Positions 1 through 64,000 of a stretch of DNA of 64,000 nucleotides are shown here, one piece after another. Location of the stretch: the NCBI GenBank assembly GCA_024195265.1, contig JAJLRJ010000009.1, forward strand, positions 9,227,791 to 9,291,790, in the 5' to 3' direction. Made by a program: the position numbers and the translations under genes. The stretch's first letter is position 1, and each line of letters opens with the position of its first letter. The notes beneath the pieces are model-generated. The model had not been told where the DNA came from. It saw nothing but the letters and a program-made list of their open reading frames with translations, and did not search any database. This DNA comes from Dendrophyllia cribrosa. Taxonomy: Eukaryota; Cnidaria; Anthozoa; Scleractinia; Dendrophylliidae.

Positions 1-2
1 TG

Positions 3-101
3 CTTATTAACCGCTATCCTTTGAAACTCAGGGAATTACCAGAAACTATGGCATCGCTTGTGCAGGAGGTTGAAAGACTTCTACCAGACATAAAAAAATA
101 A
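3..101 (+). pseudogene. C-terminal fragment of small helical Polinton protein (homologue of 57090-57329)
   Basis: The window opens inside this gene. The frame starting at base 3 encodes about 32 residues that match the end of the 79-aa protein of copy A, including the shared NRYPL and LLPDIK segments. Translation stops at 99-101 within an A-run. Copy A reads a few residues further, so one A appears to have been lost here. Function is unknown; the copy A protein is short, helical and charged. The next gene starts 57 bp downstream behind its own TATA-like box. Confidence 0.7.
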
Positions 102-157
102 TTGAAAGGGTCAATGACGCAAATTAAAAAATATAAATATACATATACATATACACG

Positions 158-754
158 ATGGCACACAAAGAGGCCGCAATGAACGAAGTCATGCAGATGC
201 TGGAGGCGGTCCCTGATAACTCCATGCCATCAGCGGTGCCCTTTGTTCCAGACAACCCCATTCCAGCTCAACGAGAGAAGCTGGCAGTTCTGGTCTCGAA
301 TGGCAAATCAAAAGAAGCTAATGGCGTTCAGCTCTCACACGAGCAGGTGAAACGCCTTACAGACAAGGAAGTTGCAAAGTATTACAAAAGGTATGAAGCC
401 TACGTTGGCTACAAGACGACCGAGTGTCTGATTGACAGCTTTCTAATGCTTGTCAGCAAGGGCGTTGGCATGGTTATTTCGATTGATGATGTGAAAGAGA
501 TGCAGAAAGAACTCAAAAATGACTACATCATTAACAATGAATTGTCATCCTTTGCTGGCGGCCTTGCACTGCGATGCGGGCGATGGCTAGCTGTGGCCAA
601 CGCTGCTCTGATCACAACAAAACACGTTAAGTTCGAAAAGGAGCAAGAGGTGGTGATGAGTGAGCCCACGCCTCCCACACATCCAACCAGGGACAGTGAA
701 GGCCACCCACTAGAGGGAATTGATGAAGTAGATAACAACCTGACAAGAGCCTGA
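158..754 (+). CDS. Conserved Polinton protein, homologue of copy A 179-aa protein
   Basis: This intact 198-aa reading frame starts just after an AT-rich box with repeated ATACATAT units at about 135-153. It aligns along most of its length with the copy A protein at 57351-57890. Shared blocks include NEVMQMLEA near the start, QREKLAVLVS/KREKLAILVS, VKRL-DKEV-KY-KRYEAY, MLVSKGVG, ELKNDYIIN and ANAALITTKH. A moderately hydrophobic stretch around residues 90-110 and another near 150-160 could associate with membranes. I recognise no known domain. Its fixed place between the small helical gene and the Lys/Arg membrane gene in both copies suggests a late or virion-associated role, which is inference. 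The C-terminal tail (PTPPTHPTRDSEG) is preserved here but frame-shifted in copy A. Confidence 0.75.
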   Translation: MAHKEAAMNEVMQMLEAVPDNSMPSAVPFVPDNPIPAQREKLAVLVSNGKSKEANGVQLSHEQVKRLTDKEVAKYYKRYEAYVGYKTTECLIDSFLMLVSKGVGMVISIDDVKEMQKELKNDYIINNELSSFAGGLALRCGRWLAVANAALITTKHVKFEKEQEVVMSEPTPPTHPTRDSEGHPLEGIDEVDNNLTRA

Positions 755-800
755 CAAGAACCTGACAAGAACCTGATAAGAACCTGATAAGAACCTGGTA
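735..800 (+). repeat. Iterated 11-bp CCTGACAAGAA intergenic repeat
   Basis: Between the 198-aa gene and the next gene lie about six degenerate copies of CCTGACAAGAA / CCTGATAAGAA. The same intergenic position in copy A (57950-58000) holds iterated GGAACCTG units. The motif is therefore conserved in place although the sequence has drifted. Role unknown; a 3'-end or processing signal is possible. Confidence 0.6.
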
Positions 801-842
801 AGAACGAGCGCAGTTTTTTTTTTAAACTTATATATATTCCTG

Positions 843-1060
843 ATGGAGACACAACCACTGGAGACGATTCCTCAAGAAACAACAACAACAACAACAACAC
901 CAACACTAACACCAACAACCAACACACACATTTATATTACCTCTGATGTTCCAGCAACGAAGCTAGCGAAAAACCCTGGTCGTGTTGCCTCTGGTAAAAG
1001 ACTAGCAGAACGCAACCGTCTGGCTCGCGAAGCAAAAAAAATAGCTGAACAAGCAAATCT
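843..1060 (+). pseudogene. Truncated Lys/Arg membrane protein (homologue of 58045-58543)
   Basis: The frame begins METQPLETIPQET, runs through a Thr-rich stretch, then KNPGRVASGKRLAERNRLAR. It matches the N-terminal half of the copy A gene at 58045-58543. After EAKKIAEQANL the similarity stops and the sequence passes into the VLTF3-like gene near 1055-1065, so the Ser/Thr-rich linker and transmembrane segment of the copy A protein are lost. The start lies just behind a TTATATATATTCC box. This copy also shows that copy A has a 4-nt insertion after the NPGRV codons. Confidence 0.75.
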
Positions 1061-1879
1061 TGTTTCGTTCGCTCACTGGTGGTAATTACTTGACCGAGCT
1101 TTACCGGTCACAACTGCCAGAGAAGCTCTTTCTCTTATTCGAAGAGCTTTCTCAATTAACAGACGAATGTACACAAGAATATCGCGAAGGTATATTTGTT
1201 ATTACACTAAACACTAGAGACCGTACGTTTAAATCATGTGTCGATTGCGGAGGATCATTTTCAATCGAGTTTGATACCGCAGAATTAATTTGTACAAGAT
1301 GTAATCGCGTTGAAATCGTAGATGGAGCGGCCTTCACACGCGGTCAATTATATAAAAACGAACATATGAAGAATAAAAGCAATTCTGGTTTACAGAGATT
1401 GTATCATTTAAATCACTCTATTGATATAATACTTGGCAATGACTCACTGACAAAATTAGGCTGTGATAATGGCAAAAAAAAAATGTTAACTACATTGCGA
1501 GAAGAAATCACAAGACAAAATATTATTCCTGAATCGCTAACTGTGGGAAAAATTAGAGAATTAAATCGTAATGAGGGTCGTTGTGATTTATTTAAATTCA
1601 CAAGCCTAATATATATTGTCTCAGCTTACAAGTTCTAGACCTCCATTATTGACACAAGATCAACGAGAACAAATAAATCATATTTTCTCATGCAAATCGG
1701 ATCACCTTCCAAAACATGTTTATTATCCATTCATAATTTACAAAATCTTAGATCAAATCTTAGAAGGTCCACAACGCGAGATTTTGAATTACATTATACT
1801 ACAAAAACCGGCTACAAATTGCAAGTACGAATTACTTTGGCGGTCAGCGATTCAAGCCGCTGGTAAGCCTTTCCTCTAA
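1060..1879 (+). pseudogene. VLTF3-like late transcription factor, N-truncated and frameshifted
   Basis: Two overlapping frames (1060-1638 and 1616-1879) together match the copy A VLTF3-like gene (49088-50031). The first frame holds a zinc ribbon with CVDCGG and CTRC cysteine pairs, then the helical region ending after the KIRELNRN segment. The second continues with the C-terminal region (DQREQINHIFS, ILNYI, W-SAIQAAG). The first about 35 residues are missing because of the junction with the preceding gene near 1060. A frameshift lies near 1610-1640, at a different place from the break in copy A, so the two copies died independently. VLTF3 factors direct late transcription in nucleocytoplasmic large DNA viruses; the assignment here is by zinc ribbon plus overall pattern. 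Confidence 0.75.
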
Positions 1880-2816
1880 AAATAATTTTATAGTCTCACT
1901 GTCATTTCCTTTATTTTCAAATGTTTTGATTTGCTTGGGCGGCTGTGTTGCAAGATGCGGTGCGTGGATGAATTCAGTAATTCTATTCTGTATCGCTGAC
2001 CGGTTTTCGTGAAAGGTTTCAATATGCTTCTGTATTTGCGAGAGGAAAAGAGAATTTTTTTCAATCTTCACGTAGCTTATGTCTAATAATTTCCATACAA
2101 AAAATGCCACTGGTAGGACACCTTCGAAATAAAGCTGCGGTCTTTCTTTCAAAACTCTTTGCATTAAGAGCAGGCGTCGATGCTCTTCTTTATAAGCATT
2201 TTCTGTAAAAGACAGCCTTACCTTCCCATATGAACACCAAAGATTCTTCTCAGAAATCCTTTCTGTATTTGTTCTTGATAAGGTCGTGGTAGACTTTCTC
2301 AAAGTCCGTTTTTCGCTTTTCGCGACTTCGTCGCGCTCTCGTGGGCTTCGCAGTCGACTTGTGGCAAGTCTAAGGTCGTGGTATCGTATTCCGCACAATT
2401 TGACGTGTATGAGGACATTTAAACTCTAACAGGATTAAGTTATTAGAAACGGGGTCAAGGCAATATCCGTCTAGACTGCATGTTATTTTACCGTATAGCG
2501 CGTGATCGCTTGCAGGTCTTATAGAAAGATCGTATCCAAAGACAATAACAGAGAACTTTCTTTCGAAAAATTCACGTACGAGCGGTTCGAATAAAAGCCC
2601 CCACAAGCATGCAACAATCTTTGTAAAAGGATTTGTGGGTTGAAGCTTTTTCTGAAGCAAGCTTGCCGGGTTTTCAAAAGGCGATGAGCCTGTAAGAGCT
2701 GAAACCTCGGAAGCGCCGATAGTGTGAACTCTGGCGTTCACCCAGTCTGTGGTTTTTTGTTTGAGACCAGTATCTCTCGAGTTCAAAAACTCTCGGAATT
2801 CTTGAACGTTGTTCAT
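1844..2816 (-). pseudogene. YqaJ-family exonuclease, broken
   Basis: Reading from 2816, the frame encodes a protein closely similar to the intact copy A nuclease (47995-49116). It has GLKQKTTDWV, GASEVSALTGSSPF, the WG-LFEPL motif, the ITCSLDGY segment (position 3 of S-P-D-G here is L-D-G) and the LEFKCP catalytic block. Near 2290-2400 the frame breaks and about 100 bp of unrelated, GC-rich sequence (RLRSPRERDEV in translation) replaces the middle of the gene. Homology resumes with the WCSYGKVRLSF segment and runs to 1844. The 3' end overlaps the end of the VLTF3-like gene, the same convergent overlap seen in copy A. Confidence 0.8.
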
Positions 2817-2860
2817 TGTATATTATACTAAGGGTGTTATTCTTTCAATTGGTGAGAGAC
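2817..2860 (-). promoter_or_regulatory. CCAATTG + TATA early-type promoter of YqaJ gene, copy B
   Basis: On the minus strand CACCAATTGAAAGAATAA (CAATTGGT at 2846-2853) is followed 25 nt later by TATATAATACA and immediately by the ATG at 2816. The same two boxes with the same spacing precede the copy A YqaJ gene. Confidence 0.65.
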
Positions 2861-2946
2861 ACTGCAAAGATCACACAACTCAGTGCAACCACCACCTTCG
2901 ATACATCGTGTTTTGCAATATTGGCATAATAATCTGTTTAGTAATT

Positions 2947-3207
2947 TTATATAGTCTTGATAAAGGCGGTTGTAACGTAGTTTGGAGTATTCGTACTTAT
3001 CATACAATTCAGTTCATCGTATTTTTTATTGGCTTCCTGGAGAAGGACCGTCATTCCTTTTAGAGCAGAATGCATGCTTATCCGTCTTGGATGATTGCCT
3101 TGTAGAAAACTACAATCAGATCTTCGTTCTTGCTCGTTTAGAAAAGCGATCATCTCTCGCTGACTGACGCTGGAATTTGTAAAAACACCAGAAAACACAG
3201 TAGCCAT
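2947..3207 (-). CDS. Terminal small gene of copy B, N-terminus resembling the polymerase-type protein
   Basis: An 86-aa frame starts at 3207, directly behind a CTATATAG box and a CCAATTT box in the terminal repeat. Residues 15-29 (SQREMIAFLNEQERR) closely resemble residues 12-26 of the copy A polymerase-type protein (NQRELIAWLDEQERN). The rest does not match it clearly. A second frame downstream of the stop is rich in Cys pairs, so the gene may originally have ended in a zinc-binding tail lost by frameshift. One explanation is that the terminal repeat of this lineage reaches into coding sequence, so genes at both ends share an N-terminus; that is inference. Confidence 0.45.
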   Translation of the reverse strand: MATVFSGVFTNSSVSQREMIAFLNEQERRSDCSFLQGNHPRRISMHSALKGMTVLLQEANKKYDELNCMISTNTPNYVTTAFIKTI

Positions 3208-3262
3208 CGCTATATAGAGTAGACATTTCTTAAATTGGTGAAAAATCATATCCCACCTGTTC

Positions 3263-3446
3263 AGTAGTGGTATAGGGGATTGCCCGCTCTGGCTCACCCC
3301 CCAAAGACCTTAACATGAAACCCGTTCGCATGAACATGAAACTTCGTAAACATGAACATGAACATGAACATGAAACTTCGTTCGCCAGGAGGGGTTCGTT
3401 TGGGTCTTTGGGGGGTGGGGCAGATCGGGCAATCCCCTATACTACT
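3263..3446. repeat. Palindromic terminus of copy B
   Basis: Two arms of about 44-48 bp face each other: 3263-3310 and 3403-3446 share AGTAGT-GTATAGGGGATTGCCCG and continue through the CCCCCCAAAGACC block, with a few mismatches. The spacer of about 90 bp contains a short tandem array of ACATGA hexamers. The outer arm ends in ACTACT at 3446, where homology to the interrupted Crypton-like gene begins. Copy A has the same design with different arm sequence. Confidence 0.75.
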
Positions 3447-4030
3447 TTTCTTGTTCTTCCGATATCAAATTGGCCTGGTTGACGTCTACACCTATTCCTT
3501 GCCCTGCCCTTTCTCTCATTACAAAGTTTAAAGCAGAATTAACATTTCTAAATCTACAACCTTTCTTGTCAATCAAAGTTAAATCTCGCTTACATTGAAC
3601 ACGTAAATACATTTGGATGCTACTTAACATTTCATATAAAGTCTTTCCTGGATATTCCTGGTCCAGCCGCTCGTCAGACATTTCATTTAGATCCTCGTTG
3701 ATCACTGGCTCGCTCACTCTCATTCTTCCATTGATCAAAGACTTTCAACACCCACGCCCATTTTCTACGGGCTAGCATCTGACACCCAACTTTTTTCAAA
3801 CTTCTTGCACTCCAAAGATGTAATTGGTCTTTTAAATCTGTGCTCTATTTTAAAATGAAAAATAAAAAACGGTTTGTCAGGGGATAAAAAAAGTCACCGA
3901 AATAATTAAAGTTACCAGCCTTACCTTTGAGTTCTGCCGGAGCATCATTTTTCGAACGCTGTGTTATAAAAATTGCTGATTCGTCGTCCGATGAATCCTC
4001 CATGCTTCCAACAGGTGAGCTAGGCACTAA
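3447..4030 (-). pseudogene. Crypton/ZMYM-type (DUF3504-like) recombinase gene fragment
   Basis: On the minus strand a first exon-like piece starts at about 4027 and reaches a plausible GTAAGG donor near 3932. A second block from about 3775 encodes KVFDQWKNE, then after a 1-nt slip NEMSDERLDQ, then YPGKTLYEMLSSIQMYLR, LTLIDKKGCRFRNVNSALN and AGQGIGV. This order resembles the N-terminal helical, SAM-like part of Crypton-derived tyrosine recombinases (KCTD1/ZMYM/QRICH1-type, DUF3504 proteins). The frame runs into the Polinton terminus at 3446, whose AGTAGT supplies the stop codon, so the C-terminal catalytic domain is cut off. It is a dead fragment; family assignment is by pattern only. Confidence 0.5.
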
Positions 4031-4112
4031 ATAAAATGACTGAGTACTCTGGGTTATAAAGTATGCAAATTTTTGTGAACATTCTCGTCAACAACAAATA
4101 AATTCAATAATA

Positions 4113-4510
4113 ATGTTCACACATGATCATAGTTACATAATCCTCACAACAACTGAGGAATTGAGGGTTATGTTAACACCATCGCACTGTATAGTGTACG
4201 TAGTCACAATAACTGCTAATTTCATTGTTATAGCTGTATTCAAAATCAATAAAACAGCCAAAGGGGCGGCTAAAATCGAAGATATAATGTATGGAAAGAA
4301 CAACAGGATTTTATGAGGATCAATTGTTTTTAATTAAATAATCTTCACAACAACTCAGGATTTGGGGGTTATGTTATGGCCATCGCATTGTATACGTAGT
4401 AACAATAAGTGCTAATTTCATTGTTATGGCTGTATTCAAAATGAATACAACAGCCAAAGGGGTGGCTAAAATCGAAGATACAATGCAGAGAAAAAACAAT
4501 GGGTTTTGAT
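4113..4510 (+). repeat. Tandem duplication of a ~190-bp unit
   Basis: 4125-4316 and 4335-4508 are about 85% similar. Each contains CACAACAACT, CTAATTTCATTGTTAT and GCTAAAATCGAAGATA blocks. In the first copy the frame 4113-4316 is open; in the second the corresponding residues (ANFIV-AVFK-N-TAKG-AKIED) are largely kept but with a frame change. It may be a duplicated short exon or a chance open frame; no family recognised. Confidence 0.5.
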
Positions 4511-4527
4511 GAGAAACAATAATTATA

Positions 4528-4620
4528 ATAGATAATTACTTCGGCTCACAGCATTATTAGGTATATTGCAGTCAGCTTCCTGCAATATACCTAATAATGC
4601 TGCGAGCCTCAGTAATTATC
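4528..4620. repeat. Palindromic fold-back of ~92 bp (MITE-like)
   Basis: GATAATTACT at the left and AGTAATTATC at the right bound an almost perfect inverted repeat. The arms are CAGCATTATTAGGTATATTG and its complement, around a 10-bp spacer. No transposase. Confidence 0.6.
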
Positions 4621-4625
4621 TATTA

Positions 4626-6205
4626 ATTAAAGCTAGAAAATGTGTATTTTTTTATGACTCAGTTCACGTTTTTATTGTTTACTTTTTCACTGGCTTTAAA
4701 ATACTAAGCGTATTTCGTTTGTTTTGACCCAATCGGGAATTGTGTTACAGATATGTCTAGAAATGCAGGCAAGAGGGGGGCCACGCTACTCTATGACTGG
4801 CATCACAATGTATCCTCACCCATAAAGGTTGTCCACAAAAAAACGAAATTCTGTCACATATGAAGTAATATGAAAATAACAAACAACTCTGCCAAACATG
4901 AAATACTCGTTAAACAATACTTGCCTGCATTTCTTGACATAAGTGTACAATTATGGGGATTCCTCAGAAACAAAAGTTGACAAATGGTATTTTCTAAACT
5001 AACCATTAGTGATAATTGTTCCCTACCAAGCAATGTTTCGAGAAATGCAATAAAAAACATAGGACACCATGCTCGCGAAAGTCATGTGATGGACTAAATA
5101 ACGGTCAATCTATTTACCCATGTAGTACTGCCTCTCACGCGCATGATGGATAGTTAAAATGGAATGCTCGAAAAACTGTTATAGATATAATGCATCGACT
5201 CTAAGGAACAATTCGATGTATGATTCACGGCAAATGCACACAGTCTCAAACAACATTGACTTAAAGCGCTTATTGTGTAAAATCTGAAGGCCGTAATTTT
5301 TTCCTATGAGTAATAGTGTGTACGTGTTTTCAGCGATACCTATTTTTCCTGACAAAATGAAATCAACTAAGTAATAAAAAAGAAAGGTCACCGCGCTCGT
5401 TTAGGAGAAGACAATTTGTTAATTCATTTGGCTAACTTATCCGCAAAGGAAACCTCCTTGGTTCGGACTGTGTTTGCGCGCTAATGACGCAGGAAATCAT
5501 GCGCAATAGCGATGCGCAATGCAATACTAAGAAATCGCCTTAACTCCAAAAACTGGAAACAATTTTTATTATTTGTTTTAGATGGTGCATCTTTGCAAGC
5601 CAGCTTCAGAAGATAACAGTCTAAAATAATGTTTAGTTTTTAATAATTCTCCAAATCAAGTATTCTCCAAAATCGCTTAAAATTGTCTTCAAAACTGAAG
5701 AGATGGTTCGCATTGTCCTCCATTTACGATAAAGGCGGTGCACAGTCAGAGTCACGTGACGGGCTAACTCAACATCCCCGACCGCGCTATTGTTTGTTAT
5801 TTTGATGTTTACCGGCTTTTATAACCAGTCCCCTCTACCAGCTTTAAACGTTCTCACTATAAGCACTGGTTCACTTTATACGACACACATTTAATGCCGG
5901 TTATCATTTTATGACGTCACAAGTATTTCATACTGTGAGCAGCCCAACCAGTAATTTCTTAATTGCAAATCGTGCTCGACAGTAATATCTAAACTTTAAG
6001 ATATACTAAATGCTTTCATTTTGTCGCAGAGATTTATGGATAAATGAACTTCGTGACTTTTTTACGTATAGTTCTTTTTACGTATAGCTACGCTTATTTT
6101 CTTTGACTCTAATTGTTTGATACCAAGTTTTGAGCAGATGCAGTTAGAGTGATTTCTCGTAACCCCTGAAAATGAAAATTAGGGAAATACGCACTATCAC
6201 ACTAA
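4626..6205 (+). other. Intron of LRR gene, first tandem unit
   Basis: I see no gene here. The segment is paralogous to 17641-19215 and, in parts, to 22590-22740, 23640-25010, 27990-28950, 37190-38990 and 43680-44090. Landmarks are AGAAATGCAGGC, ACTCTATGACTGGCATCACA, the GTGATAATTGTTCCCTACC block and CAGTCAGAGTCACGTGACGG. A heavily decayed LRR exon starts at 6030 and keeps only its first about 25 bases before the donor-like TACGTATAG. Confidence 0.6.
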
Positions 6206-9200
6206 AACCCCTTTTACACTACAGAAAAAATCGGCAAGGCAAGGATGAAAATCGGCAAGGGTAATTTTCATTTTCGGCAAGGAAAGGGTAAAATGTGCAG
6301 TTTACACACATCCGTTTTTACCCTTGCTCGTTTTATTTTAGGCAAGGATATTTTAGTCCAGGCAAGGCTACTAAATTGAAAGTGAGCATGCGCATATTGC
6401 TTATTCAAAATGGCGTCCACGGTTTGCTTGAGTTATTTGCACTTGTTGCAAACAAAACTAAAGGAAACAAGGCGGGAGAAACGTCAACAGCATGAGCGAA
6501 ATGCAAAATCAAGCATGCTAAGGTACAGGTACTTAAGAGCAAATCCGTGCAAAAATGAAACATTACACGGCAAAGTTAAAAAACTGAAATTCGCTCTTCT
6601 TTTGCATACAGGTAGCCCTTAGTAAGTATACAATTGCTGTGTAGTTTTTTTCTTGAAAAACTTATTTATTTCTGGGAAAACGAAAACATTAGTTTTAAGC
6701 CCGGGGTTCGATTTGGCGACACCAAATAGGCTTAAAATAAGTCATGATTCACTCGACTCGCGTATCAAAACTACTGCACCAGAAAAAGCTGTCATAGCTC
6801 CGATTTGTTGTACAACTTGTCACAGTCTAAATACCATGATTTCATAAAAATTAGATTAATCTAAGTATTTCAAATGAAGTCAAAAGCTTATGCCTCCCCC
6901 GTTCTCCGTAAAACGGTAGGCGAAAAACAGCGATGGCTTTGAGCATGTGCCTTTGTTCAGAATTTCGTAATATTATGAATGACAATACTAGAGTTGACGA
7001 TCTTTCAAAATATGTAAAGTTTAGTTTGGGGAAATGAATTTGGGATTTTTAAGAATTTGTTGAAAATCGTGAACGAAAGACGTAAAATCACGCCATCTTG
7101 TGTGTGTGCGTGACCAACAACAAAAACAAAAACGTTTTTCCTTGAGGAATCTTGGCAACTCTGACGCCAAAAAAACAAAAAAAGAATGAAAATATACAAA
7201 CCTTAACTTGGATATGACATTCTTGAATGTCCATAGTGTTTCGTTTTGACGTCTGTTCAATTTCATTCGTGAAGTTTATCATGAACAGTGAAGCCCGTAG
7301 CCACGATCAAAAACGCTTTTAAAAACTTTTCGCTGAATTCTTCGTAGCTCACTTTGCACTTTCGTACTCTTTATACTGTTGATACAATTTTTTACCAGAT
7401 TTCTGGCGGAAACTGTAAAAGGGCTGACAATAAAGCGAACTAGTTCAAGCATGTGTTCCCAGTTTTCCATCCTTGCATAACCGTGAACCGTTTTGAGACT
7501 ATATGCAAATTACGTCTCAAATTTGCATATCAGGTTGAGCAAGCGTTCGTGACAGTCACGGTTGGTACATGGGTGGATAAGGTATTCATTGGGTCTTTTT
7601 GCCATATGTTTCATGTATTTTTTTTAAAAACGCTTAATGCTCGCGCTATGTACAGTGCGGTATGCTTCAAGGCTCTGAACACTGTGCGACTGCAGTACCT
7701 GAACTAGAGAAAGCAGAACTTTCCCAAACGTTTTCTGCCCCATCTCTCCCAATGGGGTGTGCATGGGCCCTGAATACGACACCAGAGGGTGTATTGGACT
7801 ATCATATATTGTACAAGCGACGTAGCACTCGCTTAAAGTGGAATGAAATTATGTATGTATGATAGATGGGAGGTACTGTTGTAATTGGAAGGTTTCAAAT
7901 AAAACTGTTGTTGTTTGTTGTTGTTGTAAAAACCCCTAAGAATTCAGAATGCGGAAGATTCTTTGTTCCATGGTTTCCTAATTTTCTTTCTAGGACCAGT
8001 AGTCCATAAGGGTGTTTAAGAGTTAAATGCCTTATAGCTCTCCTACAATATACACCAAAAAAATATCACATCAATTTATTTTATTTTCATTATATTGGCA
8101 TTAATTAATTAATTGATTAGTTGATCAATTATATTTCTTAATGCTGTGCATGAAACGTGCCTTGCATTGATTCTTCACTTCATCTTATTGTGTTTATGTT
8201 TTTTCGTCTGCAATTTTTCGCAGGAATTGATTTCTTATTGCCCGACCTCCCCCTTAAAAAACAGAAAAAGGTAATACCAGAGCAAGGAATGAGCGGAAAG
8301 CGCGAGTCATGTATGTATCGGCTAAAGAGAAGATTAACCGAAATATTTCTTATTAAAAGCGGGACAATGAAAGAGGAATATATGTTCCTCTCACGACTAA
8401 AGCATTGTCGATTGTCACACTCTAGAAATGAAACTAGGGCTGGCCTGTCTTTGTTGTTGTTTTACCATAGCAGTCCAATCAGATAACAGAAGCGGAGGGA
8501 GAAGAATTTATAAAACTCTAAAAATAAAAACAATGACAAGTAAATGGATCAAAATTTCTCAATCTTTGTACCTGCGTTCTCGTTTGAAAGATTATTTGTG
8601 TAGCTTAACATGTGAAATCCAGGCCGACAAGATCCACCCCAACCCAACCCCACCCATGTAATAAATATTGGTTTTCTGTCAATACTGTATTTTAAAACCC
8701 ACGAGATCTCTTTCCTGTTTTGAACTGTATTAATTGAAGACTTCCGAACAACAATCATCAAACTTCAAGACAAAAATATGGAATTTTGGCCACTGAGAAT
8801 ACCTTAATATCCACCTTGTGTACCAACCGTGACTGTCACGAGCGCTTGCCCATCCTGATATGCAAATTTCAGACGTAATTTGCATAAGGTCTCAAAATGG
8901 TTCACGGTTATGCAAGGATGGAAAACTGGGAACACATGCTTGAACTAGTTCGCTTTATTGTCAGCCCTTTTACAGTTTCCGCCAGAAATCTGGTAAAAAA
9001 TTGTATCAACAGTATAAAGGGTACGAAAGTGCAAAGTGAGCTACGAAGAATTCAGCGAAAAGAAAAGCGGTTTTGATCGTGGCTACGGGCTTCACTGATC
9101 TTCACTGTTCATGATAAACTTCACGAATGAAATTGAACAGACGGCAAAACGAAACATTTTGGACATCCAAGAATGTCATATCCAAGTTAAGGTTTGTATG

Positions 9201-10378
9201 TTTCCATTGTTTTTTGGCGTCAGAGTTTAATTGCCAAGATTTCTCAAGGAAAAACGTTCTAAGTGTTTTTGTTGTTGGTCACGCATACACAAGGTGGCGT
9301 GATTTTATGTCTTTCGTTCACGATTTTCAACAAATTCTTAAAAATCTCAAATTCATTTCCCCAGACTAAACTTTACATATTTTGAAAGATCGTCAATTCT
9401 AGTATTGTCATTCGTAATATTACGAAATTCTGAACAAAGGCACATGCTCAAAATCATTGTTGTTTTTCGTCTACCGTTTTACGGAGCACGGGAGAGCCAT
9501 AAGCTTTTGGCTTCCTTTGAATACTTAGATTAATCCAATTTTTATGAAATCATGGTGTTTAGACTACGACAAGTTATACAACAAATTGGAACTATGACAG
9601 CTTTTTCTAGCGCAGTAGTTTTCATACGCGAGTCGAGTGAATCATGACCTATTTCAACCCTGTTTGCATGTGTTTGGGATTGCCGAATTGTGCCCTGAGG
9701 TGAAAACGACTTTCTTCGTTTTTCTCGGAAACAAAGAGATATTTCAAGGAAAAAACTACATGGCATTCATGTACTTACTATAGACTATCTATATGCAAAA
9801 GAGGAGCGAATTTGATTTTTTTCAGCTTTGCCGAAGATTTGCGATTTTGTTTGATTCTTGCACGGATCTGCTCTTAAGGTGCAGAAGGAAACAACTGTTG
9901 TTAATCATGTTGTCGATAATAACATTGATAAACCCTTCAAGAGATAAAATTTGCTGGATGAAACCTAATTCTGATGACTGGTTTATAGTGGCTGACAGTA
10001 CGTTTAACCGTGAGCAATGGTATGAGAACTTTCGTGTTCGTGGCGGCCGCCATTTTGAATGTACTGATCAAGTGCACGCATGTGCCGTAGCTTTGTGACA
10101 TCCGCGATATGGTCACAAAACGTGTTCAAGGCAAGGATGAACGTTTACACACCTCATGAAACCGGCAAGGTGCCGGTTTTCATCCTTACCTCGTCTATTT
10201 TGTCAAAAACGGGACAACTTCTGAACGTGGTCCCAAAACCGAAAAATAAATTGGCAAGGCACGACAGGCTTTCACCATTTACACTGTACATTTTACCCTT
10301 GCCTTGCCGAAAATGAAAATTACCCTTGCCGATTTTCATCCTTGCCTTGCCGATTTTTTCTGTAGTGTAAATGGGGTT
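6206..10378. mobile_element. PIF/Harbinger-like non-autonomous element with long TIRs
   Basis: The element starts AACCCCTTTTACACTACAG and ends with its complement. It is flanked by TAA on both sides (6203-6205 and 10379-10381), the TWA duplication typical of PIF/Harbinger. The inverted arms are more than 1 kb long: 7390-7490 matches 8895-9020 inverted, and 6830-7280 matches 9115-9550. The paralogous intron at about 19215-19232 lacks it, giving an empty site. I find no transposase; frames such as 7279-7470 and 9127-9369 lie in the arms and resemble nothing I know. It contains many CGGCAAGG subterminal repeats near each end. Confidence 0.75.
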
Positions 10379-10430
10379 TAATTCCATCGTTTTCGTTTTT
10401 ACTAACTGAAGTTGGCTACCGTGTTTAAAT

Positions 10431-10433
<3 letters not shown>

Positions 10434-10481
<48 letters not shown>
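10434..10481 (+). repeat. (ATT)n microsatellite
   Basis: About 15 uninterrupted ATT triplets in the LRR intron. Confidence 0.95.
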
Positions 10482-10900
10482 TGATTATTCAAAAATGACT
10501 ATGTAATATTGTTTCGCGGGTTTTGTGAAATAACTCCATGCTTCGATGACCAAACAAAAGTTGAGAAATTACTTTAACCCTTTTCAGATCGGGGTTTTTA
10601 GTCTCCCGGACCTCTATTCATTTGTAATATAATAGCAATGGTTATGAAAGTTGGAGAGTTTTAGTATGTTGAGAAATATCGTAGATAGGTTAAGTCGCGT
10701 GACGTGGTGACGTAACATGACACCAGAATTGTGTATTGCATCCATCTGTCATAACAATGTTCCCAGATAAATTTCAGAAAAAGTCACGAGGTTTGGTGGG
10801 CGTTGGTTAAACGATAAAAGTCAGCGCGAGCACTTTCCAAGTTTTCATTGTTTTGCATTTACAGGGTTTTATATACTAAAAGCTGTTATTTATTTTTCAG

Positions 10901-10972
10901 ATCTTTATCTCGCAATGAAATTCGTGATCTGCCGCCTGGAATATTTTCTAATTTGTCGAAGTTGGAGAAGTT
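10901..10972 (+). CDS. LRR exon 1 (72 bp)
   Basis: A 72-bp internal exon lies between TTATTTTTCAG and the donor GTACGTATGG. It begins with the third base of a Leu codon and ends with two bases of the next one, so each exon encodes one 24-residue leucine-rich repeat and can be skipped or duplicated without changing frame. The repeat reads SLSRNEIRDLPPGIF followed by SNLSKLEK. Exon-per-repeat structure of this size is known in LGR and relaxin-receptor type genes and other LRR receptors; which one this is cannot be told from single repeats. The repeat would lie in an extracellular solenoid. Confidence 0.75.
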
Positions 10973-11371
10973 GTACGTATGGATTCCTTTTAATATCTTT
11001 GTGTTGCCTGTTTATGATTTCGTATTCCTTGTACAAGTTAAAAATGTACTTTATGTTATAAAAATCCAAACAGAGTGCAAAGGGGGATAAATAATAGAAT
11101 AATTCCTACCTTTTCGGTATTCAAATCAAACGTCCTCACTCAACGAAAAATCTGAGTGAATGAATGACCACATTCGGGAGGTTACCAAGCAAGTACTTTG
11201 CCAAATGGGGATAAAATGCATCGACCATCCCCTCCCCCCCCCCCCCTTACGTAACACTTACTTACGTGACTATAATTATAATGAGCTATCAATAAGCCCA
11301 GTGGTACAAAACATAAAAATTATATTGACAAGCAAATATTTCATTACTTTAAGTTGTTTGAAGCAAGAATA

Positions 11372-11550
11372 CACCTTATTCCAAAATGGCGGCCATTTTA
11401 TTATTCTTTTATTTCCATGTAAATTAGCCCTCTTGGCCTCGTCAGCATGTGCAAAATACAAAAGAATTTTCAAGTGAAAATGAGGCCATGAGGGCTAATT
11501 AACATGCATATAAAAGAATAATAAATTGGCCGCCATTTTGGAATAAGGTG
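11372..11550. mobile_element. TA-flanked MITE (Tc1/mariner-like)
   Basis: Inverted ends CACCTTATTCCAAAATGGC are flanked by TA (11370-11371, 11551-11552). The paralogous intron near 21735 lacks the insertion and serves as an empty site. A second, interrupted copy is at 19291-19963. Confidence 0.7.
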
Positions 11551-11552
11551 TA

Positions 11553-12137
11553 TAGGTGCAATTATTTCTTTTGACGCAGCTTACTATTTTGACTCCACTA
11601 ACACGAGACATTCAATGTGAAATAGTTTATTTAGGATGAGTTAGTCAATGAAACCTAATAACATATTTTGCCTATTCTCCTGATCCTTTTATATTACATT
11701 TCACTTACATTATATTTCAGCTATGATCAAAGGCTCCTAAGAGCCAACCCGTGAATAAGAAATGCTAACGCGTAACGCAATATTGCGGTAAGCGTATGCT
11801 TTCACACTGACACGGTTCAATATATTTTTTTTAAATTAAACGTAAGGATTTTTTGACAAACGCAAAAAAAAAAATACAGTACATCACTTTCAGAAAGTTC
11901 GGTCCGAAGAAGAAAGAAAAGAAAAGAAAAATAAAGGAAAATAAAAAATAAACGGCACGAGCGAGACTCAACATGGGGCCTTTCGGCTGTCATTCCGCGC
12001 TTTACACTTTGCACTGACTTGGAATAGGATAAATTAATTAATTCAAGGAAGATACGCATCAAAACGCGTGTCTCGGTTGAAAATTCCTTTTAGATCGATT
12101 TTAACGTTGCATTAAAGACTTCAAATGCGAAACATCT
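11553..12137. other. Intron sequence without recognisable genes
   Basis: Paralogous to 21740-21920 (the CTCCACTAACACGAGACATT block). AT-rich, with no open frame I can support. Confidence 0.5.
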
Positions 12138-12298
12138 AGTAGATGTAGACGGCTAGTCCGGGGACAGCATTTTTAGGGTGTCTCCTTTCAGTCGGTCCGG
12201 GGACAAAAACCGGTGAAATTTAACTGCTCATTTAACCTTCTATGAGTGCCTGAGACACCCTAAAAATGCTTTCCCCGGACTAGCCGTCTACATCTACT
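12138..12298. mobile_element. 161-bp MITE with CATCT target duplication
   Basis: Near-perfect inverted repeats (AGTAGATGTAGACGGCTAGT and complement) flank a short core. CATCT occurs directly on both sides (12133-12137, 12299-12303). Confidence 0.7.
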
Positions 12299-12776
12299 CA
12301 TCTTTAAGCTTATTGTTGTTTATATTCGTTTACAACAATTGAGTTATTGTTATCGCTGGATTTACGCTGTTCTTGTTACAAAACGCATTCGTAACAAAGC
12401 ATTACGTCACTAAGTTTACAGCTGATGGAAGGAGAGAGTGAGCGAGAGAGTGACCGAGTGAGCGACTCATTTGCATATCTGTCGCCGTTACCGATAACCC
12501 GTTCATAACGCATGCGTGTATTCACGGGTTAAGAAACCACTAAATACCACCATTTAAATGTGGTATCCGCAGTAACGAAAATGTTATAACAATTAGCTGG
12601 TGATATCGTGGAAGCTTTTAAAAACGTTTGTAGGGTGCATACGGTACGGCGCGTCGCACTGTAATAGTATCGTTAGTGACATCAAGTTTTGATTAGATGG
12701 AGTTAATATGTGTTGATAAGGTTATATCTCTTATATACGTTAAAATATTCTTAAAGCTGTTTAAAGCTAGAAAATG

Positions 12777-15700
12777 CACAGGGAGCAGAGGAGCCAAATT
12801 TGACCTAATACGCGTTCGATCATTGAGCTTTATACGCGCGCTGTGTCTTGCGTTATTCGATCTGTTGTTTTCGAGTTTTTCCCCCAGCGGGACCCCAAGC
12901 GTAATCGGCGCTTTCCGGAAAGCGTAACCTTTCCGAGTGAGGCACGAAGTGCCGAGAAGAAAAAGAGACAAGGGAAGAAACATAGTACCACGTGATTCGT
13001 TGGATGTGGACCGCAACATACTGGTGACGGAAGTAAAAACGCCGAAAGTGACATGCTGTCAATAAAACGGAAGTTACGCCAACCGTTCAAAATTCAAAAC
13101 AACACGGCAGCTGATCGGAGCGGAGGGAGATTTAAAATGAAACGCGTTGCGAATGAGGAAAATCTTATACTGTCGTCTAGTGAAGCTCATTGCATGCGAA
13201 GAAACTCAGAACGTATATCGTGCTAGTCACAGATAATATTTTCTTAAGTGTCAACGCAAAGAAGTGGCCCTGAATTCATCTATAGCTTAGCCTAAAAAAT
13301 CGTATGGGTTTTAACAAAAGTTTCAATCAGCTTGACATTAAAAAAGCTTAGACGGACCACAAGAGCATGGACCACAAGAGGCGTGAAAACTTCTCACCTT
13401 GCATCAGACATGCCTTGATTCCAGAGGAGGTTGGACACGGGCCGAAAGGTATCCTGGTAGGAGTAGTCGACCAATCAGATCAACGTATTCATTCACAGTC
13501 TTTTTGCGAGAATTTCTCCGCGCAACATTTCATGGTTTTTAGTGTGTTTTTCTTCAAATATGAAGTCCGCTTTTTCCAGTAAAGGAGTTTTCATGAAAGG
13601 TATGTTGCTACTTTTGGTATTTACTTGTTTATATTACAACTTTTGTAGTAGAATTCGCTATTATTAGGCTTCCTCGCAAGCCGGTCCAATATGGCGGCTT
13701 TCGTCCACGTTGTGTAGTCAACCAACGCGTTCGTTTCTTGACGCTATATCGTGTGGGTTCTAGCCACGAAAATCGCACCATCTTTTGTGGAAAACGTTAT
13801 TCTTTTAATTTAGGACGTCGTACCACATCGTACCTCTTACCAATTTTCTGTTATTTGCGATTAAAGTTCAGTCATTTTCGCAGGTTATCACAAGTGTGCG
13901 TAAGATGTAATTTCTAAAGTTGCTTCGACCTTTTGAGATCAAAGTTTCTGTCTTCTGAGGAAAAACATGATATTTGATTCATATCTACACTCTAATCATG
14001 AGAGTTGAACATTGCAATTTATATATGAGCTTTTATATATAACCTTTGTAACTAAAGGCTTATATGTTTGTTATTGTTTTCTTTTCATATTTATTAGAGT
14101 GGCTTCCTAATGAAGTCTATTCTTTTTATAGGTTCAACAGCAAAATGTGGAGCCCTTCAGTCTGCTCTTTTTCCTGAAAATAGCAGCCAAACAAGAATTA
14201 CATTTTTATTGTTTGGCCCAAAATATTGGGGCTTGAGGCATGGCAGTGAGGGTTTTGGTCTGTCATTATCATGTCTTGTAAAGCCCAGCTCTTAGCAAAA
14301 ATCCAAAGCTCTTGAGACCCACAATTGGGTTGAGAACTGTGAATTATTGTAATTAAGTAAGCCCCCATATTGTCAGTTGTTTCATATTTTAGCAGATAAT
14401 TATCAATAAGGTGTTGTTATATAAATAAAATTATAAACTTGTATAGAAAAAAATATGCATCAATGATTTAATCAGTCTGTTAAATATATTTCTTTGTTGA
14501 TTCCTAAGATAAATAATAATTTTCTATACCGATATTTGATGGATTGTGCTCTAACAGTAGCCTGCTAGAAATGCACGGCAGCCCCGGTTACTTTTGTCTT
14601 CAGTTGACAATGAAAACTTATTATACTCAAGTTCTACATGGTGGCATAGAACATACCTGCCAAGTCTCATGCCTGCGAGTCCAAAACTCCAATCTAATAC
14701 AATACAATACAATATTTTTATCTCATACCAACTCACACCTATGGAGCAATTTCTCACTCCTGACTTACAGATTTGAGCTATCAGCCTTAACTGATCACAT
14801 GATCCAATTAAAGATATAGTTATGTTAATGAAAATTTAGCACTTTTTGTAGGTTTTTATCATTCTGAACATTACGATTACAGCTGGATATTATAAAACGG
14901 AGGACTGAGGTCCATGGAAACTTTGGAATTCTTCAGAACATCTTCGGACATCTTCGGAATAGATCGGGTTATGAAGTTGGGGGAAATTTTGGCACACTGG
15001 ATATTTGTTGGAGCTTTTGTATCACTTATGAATTGCTATAATTATTATGATTACTATCAATTGTTTTCTATTATAATATCAATGGGCTCCTGATCAACTC
15101 CATTTAACTATGGTGTGCAGGGGCGTAGCTAGGATTTTTCAAAGGGGGTGTCACACTCACACCCAGGGTACTTACCAGATTGTCATGTCGACATCCACGC
15201 TGTATTTTACTAAAATTATCTCACAAAGGGGGGGGGGGGGGGGGGGGGGGGGGGGGTCACAGGCACCCCCCTAGCTATGGCCCTGGGTATTCCTTGATTA
15301 TCAAGGATGGCAAGGGTGGAGAGGGGTGGGGGGTTGGGGCTGTAAGCCAGCAGGTGAAATTTCTGTTTCTGTTTCCCATTTCTGTACCTACTTCTCAAAA
15401 GGCTTCATTTACTTTTTTAATTACTCAATAAAACCATGAAGTAGGATGGGGAGCTTGTAGTGAAAATAGTTCTGCTTCAAAATAGAAACATTTCAACACT
15501 TCTTTCCCTGCTCCAACACTAATTGGCATTTAAATTTTGAGGGAATTGTTTAATGGTTTACTTAAATACCTTATTAAGAATTATCTGTCTGATAGGAAAG
15601 TTGTTAGTTAAAATTATTGGAACAACTACAGTTTGCTACCTTTCAGCAACCATTCTCTATTGTTGTTCTTTGACTCTCATAAGCAACCATCCTTCCTTAG

Positions 15701-17640
15701 TGACCACCTTTCCAATTCCTGGTTGCTTATGACATAGGCAATAGACAATATTCGTATTCTCGGTATTGAACTGGAACTAGCTTGCAATGGAGGCTCATGC
15801 GGGGGAATATCATTAAAAATATTTGCATGTGAAAAGAATGCCCCGCATGAGCCTCGTCTGCAAGCTAGTTCCAGTTCAATATCGAGAATACGAAAATCGT
15901 CTATTGCACATTTGTTATAAATTACCCAAGACTTGTGCTCAAGTGAAAGAACATATAGTTGTTCTCATGTGCACAGTCCTGATTGGTATGCTCTAATATT
16001 ACATTCCAAGTAAGAGGGCCCAAAGAAAAAATGGTTCCTTAGTACCTTGAATTGTTTTGCCACAAACTCAGAGTAGAGTGCCAAAACACTCTGCATTTTC
16101 ATTTTCAAGCCCAGAAGTTTGAATTCCTTTTTGCCTGAGGTCCTCCTAATCACAATTTTCTACCAGGTCTTTATGGTCAGAATTGGATTTCTTTCTAGAA
16201 GGATGGTTCTTGAATTCGGATGCAAAAATGTATGTTAGTCATTGCTTTATTTCCATTAGGTTTTGAAATCATGTTTTCCTCCTGAAGTTTTAACAAGGAA
16301 TAATCTGTGTAAACTTATTGATTTCATTGATTATTTGTTGTTTCACATGATGTAAACTTATTATTGATTTCATTGATTATGTTTGTTGTTTCACATGATT
16401 TTACAGTTTTATTATTTATGTATTTATACTTCTTAATAACACAAATCCAGCACTACCAGCATTCAGCACAACCAAATTGCCTTCGTTTATTTCAAAATTA
16501 TAACATTGAAACTCAAGAGGACTATAAAATGCAACGATCGATTGTTGTGGTTACCAACCTTGGTAATTCCGTGATTTAAGCTTATAGCTTTCGTTACAAA
16601 ATATTCCTCAGTTGAAATTCCTCGTACAGCCTTGCTTTAATAAGTCTTTCGATCGATCAACCGGCTTAAAACCCTGCTAAGGAACAAGAGGAATCTTATC
16701 AACCTCAATGAAGGCCGATTTGTGCTTGTTGTGGCTCAAATATTTGTAGTCGGTACACGAGTAAGTCTTTCGATCGGCGTAGAATGATGCCTCAAGTTAT
16801 TCAGTTGTAAAAATAAATGGTATCTATACAAGAGTAATCGCATGAACTTCAATTTAGGCCGATTTGTGCTTCCATGGCGGCTAAAAGTCCGAAAATTTGT
16901 AGTTCCTCGAGGTCCTCACAACTCGAAGGTTCATTTGAAACTGAACGAGTGTCGCTCAAAACGAAAATTCATCCCATGATGCCTTTCGGCCCGTGTCCAA
17001 CCTCCTCTGCCTTGATTCCACAAGGATTCGAATTCCACCACGTCCTTACATTTTATCGAGCTTGCCTGTTTCCTTTGCAGACCTTTACAATATTCACATT
17101 ATTCACCTAGCGGACAAAAACAATCATCGAATGGCACTGATCGAAGATATTCCGGAAAAGATGGCATGTTTTCGTGGAATTCAGATGAATAAACTCATGC
17201 CAAAGGCTTCCGGTCATGCGCACACCTCTCGTATGACGTATTTCCGTCACCAGTATGTTGCGGTCCACATCCTACGAAAGTCAACTTTGAACGCCATAAA
17301 GAGCGATCACCGAAAGGAGTGTTTAATGGATCTCTTCATCGAAATTGTTAAAAAGCTGCCCAGAGACTGTCCATATAAAGCTACATGCCGAAAATCAGAA
17401 CTTTTTATTGAATCAAAAGCGAGTAATCGGGGATCAAAAATTAGGCTCAAATCTGTTTCCTCCCTTGTCTCTCTTATTGCTGCGTAACGATTTTGTGGCG
17501 CCCACAGTCAGCAATCTGCGGTTACCCAACGGAAAGCTCCGATTACGCTTGGGGTCCCGCTGGGGCGAAAAACAGACTCGTAAACAACAGATCGAAGATC
17601 GAACGCGTAAAGGTCAAATTTGGCTCCTCTGCTCCCTGTG
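12777..17640. mobile_element. 4.9-kb TIR element inserted in LRR intron
   Basis: The ends are CACAGGGAGCAGAGGAGCCA and its complement, with GAAAATG repeated on both sides (12770-12776, 17641-17647). Paralogous introns at about 4628 and 22176 read straight through the site. Inverted arms pair 12777-13045 with 17235-17640, the right arm carrying about 180 bp of extra sequence. A block around 13415-13445 is inverted near 16985-17010. The 164-aa frame 16993-17487 lies largely in the right arm and matches nothing I recognise. The 7-bp duplication would suit a hAT-like element, but the family is uncertain and no transposase is visible. It contains a poly-G run (15229-15256) and another MITE. Confidence 0.6.
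15738..15907. mobile_element. 170-bp MITE nested in the 4.9-kb element
   Basis: The ends GCAATAGAC and GTCTATTGC are followed inward by about 45-bp arms (TGAACTGGAACTAGCTTGCA and complement) around an AT-rich core. Confidence 0.65.
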
Positions 17641-19290
17641 GAAAATGTGCAATTTTTTATGACTCAGTTCACGTTTTCCTTGTTTTTTTTATTCACTGGC
17701 TTTAAAATACTAAGCGTGTTTCTTTTTTTTACCCAATCGGGAACTGTGCTACAGATATGTCTAGAAATGCAGGCAGAGGGGGCCACGCTACTCTATGACT
17801 GGCATCACAATGTTCATCAAAACCAACACGACATTCTGTCACATACAAAGTAATTAAAAAAATAACAAACAACTCTGTCAAACATGAAATACTCGTTAAA
17901 CAATACTTGCCTGCATTTCTTGACATAAGTGTACAATTATGGGGATTCCTCAGAAACAAAAGTTGACAAATGGTATTTTCTAACTAACCATTAGTGATAA
18001 TTGTTCCCTACCAAGCATTGTAGTTGCGAAAAATGCAATGAAAAACATAGGACACCATGTTCGCAAAAGTCTTGATGGACTAAATAAAAGTCAATCTATT
18101 TACGCGCATGATGGATAGTTAAAATTGAAAGCTCGAAAAACTGTTATAGATATAATGCATCGACCCTAAGGAACAATGTGATTTATGATTCACAGAAAAT
18201 GGACACAGCCTCAAACAACATTGACTCAAAGCGCTCATTGTGTAAAATCTGAAAGCCGTAATTTATTCCCATGAGTAATGGATGTGTACGTGTTTTCAGC
18301 GATACTTTTTTTTTCCTGACAAAATGAAATCAACTAAGCAATAAAAAAGAAAGGTCGCCGCGCTCGTTTAGGAAGAAACAATCTGTTAATTCATTTGGCT
18401 AACTTATCCGCAAAGGAAACCTCCTTGGTTCGGACTGTGTGTGTGCGCCAATGACGCAGGAAACTATGCGCAATAGTGATGCGCAATGCAATACTAAGAA
18501 ATCGCCTTAACTCCAAAAACTGGAAACAATTTTTATTATTTGTTTTAGACGGTGCATCTTTGCAAGCCAGCTTCAGAAGATAACAGTCTAAAATAATAAT
18601 TAGTCTTCAAGAAAATCAAGTATTCTCCAAAATCGCTTCAAAATTGTCTTCAAAACTGAAGAGATGGCTCGCATTGTCCTCCATTTACTATAAAGGCGGT
18701 GTACAGTCAGAGTCACGTGACGGGCTATCTCAACATCCCCGACCGCGCTATTGTTTGTTATTTTGATGTTTACCGGCTTTCATAACCAGTCCCCTCTACC
18801 AGCTTTAAACCTTCTTACTATAAGCACTGGGATACATCCTCTTAGGTTCAATTTATACGACACACATTCACTGCTGGTTTATCATTTCATGACGTCACAC
18901 GCGTAGATACAACTAATGAAAGAAAATGTTCATGGCGCTTATTAAAGACAATGAAGTATTTCATACTGTGTTTAGCCCAACCAGTAATTTATTAAGTGCA
19001 AATCGTGCTCGACAGTAATACCTAACCGTAAAGGTATACTAAATGCTTTCATTTTGATGCAGAGATTTAGGGATAAATGAACTTCATGATCTTTTTACGT
19101 ATAGCTACGCTTATTTCCTTTGACTCTAATTGTTTGATACTAAGTTTTGAGCAAATGCAGTTAGAGTGATTTCTCATAACCCTGAAATAGATATTAGGAA
19201 AATACGCACTATCAGATACTAATTCCATCGTTTTCGTTTTTACTAACTGAAGTTGGCTACCGTGTTTAAATATTTGTTATTGTTATTATA
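17641..19290 (+). other. Intron of LRR gene, tandem unit paralogous to 4640-6205
   Basis: Almost collinear with 4640-6205, with small indels. A decayed LRR exon starts at 19063 behind GATGCAG and lacks its middle. No intact gene. Confidence 0.6.
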
Positions 19291-19963
19291 CACCTTATTC
19301 CAAAATGGTGGGCAATTTATTATTCTTTTGTATGCATTTCAATAAGCCCTCTTTGCCTCACTTTCGCGTAAAAATTCTGTTGTATTTTGCACATGCTGAC
19401 GAGGCAACAAGGGCTAATTAACATCCAAGTTCAAGTTCAAGTTCATTTATTCACACTTATTCAATTACAATACAACAACAATACGGAAAAAGAAAGTAAG
19501 AACAGAGCTAACTATACATTGAATTAAACATAACAAAGGAAAAAGTGTGTAGCAGCCAAAGGAGCCAAGCTTTCGAGTTGGCTACTACCACAGAGCGGTT
19601 ACAAGTGGGTGGAGGTTATACAGTACTTTTAGAAACTAGTTATGAAGCTCTGGCTAAATTAATCACATTGAAAAGGAAGAGTGTATATGAGTTATAACAA
19701 CTATTTAAATTAAATAATGAAATAAATAGAGCTAAATAATAAACTGATTAAAGTTGTTCAACATGCCTGACTGTCAAGTAGAAAGAGTTTGCATTCTTTT
19801 TTAAAACTGTTGAAAGGGAGACACTTAATTTTCGTAGGTATTGCTTCCCAGATCTATGATGCCATTACGCTAATCATTGCTAGGCCATAATTAGTTCTGG
19901 AAAATGGCCTGTGCAGGTTTTGATTAGTGGCATACCTAATGGTCGCCATTTTGGAGTAAGGTG
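19291..19963. mobile_element. TA-flanked MITE interrupted by a LINE fragment
   Basis: The ends CACCTTATTCCAAAATGG and CCATTTTGGAGTAAGGTG match the 11372-11550 MITE, with TA on both sides. The core is split after TTAACAT by about 510 bp of retrotransposon sequence. Confidence 0.65.
19425..19940 (-). mobile_element. 5'-truncated LINE (CR1/L2/jockey-like) 3' end
   Basis: On the minus strand the segment from about 19930 encodes a typical LINE reverse-transcriptase C-terminus (NQNLHRPFSRTNYGLAM, ASIWEAIPTKIK, SFKKECKLFLL) and stops near 19765. A 3' untranslated region follows and ends in a short tandem repeat of TTGAACTTGAACTTG, the kind of 3' tail used by L2/CR1-type elements. Stops in other frames show it is dead. 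Confidence 0.6.
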
Positions 19964-20366
19964 TATTACTACTGACTATTCAAAAATGACTGTGTAATAT
20001 CGTTTCGCGGGTTTTGTGAAATAAATCTATGCGTCGATGATCAAACAAAAGTTCAAAATCTACTTTAACCCTTCTCAGATCGGGTTTTTTTAGTCTCCAG
20101 GACCTCTTTTCATTTATAATATAAAAGCAATGGCTATGTAAGTTGGAGAGTTTATAGTAAGTTGAGAAATGTCTTAGATAGGTTAAGTTGCGTGACGTGG
20201 TGACGTAACCAGAATTGTGTATTGCATCCATCTGTCATATCAATGTTCCCAGATAAAAGTCACGAGGTTTGGTAGGCGTTGGTTAAACGATAAAAGTCAG
20301 CGCGAGCACTTTCCCCGTTTTCATCGTTTTGCATTTACAGGATTTTATATGCTGTTGTTTTTGCAG

Positions 20367-20438
20367 AACTTTATCTGACAATGGAATTCGTGATCTGCCG
20401 GCTGGAATATTTTCTAATTTGTCGAAGTTGAAGAAGTT
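20367..20438 (+). CDS. LRR exon 2 (72 bp)
   Basis: Acceptor TTTTTGCAG, donor GTACGTATGC, same phase and length as exon 1. It encodes TLSDNGIRDLPAGIF then SNLSKLKK. The reading frame is intact. About 9.4 kb downstream of exon 1, almost all of which is TE-filled intron. Confidence 0.75.
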
Positions 20439-20744
20439 GTACGTATGCTTTCCTTTTAATCTCTTTGTGTTACCTGTTTATGATTTCGTATCCCTTATAC
20501 AAGTACATGTACTTTATAATATAAAAATACAAACAGAGTGAAAAGGGAGATAAGGAATAGAACAATTAATACCGTTTCGGAGTTCAAATCAAACGTCCTC
20601 ACTTGATGAAAAATCTGAGTGAATGAATGACCACATTCGGGAGGTTACCAAGCAAGTACTTTGCCAAAAGGGGATAAAATGCATTGACTATCCCTCACCC
20701 CCTTTTGTGACACTTACTTACCTGACTATAATTAATATATATAG

Positions 20745-21650
20745 ATAGGCTGAGCCTAACAGCGTCGCTCTGTGAACAAGCTTAACTAAGGTGAAAGGTC
20801 GGAAGCACAAGAATTAAGATTGACGACCGGGCTATTATTCAATTTAAACAATTCTCAAAAACAGTATGACGCGACCGTCAGCACAGTACATTTAGATTGT
20901 ACAAACGTTCACATAAACAACTTTTCTCTGTCTAGAATAACTAGAACGACTACTTTCCGAATAAAATACAGTTGTTGTTTGTCAAAAATTGCCCGAGAAA
21001 CTGATTTGGAAATCAAAATTGCAAAAATACATAAACATATTTGCATAAGGCGACGCGAGTGAAGTCTAAGTCTTGTTTTGTTTACATAAAATCGCTTTTC
21101 AATCTATGTAATGAATGAACAAACACATAAAAATGGACAACACAATCTTCTTTCGAAAAATGTTATTCAAATCTCCATTAGTTTATGTTTAAAAGCAAAA
21201 CGCGTACCATTTATAGCGCATCGCAGAGCTGCCTTGGATGAAATTCAAGAAATTGATACAACTGAATTTAAACACGTTTTAAAAACAATTCTCCAAAAGA
21301 AAAAGTCAATCACGGATTGATATCAACATAAATTCCCATCGAAAAATGTAATCTGTTTTATCTTTAAGTCCCTTGCTTGCTTGGAAATTCTTTAAATCTC
21401 GGCTTCTTTGGTTGTGAAATCCGTAATGAAAACAAACATCTCGGATGTTGTGTGGCGTCATACGCGCATGGTTTGCGACGTCATACGCGCACGCGAATTG
21501 GCCTTGCGCGACAGACACACAGACACACATGTCACGAAGGCGCGCCTGCAAACATTCCGCTAGCCATGACCATGAAAAATGACGGGCATAGGTTTAGTTC
21601 TATGAATGTGGGGCTCCGCGCGGGCCTTCGGCCCGCAGAATTCCGCAATA
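20745..21650. mobile_element. ~0.9-kb insertion of unknown class with terminal hairpin
   Basis: Compared with the paralogous intron at 11270-11290, about 900 bp are inserted between CTATAATTA and AATGAGCTATC. Near its right end is the strong hairpin GCGGGCCTTCGGCCCGC followed by about 12 bases. There are no inverted termini. A hairpin near one end without TSD would fit a Helitron-like element, but the expected CTRR end is not evident, so the class is left open. Frames 20820-21062 and 21111-21320 are unrecognised. Confidence 0.4.
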
Positions 21651-22513
21651 ATGAGCTATCCAATAAGCCCAGTGGTACAAAACATAGAAATTATATTCTC
21701 AAGCAATTATTTCACTACTTTAAGTTGTTTGAAGCCAGAATATGTGCAATTTCTTATGACGCAGCTCACTATTTTGACTCCACTAACACGAGACATTCAA
21801 TGTGAAATAGTTTATTAAGGATGAGTTAGCCAATGTATCCTAATAACATATTCTGTCTATTATTCTCGTGATCATTTTAAATTACATTTCACTTATATTA
21901 TATTTCAAAAGTTCATAAAATTGTGCCACGCCAGCTACAAAAAACCACTAAATACCACCATTTAAATGTGGTATCCGCAGTTACGAAAATGATTATAAGA
22001 ATTAGCTGGTTATATCGTGGAAACTTTTAAAAAAGTTTGTTGTGTTTTCACGGTAAGGCGCATCGCACTGTAGTGGTATGACATCAAGTTTTGATTAGAT
22101 CAGAGTTAATATGTGTTGTTCTGATGATTTTAGGTTTCTTATATACGTTAAAAATATAGGTAAATATATAGGTAGAAAATGTGCATTTTGTTATTACGCC
22201 GTTCACGTTTTCGTTGATTTTTATTCACTGGCTTTAAAATACCAAGCTTGTTTCTTTTCTTCGACCCAATCGGGAATTGTGTTCCAGCCGACTCTTGCTG
22301 TGAGTTTTGAGACACTTTTGATTTTTCAGGAATATACGTCATACATGTAAATGTTTAAATGTTTAAGTTTTGAGTGGATGGTTGTTTATGATATTACATG
22401 AGTGAACTGTACATTAAGTTGGTCCAAGCTAGAAAACCGCGCGGGACTGTCTTTTTAAAAAGGAAAAACCAATTCGATGGTCGGCATGAGCTAAACCTTT
22501 CTTTAAATTACAG
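21651..22513. other. LRR-gene intron, no gene seen
   Basis: Paralogous to 11276-11370 plus 11560-11700, 12540-12770 and 42445-42670. It leads to the decayed exon at 22514. Confidence 0.5.
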
Positions 22514-22584
22514 GTCCCTTTACCAGAATAAATTCAACGGCTGCCTGCGCAAGTTTTCTCAAACCTGTCGACGTTGAGATATGT
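22514..22584 (+). pseudogene. Decayed LRR exon (paralogue of 42679-42750)
   Basis: It follows TAAATTACAG and resembles the exon at 42679-42750, including AATAAA-TTCAACGGCT and GTCGACGTTGA. A single-base deletion makes it 71 bp, so inclusion would shift the LRR frame. Confidence 0.6.
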
Positions 22585-22896
22585 CAGTCCAGAAATGCAG
22601 GCAGAGGGGGGCCACGCTATACTCTATGACTGGCATCACAATGTATCCTCACCCATAAAGGTTGTTCACAAAAAAACGAAATTCTGTCACATATGAAGTA
22701 ATATGAAAATGACAAACAACTCTGCCAAATATGAAATACTCGTTTAACTAGAGGTTACAGATTATAATGATAATGCTGCGAGCAAAACATAACGGAAACA
22801 GTAAATGTACGTACAGATTTTGATAATTTCATAAATTTATTTATTGGGTCAGTTACCATACCATCATTTTCGAATTTACATACCATTATAACTAGT

Positions 22897-23400
22897 TCGT
22901 TGTGATCCATTGTTCAATCTGCAAACCGGCTGAGCACGTAACAACGCTGAAAATCTCATTAAAGAACATTGCCTTCCCCGTGAAATGTCACTAAATCGTT
23001 CGTGACCTTGATGAATGCTCTTTGTGATCCATTGTTCAATCGGCAAACTCTGAGCACGTGACAACGCCGAAAAACTCATAAAAGAACATTGCCTTCCCCG
23101 TAAAATGTCACTAAATCGTTCGTGACCTTGATGAACTCTTTTTGTGATCGATCCATTGTTCAATCGGCAAACTCTGAGCACGTAACCGTCAACGCTGAAA
23201 AACTCATAAAAGAACATTGCCTTCCCCGTAAAATGTCACTAAATCGTTCGTGACCTTGATGAACTCTTTTTGTGATCGATCCATTGTTCAATCGGCAAAC
23301 TCTGAGCACGTAACCGTCAAAGCTGAAAAACTCACAAAAGAACATTGCCTTCCCCGTGAAATGTCACTAAATCGTTCGTGACCTTGATAAATGTTTCCAG
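22897..23400. repeat. Minisatellite, ~120-127-bp unit, about 4 copies
   Basis: The unit runs from TGTGATC(GATC)CATTGTTCAA to GTTCGTGACCTTGATGAA. Copies start near 22898, 23020, 23141 and 23268. Later units carry an extra GATC and a CCGT insertion, so they form a subfamily. The copies are contiguous, without spacers. Confidence 0.85.
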
Positions 23401-25019
23401 CAACAAATAAGTTTGAATTTGGCATGATACATTCGAAGAATAGAAGCGAGCACGTGCTATGGACGGCGAAAGACGCATTCAGAGCCAGGCGTATCTAAGT
23501 TATGATGACACCGCTGGACGCACGCTTGCTCAAAATCATCGTGACAAACAAACTCGAGACTGCCGCACAACATAAGGCGCAGGGAACCCAAGGAACCACA
23601 GGCAAACCAAAGATTAGTATGCTACTCGCCTGGGGGCTCGCAGCAACAATACTTGCCTCCATTTCTGGACATAAGTGTACAATACTCTATGACTGGCATC
23701 ACAATGTGTCCTTACCTATAAGGTTCACCAAAACACACGAAATTCTGTTACATATGGAGACAGTAATAAGAAAATGGCAAACAACTCTGTCAAATATGAA
23801 CTACTCGTTAAACAATACTTACCTGCATTTCTGGACATAAGTGTACAATTATGGGGCTTCCTGAGAAATAATAGTTGACATACGATATTTTCTAAACTAA
23901 CCATTATTGATAATTGTTCCCTATCAAGCATTGTTTCGAAAAATGCAATAAAAAAAACAAAGGTCACCATACTTACGAAAGTGATATGATGAACTAATTA
24001 AGTAATGGTCCTAGTAAGAAGTAGGCAACCTAACGGCAGGGAATGCGGAAAGGTGTTAATTGCGATATTGTTGAAACCGTCCACCTCATTGACTAAACGT
24101 GAAAATCTACCATAACTTAACCAGGTAGTGCATTTATTTCTCTCTAGTTTACTAATTGATTCCCTTTTAGACCTTTTAGTGGAAACTATTCTGAGTTTTA
24201 ATGCAACCAAAATTCTATGTGGGAAACATGTAAAATTAGAAGCCTTTCTCGGTCATTGTTTTGGAGTTTCACGATTGGATGAAATCTTGTAGCACAAAAG
24301 AAACATTACTTTAAAATAATGTTCCAGTACATTTTATTTAAAAAACATGTTGTCCATAAGTTGATGCATTCTCAGTAAAAAAAACCTAAACGATCTTGTG
24401 TGGGGAAAGCGAAATGAAGCGGAACAATAGAGCATTGTCTACTTCTTACACGCACTGTTACTTAAAAGTTAATATATTTACCCATGTAGTACGATTTCGT
24501 TTAGAAGAATCACCTTAATTCCAAACAATGGCAACAATATTAATTATTGTTTTCAAACGGTGTATCTTTTAGTCTTCAAGAAATCAAGGATTCTCCAAAA
24601 TCGCTTCAAAATCGTCTCCAAAAATAAAGAGATGGTTCGCATTGTCCTCCATTTACTTTTGAAACTGTGCCAGTCAGAGTCACGTGACGGGATAACTCGA
24701 CATCCGAGACCGCACTATTGTTTGTTCTTTTGAAGTTTACCGGCTTTCATAACCAGTTCCCTCTTCCAGCTATATATGTTCTCACTATAAGCATTGGGAT
24801 ACAACTCGTTAGGTTCAATTTATACGACAAACATTCACTGTCGGTCATAATTTTATGATGTCACACGCGTAGATATAACCAATGAAAGAAAATGCTCATG
24901 GCGCTTATTTAAGACAATGAAGTATTTCACACTGTGAACAGCCGAACCAGTAATTTCTTAAGTGCAAATCGTGCTCAACATCTACAGTTTGAAATTCGAC
25001 AGTAATATCTAACCTTTAA
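23401..25019 (+). other. LRR-gene intron, no gene seen
   Basis: Contains the repeated intron landmarks (AAATGCAGG-like, ACTCTATGACTGGCATCACA) near 23644-23710 and the GTCAGAGTCACGTGACGG block at about 24670. Confidence 0.5.
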
Positions 25020-25570
25020 AGTGCCCCTGTGATCAAATTTTTGATTTTCATTCTTTTACATTTTCGTGTACTATTAGACTTTCTTACTCATCTTGCCAAA
25101 TTTCAAGCAATTACGAACATCAGAAGTCATTTTATTTTAACATTTATTTCCGAGAATTTACGGCCGCCATTAACCAACCTTGTTCCAAGGCTTGGTTGCG
25201 AATGGGAGAAAGTGACGTCAAAGACTCAAACATACCTCACGGGTTGAAATTAAAATAACAAGCATAGAAAATTGCACGAAGAACAAATCCAAAGCTTTTG
25301 TTGCTTTTCGCGTGATTTTCAATACTTATTGTTATTATAATTTCAACCCGTGAGGTATGTTTGAGTCTTTGACGTCACTTTCTCCCATACGCAACCAAGC
25401 CTTGGAACAAGGTTGATTAATGGCGGCCGTAAATTCTCGGAAATAAATGTTAAAATAAAATGACTTCTGATGTTCGTAATCAATTGAAATTTGGTAAGAT
25501 GAGTAACAAAGTCTAATCGTACACGAAAATGTAAAAAAACGAAAATCAAAAATTTGATCACAGAGGCACT
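25020..25570. mobile_element. piggyBac-like fold-back element with TTAA duplication
   Basis: Ends AGTGCC and GGCACT are flanked by TTAA (25016-25019, 25571-25574). The arms of about 240 bp are almost perfect inverted copies with a ~70-bp core. The intron paralogue at about 26965 has no insertion. The frames 25029-25247 and 25335-25583 are mirror images of the arms and are not genes. Confidence 0.8.
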
Positions 25571-25604
25571 TTAAGATGTACAAAATGCTTTCATTTTGTT
25601 GTAG

Positions 25605-25675
25605 AGATTTAGGGATAAAAGAGCTTCATGTTCAGTCGCTTGGAATATTTTAAACCTATCGAAATTGAGGATCTT
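25605..25675 (+). pseudogene. Decayed LRR exon of the second exon lineage
   Basis: It follows TTGTTGTAG and resembles a 72-bp LRR exon (DLGI-EL-V-SLGIF pattern), but is 71 bp long and its donor reads TACGTATTG without GT. Related relics start at 6030, 19063, 27009 and 35376. Confidence 0.55.
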
Positions 25676-26205
25676 TACGTATTGTTACGCTTATTCTCTA
25701 TGACTCTTATTTGTTTCATACCAAGTTTTGTGAAGATGCAGTTAGAGAGATTTCTCATAACCCCTGAAATTGACATTAGTTAAATACACACTAGCCGACA
25801 TGGATTCCATCGTTTTCTTTTTTTACTACTGACTATTCAAAAATGACTCTTTAATTTTGTGTCGCGGGTTTTGTGAAAAAAAAAAACTAAATTTGCCGAT
25901 GTTCTAACAAAAGTTCAAAATCTACTTTAACCCATTTCAGACCGGGTTAACTTAGAGGGTTTATAGTATGTTGAGAAACGTCTTAGGTACTACGTTACGT
26001 CGCGTGACGATGGTGACGTAAAATGACACCGAATTGTGTATTACATCCATCTGCCACAGTAAAATGTTCCCTGACAAATTTCATAAAAAGTCATGAGGTT
26101 TGGTTGGCGTTGGTTAAACGTTAAAAGTCAGCGCGAGCACTTTCCACGTTTTCATTGTTTTGCATTTACAGGGTTTTATATACTAAATGCTGTTTTTTTT
26201 TCCAG

Positions 26206-26277
26206 AACCTTAGCCCATAATGTAATTCGTGATCTGCCGCCTGGAATATTTTCTGATTTGTTGAAGTTGGAGGAGTT
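26206..26277 (+). CDS. LRR exon 3 (72 bp)
   Basis: Acceptor TTTTTCCAG, donor GTACGTATGG, same phase. It encodes TLAHNVIRDLPPGIF then SDLLKLEE. Intact. Confidence 0.75.
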
Positions 26278-26789
26278 GTACGTATGGTTTTCTTTTAATC
26301 TCTTTGTGTTACGTATTTATGATTTCGTATCCCTTATACAAGATAAAAATGTACTTTAAGTTATAAAAATCCAAACAGAGTGAAAAGGGTTATAAAGAAT
26401 TTAATAATTCCTAAAGTTTCGGAGTTCAAATCAAACGTCCTCACTTGATGAAAAATCTGAATGAATGAATGACCACATTCGGGAGGATAGGAAGCAAGTA
26501 CTTTGCGAAAAGTAGACTCTTCACAGTCGCCTATTTTCCCGTATGTTCGTCGAGTTCGATCATTCTTTTAGACGCCATCTTGAATGTCACGGCGCGATAA
26601 AAAATGGGGAGAGTACAAAAACTGCTCATGTGGCGGGGGACGGGGGATATTTTATGACGTCACACGCGTAGTTATAACAAATGGAAGAAAATGCTCATAG
26701 CGCTTATTATTTAAGACAATGAAGTATTTCACACTGTGAGCAGCCCAACCAGTAATTTCTTAATTGCAAATCGTGTTTCAACATCTATA

Positions 26790-26941
26790 GAGCGTTTTCA
26801 CTTGACGTCATAGCCGCCATATTGGTGTTCCCGTACAAAAGAAGTTTAATTAACTTCTTTTGTTAGGAAAACCAACATGGCTGCCATGGCCTTTGTCATT
26901 TGAGTCCCACGGGACTGAAGGTCACGTGAGTGAAAACGCTC
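26790..26941. mobile_element. 152-bp MITE flanked by TATA
   Basis: Ends GAGCGTTTTCAC and complement, with TATA on both sides. The paralogous intron at 24978 reads through (ACATCTACAGTTTG). Confidence 0.7.
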
Positions 26942-27008
26942 TATAGTTTGAAATTCAACAGTAATATCTAACCTTAAAGATATGCAAAATAGTTTCATTT
27001 TGTTGCAG

Positions 27009-27242
27009 AGATTTAGGCAGGGCCGTGGCCAAAAAAAAAAAAGGACTGAGGCAATATCCATGGTTAAATTCCCCGCCTAGCTAATTAGGGTCTTTATGAT
27101 GACTACGTTTAAACAAAATACTGGGATCATGACTGAGGCAAGGGCCTCGGTTTGCCTCATACTGGCTACGGCCCTGTTAGGGATAAATGAACTTTGTTCT
27201 TTCGCTTGGAATATTGTTAAATCTATCGAAATTGAAGATCTT
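27009..27242 (+). pseudogene. LRR exon split by a MITE
   Basis: The first 9 bases of a 72-bp LRR exon (after TGTTGCAG) are followed by a 159-bp MITE (27018-27176, ends CAGGGCCGTGG and its imperfect complement, TSD TTAGG). The rest of the exon then runs up to a good donor GTACGTATAG at 27243. Confidence 0.65.
27018..27176. mobile_element. 159-bp MITE in LRR exon, TSD TTAGG
   Basis: Inverted ends CAGGGCCGTGGCCA and TGGCTACGGCCCTG; TTAGG at 27013-27017 and 27177-27181. The uninterrupted sequence exists at 25605 and 35376. Confidence 0.7.
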
Positions 27243-27756
27243 GTACGTATAGTTACGTTTATTCTCTATGACTCTTATTTGTTTGATACCAAGTTTTGAG
27301 TAGATGCAGTTAGTGAGATTTCTCATAACCTCTGAAATCTGAAATAGAAATTAGATAAATACACACTATCCGAAACTGATTCCATCGTTTTCTTTTTTAC
27401 TACTGACTATTCCGAAATGACTGTTTAATATTGTTTTGCGGGTTTCGTAAAATAATTCAATGCGTCGATGTTCTAACAAAATTAAAAGTTCAAAATCTAC
27501 TTTAACCCTTTTCAGACCGGGTTGGAGGGTTTACAGTATGTTGAGAAATGTCTTAGGTAAGTTAAGTCGCGTGACATGGTGATGCAAAATGACACTGGAA
27601 TTGTGCATTACATCCATTTGTCAAATCAAAATGTTGTCAGATAAATTTCAAAAAAAGTCGAGGTTTGGAGGGCGTTGGTTAAACGTTAAAGGTTCCACGT
27701 TTTCATTGTTTCGCATTTACAGGGTCTTATATACTAAATGCTATTTTTTTTTTCAG

Positions 27757-27828
27757 ATATTTATATGACAATGGAATTCGTGATCTGCCGCCTGGAATAT
27801 TTTCTAATTTGTCGAAGTTGGAGAAGTT
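27757..27828 (+). CDS. LRR exon 4 (72 bp)
   Basis: Acceptor TTTTTTCAG, donor GTAAGTATGG (the best consensus donor of the set). It encodes YLYDNGIRDLPPGIF then SNLSKLEK. Only 1.5 kb after exon 3, the shortest inter-exon distance apart from exons 6-7. Intact. Confidence 0.75.
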
Positions 27829-29147
27829 GTAAGTATGGTTTCCTTTTAATCTCTTTGTGTTACGTATTTATGATTTCGTATCCCTTATACAAGTTAAAAA
27901 TGTACTTTATGTTATAAAAATCCAAACGGAGTGAAAAGGGGGATAAATGATAGAATAATTCCTACCGTTTCTGAGTTCAAATCAAACGTCCTCACTCGAT
28001 GAAAAATCTGAGTGAATGAATGAATACATTCGGGAGGGCAGCAAGCAAGTACTTTGCCAAAAGGGGATACAATGCATTGACCATCCCCTCCCCCCTGAGA
28101 GGGACACGCTACTCCATGACTGCCATCACAAAGTGTCCTCACCCATAAAAGTTAACCAAAACACACGAAATTCTGTCACATAAAAAGTAATATGAAAATG
28201 ACAAACAACTCTGTCAAATATGAAATACTCGTTAAACAATAGTTGCCTGCATTTCTAGACATAAGTGTACAATTATGGGGACTCCTCAGAAATAATAGTT
28301 GACATACGATATTTTCTAAACTAACCATTAGTGATAATTGTTGCCTACCGAGCACTGTTTCGAAAAATGCATTAAAAAAACACAGGTCACCATGCCCACG
28401 AAAGTGATATGATGGACTAATTAAAAGTTAATATATTTACCCATGTAGTACTCGTTCGTTTAGAAGAATCACCGTAACTCCAAGAAAATGGAAACAATAT
28501 TAATCATTGTTTTCAGACGGTGCATCTTTTATTCTTCAAGAAATCAAGGATTCTCCAAAATCCCTTCAAAGTCGTCTACAAAACTAAAGAGATGGTTCGC
28601 ATCACCCTCCATTTACTTTTGAAGCTGTGCCAGTCAGAGTCACGTGACGGGATAACTCGACATCCGAGACCGCGCTATTGTTTGTTCTTTTCAAGTTTAA
28701 TCCCGGCCTTCATAACCAGTCTCTTCTTCCAGCTATATATGTTCTCACTATAAGCATTGGGATACATCTCCTTAGGTCCAATTTATACGACAAACATTCA
28801 CTGTCGATCATCATTTTATGACGTCAAACGCGTAGATATAAACAATGGAAGGAAATGCTCATGGCGCTTATTTAAGACAATGAAGTATTTCACACTGTGA
28901 GCAGCCCAACCAGTAATTTCTTAAGGTGACTCGCTCGAAATGCAAAATGCACTTATCTGTGACCTGGATGCAATTTCGCAACTGCAAACTTTTGATTATA
29001 ACTTCTTTGTTTGTTTACTCTATTGCAACAATTCTTTTGTTTTTGCTGGATGGATGAAGCATGGATTAACAAATATGAACTGATTTTCCTCAAAATAAAT
29101 ACAGGAGCCAAAATCTGGATTTGCGCAACCCCTCAATTCATATTGAC
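27829..29147 (+). other. LRR-gene intron, no gene seen
   Basis: Carries the shared intron landmarks (28105-28140 and the CAGTCAGAGTCACGTGACGG block at about 28632). The ortholog-like copy continues at 33081 only in part. Confidence 0.5.
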
Positions 29148-29903
29148 GGCCCTCCTGGAAAAAAAATGGTCCATTTTATTTGGCTCATAATTTGGGAATC
29201 GACTTCCTTTGATATAGTCTAGAATACACTTATTCAGGCTATTACAGGAAGCTGCATGAAAGCGAGGCCTACGGGCCATAGATGGCGCGAATCTCAAAAC
29301 TTGCAGTAGCAAAACATGGACAAAAGAGTCTTACGAGAGATAAACCTCGCATCAAACGATATCCCGTGTTCATCGTAGAAAACGTAGAGGATATAAGCAA
29401 ATGGACGATACCACAGTCAAAATTCTGGCTCCAGTGTAGAAGACTAAACCAACAAGGATTAAAGAAAGATCTCGTCGAAAAGTAAGTTTCGTAAAATTTG
29501 TCGTGTGGAAGGTTGTTGTTGCTAGTTTTGTTCCATATAAAACCTCTAAAGCCTGGTTTTTATAATTCTTTTTCCCCAGAGTGAAAGCATTCAACTCGAT
29601 CTCTTACTACAGGGACAAGGTTTATGACCCTGATCCTGATAGAAGCTACACGAAGGCAAAGCTTGACAAGCTAAAGCGATCAAATGATATAGTAGAGAGC
29701 ACGCCCGAACAAACAAGTTCTAGTAATTTGCATTTCGATATCTTCCCGCCAGACGAGTCCATGTTAGTTTTGGAAGACTTTTCTATTTTACCTTCATTTG
29801 TACCCATGGACGCCTTTGAACAAGTTAGAAATACTCGAAAATCAGTTAAGAAGTTTGCCAATGCAGACGTTGTCATAAACTCAAATGACAAAGGCCTTCG
29901 CAT

Positions 29904-30288
29904 GACAAAGACGCATCCAAACCAGTCGCGCGCCATTTTAATCTTACTAACCATTCTAAACAACACCTGACAATCTGCGGCCTTTCCCTACACCAGGGTA
30001 ACACAGAAAGCCGTAAAAACCTAGAACAAAAAATCATCTTTCAAATCGGTACTCTCAAACCCCACGGAATCAACGAACGCTTTTCATTCAACTAATTTAC
30101 ATTTGTTTTTCACGTCACCAAATTTCCACCAATAGCGTAGCTCCACCGCTTACTATATAAAACCACACACTACCCACAATTCCTTGATTCGCTCCGACGA
30201 AGGGCTAGCGCTCGAAACGTCAGCTATTTGAATCTTTTTACGGTGGTCAATTTACCTTATCGACTCAGTCGATAAAACTAAATTCTCG
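29904..30288 (+). mobile_element. Penelope-like element 3' fragment
   Basis: It begins with codons for KDASKPVARHFN, shifts frame, then encodes the end of a GIY-YIG endonuclease region (LSLHQGNTESRKNLEQK, PHGINERFSFN, stop near 30092). A 3' region follows, ending in CTTATCGACTCAGTCGATAA. The same sequence occurs inverted at 41637-42319, confirming a dispersed repeat. Its insertion breaks the SWIM gene. Confidence 0.7.
30188..30226 (+). ncRNA. Possible degenerate hammerhead ribozyme in Penelope-like 3' region
   Basis: GCTCCGACGAAGGGCTAGCG is followed by CTCGAAACGTCAGC. This can fold with a short stem I (GCT/AGC), a CCGACGA core close to the CUGANGA consensus, stem II, GAA, and a minimal stem III before GUC. 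Penelope-like elements are known to carry minimal hammerhead motifs. The core deviates by one base, so activity is doubtful. Confidence 0.35.
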
Positions 30289-31697
30289 TGTTTTATCCCC
30301 CCACCGACGCAGCACCACAGTTTTTTCTAGAAACTAACCCCATTCTTCGCATGATGAGCTTTGTGCATGATTTACAAGTATATAACAGTGCAGAGAAAAG
30401 TCTGATATATTTGCGCGCTTGTTGTTGGGCTTTCTACAAAAGGAATGTAAAGTACAAGGTAAAATTGGTTCTTAGCCAAAAGGGAACCCCTAAGATTGTG
30501 GCAGCAAAGTGTGATAGAGAATGTCCAGCCTCTAATAGTGGATGTTGCTGCCATGTAATGGCTGTAATTTGGAAACTTGAGGACATGACAAGAAAGTAAT
30601 CGTTAACAAATTCCACGCCTAACAACCTACCCTGCACGTCGAAGCCAAGGCAATGGGGAAAAGGGCACAGACGAGAAGTGCAGTTTCATCCTGTGATGGC
30701 ATCAAATGTGGTTAAGCCAAGACATGCCTCTGATCTTCCTGGCAGGAAGAGAAGAGGCATACAATCCCAATTTTATGATCCTAGACCACCGAAATGTCAG
30801 AAGCTCGTATTGATAGTATGATAAGGCTGAAGCATGATCTTCAGAGCATAAATCCCATCATACCCTTTGCAGCAATGATACCAGACGAAACGCCGGTCCC
30901 AACAGCAATGACTATAGTTGGAACAGTTGCTAAAGGTTCAATAATTCACAAGCAACTCCAAGAATTTACTACTCCTAACTTAGTAGCATCTTGTACTCAG
31001 AATAACAACCCTTGTGCTGTTCAAGCAAATTGGAGCCCTGTCCGCGGTAGTACCCATCCCACACTAAATACCCAAAGGCAAGAACAGCCACAGCTCAATT
31101 TTAATGATGGGACCCCTGATCCCTTCTCTCTTGTGCAAAGGGAATCAGATGTGCCAGATATTTCTGATCTACAACTATCTCTTAATGCTCAGTCTACTGG
31201 TGAGCCATATGTGCAGAGAATATCAATTCCCCAGAACCACACCCAAGTGCAGGAAGGGTTACAGTCAACGTCTTCTTATAGAACAGCTGATCCCCCCTTA
31301 CTCAAGAACAACCACCACCATACAATCAAAAACATTTATTGAAACACTTACAGATGAGCAAAAGCACATTGAAATGGCAACAAGAGGGCAATCGGTCAAC
31401 ACTGTTTGGTTTGAACAAAAGCAGAACAGGATAACTGCCAGTATCTGTAAAGATGTATTTTCCATATGCATAACCAAAGGTCAAAGATACCAGAAAGTCT
31501 AATTAAAAAAATTACAACAAAAGGGAGACCTTACAAGCAAGTGAGCTATTTACAAAATAAGATCTTTTCGATTGTCAGAACGATTGTTACATAGCGCTGC
31601 AGCGCAACACTTGTGACTCGTGTACGCCATGTTTGTTTACGATTGGCCCTTAGGCCTCGCTTTCATGTAACTTCCGGTAATAGCCTGAATCGGTGTA

Positions 31698-32999
31698 TGT
31701 CGTCAAGTTACAAAAAATTCGTCGGAACAGAAACACTGCAACAGAAATGCCGTCAACTTAGTAGCTATTTATTGTGCCTCGAAAAATAATAAATAAATCA
31801 TGGACACTCAACACCAAGAATATATTGTATCGGAATGCGTTATATCTTACAGCAAGTTCGACTGTGAATGCTACAAACCATTAAAATTTACTGACTCAGT
31901 CTTTATTATTAGAGCAACACACACGGCGAAAACGCGCTAAATATGTAATATTGCTCTGACCTCTCAATTTTGCCAAAATTTTATATTATTTCCTCTTGAA
32001 ACATATAATGACAAGAAACTGGTAGTATTGGTGAAACCTCTGAACCGACTTTGGTCACCTAGGTGTTTTCCAGGCTTCGTTGTTTACGAATGGTAATGAA
32101 ATTTAGAAATTCGTCAGAGGGTACTGAATTGACTTTCCCGTATGGTTGACTTGTCTTTTTTGTTTGTTTGTATGTTTCTGTCAGGCAATCGACTTTTTCC
32201 ACTATGAAATAAAAAAAATATAAAACGCAAAGCCGTATTTAAAGAGAGATTTTTAGAGACAAAAATTTCTATTGTTAATTTGACGGACGACACCATCTTC
32301 ACCTACCATCAAGTATGGGAGCTAGAAGTCTATGGAAGTTTCTATGTAGTTCATTATTGTATTTAGGTTTTCATAAGTTTTTGAAAACGTGTATTTTTTT
32401 AAATAATGTAAACGGAAGGTTACCCAGAAGCAATTATCGCGCTTCATTCCTTAGTTAGGGCGCTCACAAACAATGGCTCCATTGGAGCATACATGCCTGA
32501 GAACTACACCCCAGGGTATGGTGTTACGCCCTGACGAATTGTCAAATTTCATTACCATTCGTAAACAACGAAGCCTAAAATCTGCGTGCAAGGCCATAGG
32601 GCGAAAGCCGCAGTTTCGACAAGTTGTTTAGCAACCAGGAAAACACCTAAAGTGACCAAAATCGGTTCGGAAGTTTCACCAATACTACCAGTTTCGTTAT
32701 ATGTTTTAGGAGGAAATAATATATAATCTCGGTAAAATTAACAGGAGGGCAATATTACATATTTGGCGCGTTTTCGCCATGTGTGTTGGTCTAAAGACTG
32801 AGTCAGAAAATTTAAATGGTTTGTAGCATTCGCAATCGCACGCCTATACAACATATTATTGGTGTTGAGTGTCTATGATTATTATTTTTCGAGGCACCAT
32901 AAATATTTATATCACCGCAGGTGGAAAAAGGCTCCTAAGTTGACGGCATTTCTGTTGCAGCGTTTATGTTCCGACGAATTCAATCTTTTGTAACTTGAC
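31698..32999. mobile_element. 1.3-kb palindromic (fold-back) insert
   Basis: Arms 31698-32118 and 32532-32999 are inverted copies with several percent divergence and small indels. Shared blocks are GTCAAGTTACAAAA at the ends, CGTCGGAACA, TTTTCGAGGCAC in complement, and TTCGTTGTTTACGAATGGTA at the inner ends. The outer bases interrupt the right terminal repeat of the SWIM element between GTGTAT and ATTCTAG. No coding frame supported. Confidence 0.65.
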
Positions 33000-33080
33000 C
33001 ACATTCTAGACTATATGAAAGGAAGTCGATTCCCAAATTTTGAGCCAAATAAAACGGACCTTTTTTTTCTAGGAAGGCCT

Positions 33081-35375
33081 TAACCCTATCCAGACCGGGC
33101 TTTTTTTGACCGTCTGGGACCGGGGGGGGGGGGGGGCTTCTGCCCCCCCCCCCCCATGTAACTTTGAAACCACTTATGCTATGGCCACCAAATTTACATA
33201 GGATAATGTTGTCATGAATTCTAGTAAGTACAGATACTTTGGTGTCATAATGATGTAACGTGACGTCGTTATGACGTCATATAGTCGATTTTATTGGCTA
33301 AAACAGTCTTTCATCAATATTTTCTCAATTTTGAACATATAACAAGACTTTAACAGCTACCTATTTAATAAAAGTCTTATGTTTACTAACACTGTTGGTG
33401 TTGTTAACAATAACAGTGACGCCATTATGACGTCATATACAATGAAATAACCAACTGAAACGTTCTATAAGGCATATCTCTGAAACAAACGGTAGTGTCC
33501 ATACCAAACTTTCACATATTGATGCAGGAGTAAAAGTTAATGAATTCGTACACTTTGTTGCCATGGTAACAGCATGTGACGTCATAGAAGTGATGTGTAC
33601 ATTTTCTTAAAAACTGGAACAGTTAACTTTGCAAATTATGGCTTTTCATGTACGTAATGACTTTAAAAAAGCTTTCTCAAGAGAAAAGGACATTTTTATG
33701 ATATTTTGACAATAAATGTTTAGAGATAATGGAATTACACGGACACGTAATATACTAGAAATAAATTTCCCATTTTATCGTCCGCCATCTTGGATCCGCC
33801 ATCTTGGATCCGCCATCTTGAATTAGTCCAAACGTGTTTATTTCGGTAAAAAAAAAACACCGACAAATAAAGAAAATGGACTGCTAAAGCTTAGTTTATT
33901 GTGGGAAAATGTTATACAATCCAAAATATGAACCAATAATAATATTATAGAGAAAAACGACCTTTAGTAAAACTTTGATCCGCCATCCTGGATTTTGACA
34001 TTTTATATTCCACGTTTTCCTAAAATTAAAGTTAATTAACCTTAATTAATAAACAAATATACATAATTTGATCAATTATCGCTAAATTAAGTGGAAAATA
34101 TTTATTCAATAAGAAAACTTTGAAATAATCTTGATTAAAGCGAAAAATGCTAATTTTGTAAAACATAGGTGTCAAAAAGCGGTTGCTATAGAAACGTCAA
34201 TGTCGGTGGACAAAGGATGCTAACGTGAAAATGTTTCCAGATAAATTTTAGGAAAAGTCACCCAATTTGGTGGTCATTGCATCAACCGTTTTAAAACGAC
34301 AAAACTTCAAAGTTCGAGCGGGCTCAAGTGTCCACTAGCAGGCTTTCATTCTACGGAACATCTATCAAAACTATATGTACAAATGCGTAAGACTATTCGT
34401 AACAAAATACATCGCTGAATCATTGCGTGTTCGATCAGATCATTTTTTATATTATACAATGAAATATAAATCAGACATATAAATGTAAATACTAAAACAC
34501 AATACTTTGAACTCACTTACAAGCCGCCAAGCGGATACAATTTCCAGAAACGTTTAATCGCTGGCAAGACACTGAACTAAGAAGCTTAATTCACGCATAT
34601 ACTTGAGTTCAAACATTTTGAATAAATAAATAAATAAATAAATACGCTATCAAGGCGCCTTGCCGCTAAAAAAACACCATTCACATTCAATTCAGCGAGA
34701 CGCCTGAAAAACACCACCTCGGATATGCATAACATCAGGGGCGTAGCCAGCATTTGGAAGGGGGAGGGGGGTGGGGGGGGGGGGGGGGGGGGGTGGGGTT
34801 CCAAAGCTCCTGAGTGAGAGCGCCATAGGCGCCAGCTTTTAGGGGGTCCGGGAACATCCCCCCGGGAAATATTGAAAAATTAGATCGCAAAAGAGAAAGT
34901 AAACAAAACTTTGAAGGTTTACAAACATAACATCAAGCTACTTTTTGACATTATCATTGAGGAATTTCACAAAACCAGTGTTAATCTCTTGATCAATTTA
35001 TTACCAGTACACAAATAGTAAGGTTTGAAATGTTTTTGCGATTTATTTGAAATAAAACATACAAAACGTTTTTATTCTTGCAAAATATATATGCATATAC
35101 CATATTTTAAGATGTCTATGTGGGATTTTCAAATCTTAAACGCGCTAAATTTCACTTTTACAGATTTCTAAGTTTCTTGTTTATCGTCGTCATGGTAATA
35201 TCAATTTTACCAGAATATAAACTCAGCCACTGAACTTAAATTCAAAAAATTTCACGTTGATCTGACATGGAAAAGACCGCTTAAAAGCCGATTGAAATAT
35301 GTAGGTATGATCTCCAGAAAACTGTATCGAAACACCTTAAAGATATACAAAATGCTTTCATCATTTTTGTTGCAG
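33081..35375. other. Intergenic/intron sequence with homopolymer runs
   Basis: No gene seen. A G14 run and a C13 run face each other around 33121-33155. CGCCATCTTGGATC is repeated three times near 33780-33825. A G-rich tract lies at 34758-34793 and AAATAAAT repeats near 34620. Several TGACGTCAT palindromes occur between 33255 and 33590. Confidence 0.5.
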
Positions 35376-35448
35376 AGCCTTTAGGGATAAATGAACTTCA
35401 TGTTCTGTCGCTAGAAATATTTTCAAATCTATCAAAATTGAAGATCTT
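35376..35448 (+). pseudogene. Decayed LRR exon, second lineage
   Basis: It follows TTGTTGCAG. The remaining exon is near-complete, but an extra base near its start makes it 73 bp and the donor reads GCACGTATAG. Confidence 0.6.
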
Positions 35449-35963
35449 GCACGTATAGTTACGCTTATTCTGTATGACTCTTATTTGTTTGATACCAAGT
35501 TTTGAGTAGATGCAGTTAGAGATAATTCTCATAACTACTGAAATTGAAATTAGATAACTACACACTATCCATAACTGATTCCATCGTTTCAAAAATGACT
35601 GACTGGTGTTTAATATTGTTTCGAGGGTTTCGTGAAATAACTCAATGCGTCGATGTTGTAACAAAAGTTTGAAATCTACTTTAACCCATTTCAGACCAAC
35701 CCCGTTCCCAAGAAGAAGAGAGACCCTGGGAACGAGGTTGATTTCAGACCGGGTTTAAGGGTTTATAGTAAAGACTCAGTACAGTAGTCGAGAAATGTCT
35801 TAGGTAAGTTAAGTCGCGTGACGTGGTGACGTAAAATGACACAGGAATTGTGTATTACATCCATCTGTCACATCAAAATGCTCCCAGATAAATTTCAGAA
35901 AAAGTCACGGGGTTTGGTGGGCGTCACAACGTCCACGTTACAAATCTATTACAACTCTCTTCT

Positions 35964-36739
35964 CAACTCTCTCGTAAGCGACCACCCCGTTGGTGCAAGA
36001 CAAAGTGGTCGCTTATGGGAAAAATCAACAAAATAAGCTCAAAAACGTAATTACATAAAGATATTACCTTACAAGCAAGACAACGTTTTCTCTGCCTGAA
36101 ACTAATTTGTTCATTTTACAAGCAACACGATTCGTGAAAAGTATAATATAGTTTAAAATGTGTCACTTGTTAATCAAAATCACCTGAAATTCAATTTTAA
36201 CCGAACAAAACCTGGGAAAAATGTCAAACATGGGGTGCATACATACTCGCACTCTAGATCAGACTGTATTTACACACACTCGGTCGCATTCGAACGCTTC
36301 TCCACGAAGTCTAGAATGCTCGATTGCTTCTGTGTTTTAAGCCTCAAGTCAACATTTTGCAACAGATCACTGTAACAATCTGCTTGTTTATCTACAGATC
36401 TTATTACAGCCATCTTTTTTGTATAAAGTGAACTGTTATTATCTGTCAGCACTCTAAGTCAGCGCTATTAAAAACTGAACTTTTGTGACATTCGAGTAAT
36501 GATTTTCTTACGATCATACGTGATCATGCCGGGTGGTCGCTTACCGGAAACAGAAAACAAAAGAATATGACAAATTTCTGGCCTAAAAAGTGGTCGCGGT
36601 CGCTTAAGAAATTTGAGTAGTGGTCGCTTACGTGAGAGGTTTTGAAACAGTATTTGACTGAGAAACAAAACGGTTATTTACAAAGTGGACGCTTACGGGA
36701 GGTGGTCGCTTACGAGAGGTGGTCGCTATGAGAGAGTTG
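35964..36739. mobile_element. ~0.78-kb non-autonomous DNA element with GTGGTCGCTTA subterminal repeats
   Basis: Ends CAACTCTCTCGTAAGCGACC and GGTCGCTATGAGAGAGTTG are inverted. The motif GTGGTCGCTTA (or complement) is repeated at least five times, mostly near the right end. No transposase. The boundary is approximate because CAACTCTCT is also repeated just outside the left end. Confidence 0.55.
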
Positions 36740-36859
36740 ACTGTATTTGATGTGGCTCAAACACCGCGGTTGGGCTGCCTGTGGCACGAGCACTTTCCAC
36801 GTTTTTATTGTTTCGCATATACAGGATTTTATATACTAAATGCTGTTATTTTTTTACAG

Positions 36860-36931
36860 ATATTTATATACGAATGAAATTCGTGATCTGCCGCCTGGAA
36901 TATTTTCTAATTTGTCGAAGTTGGAGAAGTT
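36860..36931 (+). CDS. LRR exon 5 (72 bp)
   Basis: Acceptor TTTTTACAG, donor GTACGTATGG, same phase. It encodes YLYTNEIRDLPPGIF then SNLSKLEK. Intact; most similar to exon 4. Confidence 0.75.
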
Positions 36932-37491
36932 GTACGTATGGGTTCCTTTTAATCTCTTTGTGTTACGTGTTTATGATTTCGTATCCCTTATACAAGTTAA
37001 AAATGTACTTAATGTTATAAAAATCCAAACAGAGTGCAAAGGGGGATAAAGAATAGAATAATTCCTACCGTTTCGGAGTTCAAATCAAACGTCCTCACTT
37101 GATGAACTGAGTGAATGAATGACCACATTCGGGAGGATAGTAAGCAATGCAAGTACTTTACCAAAAGGGGATACAATGCATTGATCATCCCCTCAACCCC
37201 TTACGTGAGATTTGTCCAGAAATGCAGGCAGAGGGGAGCCACGCTACTCCATTGCTGGCATCACAAAGTGTTCTCACCTATAAAAGTTCACCAAAACACA
37301 CGAAATTGTGTCACATATGAAGTAATATGAAAACGACAAACAACTCTGTCAAATATGAAATACTCGTTAAACAATACTTGCCTGCATTTCTTAACATAAG
37401 TGTATAATTATGGGGATTCTTCAGAAATAATAGTTGACAAACGATATTTTCCAAACTAACCATTAGTGATAATTGTTCCCTACCAATTAAT

Positions 37492-38560
37492 TAACCTGCG
37501 ATCAGGCGCTCTTTTGTTTCGGAGAGAAAGTCAGCGGAGAGCGGGGAGGGAACAAAAGAGGGGAGGGGAAAAAAGAACCCCTGATACATTTATTTAACGA
37601 CCCGCCTGCCCCCCCAAATTACGAAATCTGTCAACAGCGATGTTATCGAAAAATGTAGCCAATCAGATTTAACCAGATATCACGTTGCTTGTTGTTTACA
37701 GTTGGCGCTTGGCAGACTTTGCGACTTGCCGCCTTCGTATAATTTCTCAGTGCCAGTAAAAATGTTTGGTTTCCGATTAGTAAAAAATGGCAAGTTGAGA
37801 TGTCACTAACGAAATCATTGGACAAGCACAGCTACTTTTGCAAAACCAGTTTAACCGTAGGTGCACTGTGGAAAGAGCTGTGGAACAGCTGAAAGAATTA
37901 TTTTATCAGATTTGATCAAGAGCGTCGGAATAATAAACAACATTCATTCTACAGCAGCAAGCTCACGAAATTGTTAGAGGATTTCTTCGTCGAACTGAAG
38001 ACCGTTGAAGCTCGCAAGGATATATAAGCAACTGACGTTGCAACAAAACGGCTCCACAATAATACGCCAAGCAGATTGACTCCAAGTGCAAAAGAAGCAT
38101 AGAATATTTTGGGCAAAAAAAAACGCTCTTTGAATTATTTAAGTTCTATCAGGCTGGTCAGAGCGAGAGCGTCTTCTCGCAAACAAATAAATCGTCTAAT
38201 ACATTCTTTCTGCTTGTCCTTCAAGGATTTACGAATAAAATCTCGAAGGGACAAATTCAAAGCCGATAATAATTCACTTTAAACATTCAACGCGACAGCC
38301 GCCATCAGATGATAAACTAGTGTTTTTGGCATGCTTGAGACCGGAAGTCAGAATTTTAACCCAGGTAACCAATCAGAATGCAGCTCATTGATTTCTTTCG
38401 TTTTACAACCAATCAGAAAAAAGTCAGATTCTGACTTTTTTTCAGAAGGTTCGTTAAATAATTATATCAGGCTCTCTTTTTTTCTTCCCTGCGCCCTTCC
38501 GCCGACTTTCGCGCCTTTGCGCTCTCCCGCTCCGAAAAAAAAGTGCCTGATCGCAGGTTA
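37492..38560. mobile_element. MULE-like non-autonomous element, 9-bp TSD
   Basis: It starts TAACCTGCGATCAGGCGC and ends with the near-complement. CCAATTAAT is duplicated at 37483-37491 and 38561-38569. A 9-bp duplication is typical of Mutator-like elements. The paralogous intron near 28355-28440 lacks it. The 1069-bp body has no recognisable gene. Confidence 0.7.
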
Positions 38561-38569
38561 CCAATTAAT

Positions 38570-39010
38570 ATATTTACCTATCTCATGTAGTACTCGTTCG
38601 TTCAGAAGAATCACCTTTAACTACAAAAAACTGGAAACAATATTAATCATTGTTTTCAGACGGTGCATCTTTTAGTCTTCAAGAAATCAAGGATTCTCTA
38701 AAATCGCTTCAAAATCATCTGTAAAACTGAAGAGATGGTTCGCATCGTCCTCCATTTACTTTTGAAACTGTGCTAGTCAGAGTCACGTGACGGGATAACT
38801 CGACATCATCCGAGGCCGTGCTATTGTTTGTTCTTTTGCAGTTTACCGGCTTTCATAACCAGTCCCCTCTATATATATGTTATAGCTATATATGTCTCAC
38901 TATAAGCGCTGGGATACATCTCCTTAGGTTCAATTTATACGACAAAAATTCACTGTCGGTCATCATTTTATGACGTCACGCGCGTAGTTATAACCAATAG
39001 ACCCTATTCA
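38570..39010 (+). other. LRR-gene intron, no gene seen
   Basis: Paralogous to 28450-28850, including the AGTCACGTGACGG block. Confidence 0.5.
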
Positions 39011-39297
39011 TATAGTACAGTATAGTATAGTATAGTATAGTATAGTGTAGTGTAGTGTAGTGTAGTGCAGTAGTGTAGTGTAGTGTAGTATAGTATAGTG
39101 TAGTGCAGTAGTGTAGTGTAGTGTAGTGTAGTGTAGTGTAGTGTAGTGTAGTGTAGTGTAGTGTAGTGTAGTGTAGTGTAGTATAGTATAGTATAGTATA
39201 GTATAGTATAGTATAGTATAGTATAGTATAGTATAGTATAGTATAGTATAGTATAGTATAGTATAGTATAGTATAGTATAGTATAGTATAATATAGT
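39011..39297. repeat. TATAG/TGTAG pentanucleotide microsatellite
   Basis: About 57 tandem pentamers, first TATAG, then mostly TGTAG, then TATAG again. The 111-aa minus-strand open frame over it is an artefact of the repeat. Confidence 0.95.
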
Positions 39298-39658
39298 CTT
39301 TCAGGTAAGTTAAGTCGCGTGACGTGGTGACGTAAAATGACACCGGAATTTAATGTGTATTACATCCATCTGTCACATCAAAATGTTGTCTGATAAATTT
39401 CATAAAAAGTCACGACGTTTGGTGGGCGTTGGTTAAACGTTAAAAGGCAGCGCGAGCACTTTCCACGTTTCCATTGTTTCGCATTTACCGGGTTTTAGAT
39501 ACTAAGTGCAACAACAACAACAACAAACAAACATTTATTAGACATATAAACTTAAATACAGTTGCCCTGCAAATTAGCAAAAACGCTATTCGAGGCAGGG
39601 AAAAGTAATGTAATTGAAAATAATAAAGGTAAGACAAGTGCTGTTACTTTTTTTGCAG

Positions 39659-39730
39659 ATCTTTATCTGACAACGTAATTCGTGATCTGCCGCCTGGAAT
39701 ATTTTCTAATTTATCGAAGTTGGAGTCGTT
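39659..39730 (+). CDS. LRR exon 6 (72 bp)
   Basis: Acceptor TTTTTTGCAG, donor GTACGTATGA. It encodes SLSDNVIRDLPPGIF then SNLSKLES. Intact and identical to exon 7, so one of them is a very recent duplicate. Confidence 0.75.
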
Positions 39731-40744
39731 GTACGTATGATTTCCTTTTAATCTCTTTGTGTTATGTGTTTATGAGTTCGTATCCCTTACATATCCCTTA
39801 CATATCCCTTATAAAAATATAGGTCACCATGCTCGCAAAAGTGATATGATGGCTAATTACAAGTTAATATATTTACCCGTGTAGTAAGGGTTCGTTTAGA
39901 AGAATCCCCTTAAATCCAAAAAAATGGAAAGAAATATTCATTATTGTTTTGAGGAGGTGCATCTTTCAGTCTTTAACAAATCAAGTATTCTCCAAAATCG
40001 CTTCAAAATCGTCTTTAAAATTGAAGGAATGGTTCAAAGGAGGATTTTGTAGGTATCCCATGACGCCTAGCGCGTAATTATTCATTCTGATGTGTTAAAT
40101 TTCCTGCGATGGCGAGTACACGTGATGAAATTTTACTGATCTTCGCAAGACTTTTTCAAAGTCAACGTCGTTTTCTGTCTTTCTTTCCCAAAATTATTTT
40201 TTCTCACTTCGATAAAACTCGAACGAGGCGGTTGGTAAATTCCTGCGGAATTCAGCCATGCGTAAAAGCGCATGCTAGTTTCTGATTAGTCAACGTTTTG
40301 ACAGTTGACATTATCAGATTATCTGAAAATTGGTGGGCGTAATACGAATAGTCCGGTTCTTATAGCAGGCGTTCCTTCCCTTTCCCCTCCCTTTTTTTTT
40401 TCGCGCGCCCCCCCTCCCCGTCACTGTTTACGCCTGCCACGCAGGCTAATCCATCTGTCACATCAAAATGTTCCCTGATAAATTTCATAAAACGTCACGA
40501 GGTTTGGCGGGCGTTGGTTAAACGTTTAAAGGCAGCGCGAGCACTTTCCACGTTTTCGTTGATTTCGCATTTACAGGGTTTTAGATACTAAGTGCAACAA
40601 CAACAACAACAAACAAAAATTTATTAGACATATAAACTTAAATACAGTTGCCCTGCAAATTAGCAAAAACGCTATTCGAGGCAGGGAAAAGTAATGTAAT
40701 TGAAAATAATAAAGGTAAGACAAGTGCTGTTACTTTTTTTGCAG

Positions 40745-40816
40745 ATCTTTATCTGACAACGTAATTCGTGATCTGCCGCCTGGAATATTTTCTAATTTAT
40801 CGAAGTTGGAGTCGTT
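40745..40816 (+). CDS. LRR exon 7 (72 bp)
   Basis: Base-for-base copy of exon 6 with the same acceptor and donor, 1086 bp downstream. Inclusion of both would add an identical extra repeat to the solenoid. Confidence 0.75.
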
Positions 40817-41070
40817 GTACGTATGATTTCCTTTTAATCTCTTTGTGTTATGTGTTTATGAGTTCGTATCCCTTACATTAGTTAAAGATGTACTTTATGT
40901 TATAAAAATCCAAACAGAGTGAAAAGGGTTATAAAGAATATAATAATTCCTACAGTTTCGAAGTTCAAATCAAACGTCCTCACTCGATGAAAAATCTGAA
41001 TGAATGAATGACCACATTCGGGAGGATAGCAAGCAAGTACTTTGTGAAAAGGGGATACAATGCATTGACC

Positions 41071-41072
<2 letters not shown>

Positions 41073-41102
<30 letters not shown>
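41073..41102 (+). repeat. C30 homopolymer
   Basis: Thirty consecutive C in the position where paralogous introns have CCCTCCCCC-like short runs (28085, 37190). Its length may be an assembly estimate. Confidence 0.9.
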
Positions 41103-41636
41103 AGGCCTAGGGGGCCACGCTACTCTATGACTGGCGGCACAAAGTGTCCTCACCTATAAACGTTTACCAAAACACACGAAATTCTGTCATATATGAAGTA
41201 ATATGAAAATAACAAACAACTCTGTCAAATATGAAATACTCGTTAAACAATACTTGCCTGCATTTCTGGACATAAGTGTACAATTATGGGGACTCCTCAG
41301 AAATAATAGTTGACATACGATATTTTCTAAACTAACCATTATTGATAATTGTTTCCTACCAAGCATTGTTTCAAAAAAATCAATAATAAAAAAATAGGTC
41401 ACCATGCTCGCGAAAGTGATATGATGGCTAATTACAAGTTAATATATTTACCCGTGTAGTACGCGTTCGTTTAGAAGAATCCCCTTAACTCCAAAAAAAT
41501 GGAAAAAATATTAATCATTGTTTTCAGACGGTGCATCTTTTAGTCTTCAAGAAATCAAGGATTCTCCAAAATCGCTTCAAAATCGTCTTCAAAAATTGAA
41601 GGGATGGTTCAAAGGAGAATTTTTTAGGTATCCCAG

Positions 41637-42319
41637 TTTTATATAGTAAGCGGTGGAGCTACGCTATTGGTGGAAATTTGGTGACGTTAAAAACAAATGT
41701 AAATTAGTTGAATGAAAAGCGTTCGTGGATTCCGTGGGGTTTGAGAGTGCCGATTTGAAAGATGATTTTTTGTTCTAAGTTTTTACGGCTTTCTGTGTTA
41801 GGGCCTGGTCGCACTACAGTCAAAAACAAAAATTAGCCCGTGCAAAATGACATAAAAACAAAAACATTCCACAAAAAGCGTGTCCCACCGGAGCGGTTTC
41901 TTTTGTTTTCCTCGATTTTTTCACGGGCTAATTTTTGTTTTTGACTGTAATGCGACCAGGCCCTTACCCTGGTGTAGGGAAAGGTCGCAGATTGTCATGT
42001 GTTGGTTAGAATGGTTAGTAAGATTGAAATGGCGCGCGACTGGTTTGGATGCGTCTTTGTCATTTTTTTTCAACGTCTCGGAGATGTTCACGAAAACGGT
42101 CGCCCAGTCTTCTCCCTGTTTCGCCAATGTATATCTTTTTGCAAAAAGTACATGTTATGCAGTAGATAACATTTACGGAGGTGCATGTGAAACGATCAGT
42201 GATTTTAATAGATCGTTTGGGTCCTGTTATTTTGTCCGCGTTGCGAATGAAAGGACAAGTGTTACATCGTGTGCGTGTGCAATTTACCTTATCGACTCAG
42301 TCGATAAAACTAAATTCTC
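41637..42319 (-). mobile_element. Penelope-like element 3' fragment, minus strand
   Basis: Minus-strand frames from about 42127 encode KQGEDWATVFVNISETLKK, DASKPVARHFNLTNHSNQHM and LSLHQG. These belong to the GIY-YIG endonuclease region of Penelope-like elements. The frame is then cut by a MITE at 41801-41963 and continues to a stop before the 3' region. The TATCGACTCAGTCGATAA end matches the fragment at 30249-30287 on the other strand. Confidence 0.7.
41801..41963. mobile_element. 163-bp Harbinger-like MITE, TSD TTA
   Basis: Inverted ends GGGCCTGGTCGCACTACAGT and complement with about 42-bp arms. TTA at 41798-41800 and 41964-41966. It is inserted in the Penelope-like fragment; the uninterrupted sequence exists at about 30000. 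Confidence 0.8.
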
Positions 42320-42678
42320 GACAATCAAACTCAATCCACGAATTGATTTCGATTAAAATTCAGTTTGATTGCGTTCGATTTACTATGCCGGGAATAATTC
42401 AATACTAATTAAATTCAATACTAAATTCAATACTTATAAAATTATGTTCCAGCAGACTCCTGCCGTGAGTTTTGAGACACTTGATTTTTCAGAAACATAC
42501 GTCGCACATGTAAATGTTAAAATGTTAAAGTTTTGAGTAGATGGTTGTTAACGATGTTACATGAATAAAATTTACATTAAGTTGTTCCAAGCTAGAAATC
42601 CGCGCGGGGACTGTCTTTCTAAAAGGGGAAAAGCAATTCGATGGTCCGCATCAACCTAAACGTTTCTTTTATTTACAG

Positions 42679-42750
42679 ATACATTTTCAAGAATAAAATT
42701 CAACGGCTACCTGCAGATGTTTTCTCGAAGCTATCGACGTTGAAAATATT
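42679..42750 (+). CDS. LRR exon 8 (72 bp), divergent
   Basis: Acceptor TTATTTACAG, donor GTAAGTTTGC. It encodes YIFKNKIQRLPADVF then SKLSTLKI. It belongs to a different exon lineage from exons 1-7, with its own decayed copy at 22514. Frame and phase match the others. Where the gene goes next is not visible before the DIRS relic. Confidence 0.7.
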
Positions 42751-42821
42751 GTAAGTTTGCTTAAGCAGTTGTGATCCTCTTTCGTTATCAGCTTTAGAAA
42801 AAATAAATAATGTACGGTTGA

Positions 42822-43060
42822 ATAGTCCTTTTTACAGTTGTGTGCTTGGTGACCTTGCCTTTGAGTGGAAGCGAGGCTGGAGGTGACCTTGCTTTGATAC
42901 AGACCTTGGAGCTTTTCAGATGTAAATTTAGCTAGTTAGCATGAGAAAAGCATTATTAACATATGAAAGGCAGAAAGGTTTGTATCAAAGCAAGGTCACC
43001 TCCAGCCTCGCTTCCACCCAAAGGCAAGGTCACCAAGCACACAACTGTAAAAAGGACTAT
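42822..43060. mobile_element. 239-bp MITE with ~85-bp arms
   Basis: Ends ATAGTCCTTTTTACAGTTGT and complement, long near-identical arms containing GGTGACCTTGC, and TGA on both sides. Confidence 0.7.
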
Positions 43061-44310
43061 TGATATACTAATGATAACTGAACTTTGTGTAAATATGAAA
43101 TGTAAATGAAAGTATGTTTTGATTGATTTAACTATAGTAAAAACCGGTAAATTTCAGAGGATGATGTCTTCTTTGTTATGGTTTTCCCTTAGTCAAGACA
43201 TGTGATCATGACCGTGCAAACGCAAAATCTAAGATGGTCTTTGAAATATCATGAATGTGTTGAGAGTGTTGTATGTTGTTAGATGTTTGATTTAGATTAG
43301 TTTCATTCGACAAGTATTATTATTTTTCGTTAACTGCGCTATGTTTAGCTGTGGGAGCAGTCGAAGAACGAAAGGAATCGGTATAAATAATTTTCCGAAG
43401 CGAAGCGAAGGACGAAGCAAAGAAGAAATGGAGGGAAGATTAGTTGAGCGATCGGTTGTTACAATTATTTTGGTGAAAAAAGAGTTTGGAACTTTTTCTA
43501 TCCCCAGAGGTAGAAATCATGATCGAAGACAGTCCGGGATATATAGTGAAAGGTTTTGGCGAGGAAAGATCAATCCTTGATTTAAAGATCTGCATTTTCA
43601 AGAACATATGGCTTGTAGCATTTCTACAAAAAGCTCCTTTTCTACACATTATAAAGTTTATTGCTTAGATAAAGTATAATAATAACATGTAAGAATATTC
43701 TGGCAAGGGCGTTTGGTGTACAATTATGTGGATTCCTCTGAAAAAAAAAAGTCGACGAACGATATTTTTTAAACTTACCATTAGTGATAATTGTTCCCTA
43801 CCAAGCATTGCATCGAAAAATGCAATAAAAAACATAGGACACCATGCTCGCAAAAGTCATGTGATGGACTAAATAAAAGTAAATATATTTACCCATGTAG
43901 TACTGCCCCTCACGCGCATGATGGATAGTTAAAATGGAACGCTCGAAAAACTGTTATAGATATAATGCATCGACCCTAAGGAACAATTTGATATATGATT
44001 CACGGCAAATGCACGCAGCCTCGAACAACAGTGACTCAAAGCGCTCATTGTGAAGGCCGTAATTTATTCCCCTGGGTAATAGGTGTGTACGAAGCATTAT
44101 TTCATGAATCACACATTTTCTTTTGTTATTCAACATCCTTTATTTAACTTACATTCTTCATGAATACTTAACTAACTGAAAGTCCAGGGAGGGCTTGATA
44201 ATGTAGCAGGAAAGAGCGGGGCTGATGAATTGAATAAATTGCTAATTATAAATGCAAGGGCAATATCTATATAAATCCCCGGGATTTATCTGTATATTGC
44301 CCTGCTGCCC
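43061..44310. other. Intron/intergenic sequence, no supported gene
   Basis: 43680-44090 repeats the intron unit seen at 4955-5300 and 17930-18280. The frame 43341-43580 is rich in Arg/Lys but matches nothing I know. A short inverted repeat (CAATATCTATATAAATCCC and partner) lies at 44251-44306. Confidence 0.45.
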
Positions 44311-44875
44311 TAAGCAATATACAAATAAATCCTTTCCATTTATAATGAGCAATTAAAGCAAATCATACACGTCCTTTAAACACGCCAAACATTCTGAGAA
44401 AATTTCTCCCTTTAACACATCACATCTATAGAAATTTATTCTGCAACTATAGAAAATACAGTAGAATCCCATATATTATGCCGGTTATGTGTTCACTCTA
44501 AGAAAATTTTAAGTCTCTGGATATTGCAAACGAGCAATTCTGGAACACAACAATGTGTGTTCTGTGCTATTCTCCCCTTCCATCCAATTCAAGAACAAGA
44601 CACACAACAATATATGGAGAATAATGGTGTGCCGCGGGTAACCAGCACTGTTTATTAACAACTTCAAGCACAAACAAATTGAAATACTCTCCATAGACAA
44701 AGCGAAAGCTTAAGAAAAAACCTAAGCGAGCCAAGCACGCAACTGCCGCAGCAGAAGCTCGGAGGCCGGAAAAAACCTGCCCTCACCATGACAATAGAGC
44801 GCAGGAAATCTGAGTAGGAACCAAAGGCTACGACTCGTTGGGCCATCCTACTCGACCCTTACAAAAAGAAATAAA

Positions 44876-45820
44876 CTAAATATTCATAGATCTGGGTATC
44901 TGAACAAGATCGTTGGGAATAGCTTCTAGATAGCGATGCTTAGACTTGGTATTTTTCCAACCGGCATGCCTATCCTTAAGAGTAGAATCCAGAGACCTGA
45001 AACCAGGATCATTCGCGCCGCCAATTCTAATACTATGGGTGCTATATAAACTTGCATCTGAAGCAAAAGGCAAAATATATGATCTAAAACCGCTACATGC
45101 GGTAAAATAGCTTATCCCGAAGGACTCGTGGAATTTCTCTTTCGAATTCTTGGCACAAACAATTCTGCGCACTATAGGAGCACTAGAATCCATGGAATCT
45201 GGCAGCAGAGACAACAATCTCTCGATAATCCCTACCGGACATGTGGGCTTACGAGACCTAGCAATAATCGAAATATGCCCATCCCTGTACTGGTCGTTCT
45301 TGCGGCAAGCCAGACTAATCTTCATAAGTCATAAAAATGGAAATATCTTTCATTCTAATACTTATTATTTCACTTATGCGAAAAACTCCTGCATAGCTAA
45401 CTAACAAAATAAACAAAAAAACAAATGTCTGCGAAAGAAGGGGAGGCAGAGTTCAAGTTCGTAGTAATGTCAGCAACAATATCGTGAGATAATGGAAGCT
45501 TCGGCTGCACAGGTCTTGCCAATTTTCTTTCTGCACCTTTAACAACGTTCTTCACCAGAGGGTGGTCTGTTGGCGAGTCCAAGCCTGCTAGTCGGTGACC
45601 CCAGCGAATACTGTAGGTGGCAGAATCAATAACGGAAACGGAATGGGCCTTGCGCACTGCGTGCTGTACGAGTTCCGTTAAGTAAAGAGCCACCTGCAAT
45701 GGAACTGCAGGAAGAAAAAGAACTCCCAGTTTGGATTGCGCCCAAGACTTCCACTTTTGCCATCCTTGACTGTACTTCTGAACAGTATTTAAGCTGCACT
45801 GGAACCCAACAAAAGGTCAA
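44876..45820 (-). pseudogene. DIRS tyrosine recombinase, broken
   Basis: The upstream part (45699-45440) encodes a core-binding-like domain (QVALYLTELVQHAVR, IDSATYSIRWGHRLAG). The downstream frame (45325-44876) holds the catalytic half, with an H-x-x-R box in STHSIRIGGANDPG, then DRHAGW, and the presumptive nucleophile in SKHRYLE. The two frames are separated by a shift and stops near 45330-45440. In DIRS elements this enzyme replaces a DDE integrase and inserts a circular cDNA without target duplication. Dead copy. Confidence 0.7.
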
Positions 45821-46189
45821 TCAGCTGCGGAACCAAAGGCTGCAGCGACACGTCTACAATATTCGTCGCGAACCCCCCGAACTGCAAAAGATCTTAATTA
45901 AAACAAAAGAAATACACTGTGAGAAATAAGCTTGACATGGTTGCTGCAGGGAGGCCAGAACCAAAATGCACTCGAAATTCACAGGGCAATAATACTCATG
46001 CCTGCGCAAACTAACACTACCCGCGAAATGCGTAATAAGGGACTGCTGGACACAGGCCAGCGACAAAAGAGTACAATATGATCAGGTAAGGCTAACATGA
46101 CACGAAATGAGAACTCAAGGGTACACCACTGATACCCAAACATATCGGCACTTGACTACCAAATACACGCAGCAAAAAACACATGCACA

Positions 46190-47032
46190 TCTCCCGGTAA
46201 CCGCGGCAAACACAGGCTGCTCAAGGGTCAAAGAATCAAACTTGCTAAACACACCACCCGGTAACCTCAGAAAACACAGGCTGCTCACAGGTCAAAGAAT
46301 CAAACTTCGCAAAACACACCGCCCGGTAACCGCAACAAACACAGGCTGCTCACGGGTCAAAGAATCAAACTTCGCTAAACACACCGCCCGGTAACCGCAA
46401 CAAACACAGGCTGCTCACGGGTCAAAGAATTAAACTTCGCTAAACACACCGCCCGGTAACCGCAGAAAACACAGGCTGCTTACGGGTCAAAGAATCAAAC
46501 TTCGCCGAACACACCGCCCGGTAACCGCAGCAAACACAGGCTGCTCACGGGTCAAAGAATCAATCGCTAAGCAAACCGCTCGGTAACCGCAGCAGACACT
46601 AGCTGCAATATAGACAAAAATAAATAAAATACAAAAAAAAAAAAAAAAAAAAAACCGCAGAAAACACAGGCTGCTCACGGGTCAAAGAATCAAACTTCGC
46701 CAAACACACCGCCCCGTAACCGCAACAAACACAGGCTGCTCACGGGTCAAAGAATCAAACTTCGCTAAACACACCGCCCGGTAACCGCAGAAAACACAAG
46801 CTGCTTACGGGTCAAAGAATCAAACTTCGCTGAACACACCGCCCGGTAACCGCAGCAAACACAGGCTGCTCACGGGTCAAAGAATCAATCGCTAAGCAAA
46901 CCGCTCGGTAACCGCAGCAGACACTAGCTGCAATATAGACAAAAATAAATAAAATACAAAAAAAAAAAAAAAAACCCGCAGAAAACACAGGCTGCTCACG
47001 GGTCAAAGAATCAAACTTCGCTTAACACACCG
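46190..47032. repeat. 65-bp minisatellite, left part (target of the Polinton)
   Basis: About 12 copies of a 65-bp unit containing CCGCCCGGTAACCGCA, ACAGGCTGCTCACGGGTCAA and AAACTTCGCTAAACACA. A higher-order block of about 330 bp is repeated once; both its copies contain an insert ending in a long A-run (46630-46652, 46960-46975). The array stops at the Polinton and resumes at 60581. Confidence 0.9.
47028..47032 (+). repeat. Target-site duplication CACCG, left
   Basis: CACCG precedes the element and CACCG (60581-60585) follows it. Together they restore the minisatellite unit ACACACCGCCCGG. Five bases are certain; Polintons usually duplicate six. Confidence 0.65.
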
Positions 47033-47279
47033 AGTAGTTGGTTGAGAGGGAGTCAAATACGGTTTTTTCAAACCCCTAAATAAGCGGGCCTCACTCATTC
47101 GGCCCGCTTATTTAGGGGTTTGAAAAAACCGTATTTGACGTTCCTCTCAACCAACTACTCTGGATACTCCTCCCTCAAACCCCGTAAGAGGGGGCCAAAT
47201 GCGTTTTTTCCCGAGCCCGCCCGCAACGGCAAGCGAGACATAACCAATTGGAGAAATCTCTACCCTTGGTATATACGCA
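47033..47279 (+). repeat. Left terminal inverted repeat with internal hairpin
   Basis: It pairs with 60334-60580 with few mismatches. The outer 127 bp (47033-47159) are themselves a palindrome: arms of about 58 bp containing GTCAAATACGGTTTTTTCAA and CCCCTAAATAAGCGGGCC around a 10-bp loop at 47091-47100. The inner part contains the CCAATTG box (47244-47250) and TATATAC (47270-47276) that drive the first gene. Confidence 0.9.
47244..47276 (+). promoter_or_regulatory. Early-type promoter in left TIR
   Basis: CCAATTG and TATATAC are separated by about 26 bp, 13 bp ahead of the first ATG. The identical module in the right TIR faces the polymerase-type gene. Confidence 0.6.
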
Positions 47280-47289
47280 CATTGTGACA

Positions 47290-47496
47290 ATGGGGCGAGG
47301 AAGAAGCGGTCTTATTGCTACTGGTAAGAAAAAACAAGTTCTTTTTGAACGGTGCAATCACCCCAATTATTTTATTGGAAGGTCTTCTAATACAAGAGTG
47401 AGGCCCAGTCCAAAAGAAAACATTATCCCTCCAGATGTACTTAGAATTGCCGAAGCATTAACTCCACAGCAACTTGCATCACTTATTACCAATTGA
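47290..47496 (+). CDS. Terminal 68-aa basic protein, unknown function
   Basis: The ATG at 47290 is preferred over the in-frame 47248 ATG because the latter lies upstream of the TATATAC box. The protein starts MGRGRSGLIATGKKKQ, is basic at the N-terminus and ends LTPQQLASLITN. No domain is recognised. It is the first gene inside the left repeat, and the early-type promoter suggests expression soon after infection or mobilisation. Its last codons overlap the CCAATTG box of the next gene. Copy B has an unrelated gene at the equivalent end. Confidence 0.6.
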   Translation: MGRGRSGLIATGKKKQVLFERCNHPNYFIGRSSNTRVRPSPKENIIPPDVLRIAEALTPQQLASLITN

Positions 47497-47520
47497 AAAA
47501 ACTATACACCCTGTATATAC
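47489..47520 (+). promoter_or_regulatory. Early-type promoter of zinc-finger-like gene
   Basis: CCAATTG at 47489-47495 overlaps the stop of the preceding gene; TATATAC at 47514-47520; ATG at 47529. Confidence 0.6.
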
Positions 47521-47528
47521 CCACCCAC

Positions 47529-47969
47529 ATGGCAATGGCGGCTCAAGGTCTTGACTTTAACCCAAGGAATCAAGACTACTTCGGCAAATGGTTGTTGTCT
47601 TTTGGTGAATCCCATTGGGACTATTTGCCAGACATGATCAAAGATTACATCCTTGAACTGGTTGAAAGGAGTCTCCAGTGCGATTTGGCTACAAGGGAAA
47701 TTCATCAACGCAGGATGAAATCTATATGCCGTTCAATAAAAATTCATTATCACTGGCAAAACGATTGCTATTTCCCTACATTAAATTCACAAACATGTGA
47801 TGAATGCCAAGAACTCTTCTTACCAGAAGTGGACATGGGCAGACACCGAGCTATTTGCCCCTGCAAGCCTCCTTATAAACACAACATACAGAGCGTCTTC
47901 CTGCCTATGCCTTTAAACATCGGCAGTGATTACGAGGAAGGCTATGACGGAGTGGTTATTACCAATTGA
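47529..47969 (+). CDS. 146-aa protein with zinc-finger-like cysteine pattern
   Basis: The start MAMAAQGLDF follows the TATATAC box by 8 bp. The N-terminal two thirds are helical and charged (YLPDMIKDYILELVERSL). The C-terminal third has TCDECQELFLPEVDMGRH followed by R-x-x-C-x-C, a CxxC-x11-H-x4-C pattern typical of a C2HC-type finger. It probably binds nucleic acid; a regulatory role early in the cycle is inferred from the promoter class. The stop overlaps the CCAATTG box of the YqaJ gene. Confidence 0.6.
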   Translation: MAMAAQGLDFNPRNQDYFGKWLLSFGESHWDYLPDMIKDYILELVERSLQCDLATREIHQRRMKSICRSIKIHYHWQNDCYFPTLNSQTCDECQELFLPEVDMGRHRAICPCKPPYKHNIQSVFLPMPLNIGSDYEEGYDGVVITN

Positions 47970-47994
47970 AAAAACGCATGAACTTTGTATATAA
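47962..47994 (+). promoter_or_regulatory. Early-type promoter of YqaJ gene
   Basis: CCAATTG at 47962-47968, TATATA at 47988-47993, ATG directly after at 47995. The copy B nuclease gene has the same arrangement. Confidence 0.65.
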
Positions 47995-49116
47995 ATGATG
48001 GCGACAACACAAGTGTTCATGAACTTTCTCAAATCGAGAAACACTGGGCTGAAACAAAAGAGCGCCGACTGGGTGAGAGCCAGACAAAACTCCATCGGTG
48101 CATCAGAGATCTCTGCCTTGACAGGATCGTCGCCGTTTGAATCACGACAAAGCTTGCTCATAAAGAAAATACAGCCAACACATATGCTCAACAATGCGGC
48201 TTGTACCTGGGGCAATCTGTTCGAACCGCTTATTCGCAAGTATTTTGAGCAAAAACATTCTGTTTCCGTTTTTGGTTACAGCATCTCTATTAATCTAGCA
48301 AGAGATCATCCACTTTATCGAAAGGTCACTTGTAGTCCAGACGGATATTTTATAGACAAAGATAACACCTTAAGATTGTTAGAGTTTAAATGTCCGTTCA
48401 AGCGAAAAATAGCTATTAATAGAATTCCTAGTTATTATAGTGATCAGATACAAACAGGTCTTGCTTTGAGCGGTGATATGGTAAACAAAGGCTTGTTTGT
48501 TGACGGCTATTTTAGACTGTGTTCATTAAACCAGCTTGATCCAAGTTTAGCACACAATCATTTTCTCAACGGAGGAAAAGAATATAAAACGAAGTGTGAC
48601 ACAACACTTGCGTGGGGAGTTTGTTATTTATTTAGCAAACGGACGATAACAAGAAACCAAAGGTCAATCATCGATGTCGGCTCACTCACATCGAAACAAT
48701 TATTTGAGAGAATTATGTCTTCCATTGCTGAGAAATATATATGGTGTTGTTATGGTGCTGTAAGAATGTCGTTTAGAAAACAGGACGAAGACGAGGAGTT
48801 TTTGCAATATTACCATATGCAAAAAGTGTTTTCAGAGGGTTCAGAAAGCCCTAAACCAGTAGCTATGTTTGCATGGAAGCTTCTGGATATAACTGAGATT
48901 GGGGCGCCAAAGCAACCAAACTTTTTGAATAATATTCAAACGTCGGTCGAGCGTTTTCATAACAGCTTGGCAAGCCTTCGAAAAAAAATAACCGAACACT
49001 CTGAAGAGGCAGCTGAAAGCTATCACAGCTCTAAGAAAAATGCTGCCGCCGTAAGGGCTGGAGACGAAGAGCAAATGTTTGCATTTCTCATGGATAAACT
49101 TGCTCAAGGTTATTAA
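47995..49116 (+). CDS. YqaJ-family viral recombinase/exonuclease
   Basis: An intact 373-aa protein of the YqaJ / lambda-exonuclease group of PD-(D/E)XK nucleases. Seen in order: GLKQKSADWVRAR (residues 18-30), GASEISALTGSSPF (35-48), a conserved Glu in TWGNLFEPL (E77), SPDGY with the metal-binding Asp (D116), LEFKCP with the E-x-K pair (E130, K132) and the QIQ segment (151-153). Such enzymes resect DNA 5' to 3' for single-strand-annealing recombination and often help resolve replicating viral DNA. It is convergent with the VLTF3-like gene, the 3' ends overlapping by 29 bp, an arrangement kept in copy B. A TATATA box touches the start codon; the ATG at 47998 is an alternative start. Confidence 0.9.
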   Translation: MMATTQVFMNFLKSRNTGLKQKSADWVRARQNSIGASEISALTGSSPFESRQSLLIKKIQPTHMLNNAACTWGNLFEPLIRKYFEQKHSVSVFGYSISINLARDHPLYRKVTCSPDGYFIDKDNTLRLLEFKCPFKRKIAINRIPSYYSDQIQTGLALSGDMVNKGLFVDGYFRLCSLNQLDPSLAHNHFLNGGKEYKTKCDTTLAWGVCYLFSKRTITRNQRSIIDVGSLTSKQLFERIMSSIAEKYIWCCYGAVRMSFRKQDEDEEFLQYYHMQKVFSEGSESPKPVAMFAWKLLDITEIGAPKQPNFLNNIQTSVERFHNSLASLRKKITEHSEEAAESYHSSKKNAAAVRAGDEEQMFAFLMDKLAQGY

Positions 49117-50031
49117 TACCCACGGCATTAATAGCTGCTGTCCAATACCATTCATTTCTTAGACGTGTAGCGGTATTCTGATGTCTTATGTATGATAAGA
49201 TTTTGCGTTTTCTTGGCCCTTCTGTTAAAATTAGTTTTAAGAGCTTATGAATTATGAACTCATAAGATATCACGCTTGGAAGATGATCTCTTATGCTTGA
49301 GTAAACATAGTTAATTCGCCTAATTTCGTCATCGGTTAATCTCTGAGGGTGTTCACCTAGGATACAACTCAACAATAGAGTTGTGTGTTTATTGAAATCA
49401 CTGCGTTTTTTTTAAGAATGTTTCGTAGAGCGTCCATTGTTAAAAGTGATGGATGAATATTTCGTTTTGCCATTTCTTTACGTATTTCTAATAAAACCTT
49501 CTCACTGCCGCTTATGCTTTCTAAAGAGTAATTTCCGAGTAACTGATCAAGGCGATGTTTAAAATTATAATTTATTCTGCATGGTGTTTTAACTTTCATA
49601 TTTTTTTCTTTATCGTAGAGGTCTTTATGAGAAAAGACAGCTCCGTATATTGTTTCAATGCGGTTGCATTCTCTGCAGACAAGTTCTGTTGAATCACGAA
49701 TGCGTGTAAACGATCCACCACAGCTTTGACACGATTCAATGCTTTTATCTGTGCTGCCTAGAATGATAACAAACCTGTTTTCGCGATATTGTTGGATTAA
49801 TTCTTGTCTCGCTGACAAACTAAGATCTTCGAAAATGATTTGAAGTTTTTCTGTTAGTTGTGATCGGTGAAGCTCTTTTAGATAACTGCTTCCATAGAAG
49901 CCACGCAGCATGACTTGCTGGTGTTTTTTATCCAAGACATCTAGTTGAGTCTTGTATTCTCTCTTTTCATCCATAAGTCTAACAATAGACAGTTGCGTGA
50001 TAAAGCGCTCAATATGTTGCGACTCCGTCAT
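49088..50031 (-). pseudogene. VLTF3-like late transcription factor, one frameshift
   Basis: From the ATG at 50031 (MTESQHIERF) the first frame covers about 220 residues. It has a zinc ribbon formed by C101, C104, C119 and C122 (CQSCGG, CREC), followed by the helical RINYNFKHRLDQLLGNYSLE region. A shift at an A8 run near 49405 moves the reading to the frame ending at 49088, which holds LTDDEIRRINYVYSSIRDHL, FIIHKLLKLIL and RNEWYWTAAINAVG. This zinc ribbon plus helical order is that of the poxvirus VLTF-3 family shared by large DNA viruses. One extra A would restore continuity, so it is either a dead gene or a slippage site. Copy B breaks elsewhere. Upstream, CCAATTG (50059-50065 complement) marks it as an early-class gene. 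Confidence 0.8.
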
Positions 50032-50084
50032 GTTTTTTTTTAGAAAATTACAAATGTTCAATTGGGGAACGAAGCTTCTTGAAC

Positions 50085-50245
50085 ATACCGAAGCGCCCCA
50101 CAAATACCGAAGCGCCCCAACTTTGTTGAAAAAAGTTTTCTTGGGGCGCTTCGGAATTTATTTTTTTGAAAAAAATAAAACGGAACGCTTCTGAATTTAT
50201 TTTTTGAAATTTTTTTGGGGGGGCGCTTCGGAATTTATGGGCCTA
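50085..50245. repeat. Cluster of inverted GGGGCGCTTCGG repeats
   Basis: CCGAAGCGCCCC occurs twice (near 50088 and 50108), and its complement GGGGCGCTTCGG twice (near 50145 and 50222), with a decayed copy between. They are separated by A/T runs and can form large hairpins. The cluster lies between VLTF3 and the membrane gene, the longest non-coding gap inside the element. It could be a terminator, origin or packaging signal; nothing here decides. Confidence 0.7.
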
Positions 50246-50292
50246 TGTGTGGTGAGATTTTTCCCTCAAGATTTGTAGATTAAAACCTGAAT

Positions 50293-50967
50293 TTAATCTT
50301 TCAAATCTGATTTGGACACAGCTGTGAGACGATTGAACTTTTTTTGAAACTCTTCCTTGACTTCTTTGCGAAGTTCGGTTTTGATCTTGTCTATATCTAG
50401 CGCTGGAGTTTGCCTGTCTCCTTGTGTAGCCTTTTTTTCACCATAGCGAATCAAGGCTTTCAGTTCGTGATATTTTTCAACCTCACGCAGAATGATTGAA
50501 AATTCTGAATCACTGATTCGCTTGTCCGTCAGAGCTTTTGAAACCAAGTCATTGACAGAGTTTCGTTTAGCAAGGGCGAGTGTGTAGATTTTTTCATGTT
50601 TGGTGATTTTTCTTTCGAGCCTTTTACCGAATGCAGTAAGGCCAGCTGATGAAAACCCTGAAACGGCGGCAATGCCTGCAAGAGGAGGGCTGACGATAAC
50701 TCCAATTCCTGACAAAGCTGTTGCCAAGGTTGCAGAAGATAAACCCGCAGAAATGAAACCAAGGCAAACAGCTGAACCGTGAACAACAGAGCGGGTTCGT
50801 TTGTACTTCTTAGCGACCTGCCTATAATGACCGGCTTCTGACTCAAGCTCTTTCTGCAGGTCTGAGATTTTTTTTAGACGGAAGTCATCACCATTTGGTA
50901 ACACTGGGTAGAGCTGTTGTGTCTCGCTGTATTTGGGGGCCGATGGAAGCACATTGGCAGAACTCAT
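50293..50967 (-). CDS. Membrane protein with two hydrophobic segments, virion candidate
   Basis: A 224-aa protein starting MSSANVLPSAPKYSET just behind a TATATATACCC box. Residues 20-60 are charged and helical. Residues about 64-115 form two Gly/Ala/Ser-rich hydrophobic helices (AVCLGFISAGLSSATLATAL; GIAAVSGFSSAGLTAFG). A long charged helix with coiled-coil character follows up to LRKEVKEEFQKKFNRL. No family is known to me. The late-type promoter and its position next to the candidate penton suggest a capsid-internal or membrane-active structural protein. Intact. Confidence 0.65.
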   Translation of the reverse strand: MSSANVLPSAPKYSETQQLYPVLPNGDDFRLKKISDLQKELESEAGHYRQVAKKYKRTRSVVHGSAVCLGFISAGLSSATLATALSGIGVIVSPPLAGIAAVSGFSSAGLTAFGKRLERKITKHEKIYTLALAKRNSVNDLVSKALTDKRISDSEFSIILREVEKYHELKALIRYGEKKATQGDRQTPALDIDKIKTELRKEVKEEFQKKFNRLTAVSKSDLKD

Positions 50968-50990
50968 GGCGTGGGTATATATAAGATTTT

Positions 50991-51665
50991 TTAATTTATC
51001 TCAACTTCAAATTCTAAGGGCGCGTCATTGAAGTTGAAGAGGTCATTGTTCTCATCCCTCACTGACAGTGTTATGCTATTTACATAATCACCAGTCAATA
51101 CGTCACGCAAGACGTTCTGTTGTGTTGTCTCGTAGAAAATTTTCTCAAAAGCTTTTCCACGAATATCAAACCGAGCCAAAACTGTCGAAGGCTTACCATT
51201 GAGGAGGTTTTGTTCTTTATCAACCGGATCACAGTGGATGAAGCAAGTGCTTGGTGATGTGAATTTTTTAGTGGTTATATGAGGGGGTGTTTGTGTGTCA
51301 TTGCCAAATAATAATCTAAGATTATTGGAAAGCCCTATTAGATATTTACCCCCTGGGTTCAAAATCACCATAGCGCCAAGAGATGTATATGGTTTTACAT
51401 TTATCTCCATATTCTCTTCTGCGTATTTATCAACTATTGTTTTTGCCAAAGTACTAGGAGTGTAAAAACCAGGCTCAATGTCAATTATAACGGGTTGGGC
51501 CCCCGAGCTTAATGGTTTTACTGATATTTGTCCTCTTTGTTTCAAATTATGCCACGAGTTGAAAATTGAGCAAGAGACAAGACGGATATAACTCGGTTTC
51601 GGAAGTGGGTGATCGAAGTAGATCGTGTGAGGGTTCGAAGGTGTGACGATTGTTAACACAACCAT
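50991..51665 (-). CDS. Candidate penton / single jelly-roll minor capsid protein
   Basis: The start at 51665 (MVVLTIVTPSNPHT) is preferred over the longer frame from 51707 because the TATATAAT box lies between them. The protein is 224 aa and beta-rich, with short strands alternating with turns (YIRLVSCSIFNSW, GFYTPSTLA, GAMVILNPGG, SVLARFDIRG). It ends ITLSVRDENNDLFNFNDAPL followed by a final EFEVEIN strand. Size, predicted all-beta fold and place beside capsid genes fit the Polinton minor capsid (penton) protein. This is fold-level inference, not clear homology. It shares a 44-bp divergent promoter with the next gene. Intact. Confidence 0.6.
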   Translation of the reverse strand: MVVLTIVTPSNPHTIYFDHPLPKPSYIRLVSCSIFNSWHNLKQRGQISVKPLSSGAQPVIIDIEPGFYTPSTLAKTIVDKYAEENMEINVKPYTSLGAMVILNPGGKYLIGLSNNLRLLFGNDTQTPPHITTKKFTSPSTCFIHCDPVDKEQNLLNGKPSTVLARFDIRGKAFEKIFYETTQQNVLRDVLTGDYVNSITLSVRDENNDLFNFNDAPLEFEVEIN

Positions 51666-51709
51666 GATTGCATATATAATTACTTTTTTAAATATAAATA
51701 TATACAATC
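51666..51709. promoter_or_regulatory. Divergent late-type promoter
   Basis: 44 bp contain TATATAAT facing left and AAATATAAATATATAC facing right; each lies within 5-12 bp of its start codon. No CCAATTG box. Confidence 0.6.
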
Positions 51710-53520
51710 ATGTTTGGCAGACGGCCCGGTGGATTTAATCCTAATTCAAATCTTGGTATAAACATCGGCGGTCACAATTACGGACCCCCACCCCTTTTTT
51801 ATTCAACCCCAAACGCCTATACCCATGTAAAGCCAAAGCCACCCCCAGATCCACTAGCCTGGATGGGAACACCGGAGGCAATGAAGCTCTCTGCCGCGGC
51901 CAAGGCCAAGGCGATATCAGACTTCAAAAAGCGTTTCCCTCGCGCCGATATGTCACGCTTTGAAGTGCAAGTAGATTTTAGCGACGACCGCAAAACCGCC
52001 ACAGGGGAAGTGCTTTACAAAAAGGGCCCTGGTTCATGGAAGCTCGTTACAAGAATGCCCCACAAAGATTGGACTCAAGCCATGAGAGACGCTCTTGGTC
52101 TCCATCAAGACGGTGGTTTTCCCTATCAGTTATCGTTGGGGCAACCAGAAAAGTCAATCCCAGCTGTTGATTTCTCCATCACAATAGACAAGGATATGAT
52201 GATTGGCGCAATCTTGAACGATGAAGCGCAAAAGATTTACGTCACGCCAACTGATTATTTCGCAACGAAATACAGAAATATCTTCAGGGACACGCAGATT
52301 TCATTCACAACCGCGAAATACGGTAGAAAGTGGCTCGGTGGACCGCATATGAGTTTTTGGCCACAACAACTCTCCTTCGCACTGTGGTGTGCAACAACCG
52401 GCTGTGGAATCTCGCGTGACATTCTCTTCGATAAGAACTCCAGTCTATCCCTAACCCCCCAGCTCCGGTCGTTTTACCGGTTTCACGTTTATTTCACAAC
52501 AAGGCGAATACTTTACAAGATGGGTGGGGAACAAAGCGTGAGTGCTTTGCCAGACGACCCCCCATTCAACCAAAAAGACAACAAGTACAACATCGACGCG
52601 TACAAGAAGATTTGCATAGAGTTCGGGATCGACCCCAGTTCTGACTTCCGTTTCACATACGGTAAGAAACACGGTCTTGGGAATGTCTACATTGGGGAAT
52701 ACGGGGGTGGCAACATTTCTACCGATTACACCAATCCAGACCCCGATCTAGCTCTGTTCAATGACGAGCGCGTGACTGACAGAAAAGACCCCAACTTTCG
52801 CGCCAATGGAATATCTTTCGTCCACAACGACCAAGTGGCTGACACCCAGTTCGAGCACTTTGTGCCAAATTACGCACAGGGGCTAACACAGCCAGGGCTC
52901 GCGCGTATGAACCAATCAATCGAGGCCTTTGTGTACTGCATTCTTGGTTCACAAGCCAAAACCCGCAGCATGTCATTGGAAGAGGAGGCCGGGCGTTCGA
53001 AACGCAGAGAGTATTCCTCACCCATCTAGAGGAGGCCATAATACTGAACGACATCGCAACAAGCGTACAGTGTTACCAGCTTGCCATCCAAGCAACGAAA
53101 GTTCGCTTAGACTTTGCGACAGCACCCGGAAGCTGGCTCATGCCATCACGCATGATTATCAACACAGAGAGCGTGATCGGGTATAACAACAATCTACAGG
53201 AGGCAACGCAAGGGATGAAGCTGGGCGTAAACAATGACGTTAATCTGGGCACAAAAAAAGCCTCACTTCACCACATGGACGGTGGGCCAACAAAGATTAA
53301 TCCACCAAACAGTCACCCATCAAACCCGATACATAAACAGGCTACACAGGCACAGGGCATCGCGCCCAAACCAACTCCCACACCACAACCAGCCCCAACA
53401 CCAACACCACAACCCACTCCAACACCCACGCCACCACAGCCCGACTCACATCACGTAAACAAGGCACTCATTGCTGTGGGTGCGCTTGCTTTGGCAGGTC
53501 TTTTCGTTTGGTCGAGATAA
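51710..53520 (+). pseudogene. Large virion-type protein with Pro/Thr stalk and C-terminal membrane anchor, one frameshift
   Basis: The first frame (51710-53029, 439 aa) starts MFGRRPGGFNPNSN. It has an N-terminal Gly/Pro/Asn-rich tail and a folded region with FWPQQLSFALWCATTGCGIS, LRSFYRFHVYFTTRRILYKM and GIDPSSDFRF. Near 52990 a one-base change moves the coding into the frame that runs to 53520. That part adds a helical region, a TPTPQPTPTPT stalk and a final hydrophobic helix (ALIAVGALALAGLFV). The whole would be about 600 residues. I do not recognise a domain. The stalk plus anchor suggests a surface or envelope-associated protein; that is inference. Its stop is 4 bp from the stop of the convergent coiled-coil gene. 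Confidence 0.6.
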
Positions 53521-53524
53521 GTGT

Positions 53525-54991
53525 TCAAGACTTCGAACGCTTAGTGATCCTTTCAACCAGGAAGGCCACCACGGCAAGGATGAGCAGCCAGGCGTGTTCA
53601 CCCAGAAAGGAGATGACCGACCCAGCCGCTTTGAAGATGAAGCTCACGATTGAGCCAATGAGGCCAGGCAGGGCGTTGGCTGCTTTTTTACCAAGCTCTT
53701 TAAGCCCATTTCCAATAGCCTTGGTGGCCTTTGCCAGGCCATTCAAGGTGGCGAGTACCACAGCGCTGATGGTGATGCCAGCTGCCAGAACAATCGCTTG
53801 CAGGGTCCATCCGTATTTCTTGAAGATTTCTCTAACCCTCTCTCTCAAAGACAGGGCTTGTTCCCTTTCTTGAACCTGTGGTCGGAGCCTTGCCAGCTCT
53901 TCTTCTCGCTCAGCAACCCGGGCTTCCGCGGCTTCTCTGTCAGAGGGAGACGTGTTCTCATCCTCTATGACGCGCTTGTCTTCAGCGTTCTGCCGTTCAA
54001 GCTCGACTTCTCTTTCGTTTAACTCATCAAGGGGTTTAGTTGAGTTTAGCCTTGCTCCTATTTCGTTTCTTTCCTTCACCTTAGCAGAAAGTCGTGTTCT
54101 GATTTTGTCCACCTTTGCCTGTTCTTGGGCTCGTTGTTTTTGTATTTTTTGCAGGGGCCCTAATTTTTTTTTTCTGGTTTTCAAAATCTAGTTGAAGATT
54201 CTTTTTCAGCCGTTTTAGGCGGTCTATCTCGTTTTGATTTTCAACGCTTGAACCGTGTTCCTGCTCCAGAGCCTCCACCCTCGCTTGAGTTTGCTCAATT
54301 CTGTTTCTGAGGTTTTGCTCCTCATTTTGTACCTGTTGTAGCCTCTCAACAACCCTTTCATTCTCCTTCAGTTGTTTTTCTGCCTCCTGCAATCTTTGTC
54401 TTTCTTCCCTTATTGATGCATCCGATTCAGCCTTAAGCTCTTCAGCGCTTGGACCAAGAGAATCTTTGAACTTGTCTGTGAACGATTTCATAAAGTCCCC
54501 CTTCCCATCTTTCCTGAAAATGAGAGTCTCTCCGCCTTGTGGTCCCAAGGAAACCATTCTGTCTGTATTTCCTTTTTGTTTACCGAAAGTAATTGGGCCT
54601 ATTTCGCGAAGTTTACTTTTGGAAAGCGCTTTTTTAACCAGGCCTCAGCTTTAGCGATCATATCTGCTTTTTCATTTCCGTCTATGATTTCTCCAAACAG
54701 AGGGGCTTCTGGAGGATCACCTGGCAGCCCACTTTGTTCGTGAGGCATTGTATGCATTTCAATATGCTCGCCAACAGGACGAGGGGTGGATGTACCGCCT
54801 GGTACAAAGGGTTGCGTTGTGTTGGGGTCTTGGTCCTGGGTCCATCGGTGGGCTTCTTGTTTTTCTTCTTCTGTCATTTGATTCCACATGACTTCAACCT
54901 CGTCATCGTCACCATCGTCATTCCCTGTGTCTGGGATGAGAGGGGTTTCCTCAGTTGTCTTAGTTGTATCGACTTCGCCACCTTCAGCCAT
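53525..54991 (-). pseudogene. ~490-aa coiled-coil/membrane protein, two frameshifts
   Basis: Three minus-strand frames form one gene: 54991-54599 (acidic, starts MAEGGEVDTT), 54557-54181 (long coiled coil, EERQRLQEAEKQLKENERVV) and 54184-53525 (more coiled coil, then GWTLQAIVLAAGITISAVVL and HAWLLILAVVAFLVERI membrane helices). Breaks are at about 54604 and in an A10 run at 54165-54174, where A9 would keep the frame. The layout of acidic head, coiled coil, amphipathic region and tail anchor suits a virion-internal or membrane-bending structural protein. No known family. A divergent late-type promoter of 42 bp separates it from the capsid gene. Confidence 0.6.
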
Positions 54992-55033
54992 GATGATATA
55001 TAAATATAAATTTTAAAAACACAAATATATATC
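54992..55033. promoter_or_regulatory. Divergent late-type promoter of capsid gene
   Basis: TATATAAATATAAATTTTA facing one way and CACAAATATATATC facing the other within 42 bp; no CCAATTG. Confidence 0.6.
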
Positions 55034-56285
55034 ATGGCTGTGCAACCGAATCTACTTCCATCTCACAGTGAAAAGACACTGGGCGCCATGAAGGCAGAGC
55101 GAACCGTTAAGCGCATCACATTCAACCCTTCTGAGGCCAATCCCGGCGAGACACTGTACGTCTCGGTGCCCAAGCTGGGCGAGCACGATGTCATTGTGTC
55201 CGGCTCACTTGCACTGGTGTTCAACATCAACCTAGCCGGCGGCCACGTAAATAACTATCTCGTACAAAATGTTTCTCGGGCCCTGGTGGACAGGTTTGTT
55301 GTAAAGTTTGCCGCCACCACTGTCCAGGACACTGTTGGGTACGACATCTACAAGATCTTCGAAGACCCATTCCTCTCAGTGGATGAGCGGGAAAATATGC
55401 TTATGGAGGGCATCCAGAGTGTGGGTTTGTGTAAGATCCGCTCTGGTTCTGGCGACAAGCCTACCTCAGGCGTGGCTGCGGAAACCAAGCTTGAGACAAT
55501 ATACAAGAATAAGTATCGCATCAAACTGGATCACCAAATCTTAACTGATCACGGAATCATATATCCTCAAGCGTTATATAACGATCTGGTCTTCGAACTA
55601 ACCCTTGCCCCCGCAAACCAAGTTGTCCGGGGATCAGACACAAGCAAGCTCGTGTACAAGCTGGAAAACATCCAGCTGGAGTATGAGACGATCAGAAGTA
55701 AGGAGCTGGCCGACGATGCAACAAGTCGCTTACACTAGTGGCAAGGAGTTCGCTTATGACCTCGTAATGCGAGATCGGGTGCATCCCTTCTCAAAAGGTG
55801 GTGACACTCGGCTGAATCTTCGGGTTAACCCACAGCGCCGGTCTCTCAAGGGCATCCTCTTGCTGTTCAACGATCCCTATGTAGCGGGTGCCAGGGACTC
55901 TGAGAACTATTTCAATCCCGACATCACCAAAGTGAAGGTCACAGTCAACGGTGTTCCAAACAGGCTTTACAACGAGGGCATCAGTGGTACTGACATGTGG
56001 AATGAAATCTTCCGATACTTCAAGCCATACACGAGCGACAGGCCCAACATGAACTTGACCAAATATCTCACAGGCAACAAGTTTGGTCTCTGGATTGACC
56101 TGCGGTCCATGGCTGACACATCCCTGCACGGCAACGGCCAACGGCTCGTCAACACACAGGATGGCGTGCAACTCGAGATCGAACGAAACGGCACAGGCTC
56201 TGGAAACGCAAACTGCCACATCTTCACCATCTCAGACTCACAGGTGAACATCATGGGCAGGCAGCTGGAATCGGTTCAGTACTAG
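55034..56285 (+). pseudogene. Double jelly-roll major capsid protein, one frameshift
   Basis: The frame 55034-55738 encodes the first beta-barrel half (GETLYVSVPKLGEHDVIVSG, VQNVSRALVDRFVVKF, YDIYKIFEDPFLS). The last block before the break is YKLENIQLEYETIRSKELAD. After a one-base shift near 55715-55735 the second half continues to 56285 (SGKEFAYDLVMRDRV, RSLKGILLLFNDP, ITKVKVTVNGVPN, QLESVQY). The total is about 416 residues, all-beta, with two halves joined where a linker strand pair is expected. This matches the organisation of Polinton/adintovirus-type capsid proteins, which form trimeric capsomers. The call rests on pattern plus the ATPase directly downstream, the usual neighbour. Confidence 0.7.
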
Positions 56286-56325
56286 GTAAACACACGCTTA
56301 CGCACATATATATACCACAAGCCCC

Positions 56326-57070
56326 ATGGCCACAAACAACAAGATCAACTTCTATGCTAAGCCGGCTCCCCTGCCATCCACCGGACCATTATCACACAAT
56401 AAAATACAAAGACTTCTGGCAATGGCACCCTTCCCACCAGTTTGCAAACCAACTAATATAGGTGTTGGTTATGGACCCAAGAAAGCTGCCATTCAATGCA
56501 CTAATCGTGGGACCCACTTACTCTGGCAAGACACAGTATCTTCTAAACCAACTGCGAGGTCCCTTTAGGGGTTATTTTGACTACATCGTTTTATTCTGCC
56601 CCACATTTGTCAAGAACAAGACATACAATGGCTTCGTGGACCGCGATCCGCACATCTTCGTGATTGTCTGCCAACAGCATGAGCTCGAAGACTGGTTGAA
56701 GTTGGCGAGCTTCTTTTTCACATGCACCAACACTTTATTCATACTCGATGACTGCGCCGCCTCCAAAGATGTCAAAGGCCGCACGAGCCAGCTGGTCAAT
56801 CTGGGGTTCAGTGCAAGACATAACGGTATATCCGTGTGGGTGTTGACCCAGCAGATCACCAGCATTGCTAAGCCATATCGTGAAAATGTCGCAGCGATCG
56901 TGCTCTTTTACACGCCCTCAAGCAAGACCACCAAGGCCATATTCGAAGACTATGCCGGCGAGCTCTCCCATGAGGAGTACAAAGAGCTTATTGCAAGGCT
57001 CAAATCCCGCAAGTTCTCCCACCTGGTTTTCTCTCTGAGGCACCCGTATGGAATTGAGTACAAGGTTTAA
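56326..57070 (+). pseudogene. A32/FtsK-HerA-type DNA packaging ATPase, frameshift near N-terminus
   Basis: An N-terminal frame starts at 56326 (MATNNKINFYAKPAPLPS). Near 56460 it slips into the frame that begins MDPRKLPFNALIVGPTYSGK at 56471. Core motifs: Walker A GPTYSGKT (56510-56533), Walker B LFILDD (about 56734-56751), and the ARHNGISVWVLTQQ segment that carries the sensor Gln of this family. The core is 199 residues, short but complete, as in Polintons and virophages. It would pump genomes into capsids. The promoter CACATATATATACC sits 8-20 bp ahead of the first ATG. Start at 56471 is an alternative that would make the gene intact. Confidence 0.8.
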
Positions 57071-57089
57071 ACACACATATATACATGCC

Positions 57090-57329
57090 ATGAATGTGCA
57101 AACCAGCCTACACAAGCTCACTGTGCTTTCACAGCTTTTGGATGAATTACACAAACACACACTTGATGCGCAAAACAAAATTATCAAAGCCGCTGGTGAG
57201 GAAGATCTGCGCCTCATGCTTCTCAACAGATATCCATTGCGGTTGAATTCTATGCCAGACACCATGGCGGGGCTTAAACGAGAGATTGAAACTCTTTTGC
57301 CCGACATCAAGAGAATTATTGAAAAATAA
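57090..57329 (+). CDS. 79-aa helical protein, unknown
   Basis: The ATG at 57090 follows CACATATATATAC; an out-of-frame ATG (57084) would give only a two-codon peptide. The protein (MNVQTSLHKLTVLSQLLDEL..., ending LLPDIKRIIEK) is almost entirely helical and charged, with heptad-spaced leucines. The C-terminal fragment is conserved in copy B at the window start. It follows the ATPase by 20 bp and is probably co-expressed late. No family recognised. Confidence 0.65.
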   Translation: MNVQTSLHKLTVLSQLLDELHKHTLDAQNKIIKAAGEEDLRLMLLNRYPLRLNSMPDTMAGLKREIETLLPDIKRIIEK

Positions 57330-57350
57330 AAACACATATATATACCCCTG

Positions 57351-57890
57351 ATGATGGCAGAAGCAGCTGAAGACCAGGTCGCCTTGAACGAAGTAATGCA
57401 GATGCTGGAGGCCACCCCTGAAACCACACCTTCCACAGGGATAGTTGGTGACAATGGCATTCCTGCCAAACGCGAGAAGCTGGCAATCCTTGTTTCAACT
57501 GGCAAGGCAAAAGAAGCTATCGGCGTGCAGCTCACACACGATCATGTCAAGCGGTTGTCAGACAAGGACGTTGAGAAGTACTGCAAAAGGTACGAGGCCT
57601 ACATAGGCAACAAGACAACCGAATCCCTAGTTGATTCCGCCATCATGCTCGTGTCCAAAGGCGTTGGTTTGGTGATCCCGATTGAGGATGTCAAGGAGTT
57701 GCAGCAAGAACTCAAAAACGACTACATCATCAACCAGGAGCTGTCAAATCTTGCTGGGGCTCTTTCCATGCGATGCGGACGATTGCTGGCGCTTGCCAAT
57801 GCTGCTCTCATCACAACAAAACACATCAAGTTTGAACGAGAGCCTGAGCCCCAACTCACACATATAATTGCATCCAACCAGAGACAGTGA
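57351..57890 (+). CDS. 179-aa conserved Polinton protein
   Basis: Starts MMAEAAEDQVALNEVMQMLE behind CACATATATATACCC. It aligns closely with the copy B protein (158-754) through ALITTKHIKFE. After about residue 165 a shift replaces the copy B-like tail; the old tail codons (RDSEGYPLKGFDEV) are still readable in another frame downstream, so the last about 14 residues here are new. The core has two moderately hydrophobic helices. Function unknown; conserved neighbourhood suggests a late protein. Confidence 0.7.
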   Translation: MMAEAAEDQVALNEVMQMLEATPETTPSTGIVGDNGIPAKREKLAILVSTGKAKEAIGVQLTHDHVKRLSDKDVEKYCKRYEAYIGNKTTESLVDSAIMLVSKGVGLVIPIEDVKELQQELKNDYIINQELSNLAGALSMRCGRLLALANAALITTKHIKFEREPEPQLTHIIASNQRQ

Positions 57891-58044
57891 AGGCTATCCA
57901 CTTAAGGGCTTTGATGAAGTTGGGCTGCACTGGGACCTGGGGTAACCTCGCAGGAACCTTGAAGGAACCTGGCTGGAACCTGACAGCAACCTGCCAGCAC
58001 ACTTGTCACATCTTATAAAAAATAAAATCATATATATACCCACT

Positions 58045-58543
58045 ATGGCCACACCACTCGAGACGATCCCTAAAGAAACTCAAACTCCAACTCCAACACC
58101 TGCCCGTGTTACCTCTGAGGCCCCGAAAACAAAGCCTGCAACAGAAAAGAATCCCGGCCGCGTTAATTGCTTCTGGTAAAAGGCTAGCAGAACGCAACCG
58201 CCTGGCCCGTGAAGCAAAGAAAAAGGCCGAAGCACAAAAGCCTGCACCATCAACAAGTGGCACAACAAGTGACACAACAAGGGGTGCAACAAGTGACACA
58301 ACAAGTGGTGCAACAAGTGACAGCAACAACAACTCAATCTTTTATATTCTGGGGGTTGGAGGGTTGGCTGTCTCTGTTGCGGGTGTGTACTACCAACGCG
58401 AAGCCATAATGCAAAGGCTTGGACGCAAATCAAACACACCAGCAACACCAGCAACACCACCAAACACACCACAAGCAGCCGCACCCGCTGCACCACCCCC
58501 ATCTCGAATTCCGGTAAGACAAGGAATTAAAAAAATGGAATAA
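58045..58543 (+). pseudogene. Lys/Arg-rich single-pass membrane protein, 4-nt insertion
   Basis: The gene starts MATPLETIPKETQTPTPTPA at 58045 behind CATATATATACCC. After NPGRV a four-base AATT insertion, absent in copy B, ends the frame at a TGA/TAA-rich point. The original frame resumes as ASGKRLAERNRLAREAKKKA, a Ser/Thr-rich linker with GATSDTT repeats, a transmembrane segment (FYILGVGGLAVSVAGVYY) and a Pro/Ala-rich tail. The full product would be about 165 residues. The basic stretch could contact DNA on the inner side of a membrane or capsid; inference. Confidence 0.7.
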
Positions 58544-58566
58544 AAAAACACATATGTATACTGACC

Positions 58567-58911
58567 ATGAATCTTTTCCAGGCTGTGATTGATGTTGCTT
58601 TAATCGGAGGCGTGATTATTTTTTGGTATAAATTAAACGTGAACGCCTTTGAAGTAGTTTACCTCTTGTTAAGGAACAGGCACAACGAGCCCGAGCCTGA
58701 GGCCGAGTCCGAGGCCGAACTCGAGGCCCGAATCCGAAAGGCCGAGGCCCGAATCCGAAAGGCCGAGGCCCGAACCCGAAAGGCCGAGGCCCGAGTCCGA
58801 AAGGCCGAGGTCCGAACCCGAAAGGCCGAGGCCGAAGTCCGAGAGGCCGAGGCCCGAGGATTGAGATTGAACGAGACGACAAAGGCACAAAAAGTTCTGT
58901 CAGAAAAATAA
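58567..58911 (+). CDS. N-terminal membrane anchor with iterated heptad coiled coil
   Basis: A 114-aa protein behind a CATATGTATAC box. Residues 5-22 (QAVIDVALIGGVIIFWYKL) are a membrane segment. Residues about 46-100 are a tandem array of a seven-residue unit E-A-R-x-R-K-A, encoded by a 21-bp DNA repeat with the third unit position varying I/T/V. This gives a perfect charged coiled-coil stalk. Repeat number probably changes by slippage between copies. The opposite-strand frames here are artefacts of the repeat. No known family. Confidence 0.65.
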   Translation: MNLFQAVIDVALIGGVIIFWYKLNVNAFEVVYLLLRNRHNEPEPEAESEAELEARIRKAEARIRKAEARTRKAEARVRKAEVRTRKAEAEVREAEARGLRLNETTKAQKVLSEK

Positions 58912-58939
58912 AAAAACATATGTATACTGCACACAAACA

Positions 58940-59161
58940 ATGTCTGACAACAAGCTTGTGAAGTCTATCCTCGAAGCCGCAACAATCACAGGCCTTGTCG
59001 CTGGTATTGGTTGGATTGGGAAAAAGACCATCAAAGAAAACTTCACTGCCGACCCCAGTGCAAGCTTTATGAACTTAGTCAAGTTCACAACCGTCATGGC
59101 TGGCAGCATCGCGCTGAAGAAATATTTTGAGGACCAGAAAATCCTCCCAGACAATATGTAA
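58940..59161 (+). CDS. 73-aa small membrane protein
   Basis: Starts MSDNKLVKSILEAATITGLV behind CATATGTATAC. Two hydrophobic stretches (ATITGLVAGIGWIG and MNLVKFTTVMAGSIAL) are separated by a polar loop. Holin-like size and layout, but no family can be claimed. Intact. Confidence 0.6.
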   Translation: MSDNKLVKSILEAATITGLVAGIGWIGKKTIKENFTADPSASFMNLVKFTTVMAGSIALKKYFEDQKILPDNM

Positions 59162-59187
59162 AAACCATATGTATACACACGACCACA

Positions 59188-59274
59188 ATGGCTTCGATTG
59201 CAATAATGGCCCTTCTCAACCCACACTGCCTTGACACCGAAACCGCCTTCTGGGTAAAAGGCTTTCTCAAAAGC
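59188..59274 (+). pseudogene. 5' stump of a deleted gene at the internal deletion junction
   Basis: A third CATATGTATAC promoter is followed by ATG and about eight codons (MASIAIMA). After this the sequence is the inverted 3' part of the polymerase-type gene, and the frame soon stops. Promoter and start codon are intact but the gene body is gone. Confidence 0.6.
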
Positions 59275-60333
59275 TGACTCCGGAGGGAGGACACGTTTAC
59301 CGGGGCAGTCGATTTTTGTTTGGCCTCGAGTACACGTCTTGGAGTGGCGCTTCAAGTTATCAGCCCGTGCGAACCTCCCACCACACTCGCCACAAGTGTA
59401 ATTGTTTGTGACTTTATTGATATTGGTGATCAAGAAGGAGTGGCCCTCATGAATACCGATAGTCATGGTTGAAGCGCCCACCTTGTCGTAATTCGCAGGG
59501 GTGTGAGATAAAATGAAGTTACCATTGGGGAGAACAAGATATGCGGCAATTCCTTGCTTGAAATGCCTTTCGATTTTAGAGAAGTGCCGCAAATTTAGCT
59601 GGCCTCGAAGCCCCGGATAAACTGCGAAGAAGCTTTCCGCGAATTCCCTGGTTCTGCGAGTGTTGTAATCTCTACGAGCTCCTCGATGGACAGCAAAGCA
59701 ACGAAAGAGACAAAGATTGTCGTTGAAATTGTCAAGGGCAATGACTTCTCTTTTGTTGCGAATCCAATCAGGAAGACGCCCGAGGCCTATTTGCAAGGGT
59801 TGTCGATCCAACACGACTTTGACATCAAGCAGGGCAGTGCGTTCGTAAACCCATTTGGTGTCAGGCCTGTTGAGTCTTGCGTTTTGAAGACGAAACTCTT
59901 CCTGGGCTTGCAGCCACTGTCGTGTCTCGGAAAGAGTGGATAGCCAACGACTGTTGTGGTTGTTTTGATAAAACATTCTCAGCTCCTCGGTTTCAGTGTT
60001 TCGTAACTCGAATGTGAAGCGTAAATTGATTGCGTGTCGTGTGTGAACATTTTGCTTGATTTTGTTCAAAATTCTGGAGACAAGAGAGTTTTCGAGATTG
60101 TTTACAAAGCGTAACCGGATTATTCGTCTGCCGTGTTCAACCCATCGGTCAACCCGATCATAGATTTGAACAAGTTGTTCAAAATCTAGCTCCTGCGGAT
60201 TGTTTTGAGGCTCGACCTCAGCATTATTGTCGTCGGCAGGCTCGAGCCGCTCGACATTTCGTTCCTGTTCGTCCAGCCAGGCAATCAGCTCGCGTTGATT
60301 GGCATCACGTCGTCTTCGCCGGGGTTGTGCCAT
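59210..60333 (-). pseudogene. Polinton DNA-polymerase-type protein, N-terminal part only
   Basis: The frame starts at 60333, on the inner edge of the right repeat, and gives about 370 residues before homology ends near 59210. Visible: a basic start (MAQPRRRRRDANQ), an acidic helical region, VKVVLDRQPLQIGLGRLPDW, a DNLCLFRCFAVHRG segment reminiscent of a Cys-protease-like (OTU) motif, EGHSFLITNI, and a zinc finger (C314, C317, H330, C334) followed by FEKAFYPEG. In Polintons this extension precedes the protein-primed PolB exonuclease and polymerase domains; none of those motifs follows. A deletion has fused the cut gene to the stump of a + strand gene. Assignment to the polymerase is from recalled family architecture. 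Confidence 0.65.
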
Positions 60334-60580
60334 TGCGTATATACCAAGGGTAGGGATTTCTTCAATTGGTTATGTCTCGCTTGCCGTTGCGGACGGGCTC
60401 GGGAAAAAACGCATTTGGCCCCCTCTTACGGGGTTTGAGGGAGGGGTATCCAGAGTAGTTGGTTGAGAGGAACGTCAAATACGGTTTTTTCAAACCCCTA
60501 AATAAGCGGGCCGAACGAGTGAGGCCGCTTATTTAGGGGTTTGAAAAAACCGTATTTGACTTCCTCTCAACCAACCTACT
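60334..60580 (-). repeat. Right terminal inverted repeat with internal hairpin
   Basis: Complement of 47033-47279 with a few differences (for example an extra C near the end). The outer hairpin spans 60454-60580. CAATTGG (60363-60369) and GTATATA (60337-60343) face the polymerase-type gene. Confidence 0.9.
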
Positions 60581-60745
60581 CACCGCCCGGTAACCGCAGG
60601 AAACACAGGCTGCTTACGGGTCAAAGAATCAAACTTCGCTGAACACACCGCCCGGTAATCGCAGCAAACACAGGCTGCTCACGGGTCAAAGAATCAATCG
60701 CTAAGCAAACCGCTCGGTAACCGCAGCAGACACTAGCTGCTCGCA
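60581..60745. repeat. 65-bp minisatellite, right part
   Basis: It starts with the CACCG duplication and continues the same unit for about 2.5 copies. It then leaves the array after GACACTAGCTGC into sequence preceding the DIRS RNase H region. Confidence 0.85.
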
Positions 60746-60929
60746 AGCCAGAGAAAGAAAAATCAAAAACTCTCTAAAACACAACGCCGGGTAGTCCGAA
60801 TGTCAAACTACGCGTATTAAGGGGGTACCAAAAATAATCGAATAAACAGAAAATAACAGTCATAAACAGATACGGGATGAAATGCCATGCACAACTTAAG
60901 TGAACGGCTTCGGAGAAAGCTAACCTGAA

Positions 60930-62320
60930 ATCTATGCGAATTGATCTACAGTATGAGGACCCCATAGGCTATCTAATTGAGAGAAAACTACTGTGTTTAA
61001 GGATAAACCGTTCTTGTCGACGAAACGACTTAGAAGATCAGCTCTGACATAGCCCTCGCGAGGAATCCACCTAGCACCTATCTGAACGTCGTTCCCTAAA
61101 CACAGCTGGAAGATATCAATTGCTGAAACGATGTCCGTAAATACTCACTTAACCCACCTGTGCCTTCGAGACGATACATGCGCTTGTAGAACGTAGAAAA
61201 TGGCCTTAAGCTCTTGGAACGTCGAACTTTGCTGACTCTCAAATGGACTAAACATACCGCTGACAGGATGATTGCTCAACTTAAATTTAGGTTGAATGGC
61301 ATATCCGTTAAAGGCTTCAATGTTAGCAAACCAAAAATGCAACTCTTCTGATAAAGGAACGGAGATAGAAAATGAACAATCCCAGCGAGACCGAGCTTGA
61401 ATAGTTGAATGAATCTGTCTATTGAATAAACTGGCGACAGGACCGACGGCTAAATGCAAAGAGTTGATAAAGCCGGCCACTGTAGCAAGCTCTCTAAAGG
61501 TAGCACTGCTCAACGAAATCGAAGTTACAAGGCTGCTTAAGCTTGGCAATTTTACCGGAACAAACTCGAAACTGCATCTGAATGGTGTCAATAATAAATC
61601 CCAACCACAGCCCGACTTGCATAGGCTCTAACATTGACTTCTTCCTGTTGATTTTTAAAACGCTTAAAGCTAAATCTTTCTGATGCAGCAAACTAGCCGC
61701 AGCCGCAGTTACTCTCTTAGGGTGCCCAGAGATACCGTCGTGTAAGAAAACGAAACAACGATGGCTCATGGAGCGCCAACGCTTGACCAAAGGACGCATT
61801 AGTTGCTAAAACAAAAACGCGCAGAACTTAATCCAAAAGGCAGGACCTTGAAAGAGAAAAATCGCACTTGACACCAAAGGGCCAGGATAACCCCAAACAT
61901 TTCTGATAATCCGAAACAATCTCAACGTGATGATGCCCAGATTCGAGATCCCACGTGTCCAGTTGTTCCGTTCGAAAACTTGGAGAGACAATTCAAATCT
62001 TCGTACTTAAAAGAATACTTGTGGAGGCAAGGGTTCACATGCCTGAGGTCAATGACCAGTCTGAGCTTTCTCCGTTCAGCGACGGACAAAGGGTTGACAC
62101 AAAAAGGTGGCTCTGAATACTCCTGAATACTCCTGAATACTCCTGAACGCAATCGCTAAGCAACAATTTAGAGATAGCGTCCTCGACAAACTGGGAATGA
62201 ATTCCGGCAGAACGATTGTTCCTTATATAACACGAATCCGGAAATATTACAAAAGGTAACATAAAACCTTCCGAATTAGAAATAATGTCTAGTAAACCGC
62301 GAAACGCCGATGGTTGACTC
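60930..62320 (-). pseudogene. DIRS reverse transcriptase / RNase H, broken
   Basis: Minus-strand fragments in order: FCVNPLSVAERRKLRLVIDL (fingers, near 62105), LVKRWRSMSHRCFVFLHDG (near 61790, where the RT Asp pair is expected; the first position here is His), QVGLWLGFIIDTIQMQFRV, ELATVAGFINSLHLAVGPVA (connection), STFQELKAIFYVLQ and, down to 60940, WIPREGYVRADLLSRFVDK (RNase H end). Many stops, frameshifts and an internal deletion near 61810-61990 show it is dead. The order matches DIRS-type retroelements. Confidence 0.75.
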
Positions 62321-62984
62321 CCAATAACTTAAACACTGTTCTAGGCGGCCTTTCACGCCAGTGAAGCCTTCCACCAACTCGACCCCACTACTTAATAATC
62401 AGATAACAAGGGGTACTCATCTGCTACCACAATGCCAACGTCAACCTCGGCAGTAAAACTCTCAGCCGTTAGTCAACCCCGGCTTGGCGCTTGCCCCGAA
62501 TAAGTAGACGCAGAGGTGGCAAAGTCACGAGGACAGTTGCGGAACAAGTGGCCGAAGTACCAGCACTGAAAAACAGAAAAAGAGAATATATAAACTTAGT
62601 GTGTAAAAAAAATAAACGAACCAGTGCTGGAAACACGCCGAGAGAAGCGGAATATACATCCAACACTTGCTTAAATACTTCAATACAGAACACCCAGGAG
62701 ACTAAATAGCATAACTAACATAGAAACACCCGTGAAAACGCCAAACACATGTGTCGGATTCCGAAACGCACAGAATACAAATATATGCTAAACTTCGTAT
62801 CGCACATATTGTGCTATTCTGTGCTATTCTCCCCTCCCTTTCATGAACAAGACACACAACAATATATGGAGAATAATGGTGTGCCGCGGGTAACCAGCAC
62901 ACCGAGGGTAAAAAACAAAGCAGAAAAGTAAGACGCACGCAACAACAACAACAACAACAACAACAACTACTAGATAAGTGGCTG
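62321..62984. other. DIRS non-coding region with repeats
   Basis: Contains the 62612-62813 block repeated directly at 63588-63788, and the GTGTGCCGCGGGTAACCAGC block repeated at 44560-44649. An (ACA)n run lies at 62940-62966. CTCCTGAATA is repeated three times just before this region (62119-62150). Confidence 0.6.
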
Positions 62985-63560
62985 GTAAAAAGGCAAAACC
63001 GAAATTAACGAAAATTACTTAACTTACAACAAGGGCCAATCCTGTTCCGCGGAACCCTTGACTGAAGAATACCAGTCTGTCCAGGAAATCTAGCGGGAGG
63101 CGAAGACTCAGCACCACGCGCCGACTCCGATAGATACTCAATGACAGTGGACCAGCCGAATTCACTTCTATCGGCCAGCTTAATGACTTCGATACGGTTT
63201 GTCGGTAAATTTAATACCTTCTACAATAGCATCTTTGGCCTTCTCGTAATTGGCGTTCGCCATAGAATCCCTCGCTTCTGTAAGCGAGTCGAGCACTTGC
63301 TGCTGATGCGCGAACTACTTCTTGTTACCCTTCTATCTGAATTCAATCTCGTTCCTTTTGACCCGCTTAACTACCGACGACACCGACACTTCGTGGTCGT
63401 CCGACAAACCGCGATTCAGATTGGAAAGCCTTGCATCGATAACCGAGGTAAACTTGTGATAAATCCGAGAACGTTGACGATACAGCGTTCGCTATAGTTT
63501 TCTAAACACTTGGATCGACGCTAGAAACTGTGGAAATGCCGGATTCAGTTCCGGAACCGT
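62985..63560 (-). pseudogene. DIRS gag-like region, broken
   Basis: Minus-strand reading gives fragments such as EARDSMANANYEKAKDAI and VIKLADRSEFGWSTVIEYL, resembling the gag-like first gene of DIRS elements, with several stops and frame changes. The + strand frame 63141-63497 is a shadow of it. Confidence 0.5.
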
Positions 63561-63788
63561 TTGGCAGAGGCATCGAGACGGAAAAATAAACGAACCAGTG
63601 CTGGTAACACGCCGAGAGAAAGAATATACATCCAACACTTGCTTAAATACTTCTATACAGAACACCCAGGAGACTACATAGCATAACTAACATAGAAACA
63701 CCCGTGAAAACCCTAAACACATGTGTCGGATAAAGAAACGCACAGAATACAAATATATGCTAAACTTCGTATCGCACATATTGTGCTA

Positions 63789-64000
63789 GTCCTTTCACAG
63801 TCGCGTTGTTGTCATCTTTGGCAAAATCTTTTTACATCGTCATCATCTAGCTGAACTACTTATCTTTTTTACGAGGACTCGGCTTTCCTATCTTATACGG
63901 ATCCTTCGGATCGACAATTTGATACTTTAGAAATCTCAATTTTAGTAGAGACATCAGCGGCTCTGATATCTTTGTAAGGATCTGATTTCTCGCCAAAGAC
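63789..64000 (-). other. Further DIRS-like sequence at the window edge
   Basis: Minus-strand codons (FGEKSDPYKDIRAADVSTK) suggest more gag-like sequence beyond the second copy of the 200-bp direct repeat, so either the element continues or a second copy lies adjacent. Confidence 0.35.

Follow-up and report, generated by a model that had tools for sequence, protein, structure and literature searches.

A Polinton-like element carrying VLTF3-like and YqaJ genes in the genome of Dendrophyllia cribrosa

Our analysis of a 64,000-nucleotide stretch of Dendrophyllia cribrosa DNA (the window) revealed a 13.5-kb element, element A, that is most likely the integrated copy of a DNA virus of Polinton/Maverick type, with an internal deletion and breaks in part of its genes. 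It carries genes for a VLTF3-like late transcription factor and a YqaJ-type nuclease, both best known from giant viruses, of which VLTF3 serves as a core marker. The same two genes were found in a second, diverged element (fragment B), so they are not a one-off in this lineage but old residents of it (Table 1). Their presence in two diverged Polinton-type elements weakens VLTF3 as a giant-virus marker, and the lineage may hold an intermediate place between Polintons and the large DNA viruses or may have exchanged genes with the latter.

The boundaries of element A were confirmed where the original prediction had placed them, and the long inverted repeats and target duplication that it described were both recovered. 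The inverted arms were 96.8% identical over 249 nt in a gapped alignment and 93% identical over 216 nt without gaps. The outer part of the left repeat was predicted to form one hairpin about 57 bp long (z -20.9), and a hairpin was also predicted for the right repeat (z -18.4). The repeats carried the Maverick end motif (PMC8097293), with one mismatch to (ACT)2 at the right end. Element A sits cleanly inserted in a 65-bp satellite, as joining the flanks with the 5-bp duplication CACCG removed restored the satellite unit at 62 of 65 bases, whereas the alternative joins fitted worse (43/65 with both copies kept, 43/65 with 4 bp removed and 41/65 with 6 bp removed). The duplication is 5 bp long, one base short of the 6 bp reported in intact vertebrate Mavericks (PMC8097293).

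Descent from a TP-vOTU protein-primed polymerase was evident from residues 1-384 of the truncated polymerase gene product, which align with full polymerases. This front third had 361 homologues, all four of those examined carried PF03175, and residues C208 and H298 were the same in 62 of 62 long homologues. Beyond residue 384 follows an unrelated tail, which was used to look for a deletion form that had spread; it was matched by none of the 120 homologues listed in a search of proteins of about 520 aa or more. The catalytic two thirds are gone, and the C-terminal parts of the 62 long homologues, used as tblastn queries for the exonuclease and palm, had no match in the window. Since exonuclease and palm are absent and a complete protein-primed family B polymerase is thus missing, we class element A as a deleted derivative rather than an intact Polinton. 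The scanned ORFs of the element (a subset leaving some short ORFs aside) matched no Pfam family of integrases, including RVE, or of proteases, including cysteine protease, and none of D5 primase-helicase or RNA polymerase. The Polinton-type origin and coordinates of the predicted element thus stood, while its description as near-complete did not: the polymerase core is gone, an integrase was not recognised and several genes are broken in frame.

Table 1. Features of element A and fragment B (window positions)
Feature	Position	Strand	Details
Element A	47033-60580		13.5 kb
Left terminal inverted repeat	47033-47279		begins AGTAGT; outer 128 bp palindromic
Right terminal inverted repeat	60334-60580		ends CTACT; outer 128 bp palindromic
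Target site duplication, left copy	47028-47032		CACCG; flank-joining test
Target site duplication, right copy	60581-60585		CACCG; flank-joining test
orf1	47290-47496	+	68 aa; no Pfam match; CCAATTGGA box 37 nt upstream
orf2	47529-47969	+	146 aa; Cys/His-rich stretch; no Pfam match; CCAATTGAA box 31 nt upstream
YqaJ-type (lambda-exonuclease-like) recombinase nuclease	47995-49116	+	373 aa, open frame; PF09588, E 9.3e-19
VLTF3-like late transcription factor	49091-50031	-	overlapping frames 49369-50031 and 49091-49411; PF04947
224-aa ORF	50293-50967	-	hydrophobic stretch; ATATATAC 7 nt before start
224-aa ORF, predicted candidate penton	50991-51665	-	no Pfam, PHROG or PDB match
439-aa ORF	51710-53029	+	no Pfam or PDB match
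126-aa ORF	53140-53520	+	Pro/Thr-rich; C-terminal hydrophobic segment
Coiled-coil gene	53528-54557	-	apparently overlapping frames 54081-54557 and 53528-54187, from coiled-coil continuity
130-aa acidic protein	54599-54991	-	no Pfam match
Major capsid protein (double jelly roll)	55034-56285	+	broken: 55034-55738 and 55683-56285
A32-like packaging ATPase	56326-57070	+	ORF 56471-57070, probable front end 56326-56568; PF04665, E 2.2e-14
Small protein of 93-aa ORF 57048-57329	57090-57329	+	homologue in fragment B
179-aa ORF	57351-57890	+	homologue in fragment B with 68% identity
Apparent two-frame gene	58045-58540	+	58045-58176 and 58019-58540
114-aa ORF	58567-58911	+	hydrophobic N-terminus; repeat array
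73-aa hydrophobic ORF	58940-59161	+	no Pfam match
Truncated protein-primed DNA polymerase	58900-60333	-	477 residues; 1-384, terminal protein, vOTU and C2H2 region
Early-type box, orf1	47244-47252	+	CCAATT[GT][AG]A; inside terminal inverted repeat
Early-type box, orf2	47489-47497	+	
Early-type box, YqaJ	47962-47970	+	
Early-type box, VLTF3	50057-50065	-	
Early-type box, polymerase	60361-60369	-	inside terminal inverted repeat
Late-type signal, 179-aa gene	57338-57345	+	ATATATAC
Late-type signal, minus-strand copy	50975-50982	-	ATATATAC
Late-type signal, further copies	51698-51705, 56308-56315, 57077-57084, 58032-58039	+	ATATATAC
Fragment B	1-3446		diverged element cut by window edge
Fragment B VLTF3	1048-1864	+	two frames; 41-42% identical to that of element A
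Fragment B YqaJ	1856-2816	-	two pieces; 61% identical to that of element A
Fragment B ORF	2947-3207	-	first ~25 residues polymerase-like; start is second ATG
Fragment B palindromic end	3266-3446		ends ACTACT

The predicted compact gene set on both strands was seen in the ORFs of element A, and its VLTF3-like factor, YqaJ exonuclease and A32-like ATPase were upheld by matches to PF04947, PF09588 and PF04665, all exceeding the Pfam cut-offs. The two VLTF3 frames matched PF04947 at positions 14-65 with 27.5 bits (E 3e-6) and at positions 64-164 with 27.9 bits, against a cut-off of 25 bits. The YqaJ protein was RecE-like in PHROG (E 2.9e-25), and a two-sequence YqaJ profile retrieved the PDB entries 5yeu/5yet ('R354', E 1.9e-6). 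None of 114 candidate VLTF3 relatives in the protein database reached E <= 0.001, PDB profile searches with the back part of VLTF3 and with the 439-aa and 224-aa proteins gave nothing useful, and single proteins and alignments as queries yielded no confirmed viral relatives in IMG/VR. The similarity of the VLTF3 front part to designed pentatricopeptide-repeat proteins (four in PDB, E 1e-7 to 5e-7) was dismissed as chance, as no stretch passed alone.

Fragment B also encodes homologues of the 93-aa and 179-aa proteins, and by-eye resemblance suggests that the gene at 58045-58540 likely has a homologue within its positions 780-1085. The back part of its VLTF3 scored 24.1 bits with PF04947, just under the cut-off, and its front part had no PF04947 match. 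Divergence between the two elements was greatest at third codon positions in YqaJ and, less clearly, in VLTF3, which argues for selection on these proteins. Third-position GC was low in both 224-aa genes as well (0.38-0.40) and is thus not peculiar to VLTF3 and YqaJ.

The front piece of the capsid gene product had 1673 homologues at E <= 0.001 in the protein database, and in intact relatives the two pieces correspond to residues 1-231 and about 233-417. The original prediction of a jelly-roll-type capsid gene had called for structure prediction; the model of an intact relative of ~416 aa matched double-jelly-roll capsid proteins, the nearest being PBCV-1, iridovirus and asfarvirus-type proteins, at low confidence (pLDDT 57.7; TM 0.2-0.3 in most rows). 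Neither outcome named in advance as fatal to the prediction (no VLTF3 or capsid profile match; no jelly-roll fold) thus occurred. Polinton capsids were absent among the VIA-align and Foldseek rows shown, which is evidence neither way; cnidarian capsid genes have been placed outside the main Maverick cluster (PMC10120064). For the candidate penton, a single-sequence model (pLDDT 36) was useless for the fold.

The capsid and VLTF3 genes of element A are each spread over two frames, and the ATPase, whose front end is probably the ORF 56326-56568 in another frame bearing a late-type signal, and two other genes are probably broken as well. These breaks may be real or only apparent through assembly error. 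An element functional but for polymerase and integrase, its breaks being assembly or sequencing errors or, in VLTF3, a programmed frameshift, is a conceivable explanation, though we do not consider it probable. Two breaks coincide with homopolymer runs, and the VLTF3 switch of element A is found at the kind of A-run known to promote frameshifting. False breaks from assembly are documented for inserts of this kind (PMC10120064). However, the capsid break lies away from homopolymers while 66 of the 120 homologues listed (405-440 aa) span both pieces, and no base error explains the loss of the polymerase part. A programmed frameshift common to both VLTF3 copies was rejected, as fragment B switches in the opposite direction and its aligned frame holds a stop.

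Inspection of upstream sequences revealed, after the fact, two classes of promoter-like signals, which are new and a possible further giant-virus-like feature. All five CCAATT[GT][AG]A boxes in element A stand 24-37 nt upstream of an ATG, but fewer than five are independent because the orf1 and polymerase boxes are one inverted-repeat sequence in its two copies and a duplicated 20-mer is common to orf2 and YqaJ. Two further upstream sites occur in fragment B, and the 47,006 bp that belong to neither element hold a single match. Capsid-side starts lack this box and mostly have just a sequence of TATATA type near the ATG; its form ATATATAC occurs six times in element A and nowhere else in the window. 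A TATA-type signal is missing at the VLTF3 start and at 2 of 15 capsid-side starts, and such hexamers, which also precede 6 of the 7 early-side starts, are not peculiar to the capsid side. The counts of 15 and 7 starts leave out the fragment B VLTF3 start and use 58052 for the gene at 58045. The signal counts are partly circular, as the signals came from inspecting upstream sequences, three starts (56326, 57090 and 3207 in fragment B) were chosen partly with regard to the signals, and the early/late grouping follows the box itself. The starts 56471 (ATPase) and 57048, both without a TATA-type signal, were replaced by 56326 and 57090, both with one, the latter because ATATATAC stands 5 nt upstream; 58045, set by frame, also lies 5 nt past its signal. 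In fragment B, the first ATG (3249) would put the box inside the polymerase-like ORF.

Collectively, these data suggest that this lineage of small viruses may use, or borrow, a programme of gene expression in the style of giant viruses. In the intact lineage, TP-primed replication would start at the inverted ends, with YqaJ acting as a recombination nuclease. The genes expressed first (orf1, orf2, YqaJ, VLTF3 and polymerase) would have promoters with the CCAATTGAA box, and VLTF3 would then activate the capsid and packaging module through short TATATA-type promoters at start codons. As no RNA polymerase was found among the scanned ORFs of element A, we propose that the host cell or a co-infecting large DNA virus would supply it. 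Element A itself is unlikely to replicate or integrate alone; had it moved after the deletion, polymerase and integrase would have come from an intact relative. The full combination of a linear Polinton genome with hairpin-forming ends, an early regulon (polymerase, YqaJ, VLTF3 and two small genes) whose CCAATTGAA box would be related to the AAAATTGA promoter of giant viruses, and a VLTF3-dependent late regulon (capsid and packaging) with asfarvirus-like TATATA promoters at the start site is a tentative proposal, which we think may well fail as a joint claim. If true, VLTF3 would not be diagnostic of Nucleocytoviricota, and it would predate the split of Polintons and large viruses or have been exchanged together with the promoter code. 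The paired signals make it testable whether a small integrating virus employs the late transcription of giant viruses, and whose RNA polymerase would then serve it.

Possible, though short of probable, is an ordinary Polinton remnant in which VLTF3 and YqaJ are inherited passengers without temporal role and the signals are Pol II CCAAT/TATA boxes or A/T-rich spacers. CCAAT also forms the core of the NF-Y box of the host, and the TATA-type hexamers on the early side and the post hoc discovery of the signals fit this explanation. Pol II usually starts about 30 nt downstream of a TATA box, however, and most of these sequences are no more than about 20 nt away from the ATG, too close for such use. 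The near-restriction of the box to the two elements and the signs of selection on the proteins also speak against this explanation.

The two signal classes resemble the early AAAATTGA signals and the late TATATA signals at start regions in asfarvirus-type systems, including pacmanvirus, an asfarvirus relative whose transpoviron has both (PMC5294985, PMC11788076). This likeness, together with a VLTF3 gene accompanied by no RNA polymerase match in the ORFs scanned, would suit a present or past satellite of a large DNA virus that uses its transcription machinery, like virophages or transpovirons, as would the lone VLTF3 of the sea anemone Exaiptasia, reported as a giant-virus trace grouped with Asfarviridae (PMC5294986). 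We nevertheless regard a satellite as improbable: the box is CCAATTGAA and not AAAATTGA, with the AATTGA core alone in common, no large DNA virus of the host was found, and no sign of helper dependence was seen. The Exaiptasia gene may instead belong to an element such as those described here. We consider it very improbable that element A is a nucleocytoplasmic large DNA virus fragment rather than a Polinton, since VLTF3, the A32-type ATPase, YqaJ and the nearest capsid folds are outweighed by the Maverick-type ends, target duplication, TP-vOTU polymerase front, 13.5-kb size and lack of D5 or RNA polymerase matches among the ORFs scanned.

The Polinton/Maverick-type origin that we favour rests on shared AGT-type inverted repeats, the TP-vOTU polymerase front, the double-jelly-roll capsid family and the packaging ATPase; element A differs in its 5-bp duplication, missing polymerase core and integrase, palindromic ends, and VLTF3 and YqaJ genes. 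VLTF2/VLTF3 homologues were called undetectable thus far outside Nucleocytoviricota, and VLTF3 was taken as diagnostic, in a 2024 report on mriyaviruses (PMC11253617). Those viruses likewise have small genomes with VLTF3, a packaging ATPase and a double-jelly-roll capsid, but their genomes measure 35-45 kb and are assigned to Nucleocytoviricota. VLTF3 was already reported in 2024 in adintovirus-like inserts of Amoebidium, where it also accompanies a family B DNA polymerase gene and the genes for major and minor capsid proteins; in contrast to element A, these inserts reach about 30 kb when complete, encode a Dam methyltransferase and reside in a unicellular host (PMC11244446). Meldviruses are mosaics too, with genes of Polinton type and of poxvirus/megavirus type, and some have neither polymerase nor integrase, but the terms VLTF3 and YqaJ are absent from the main text describing them (PMC11071296). 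Capsid and polymerase relatives are common in ENA assemblies, and the size of the capsid family implies ample material in public assemblies. The homologue lists of the two proteins (111 and 115 distinct contig sizes) have 13 contig sizes in common, which hints that both genes sit on the same contigs.

Element A, an integrated Polinton/Maverick-type element, is best read as a Polinton-type provirus that has suffered damage and whose lineage has had VLTF3 and YqaJ for a long time. Its ends confirmed the predicted long inverted repeats, which agree at 93% over 216 nt ungapped and at 96.8% over 249 nt when gaps are allowed. The predicted target duplication was likewise recovered, as the 5-bp CACCG on either flank, within an array of a 65-bp satellite whose left part has a 325-bp higher-order period. 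Joining the flanks at CACCG restored the satellite unit at 62 of 65 bases, compared with 41 to 43 for the other three cuts tried. The left end starts with AGTAGT, to which the right end is nearly complementary. Vertebrate Mavericks are reported, in the accessible text of PMC8097293, to have (AGT)2//(ACT)2 ends and 6-bp duplications; the ends of element A fit this description, whereas its 5-bp duplication does not.

The outer 128 bp at each end form a palindrome, with a single predicted hairpin of approximately 57 bp (z of −20.9 and −18.4). The end of fragment B, a second element cut by the window edge, finishes in ACTACT and is also palindromic, with another stem sequence (z of −11.8). That the hairpin shape is shared and the sequence is not suggests that the hairpins serve to replicate or resolve the ends, with a parallel in the large DNA viruses that have hairpin ends. 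Among the 15 of 126 papers listed by a literature search, none dealt directly with hairpins in Polintons.

The YqaJ exonuclease and A32-like ATPase of the original prediction were both found by Pfam. YqaJ is also similar to RecE-like phage nucleases, and the profile built from the A and B copies matched the solved protein 'R354' (E value of 1.9e-6), which we take to be a mimivirus protein. The VLTF3-like gene withstood the profile search as well: since two frames match successive parts of PF04947 above the cut-off of 25 bits, we consider the homology sound and the gene split over two frames.

Features of element A, fragment B and the surrounding window
Feature	Position	Strand	Evidence or remark
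Element A	47033-60580		Inverted repeats at ends
Target duplication	47028-47032, 60581-60585		CACCG
65-bp satellite array	46186-47032, 60582-60742		Flanks of A
Palindromic ends of A	47033-47160, 60453-60580		Predicted folding
20-nt direct duplication	47483-47502, 47956-47975		Spans early-type box
YqaJ	47995-49116		Pfam
VLTF3, first piece	49369-50031		PF04947 positions 14-65, 27.5 bits
VLTF3, continuation in other frame	49094-49411		PF04947 positions 64-164, 27.9 bits
A32-type ATPase	56471-57070		Pfam
Polymerase front, 477-aa ORF	58900-60333	-	Homologues
Fragment B	1-3446		Cut by window edge
Polymerase-like ORF of B	2947-3249	-	N-terminal resemblance
Palindromic end of B	3266-3446		Predicted folding
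Tandem 128-bp units	22904-23388		About four units
ORF with weak nuclease match	31104-31499	+	Viral_alk_exo, 17 bits
TATAG microsatellite	39011-39297		About 56 copies

The 477-aa ORF had 361 homologues among 2686 candidates (120 of them listed), and DNA_pol_B_2 was located at approximately residues 650 to 1085 in all four long homologues tested. Among the matches listed, the alignment with the ORF stops at residues 380 to 384 in 97 of 120 homologues and reaches slightly beyond 384, below 400, in 7, the remainder stopping earlier; the tail past residue 384 matched none of these 120. Because the alignments stop near residue 384 and the C-terminal parts of 62 long homologues had no match anywhere in the window (E ≤ 0.001), this copy retains a putative terminal-protein part and the vOTU region in an open frame but has lost the exonuclease and palm. 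In the kept part, C208 and H298 agree with all 62 long homologues, a pair consistent with the catalytic residues (Cys and His) that PMC11071308 describes in the vOTU domain of polinton polymerases. With no integrase match among the A ORFs scanned, this truncation and the split VLTF3 contradict the earlier view of the element as near-complete, and its suggested position between Polintons and large DNA viruses stays a hypothesis.

Fragment B proved to be a diverged relative of element A. Compared with A, its 179-aa homologue is 68% identical and a piece of the 93-aa homologue 62% identical over 32 residues. YqaJ is divided into two pieces, at 61% and 35%, and VLTF3 extends over two frames, at 41% and 42%; the back part of VLTF3 scored 24.1 bits against PF04947, just below the cut-off, while the front part gave nothing in that search. 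Its polymerase-like ORF resembles a Polinton-type polymerase N-terminus only over the first ~25 residues, counted from the second ATG (3207), and then differs. Since VLTF3 and YqaJ follow in the same order inward from the left end of A and the right end of B and have different inner neighbours, a rearrangement of the ends has taken place.

Third codon positions were the most different in all five A/B comparisons, with identities at positions 1/2/3 of 0.73/0.76/0.40 and 0.52/0.59/0.36 for the YqaJ front and back, 0.54/0.71/0.50 and 0.60/0.67/0.50 for the VLTF3 front and back, and 0.76/0.88/0.57 for the 179-aa gene. This pattern points to selection at the protein level, and does so less clearly in the case of VLTF3. 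GC at third positions is low in VLTF3 and YqaJ of both elements (0.30-0.39) and reaches 0.54-0.66 in the 439-aa, capsid, ATPase and 179-aa genes; because both intervening 224-aa genes are low as well (0.38-0.40) and the polymerase stands at 0.50, composition tracks position as much as gene class.

Two classes of promoter-like signal were spotted post hoc, some starts having been picked with the signal in view. The early-type box CCAATT[GT][AG]A occurs five times in A, each 24-37 nt upstream of an ATG (orf1, orf2, YqaJ, VLTF3 and polymerase), although the copies in the two inverted repeats are not independent and neither is the orf2/YqaJ pair, where the 20-nt direct duplication spans both boxes. 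Two further copies precede YqaJ (27 nt) and the polymerase-like ORF (22 nt) of B, and one lies in the remaining 47,006 bp of the window. The extended pattern CCAATTGAANNAA, with one mismatch permitted, gave 9 window matches where 4.1 were expected, a total that 2 of 100 shuffles also attained; six are the upstream boxes and three lie elsewhere. A CCAATTGAA-type box stands within 60 nt of 0/15 capsid-side starts examined and, as follows from how the starts were grouped, of 7/7 early-side starts. A TATA-type signal accompanies 13/15 capsid-side and 6/7 early-side starts, VLTF3 lacking one; such a hexamer lies within 30 nt upstream of 16/23 starts, compared with 3.4% of random 30-mers of A. All six copies of ATATATAC in the window fall within A, with four copies 4-10 nt upstream of starts used for capsid-side genes, one copy being 5 nt before ATG 58045 and one 5 nt before ATG 57090. 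When orf1 was excluded, the 8-mer that most starts had in common was TATATACC (5 of 17 starts; 0 of 3000 random sets reach 5), and when orf2 was excluded too, 4 starts had it, a number matched in 4 of 3000 random sets; the early box was common to 4 and 3 starts, respectively, the random-set figures referring to TATATACC only. PMC5294985 and PMC11788076 give AAAATTGA as an early signal and TATATA as the late signal of asfarvirus type. VLTF3 would act on the TATATA-type promoters, an outside RNA polymerase would be used, and the intact lineage would replicate via terminal-protein priming.

There is already some precedent for VLTF3 in Polinton-like inserts, since a 2024 study (PMC11244446) described it in adintovirus-like inserts of Amoebidium. 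Beyond that report, the present locus contributes an element whose ends are mapped and which also carries YqaJ, a further copy that has diverged, and a two-class promoter-like grammar. Elsewhere in the window, the ORF with a Viral_alk_exo match below the cut-off of 20 bits may be a further nuclease fragment or chance, and two repeats were noted, the tandem 128-bp units and the TATAG pentamer microsatellite.
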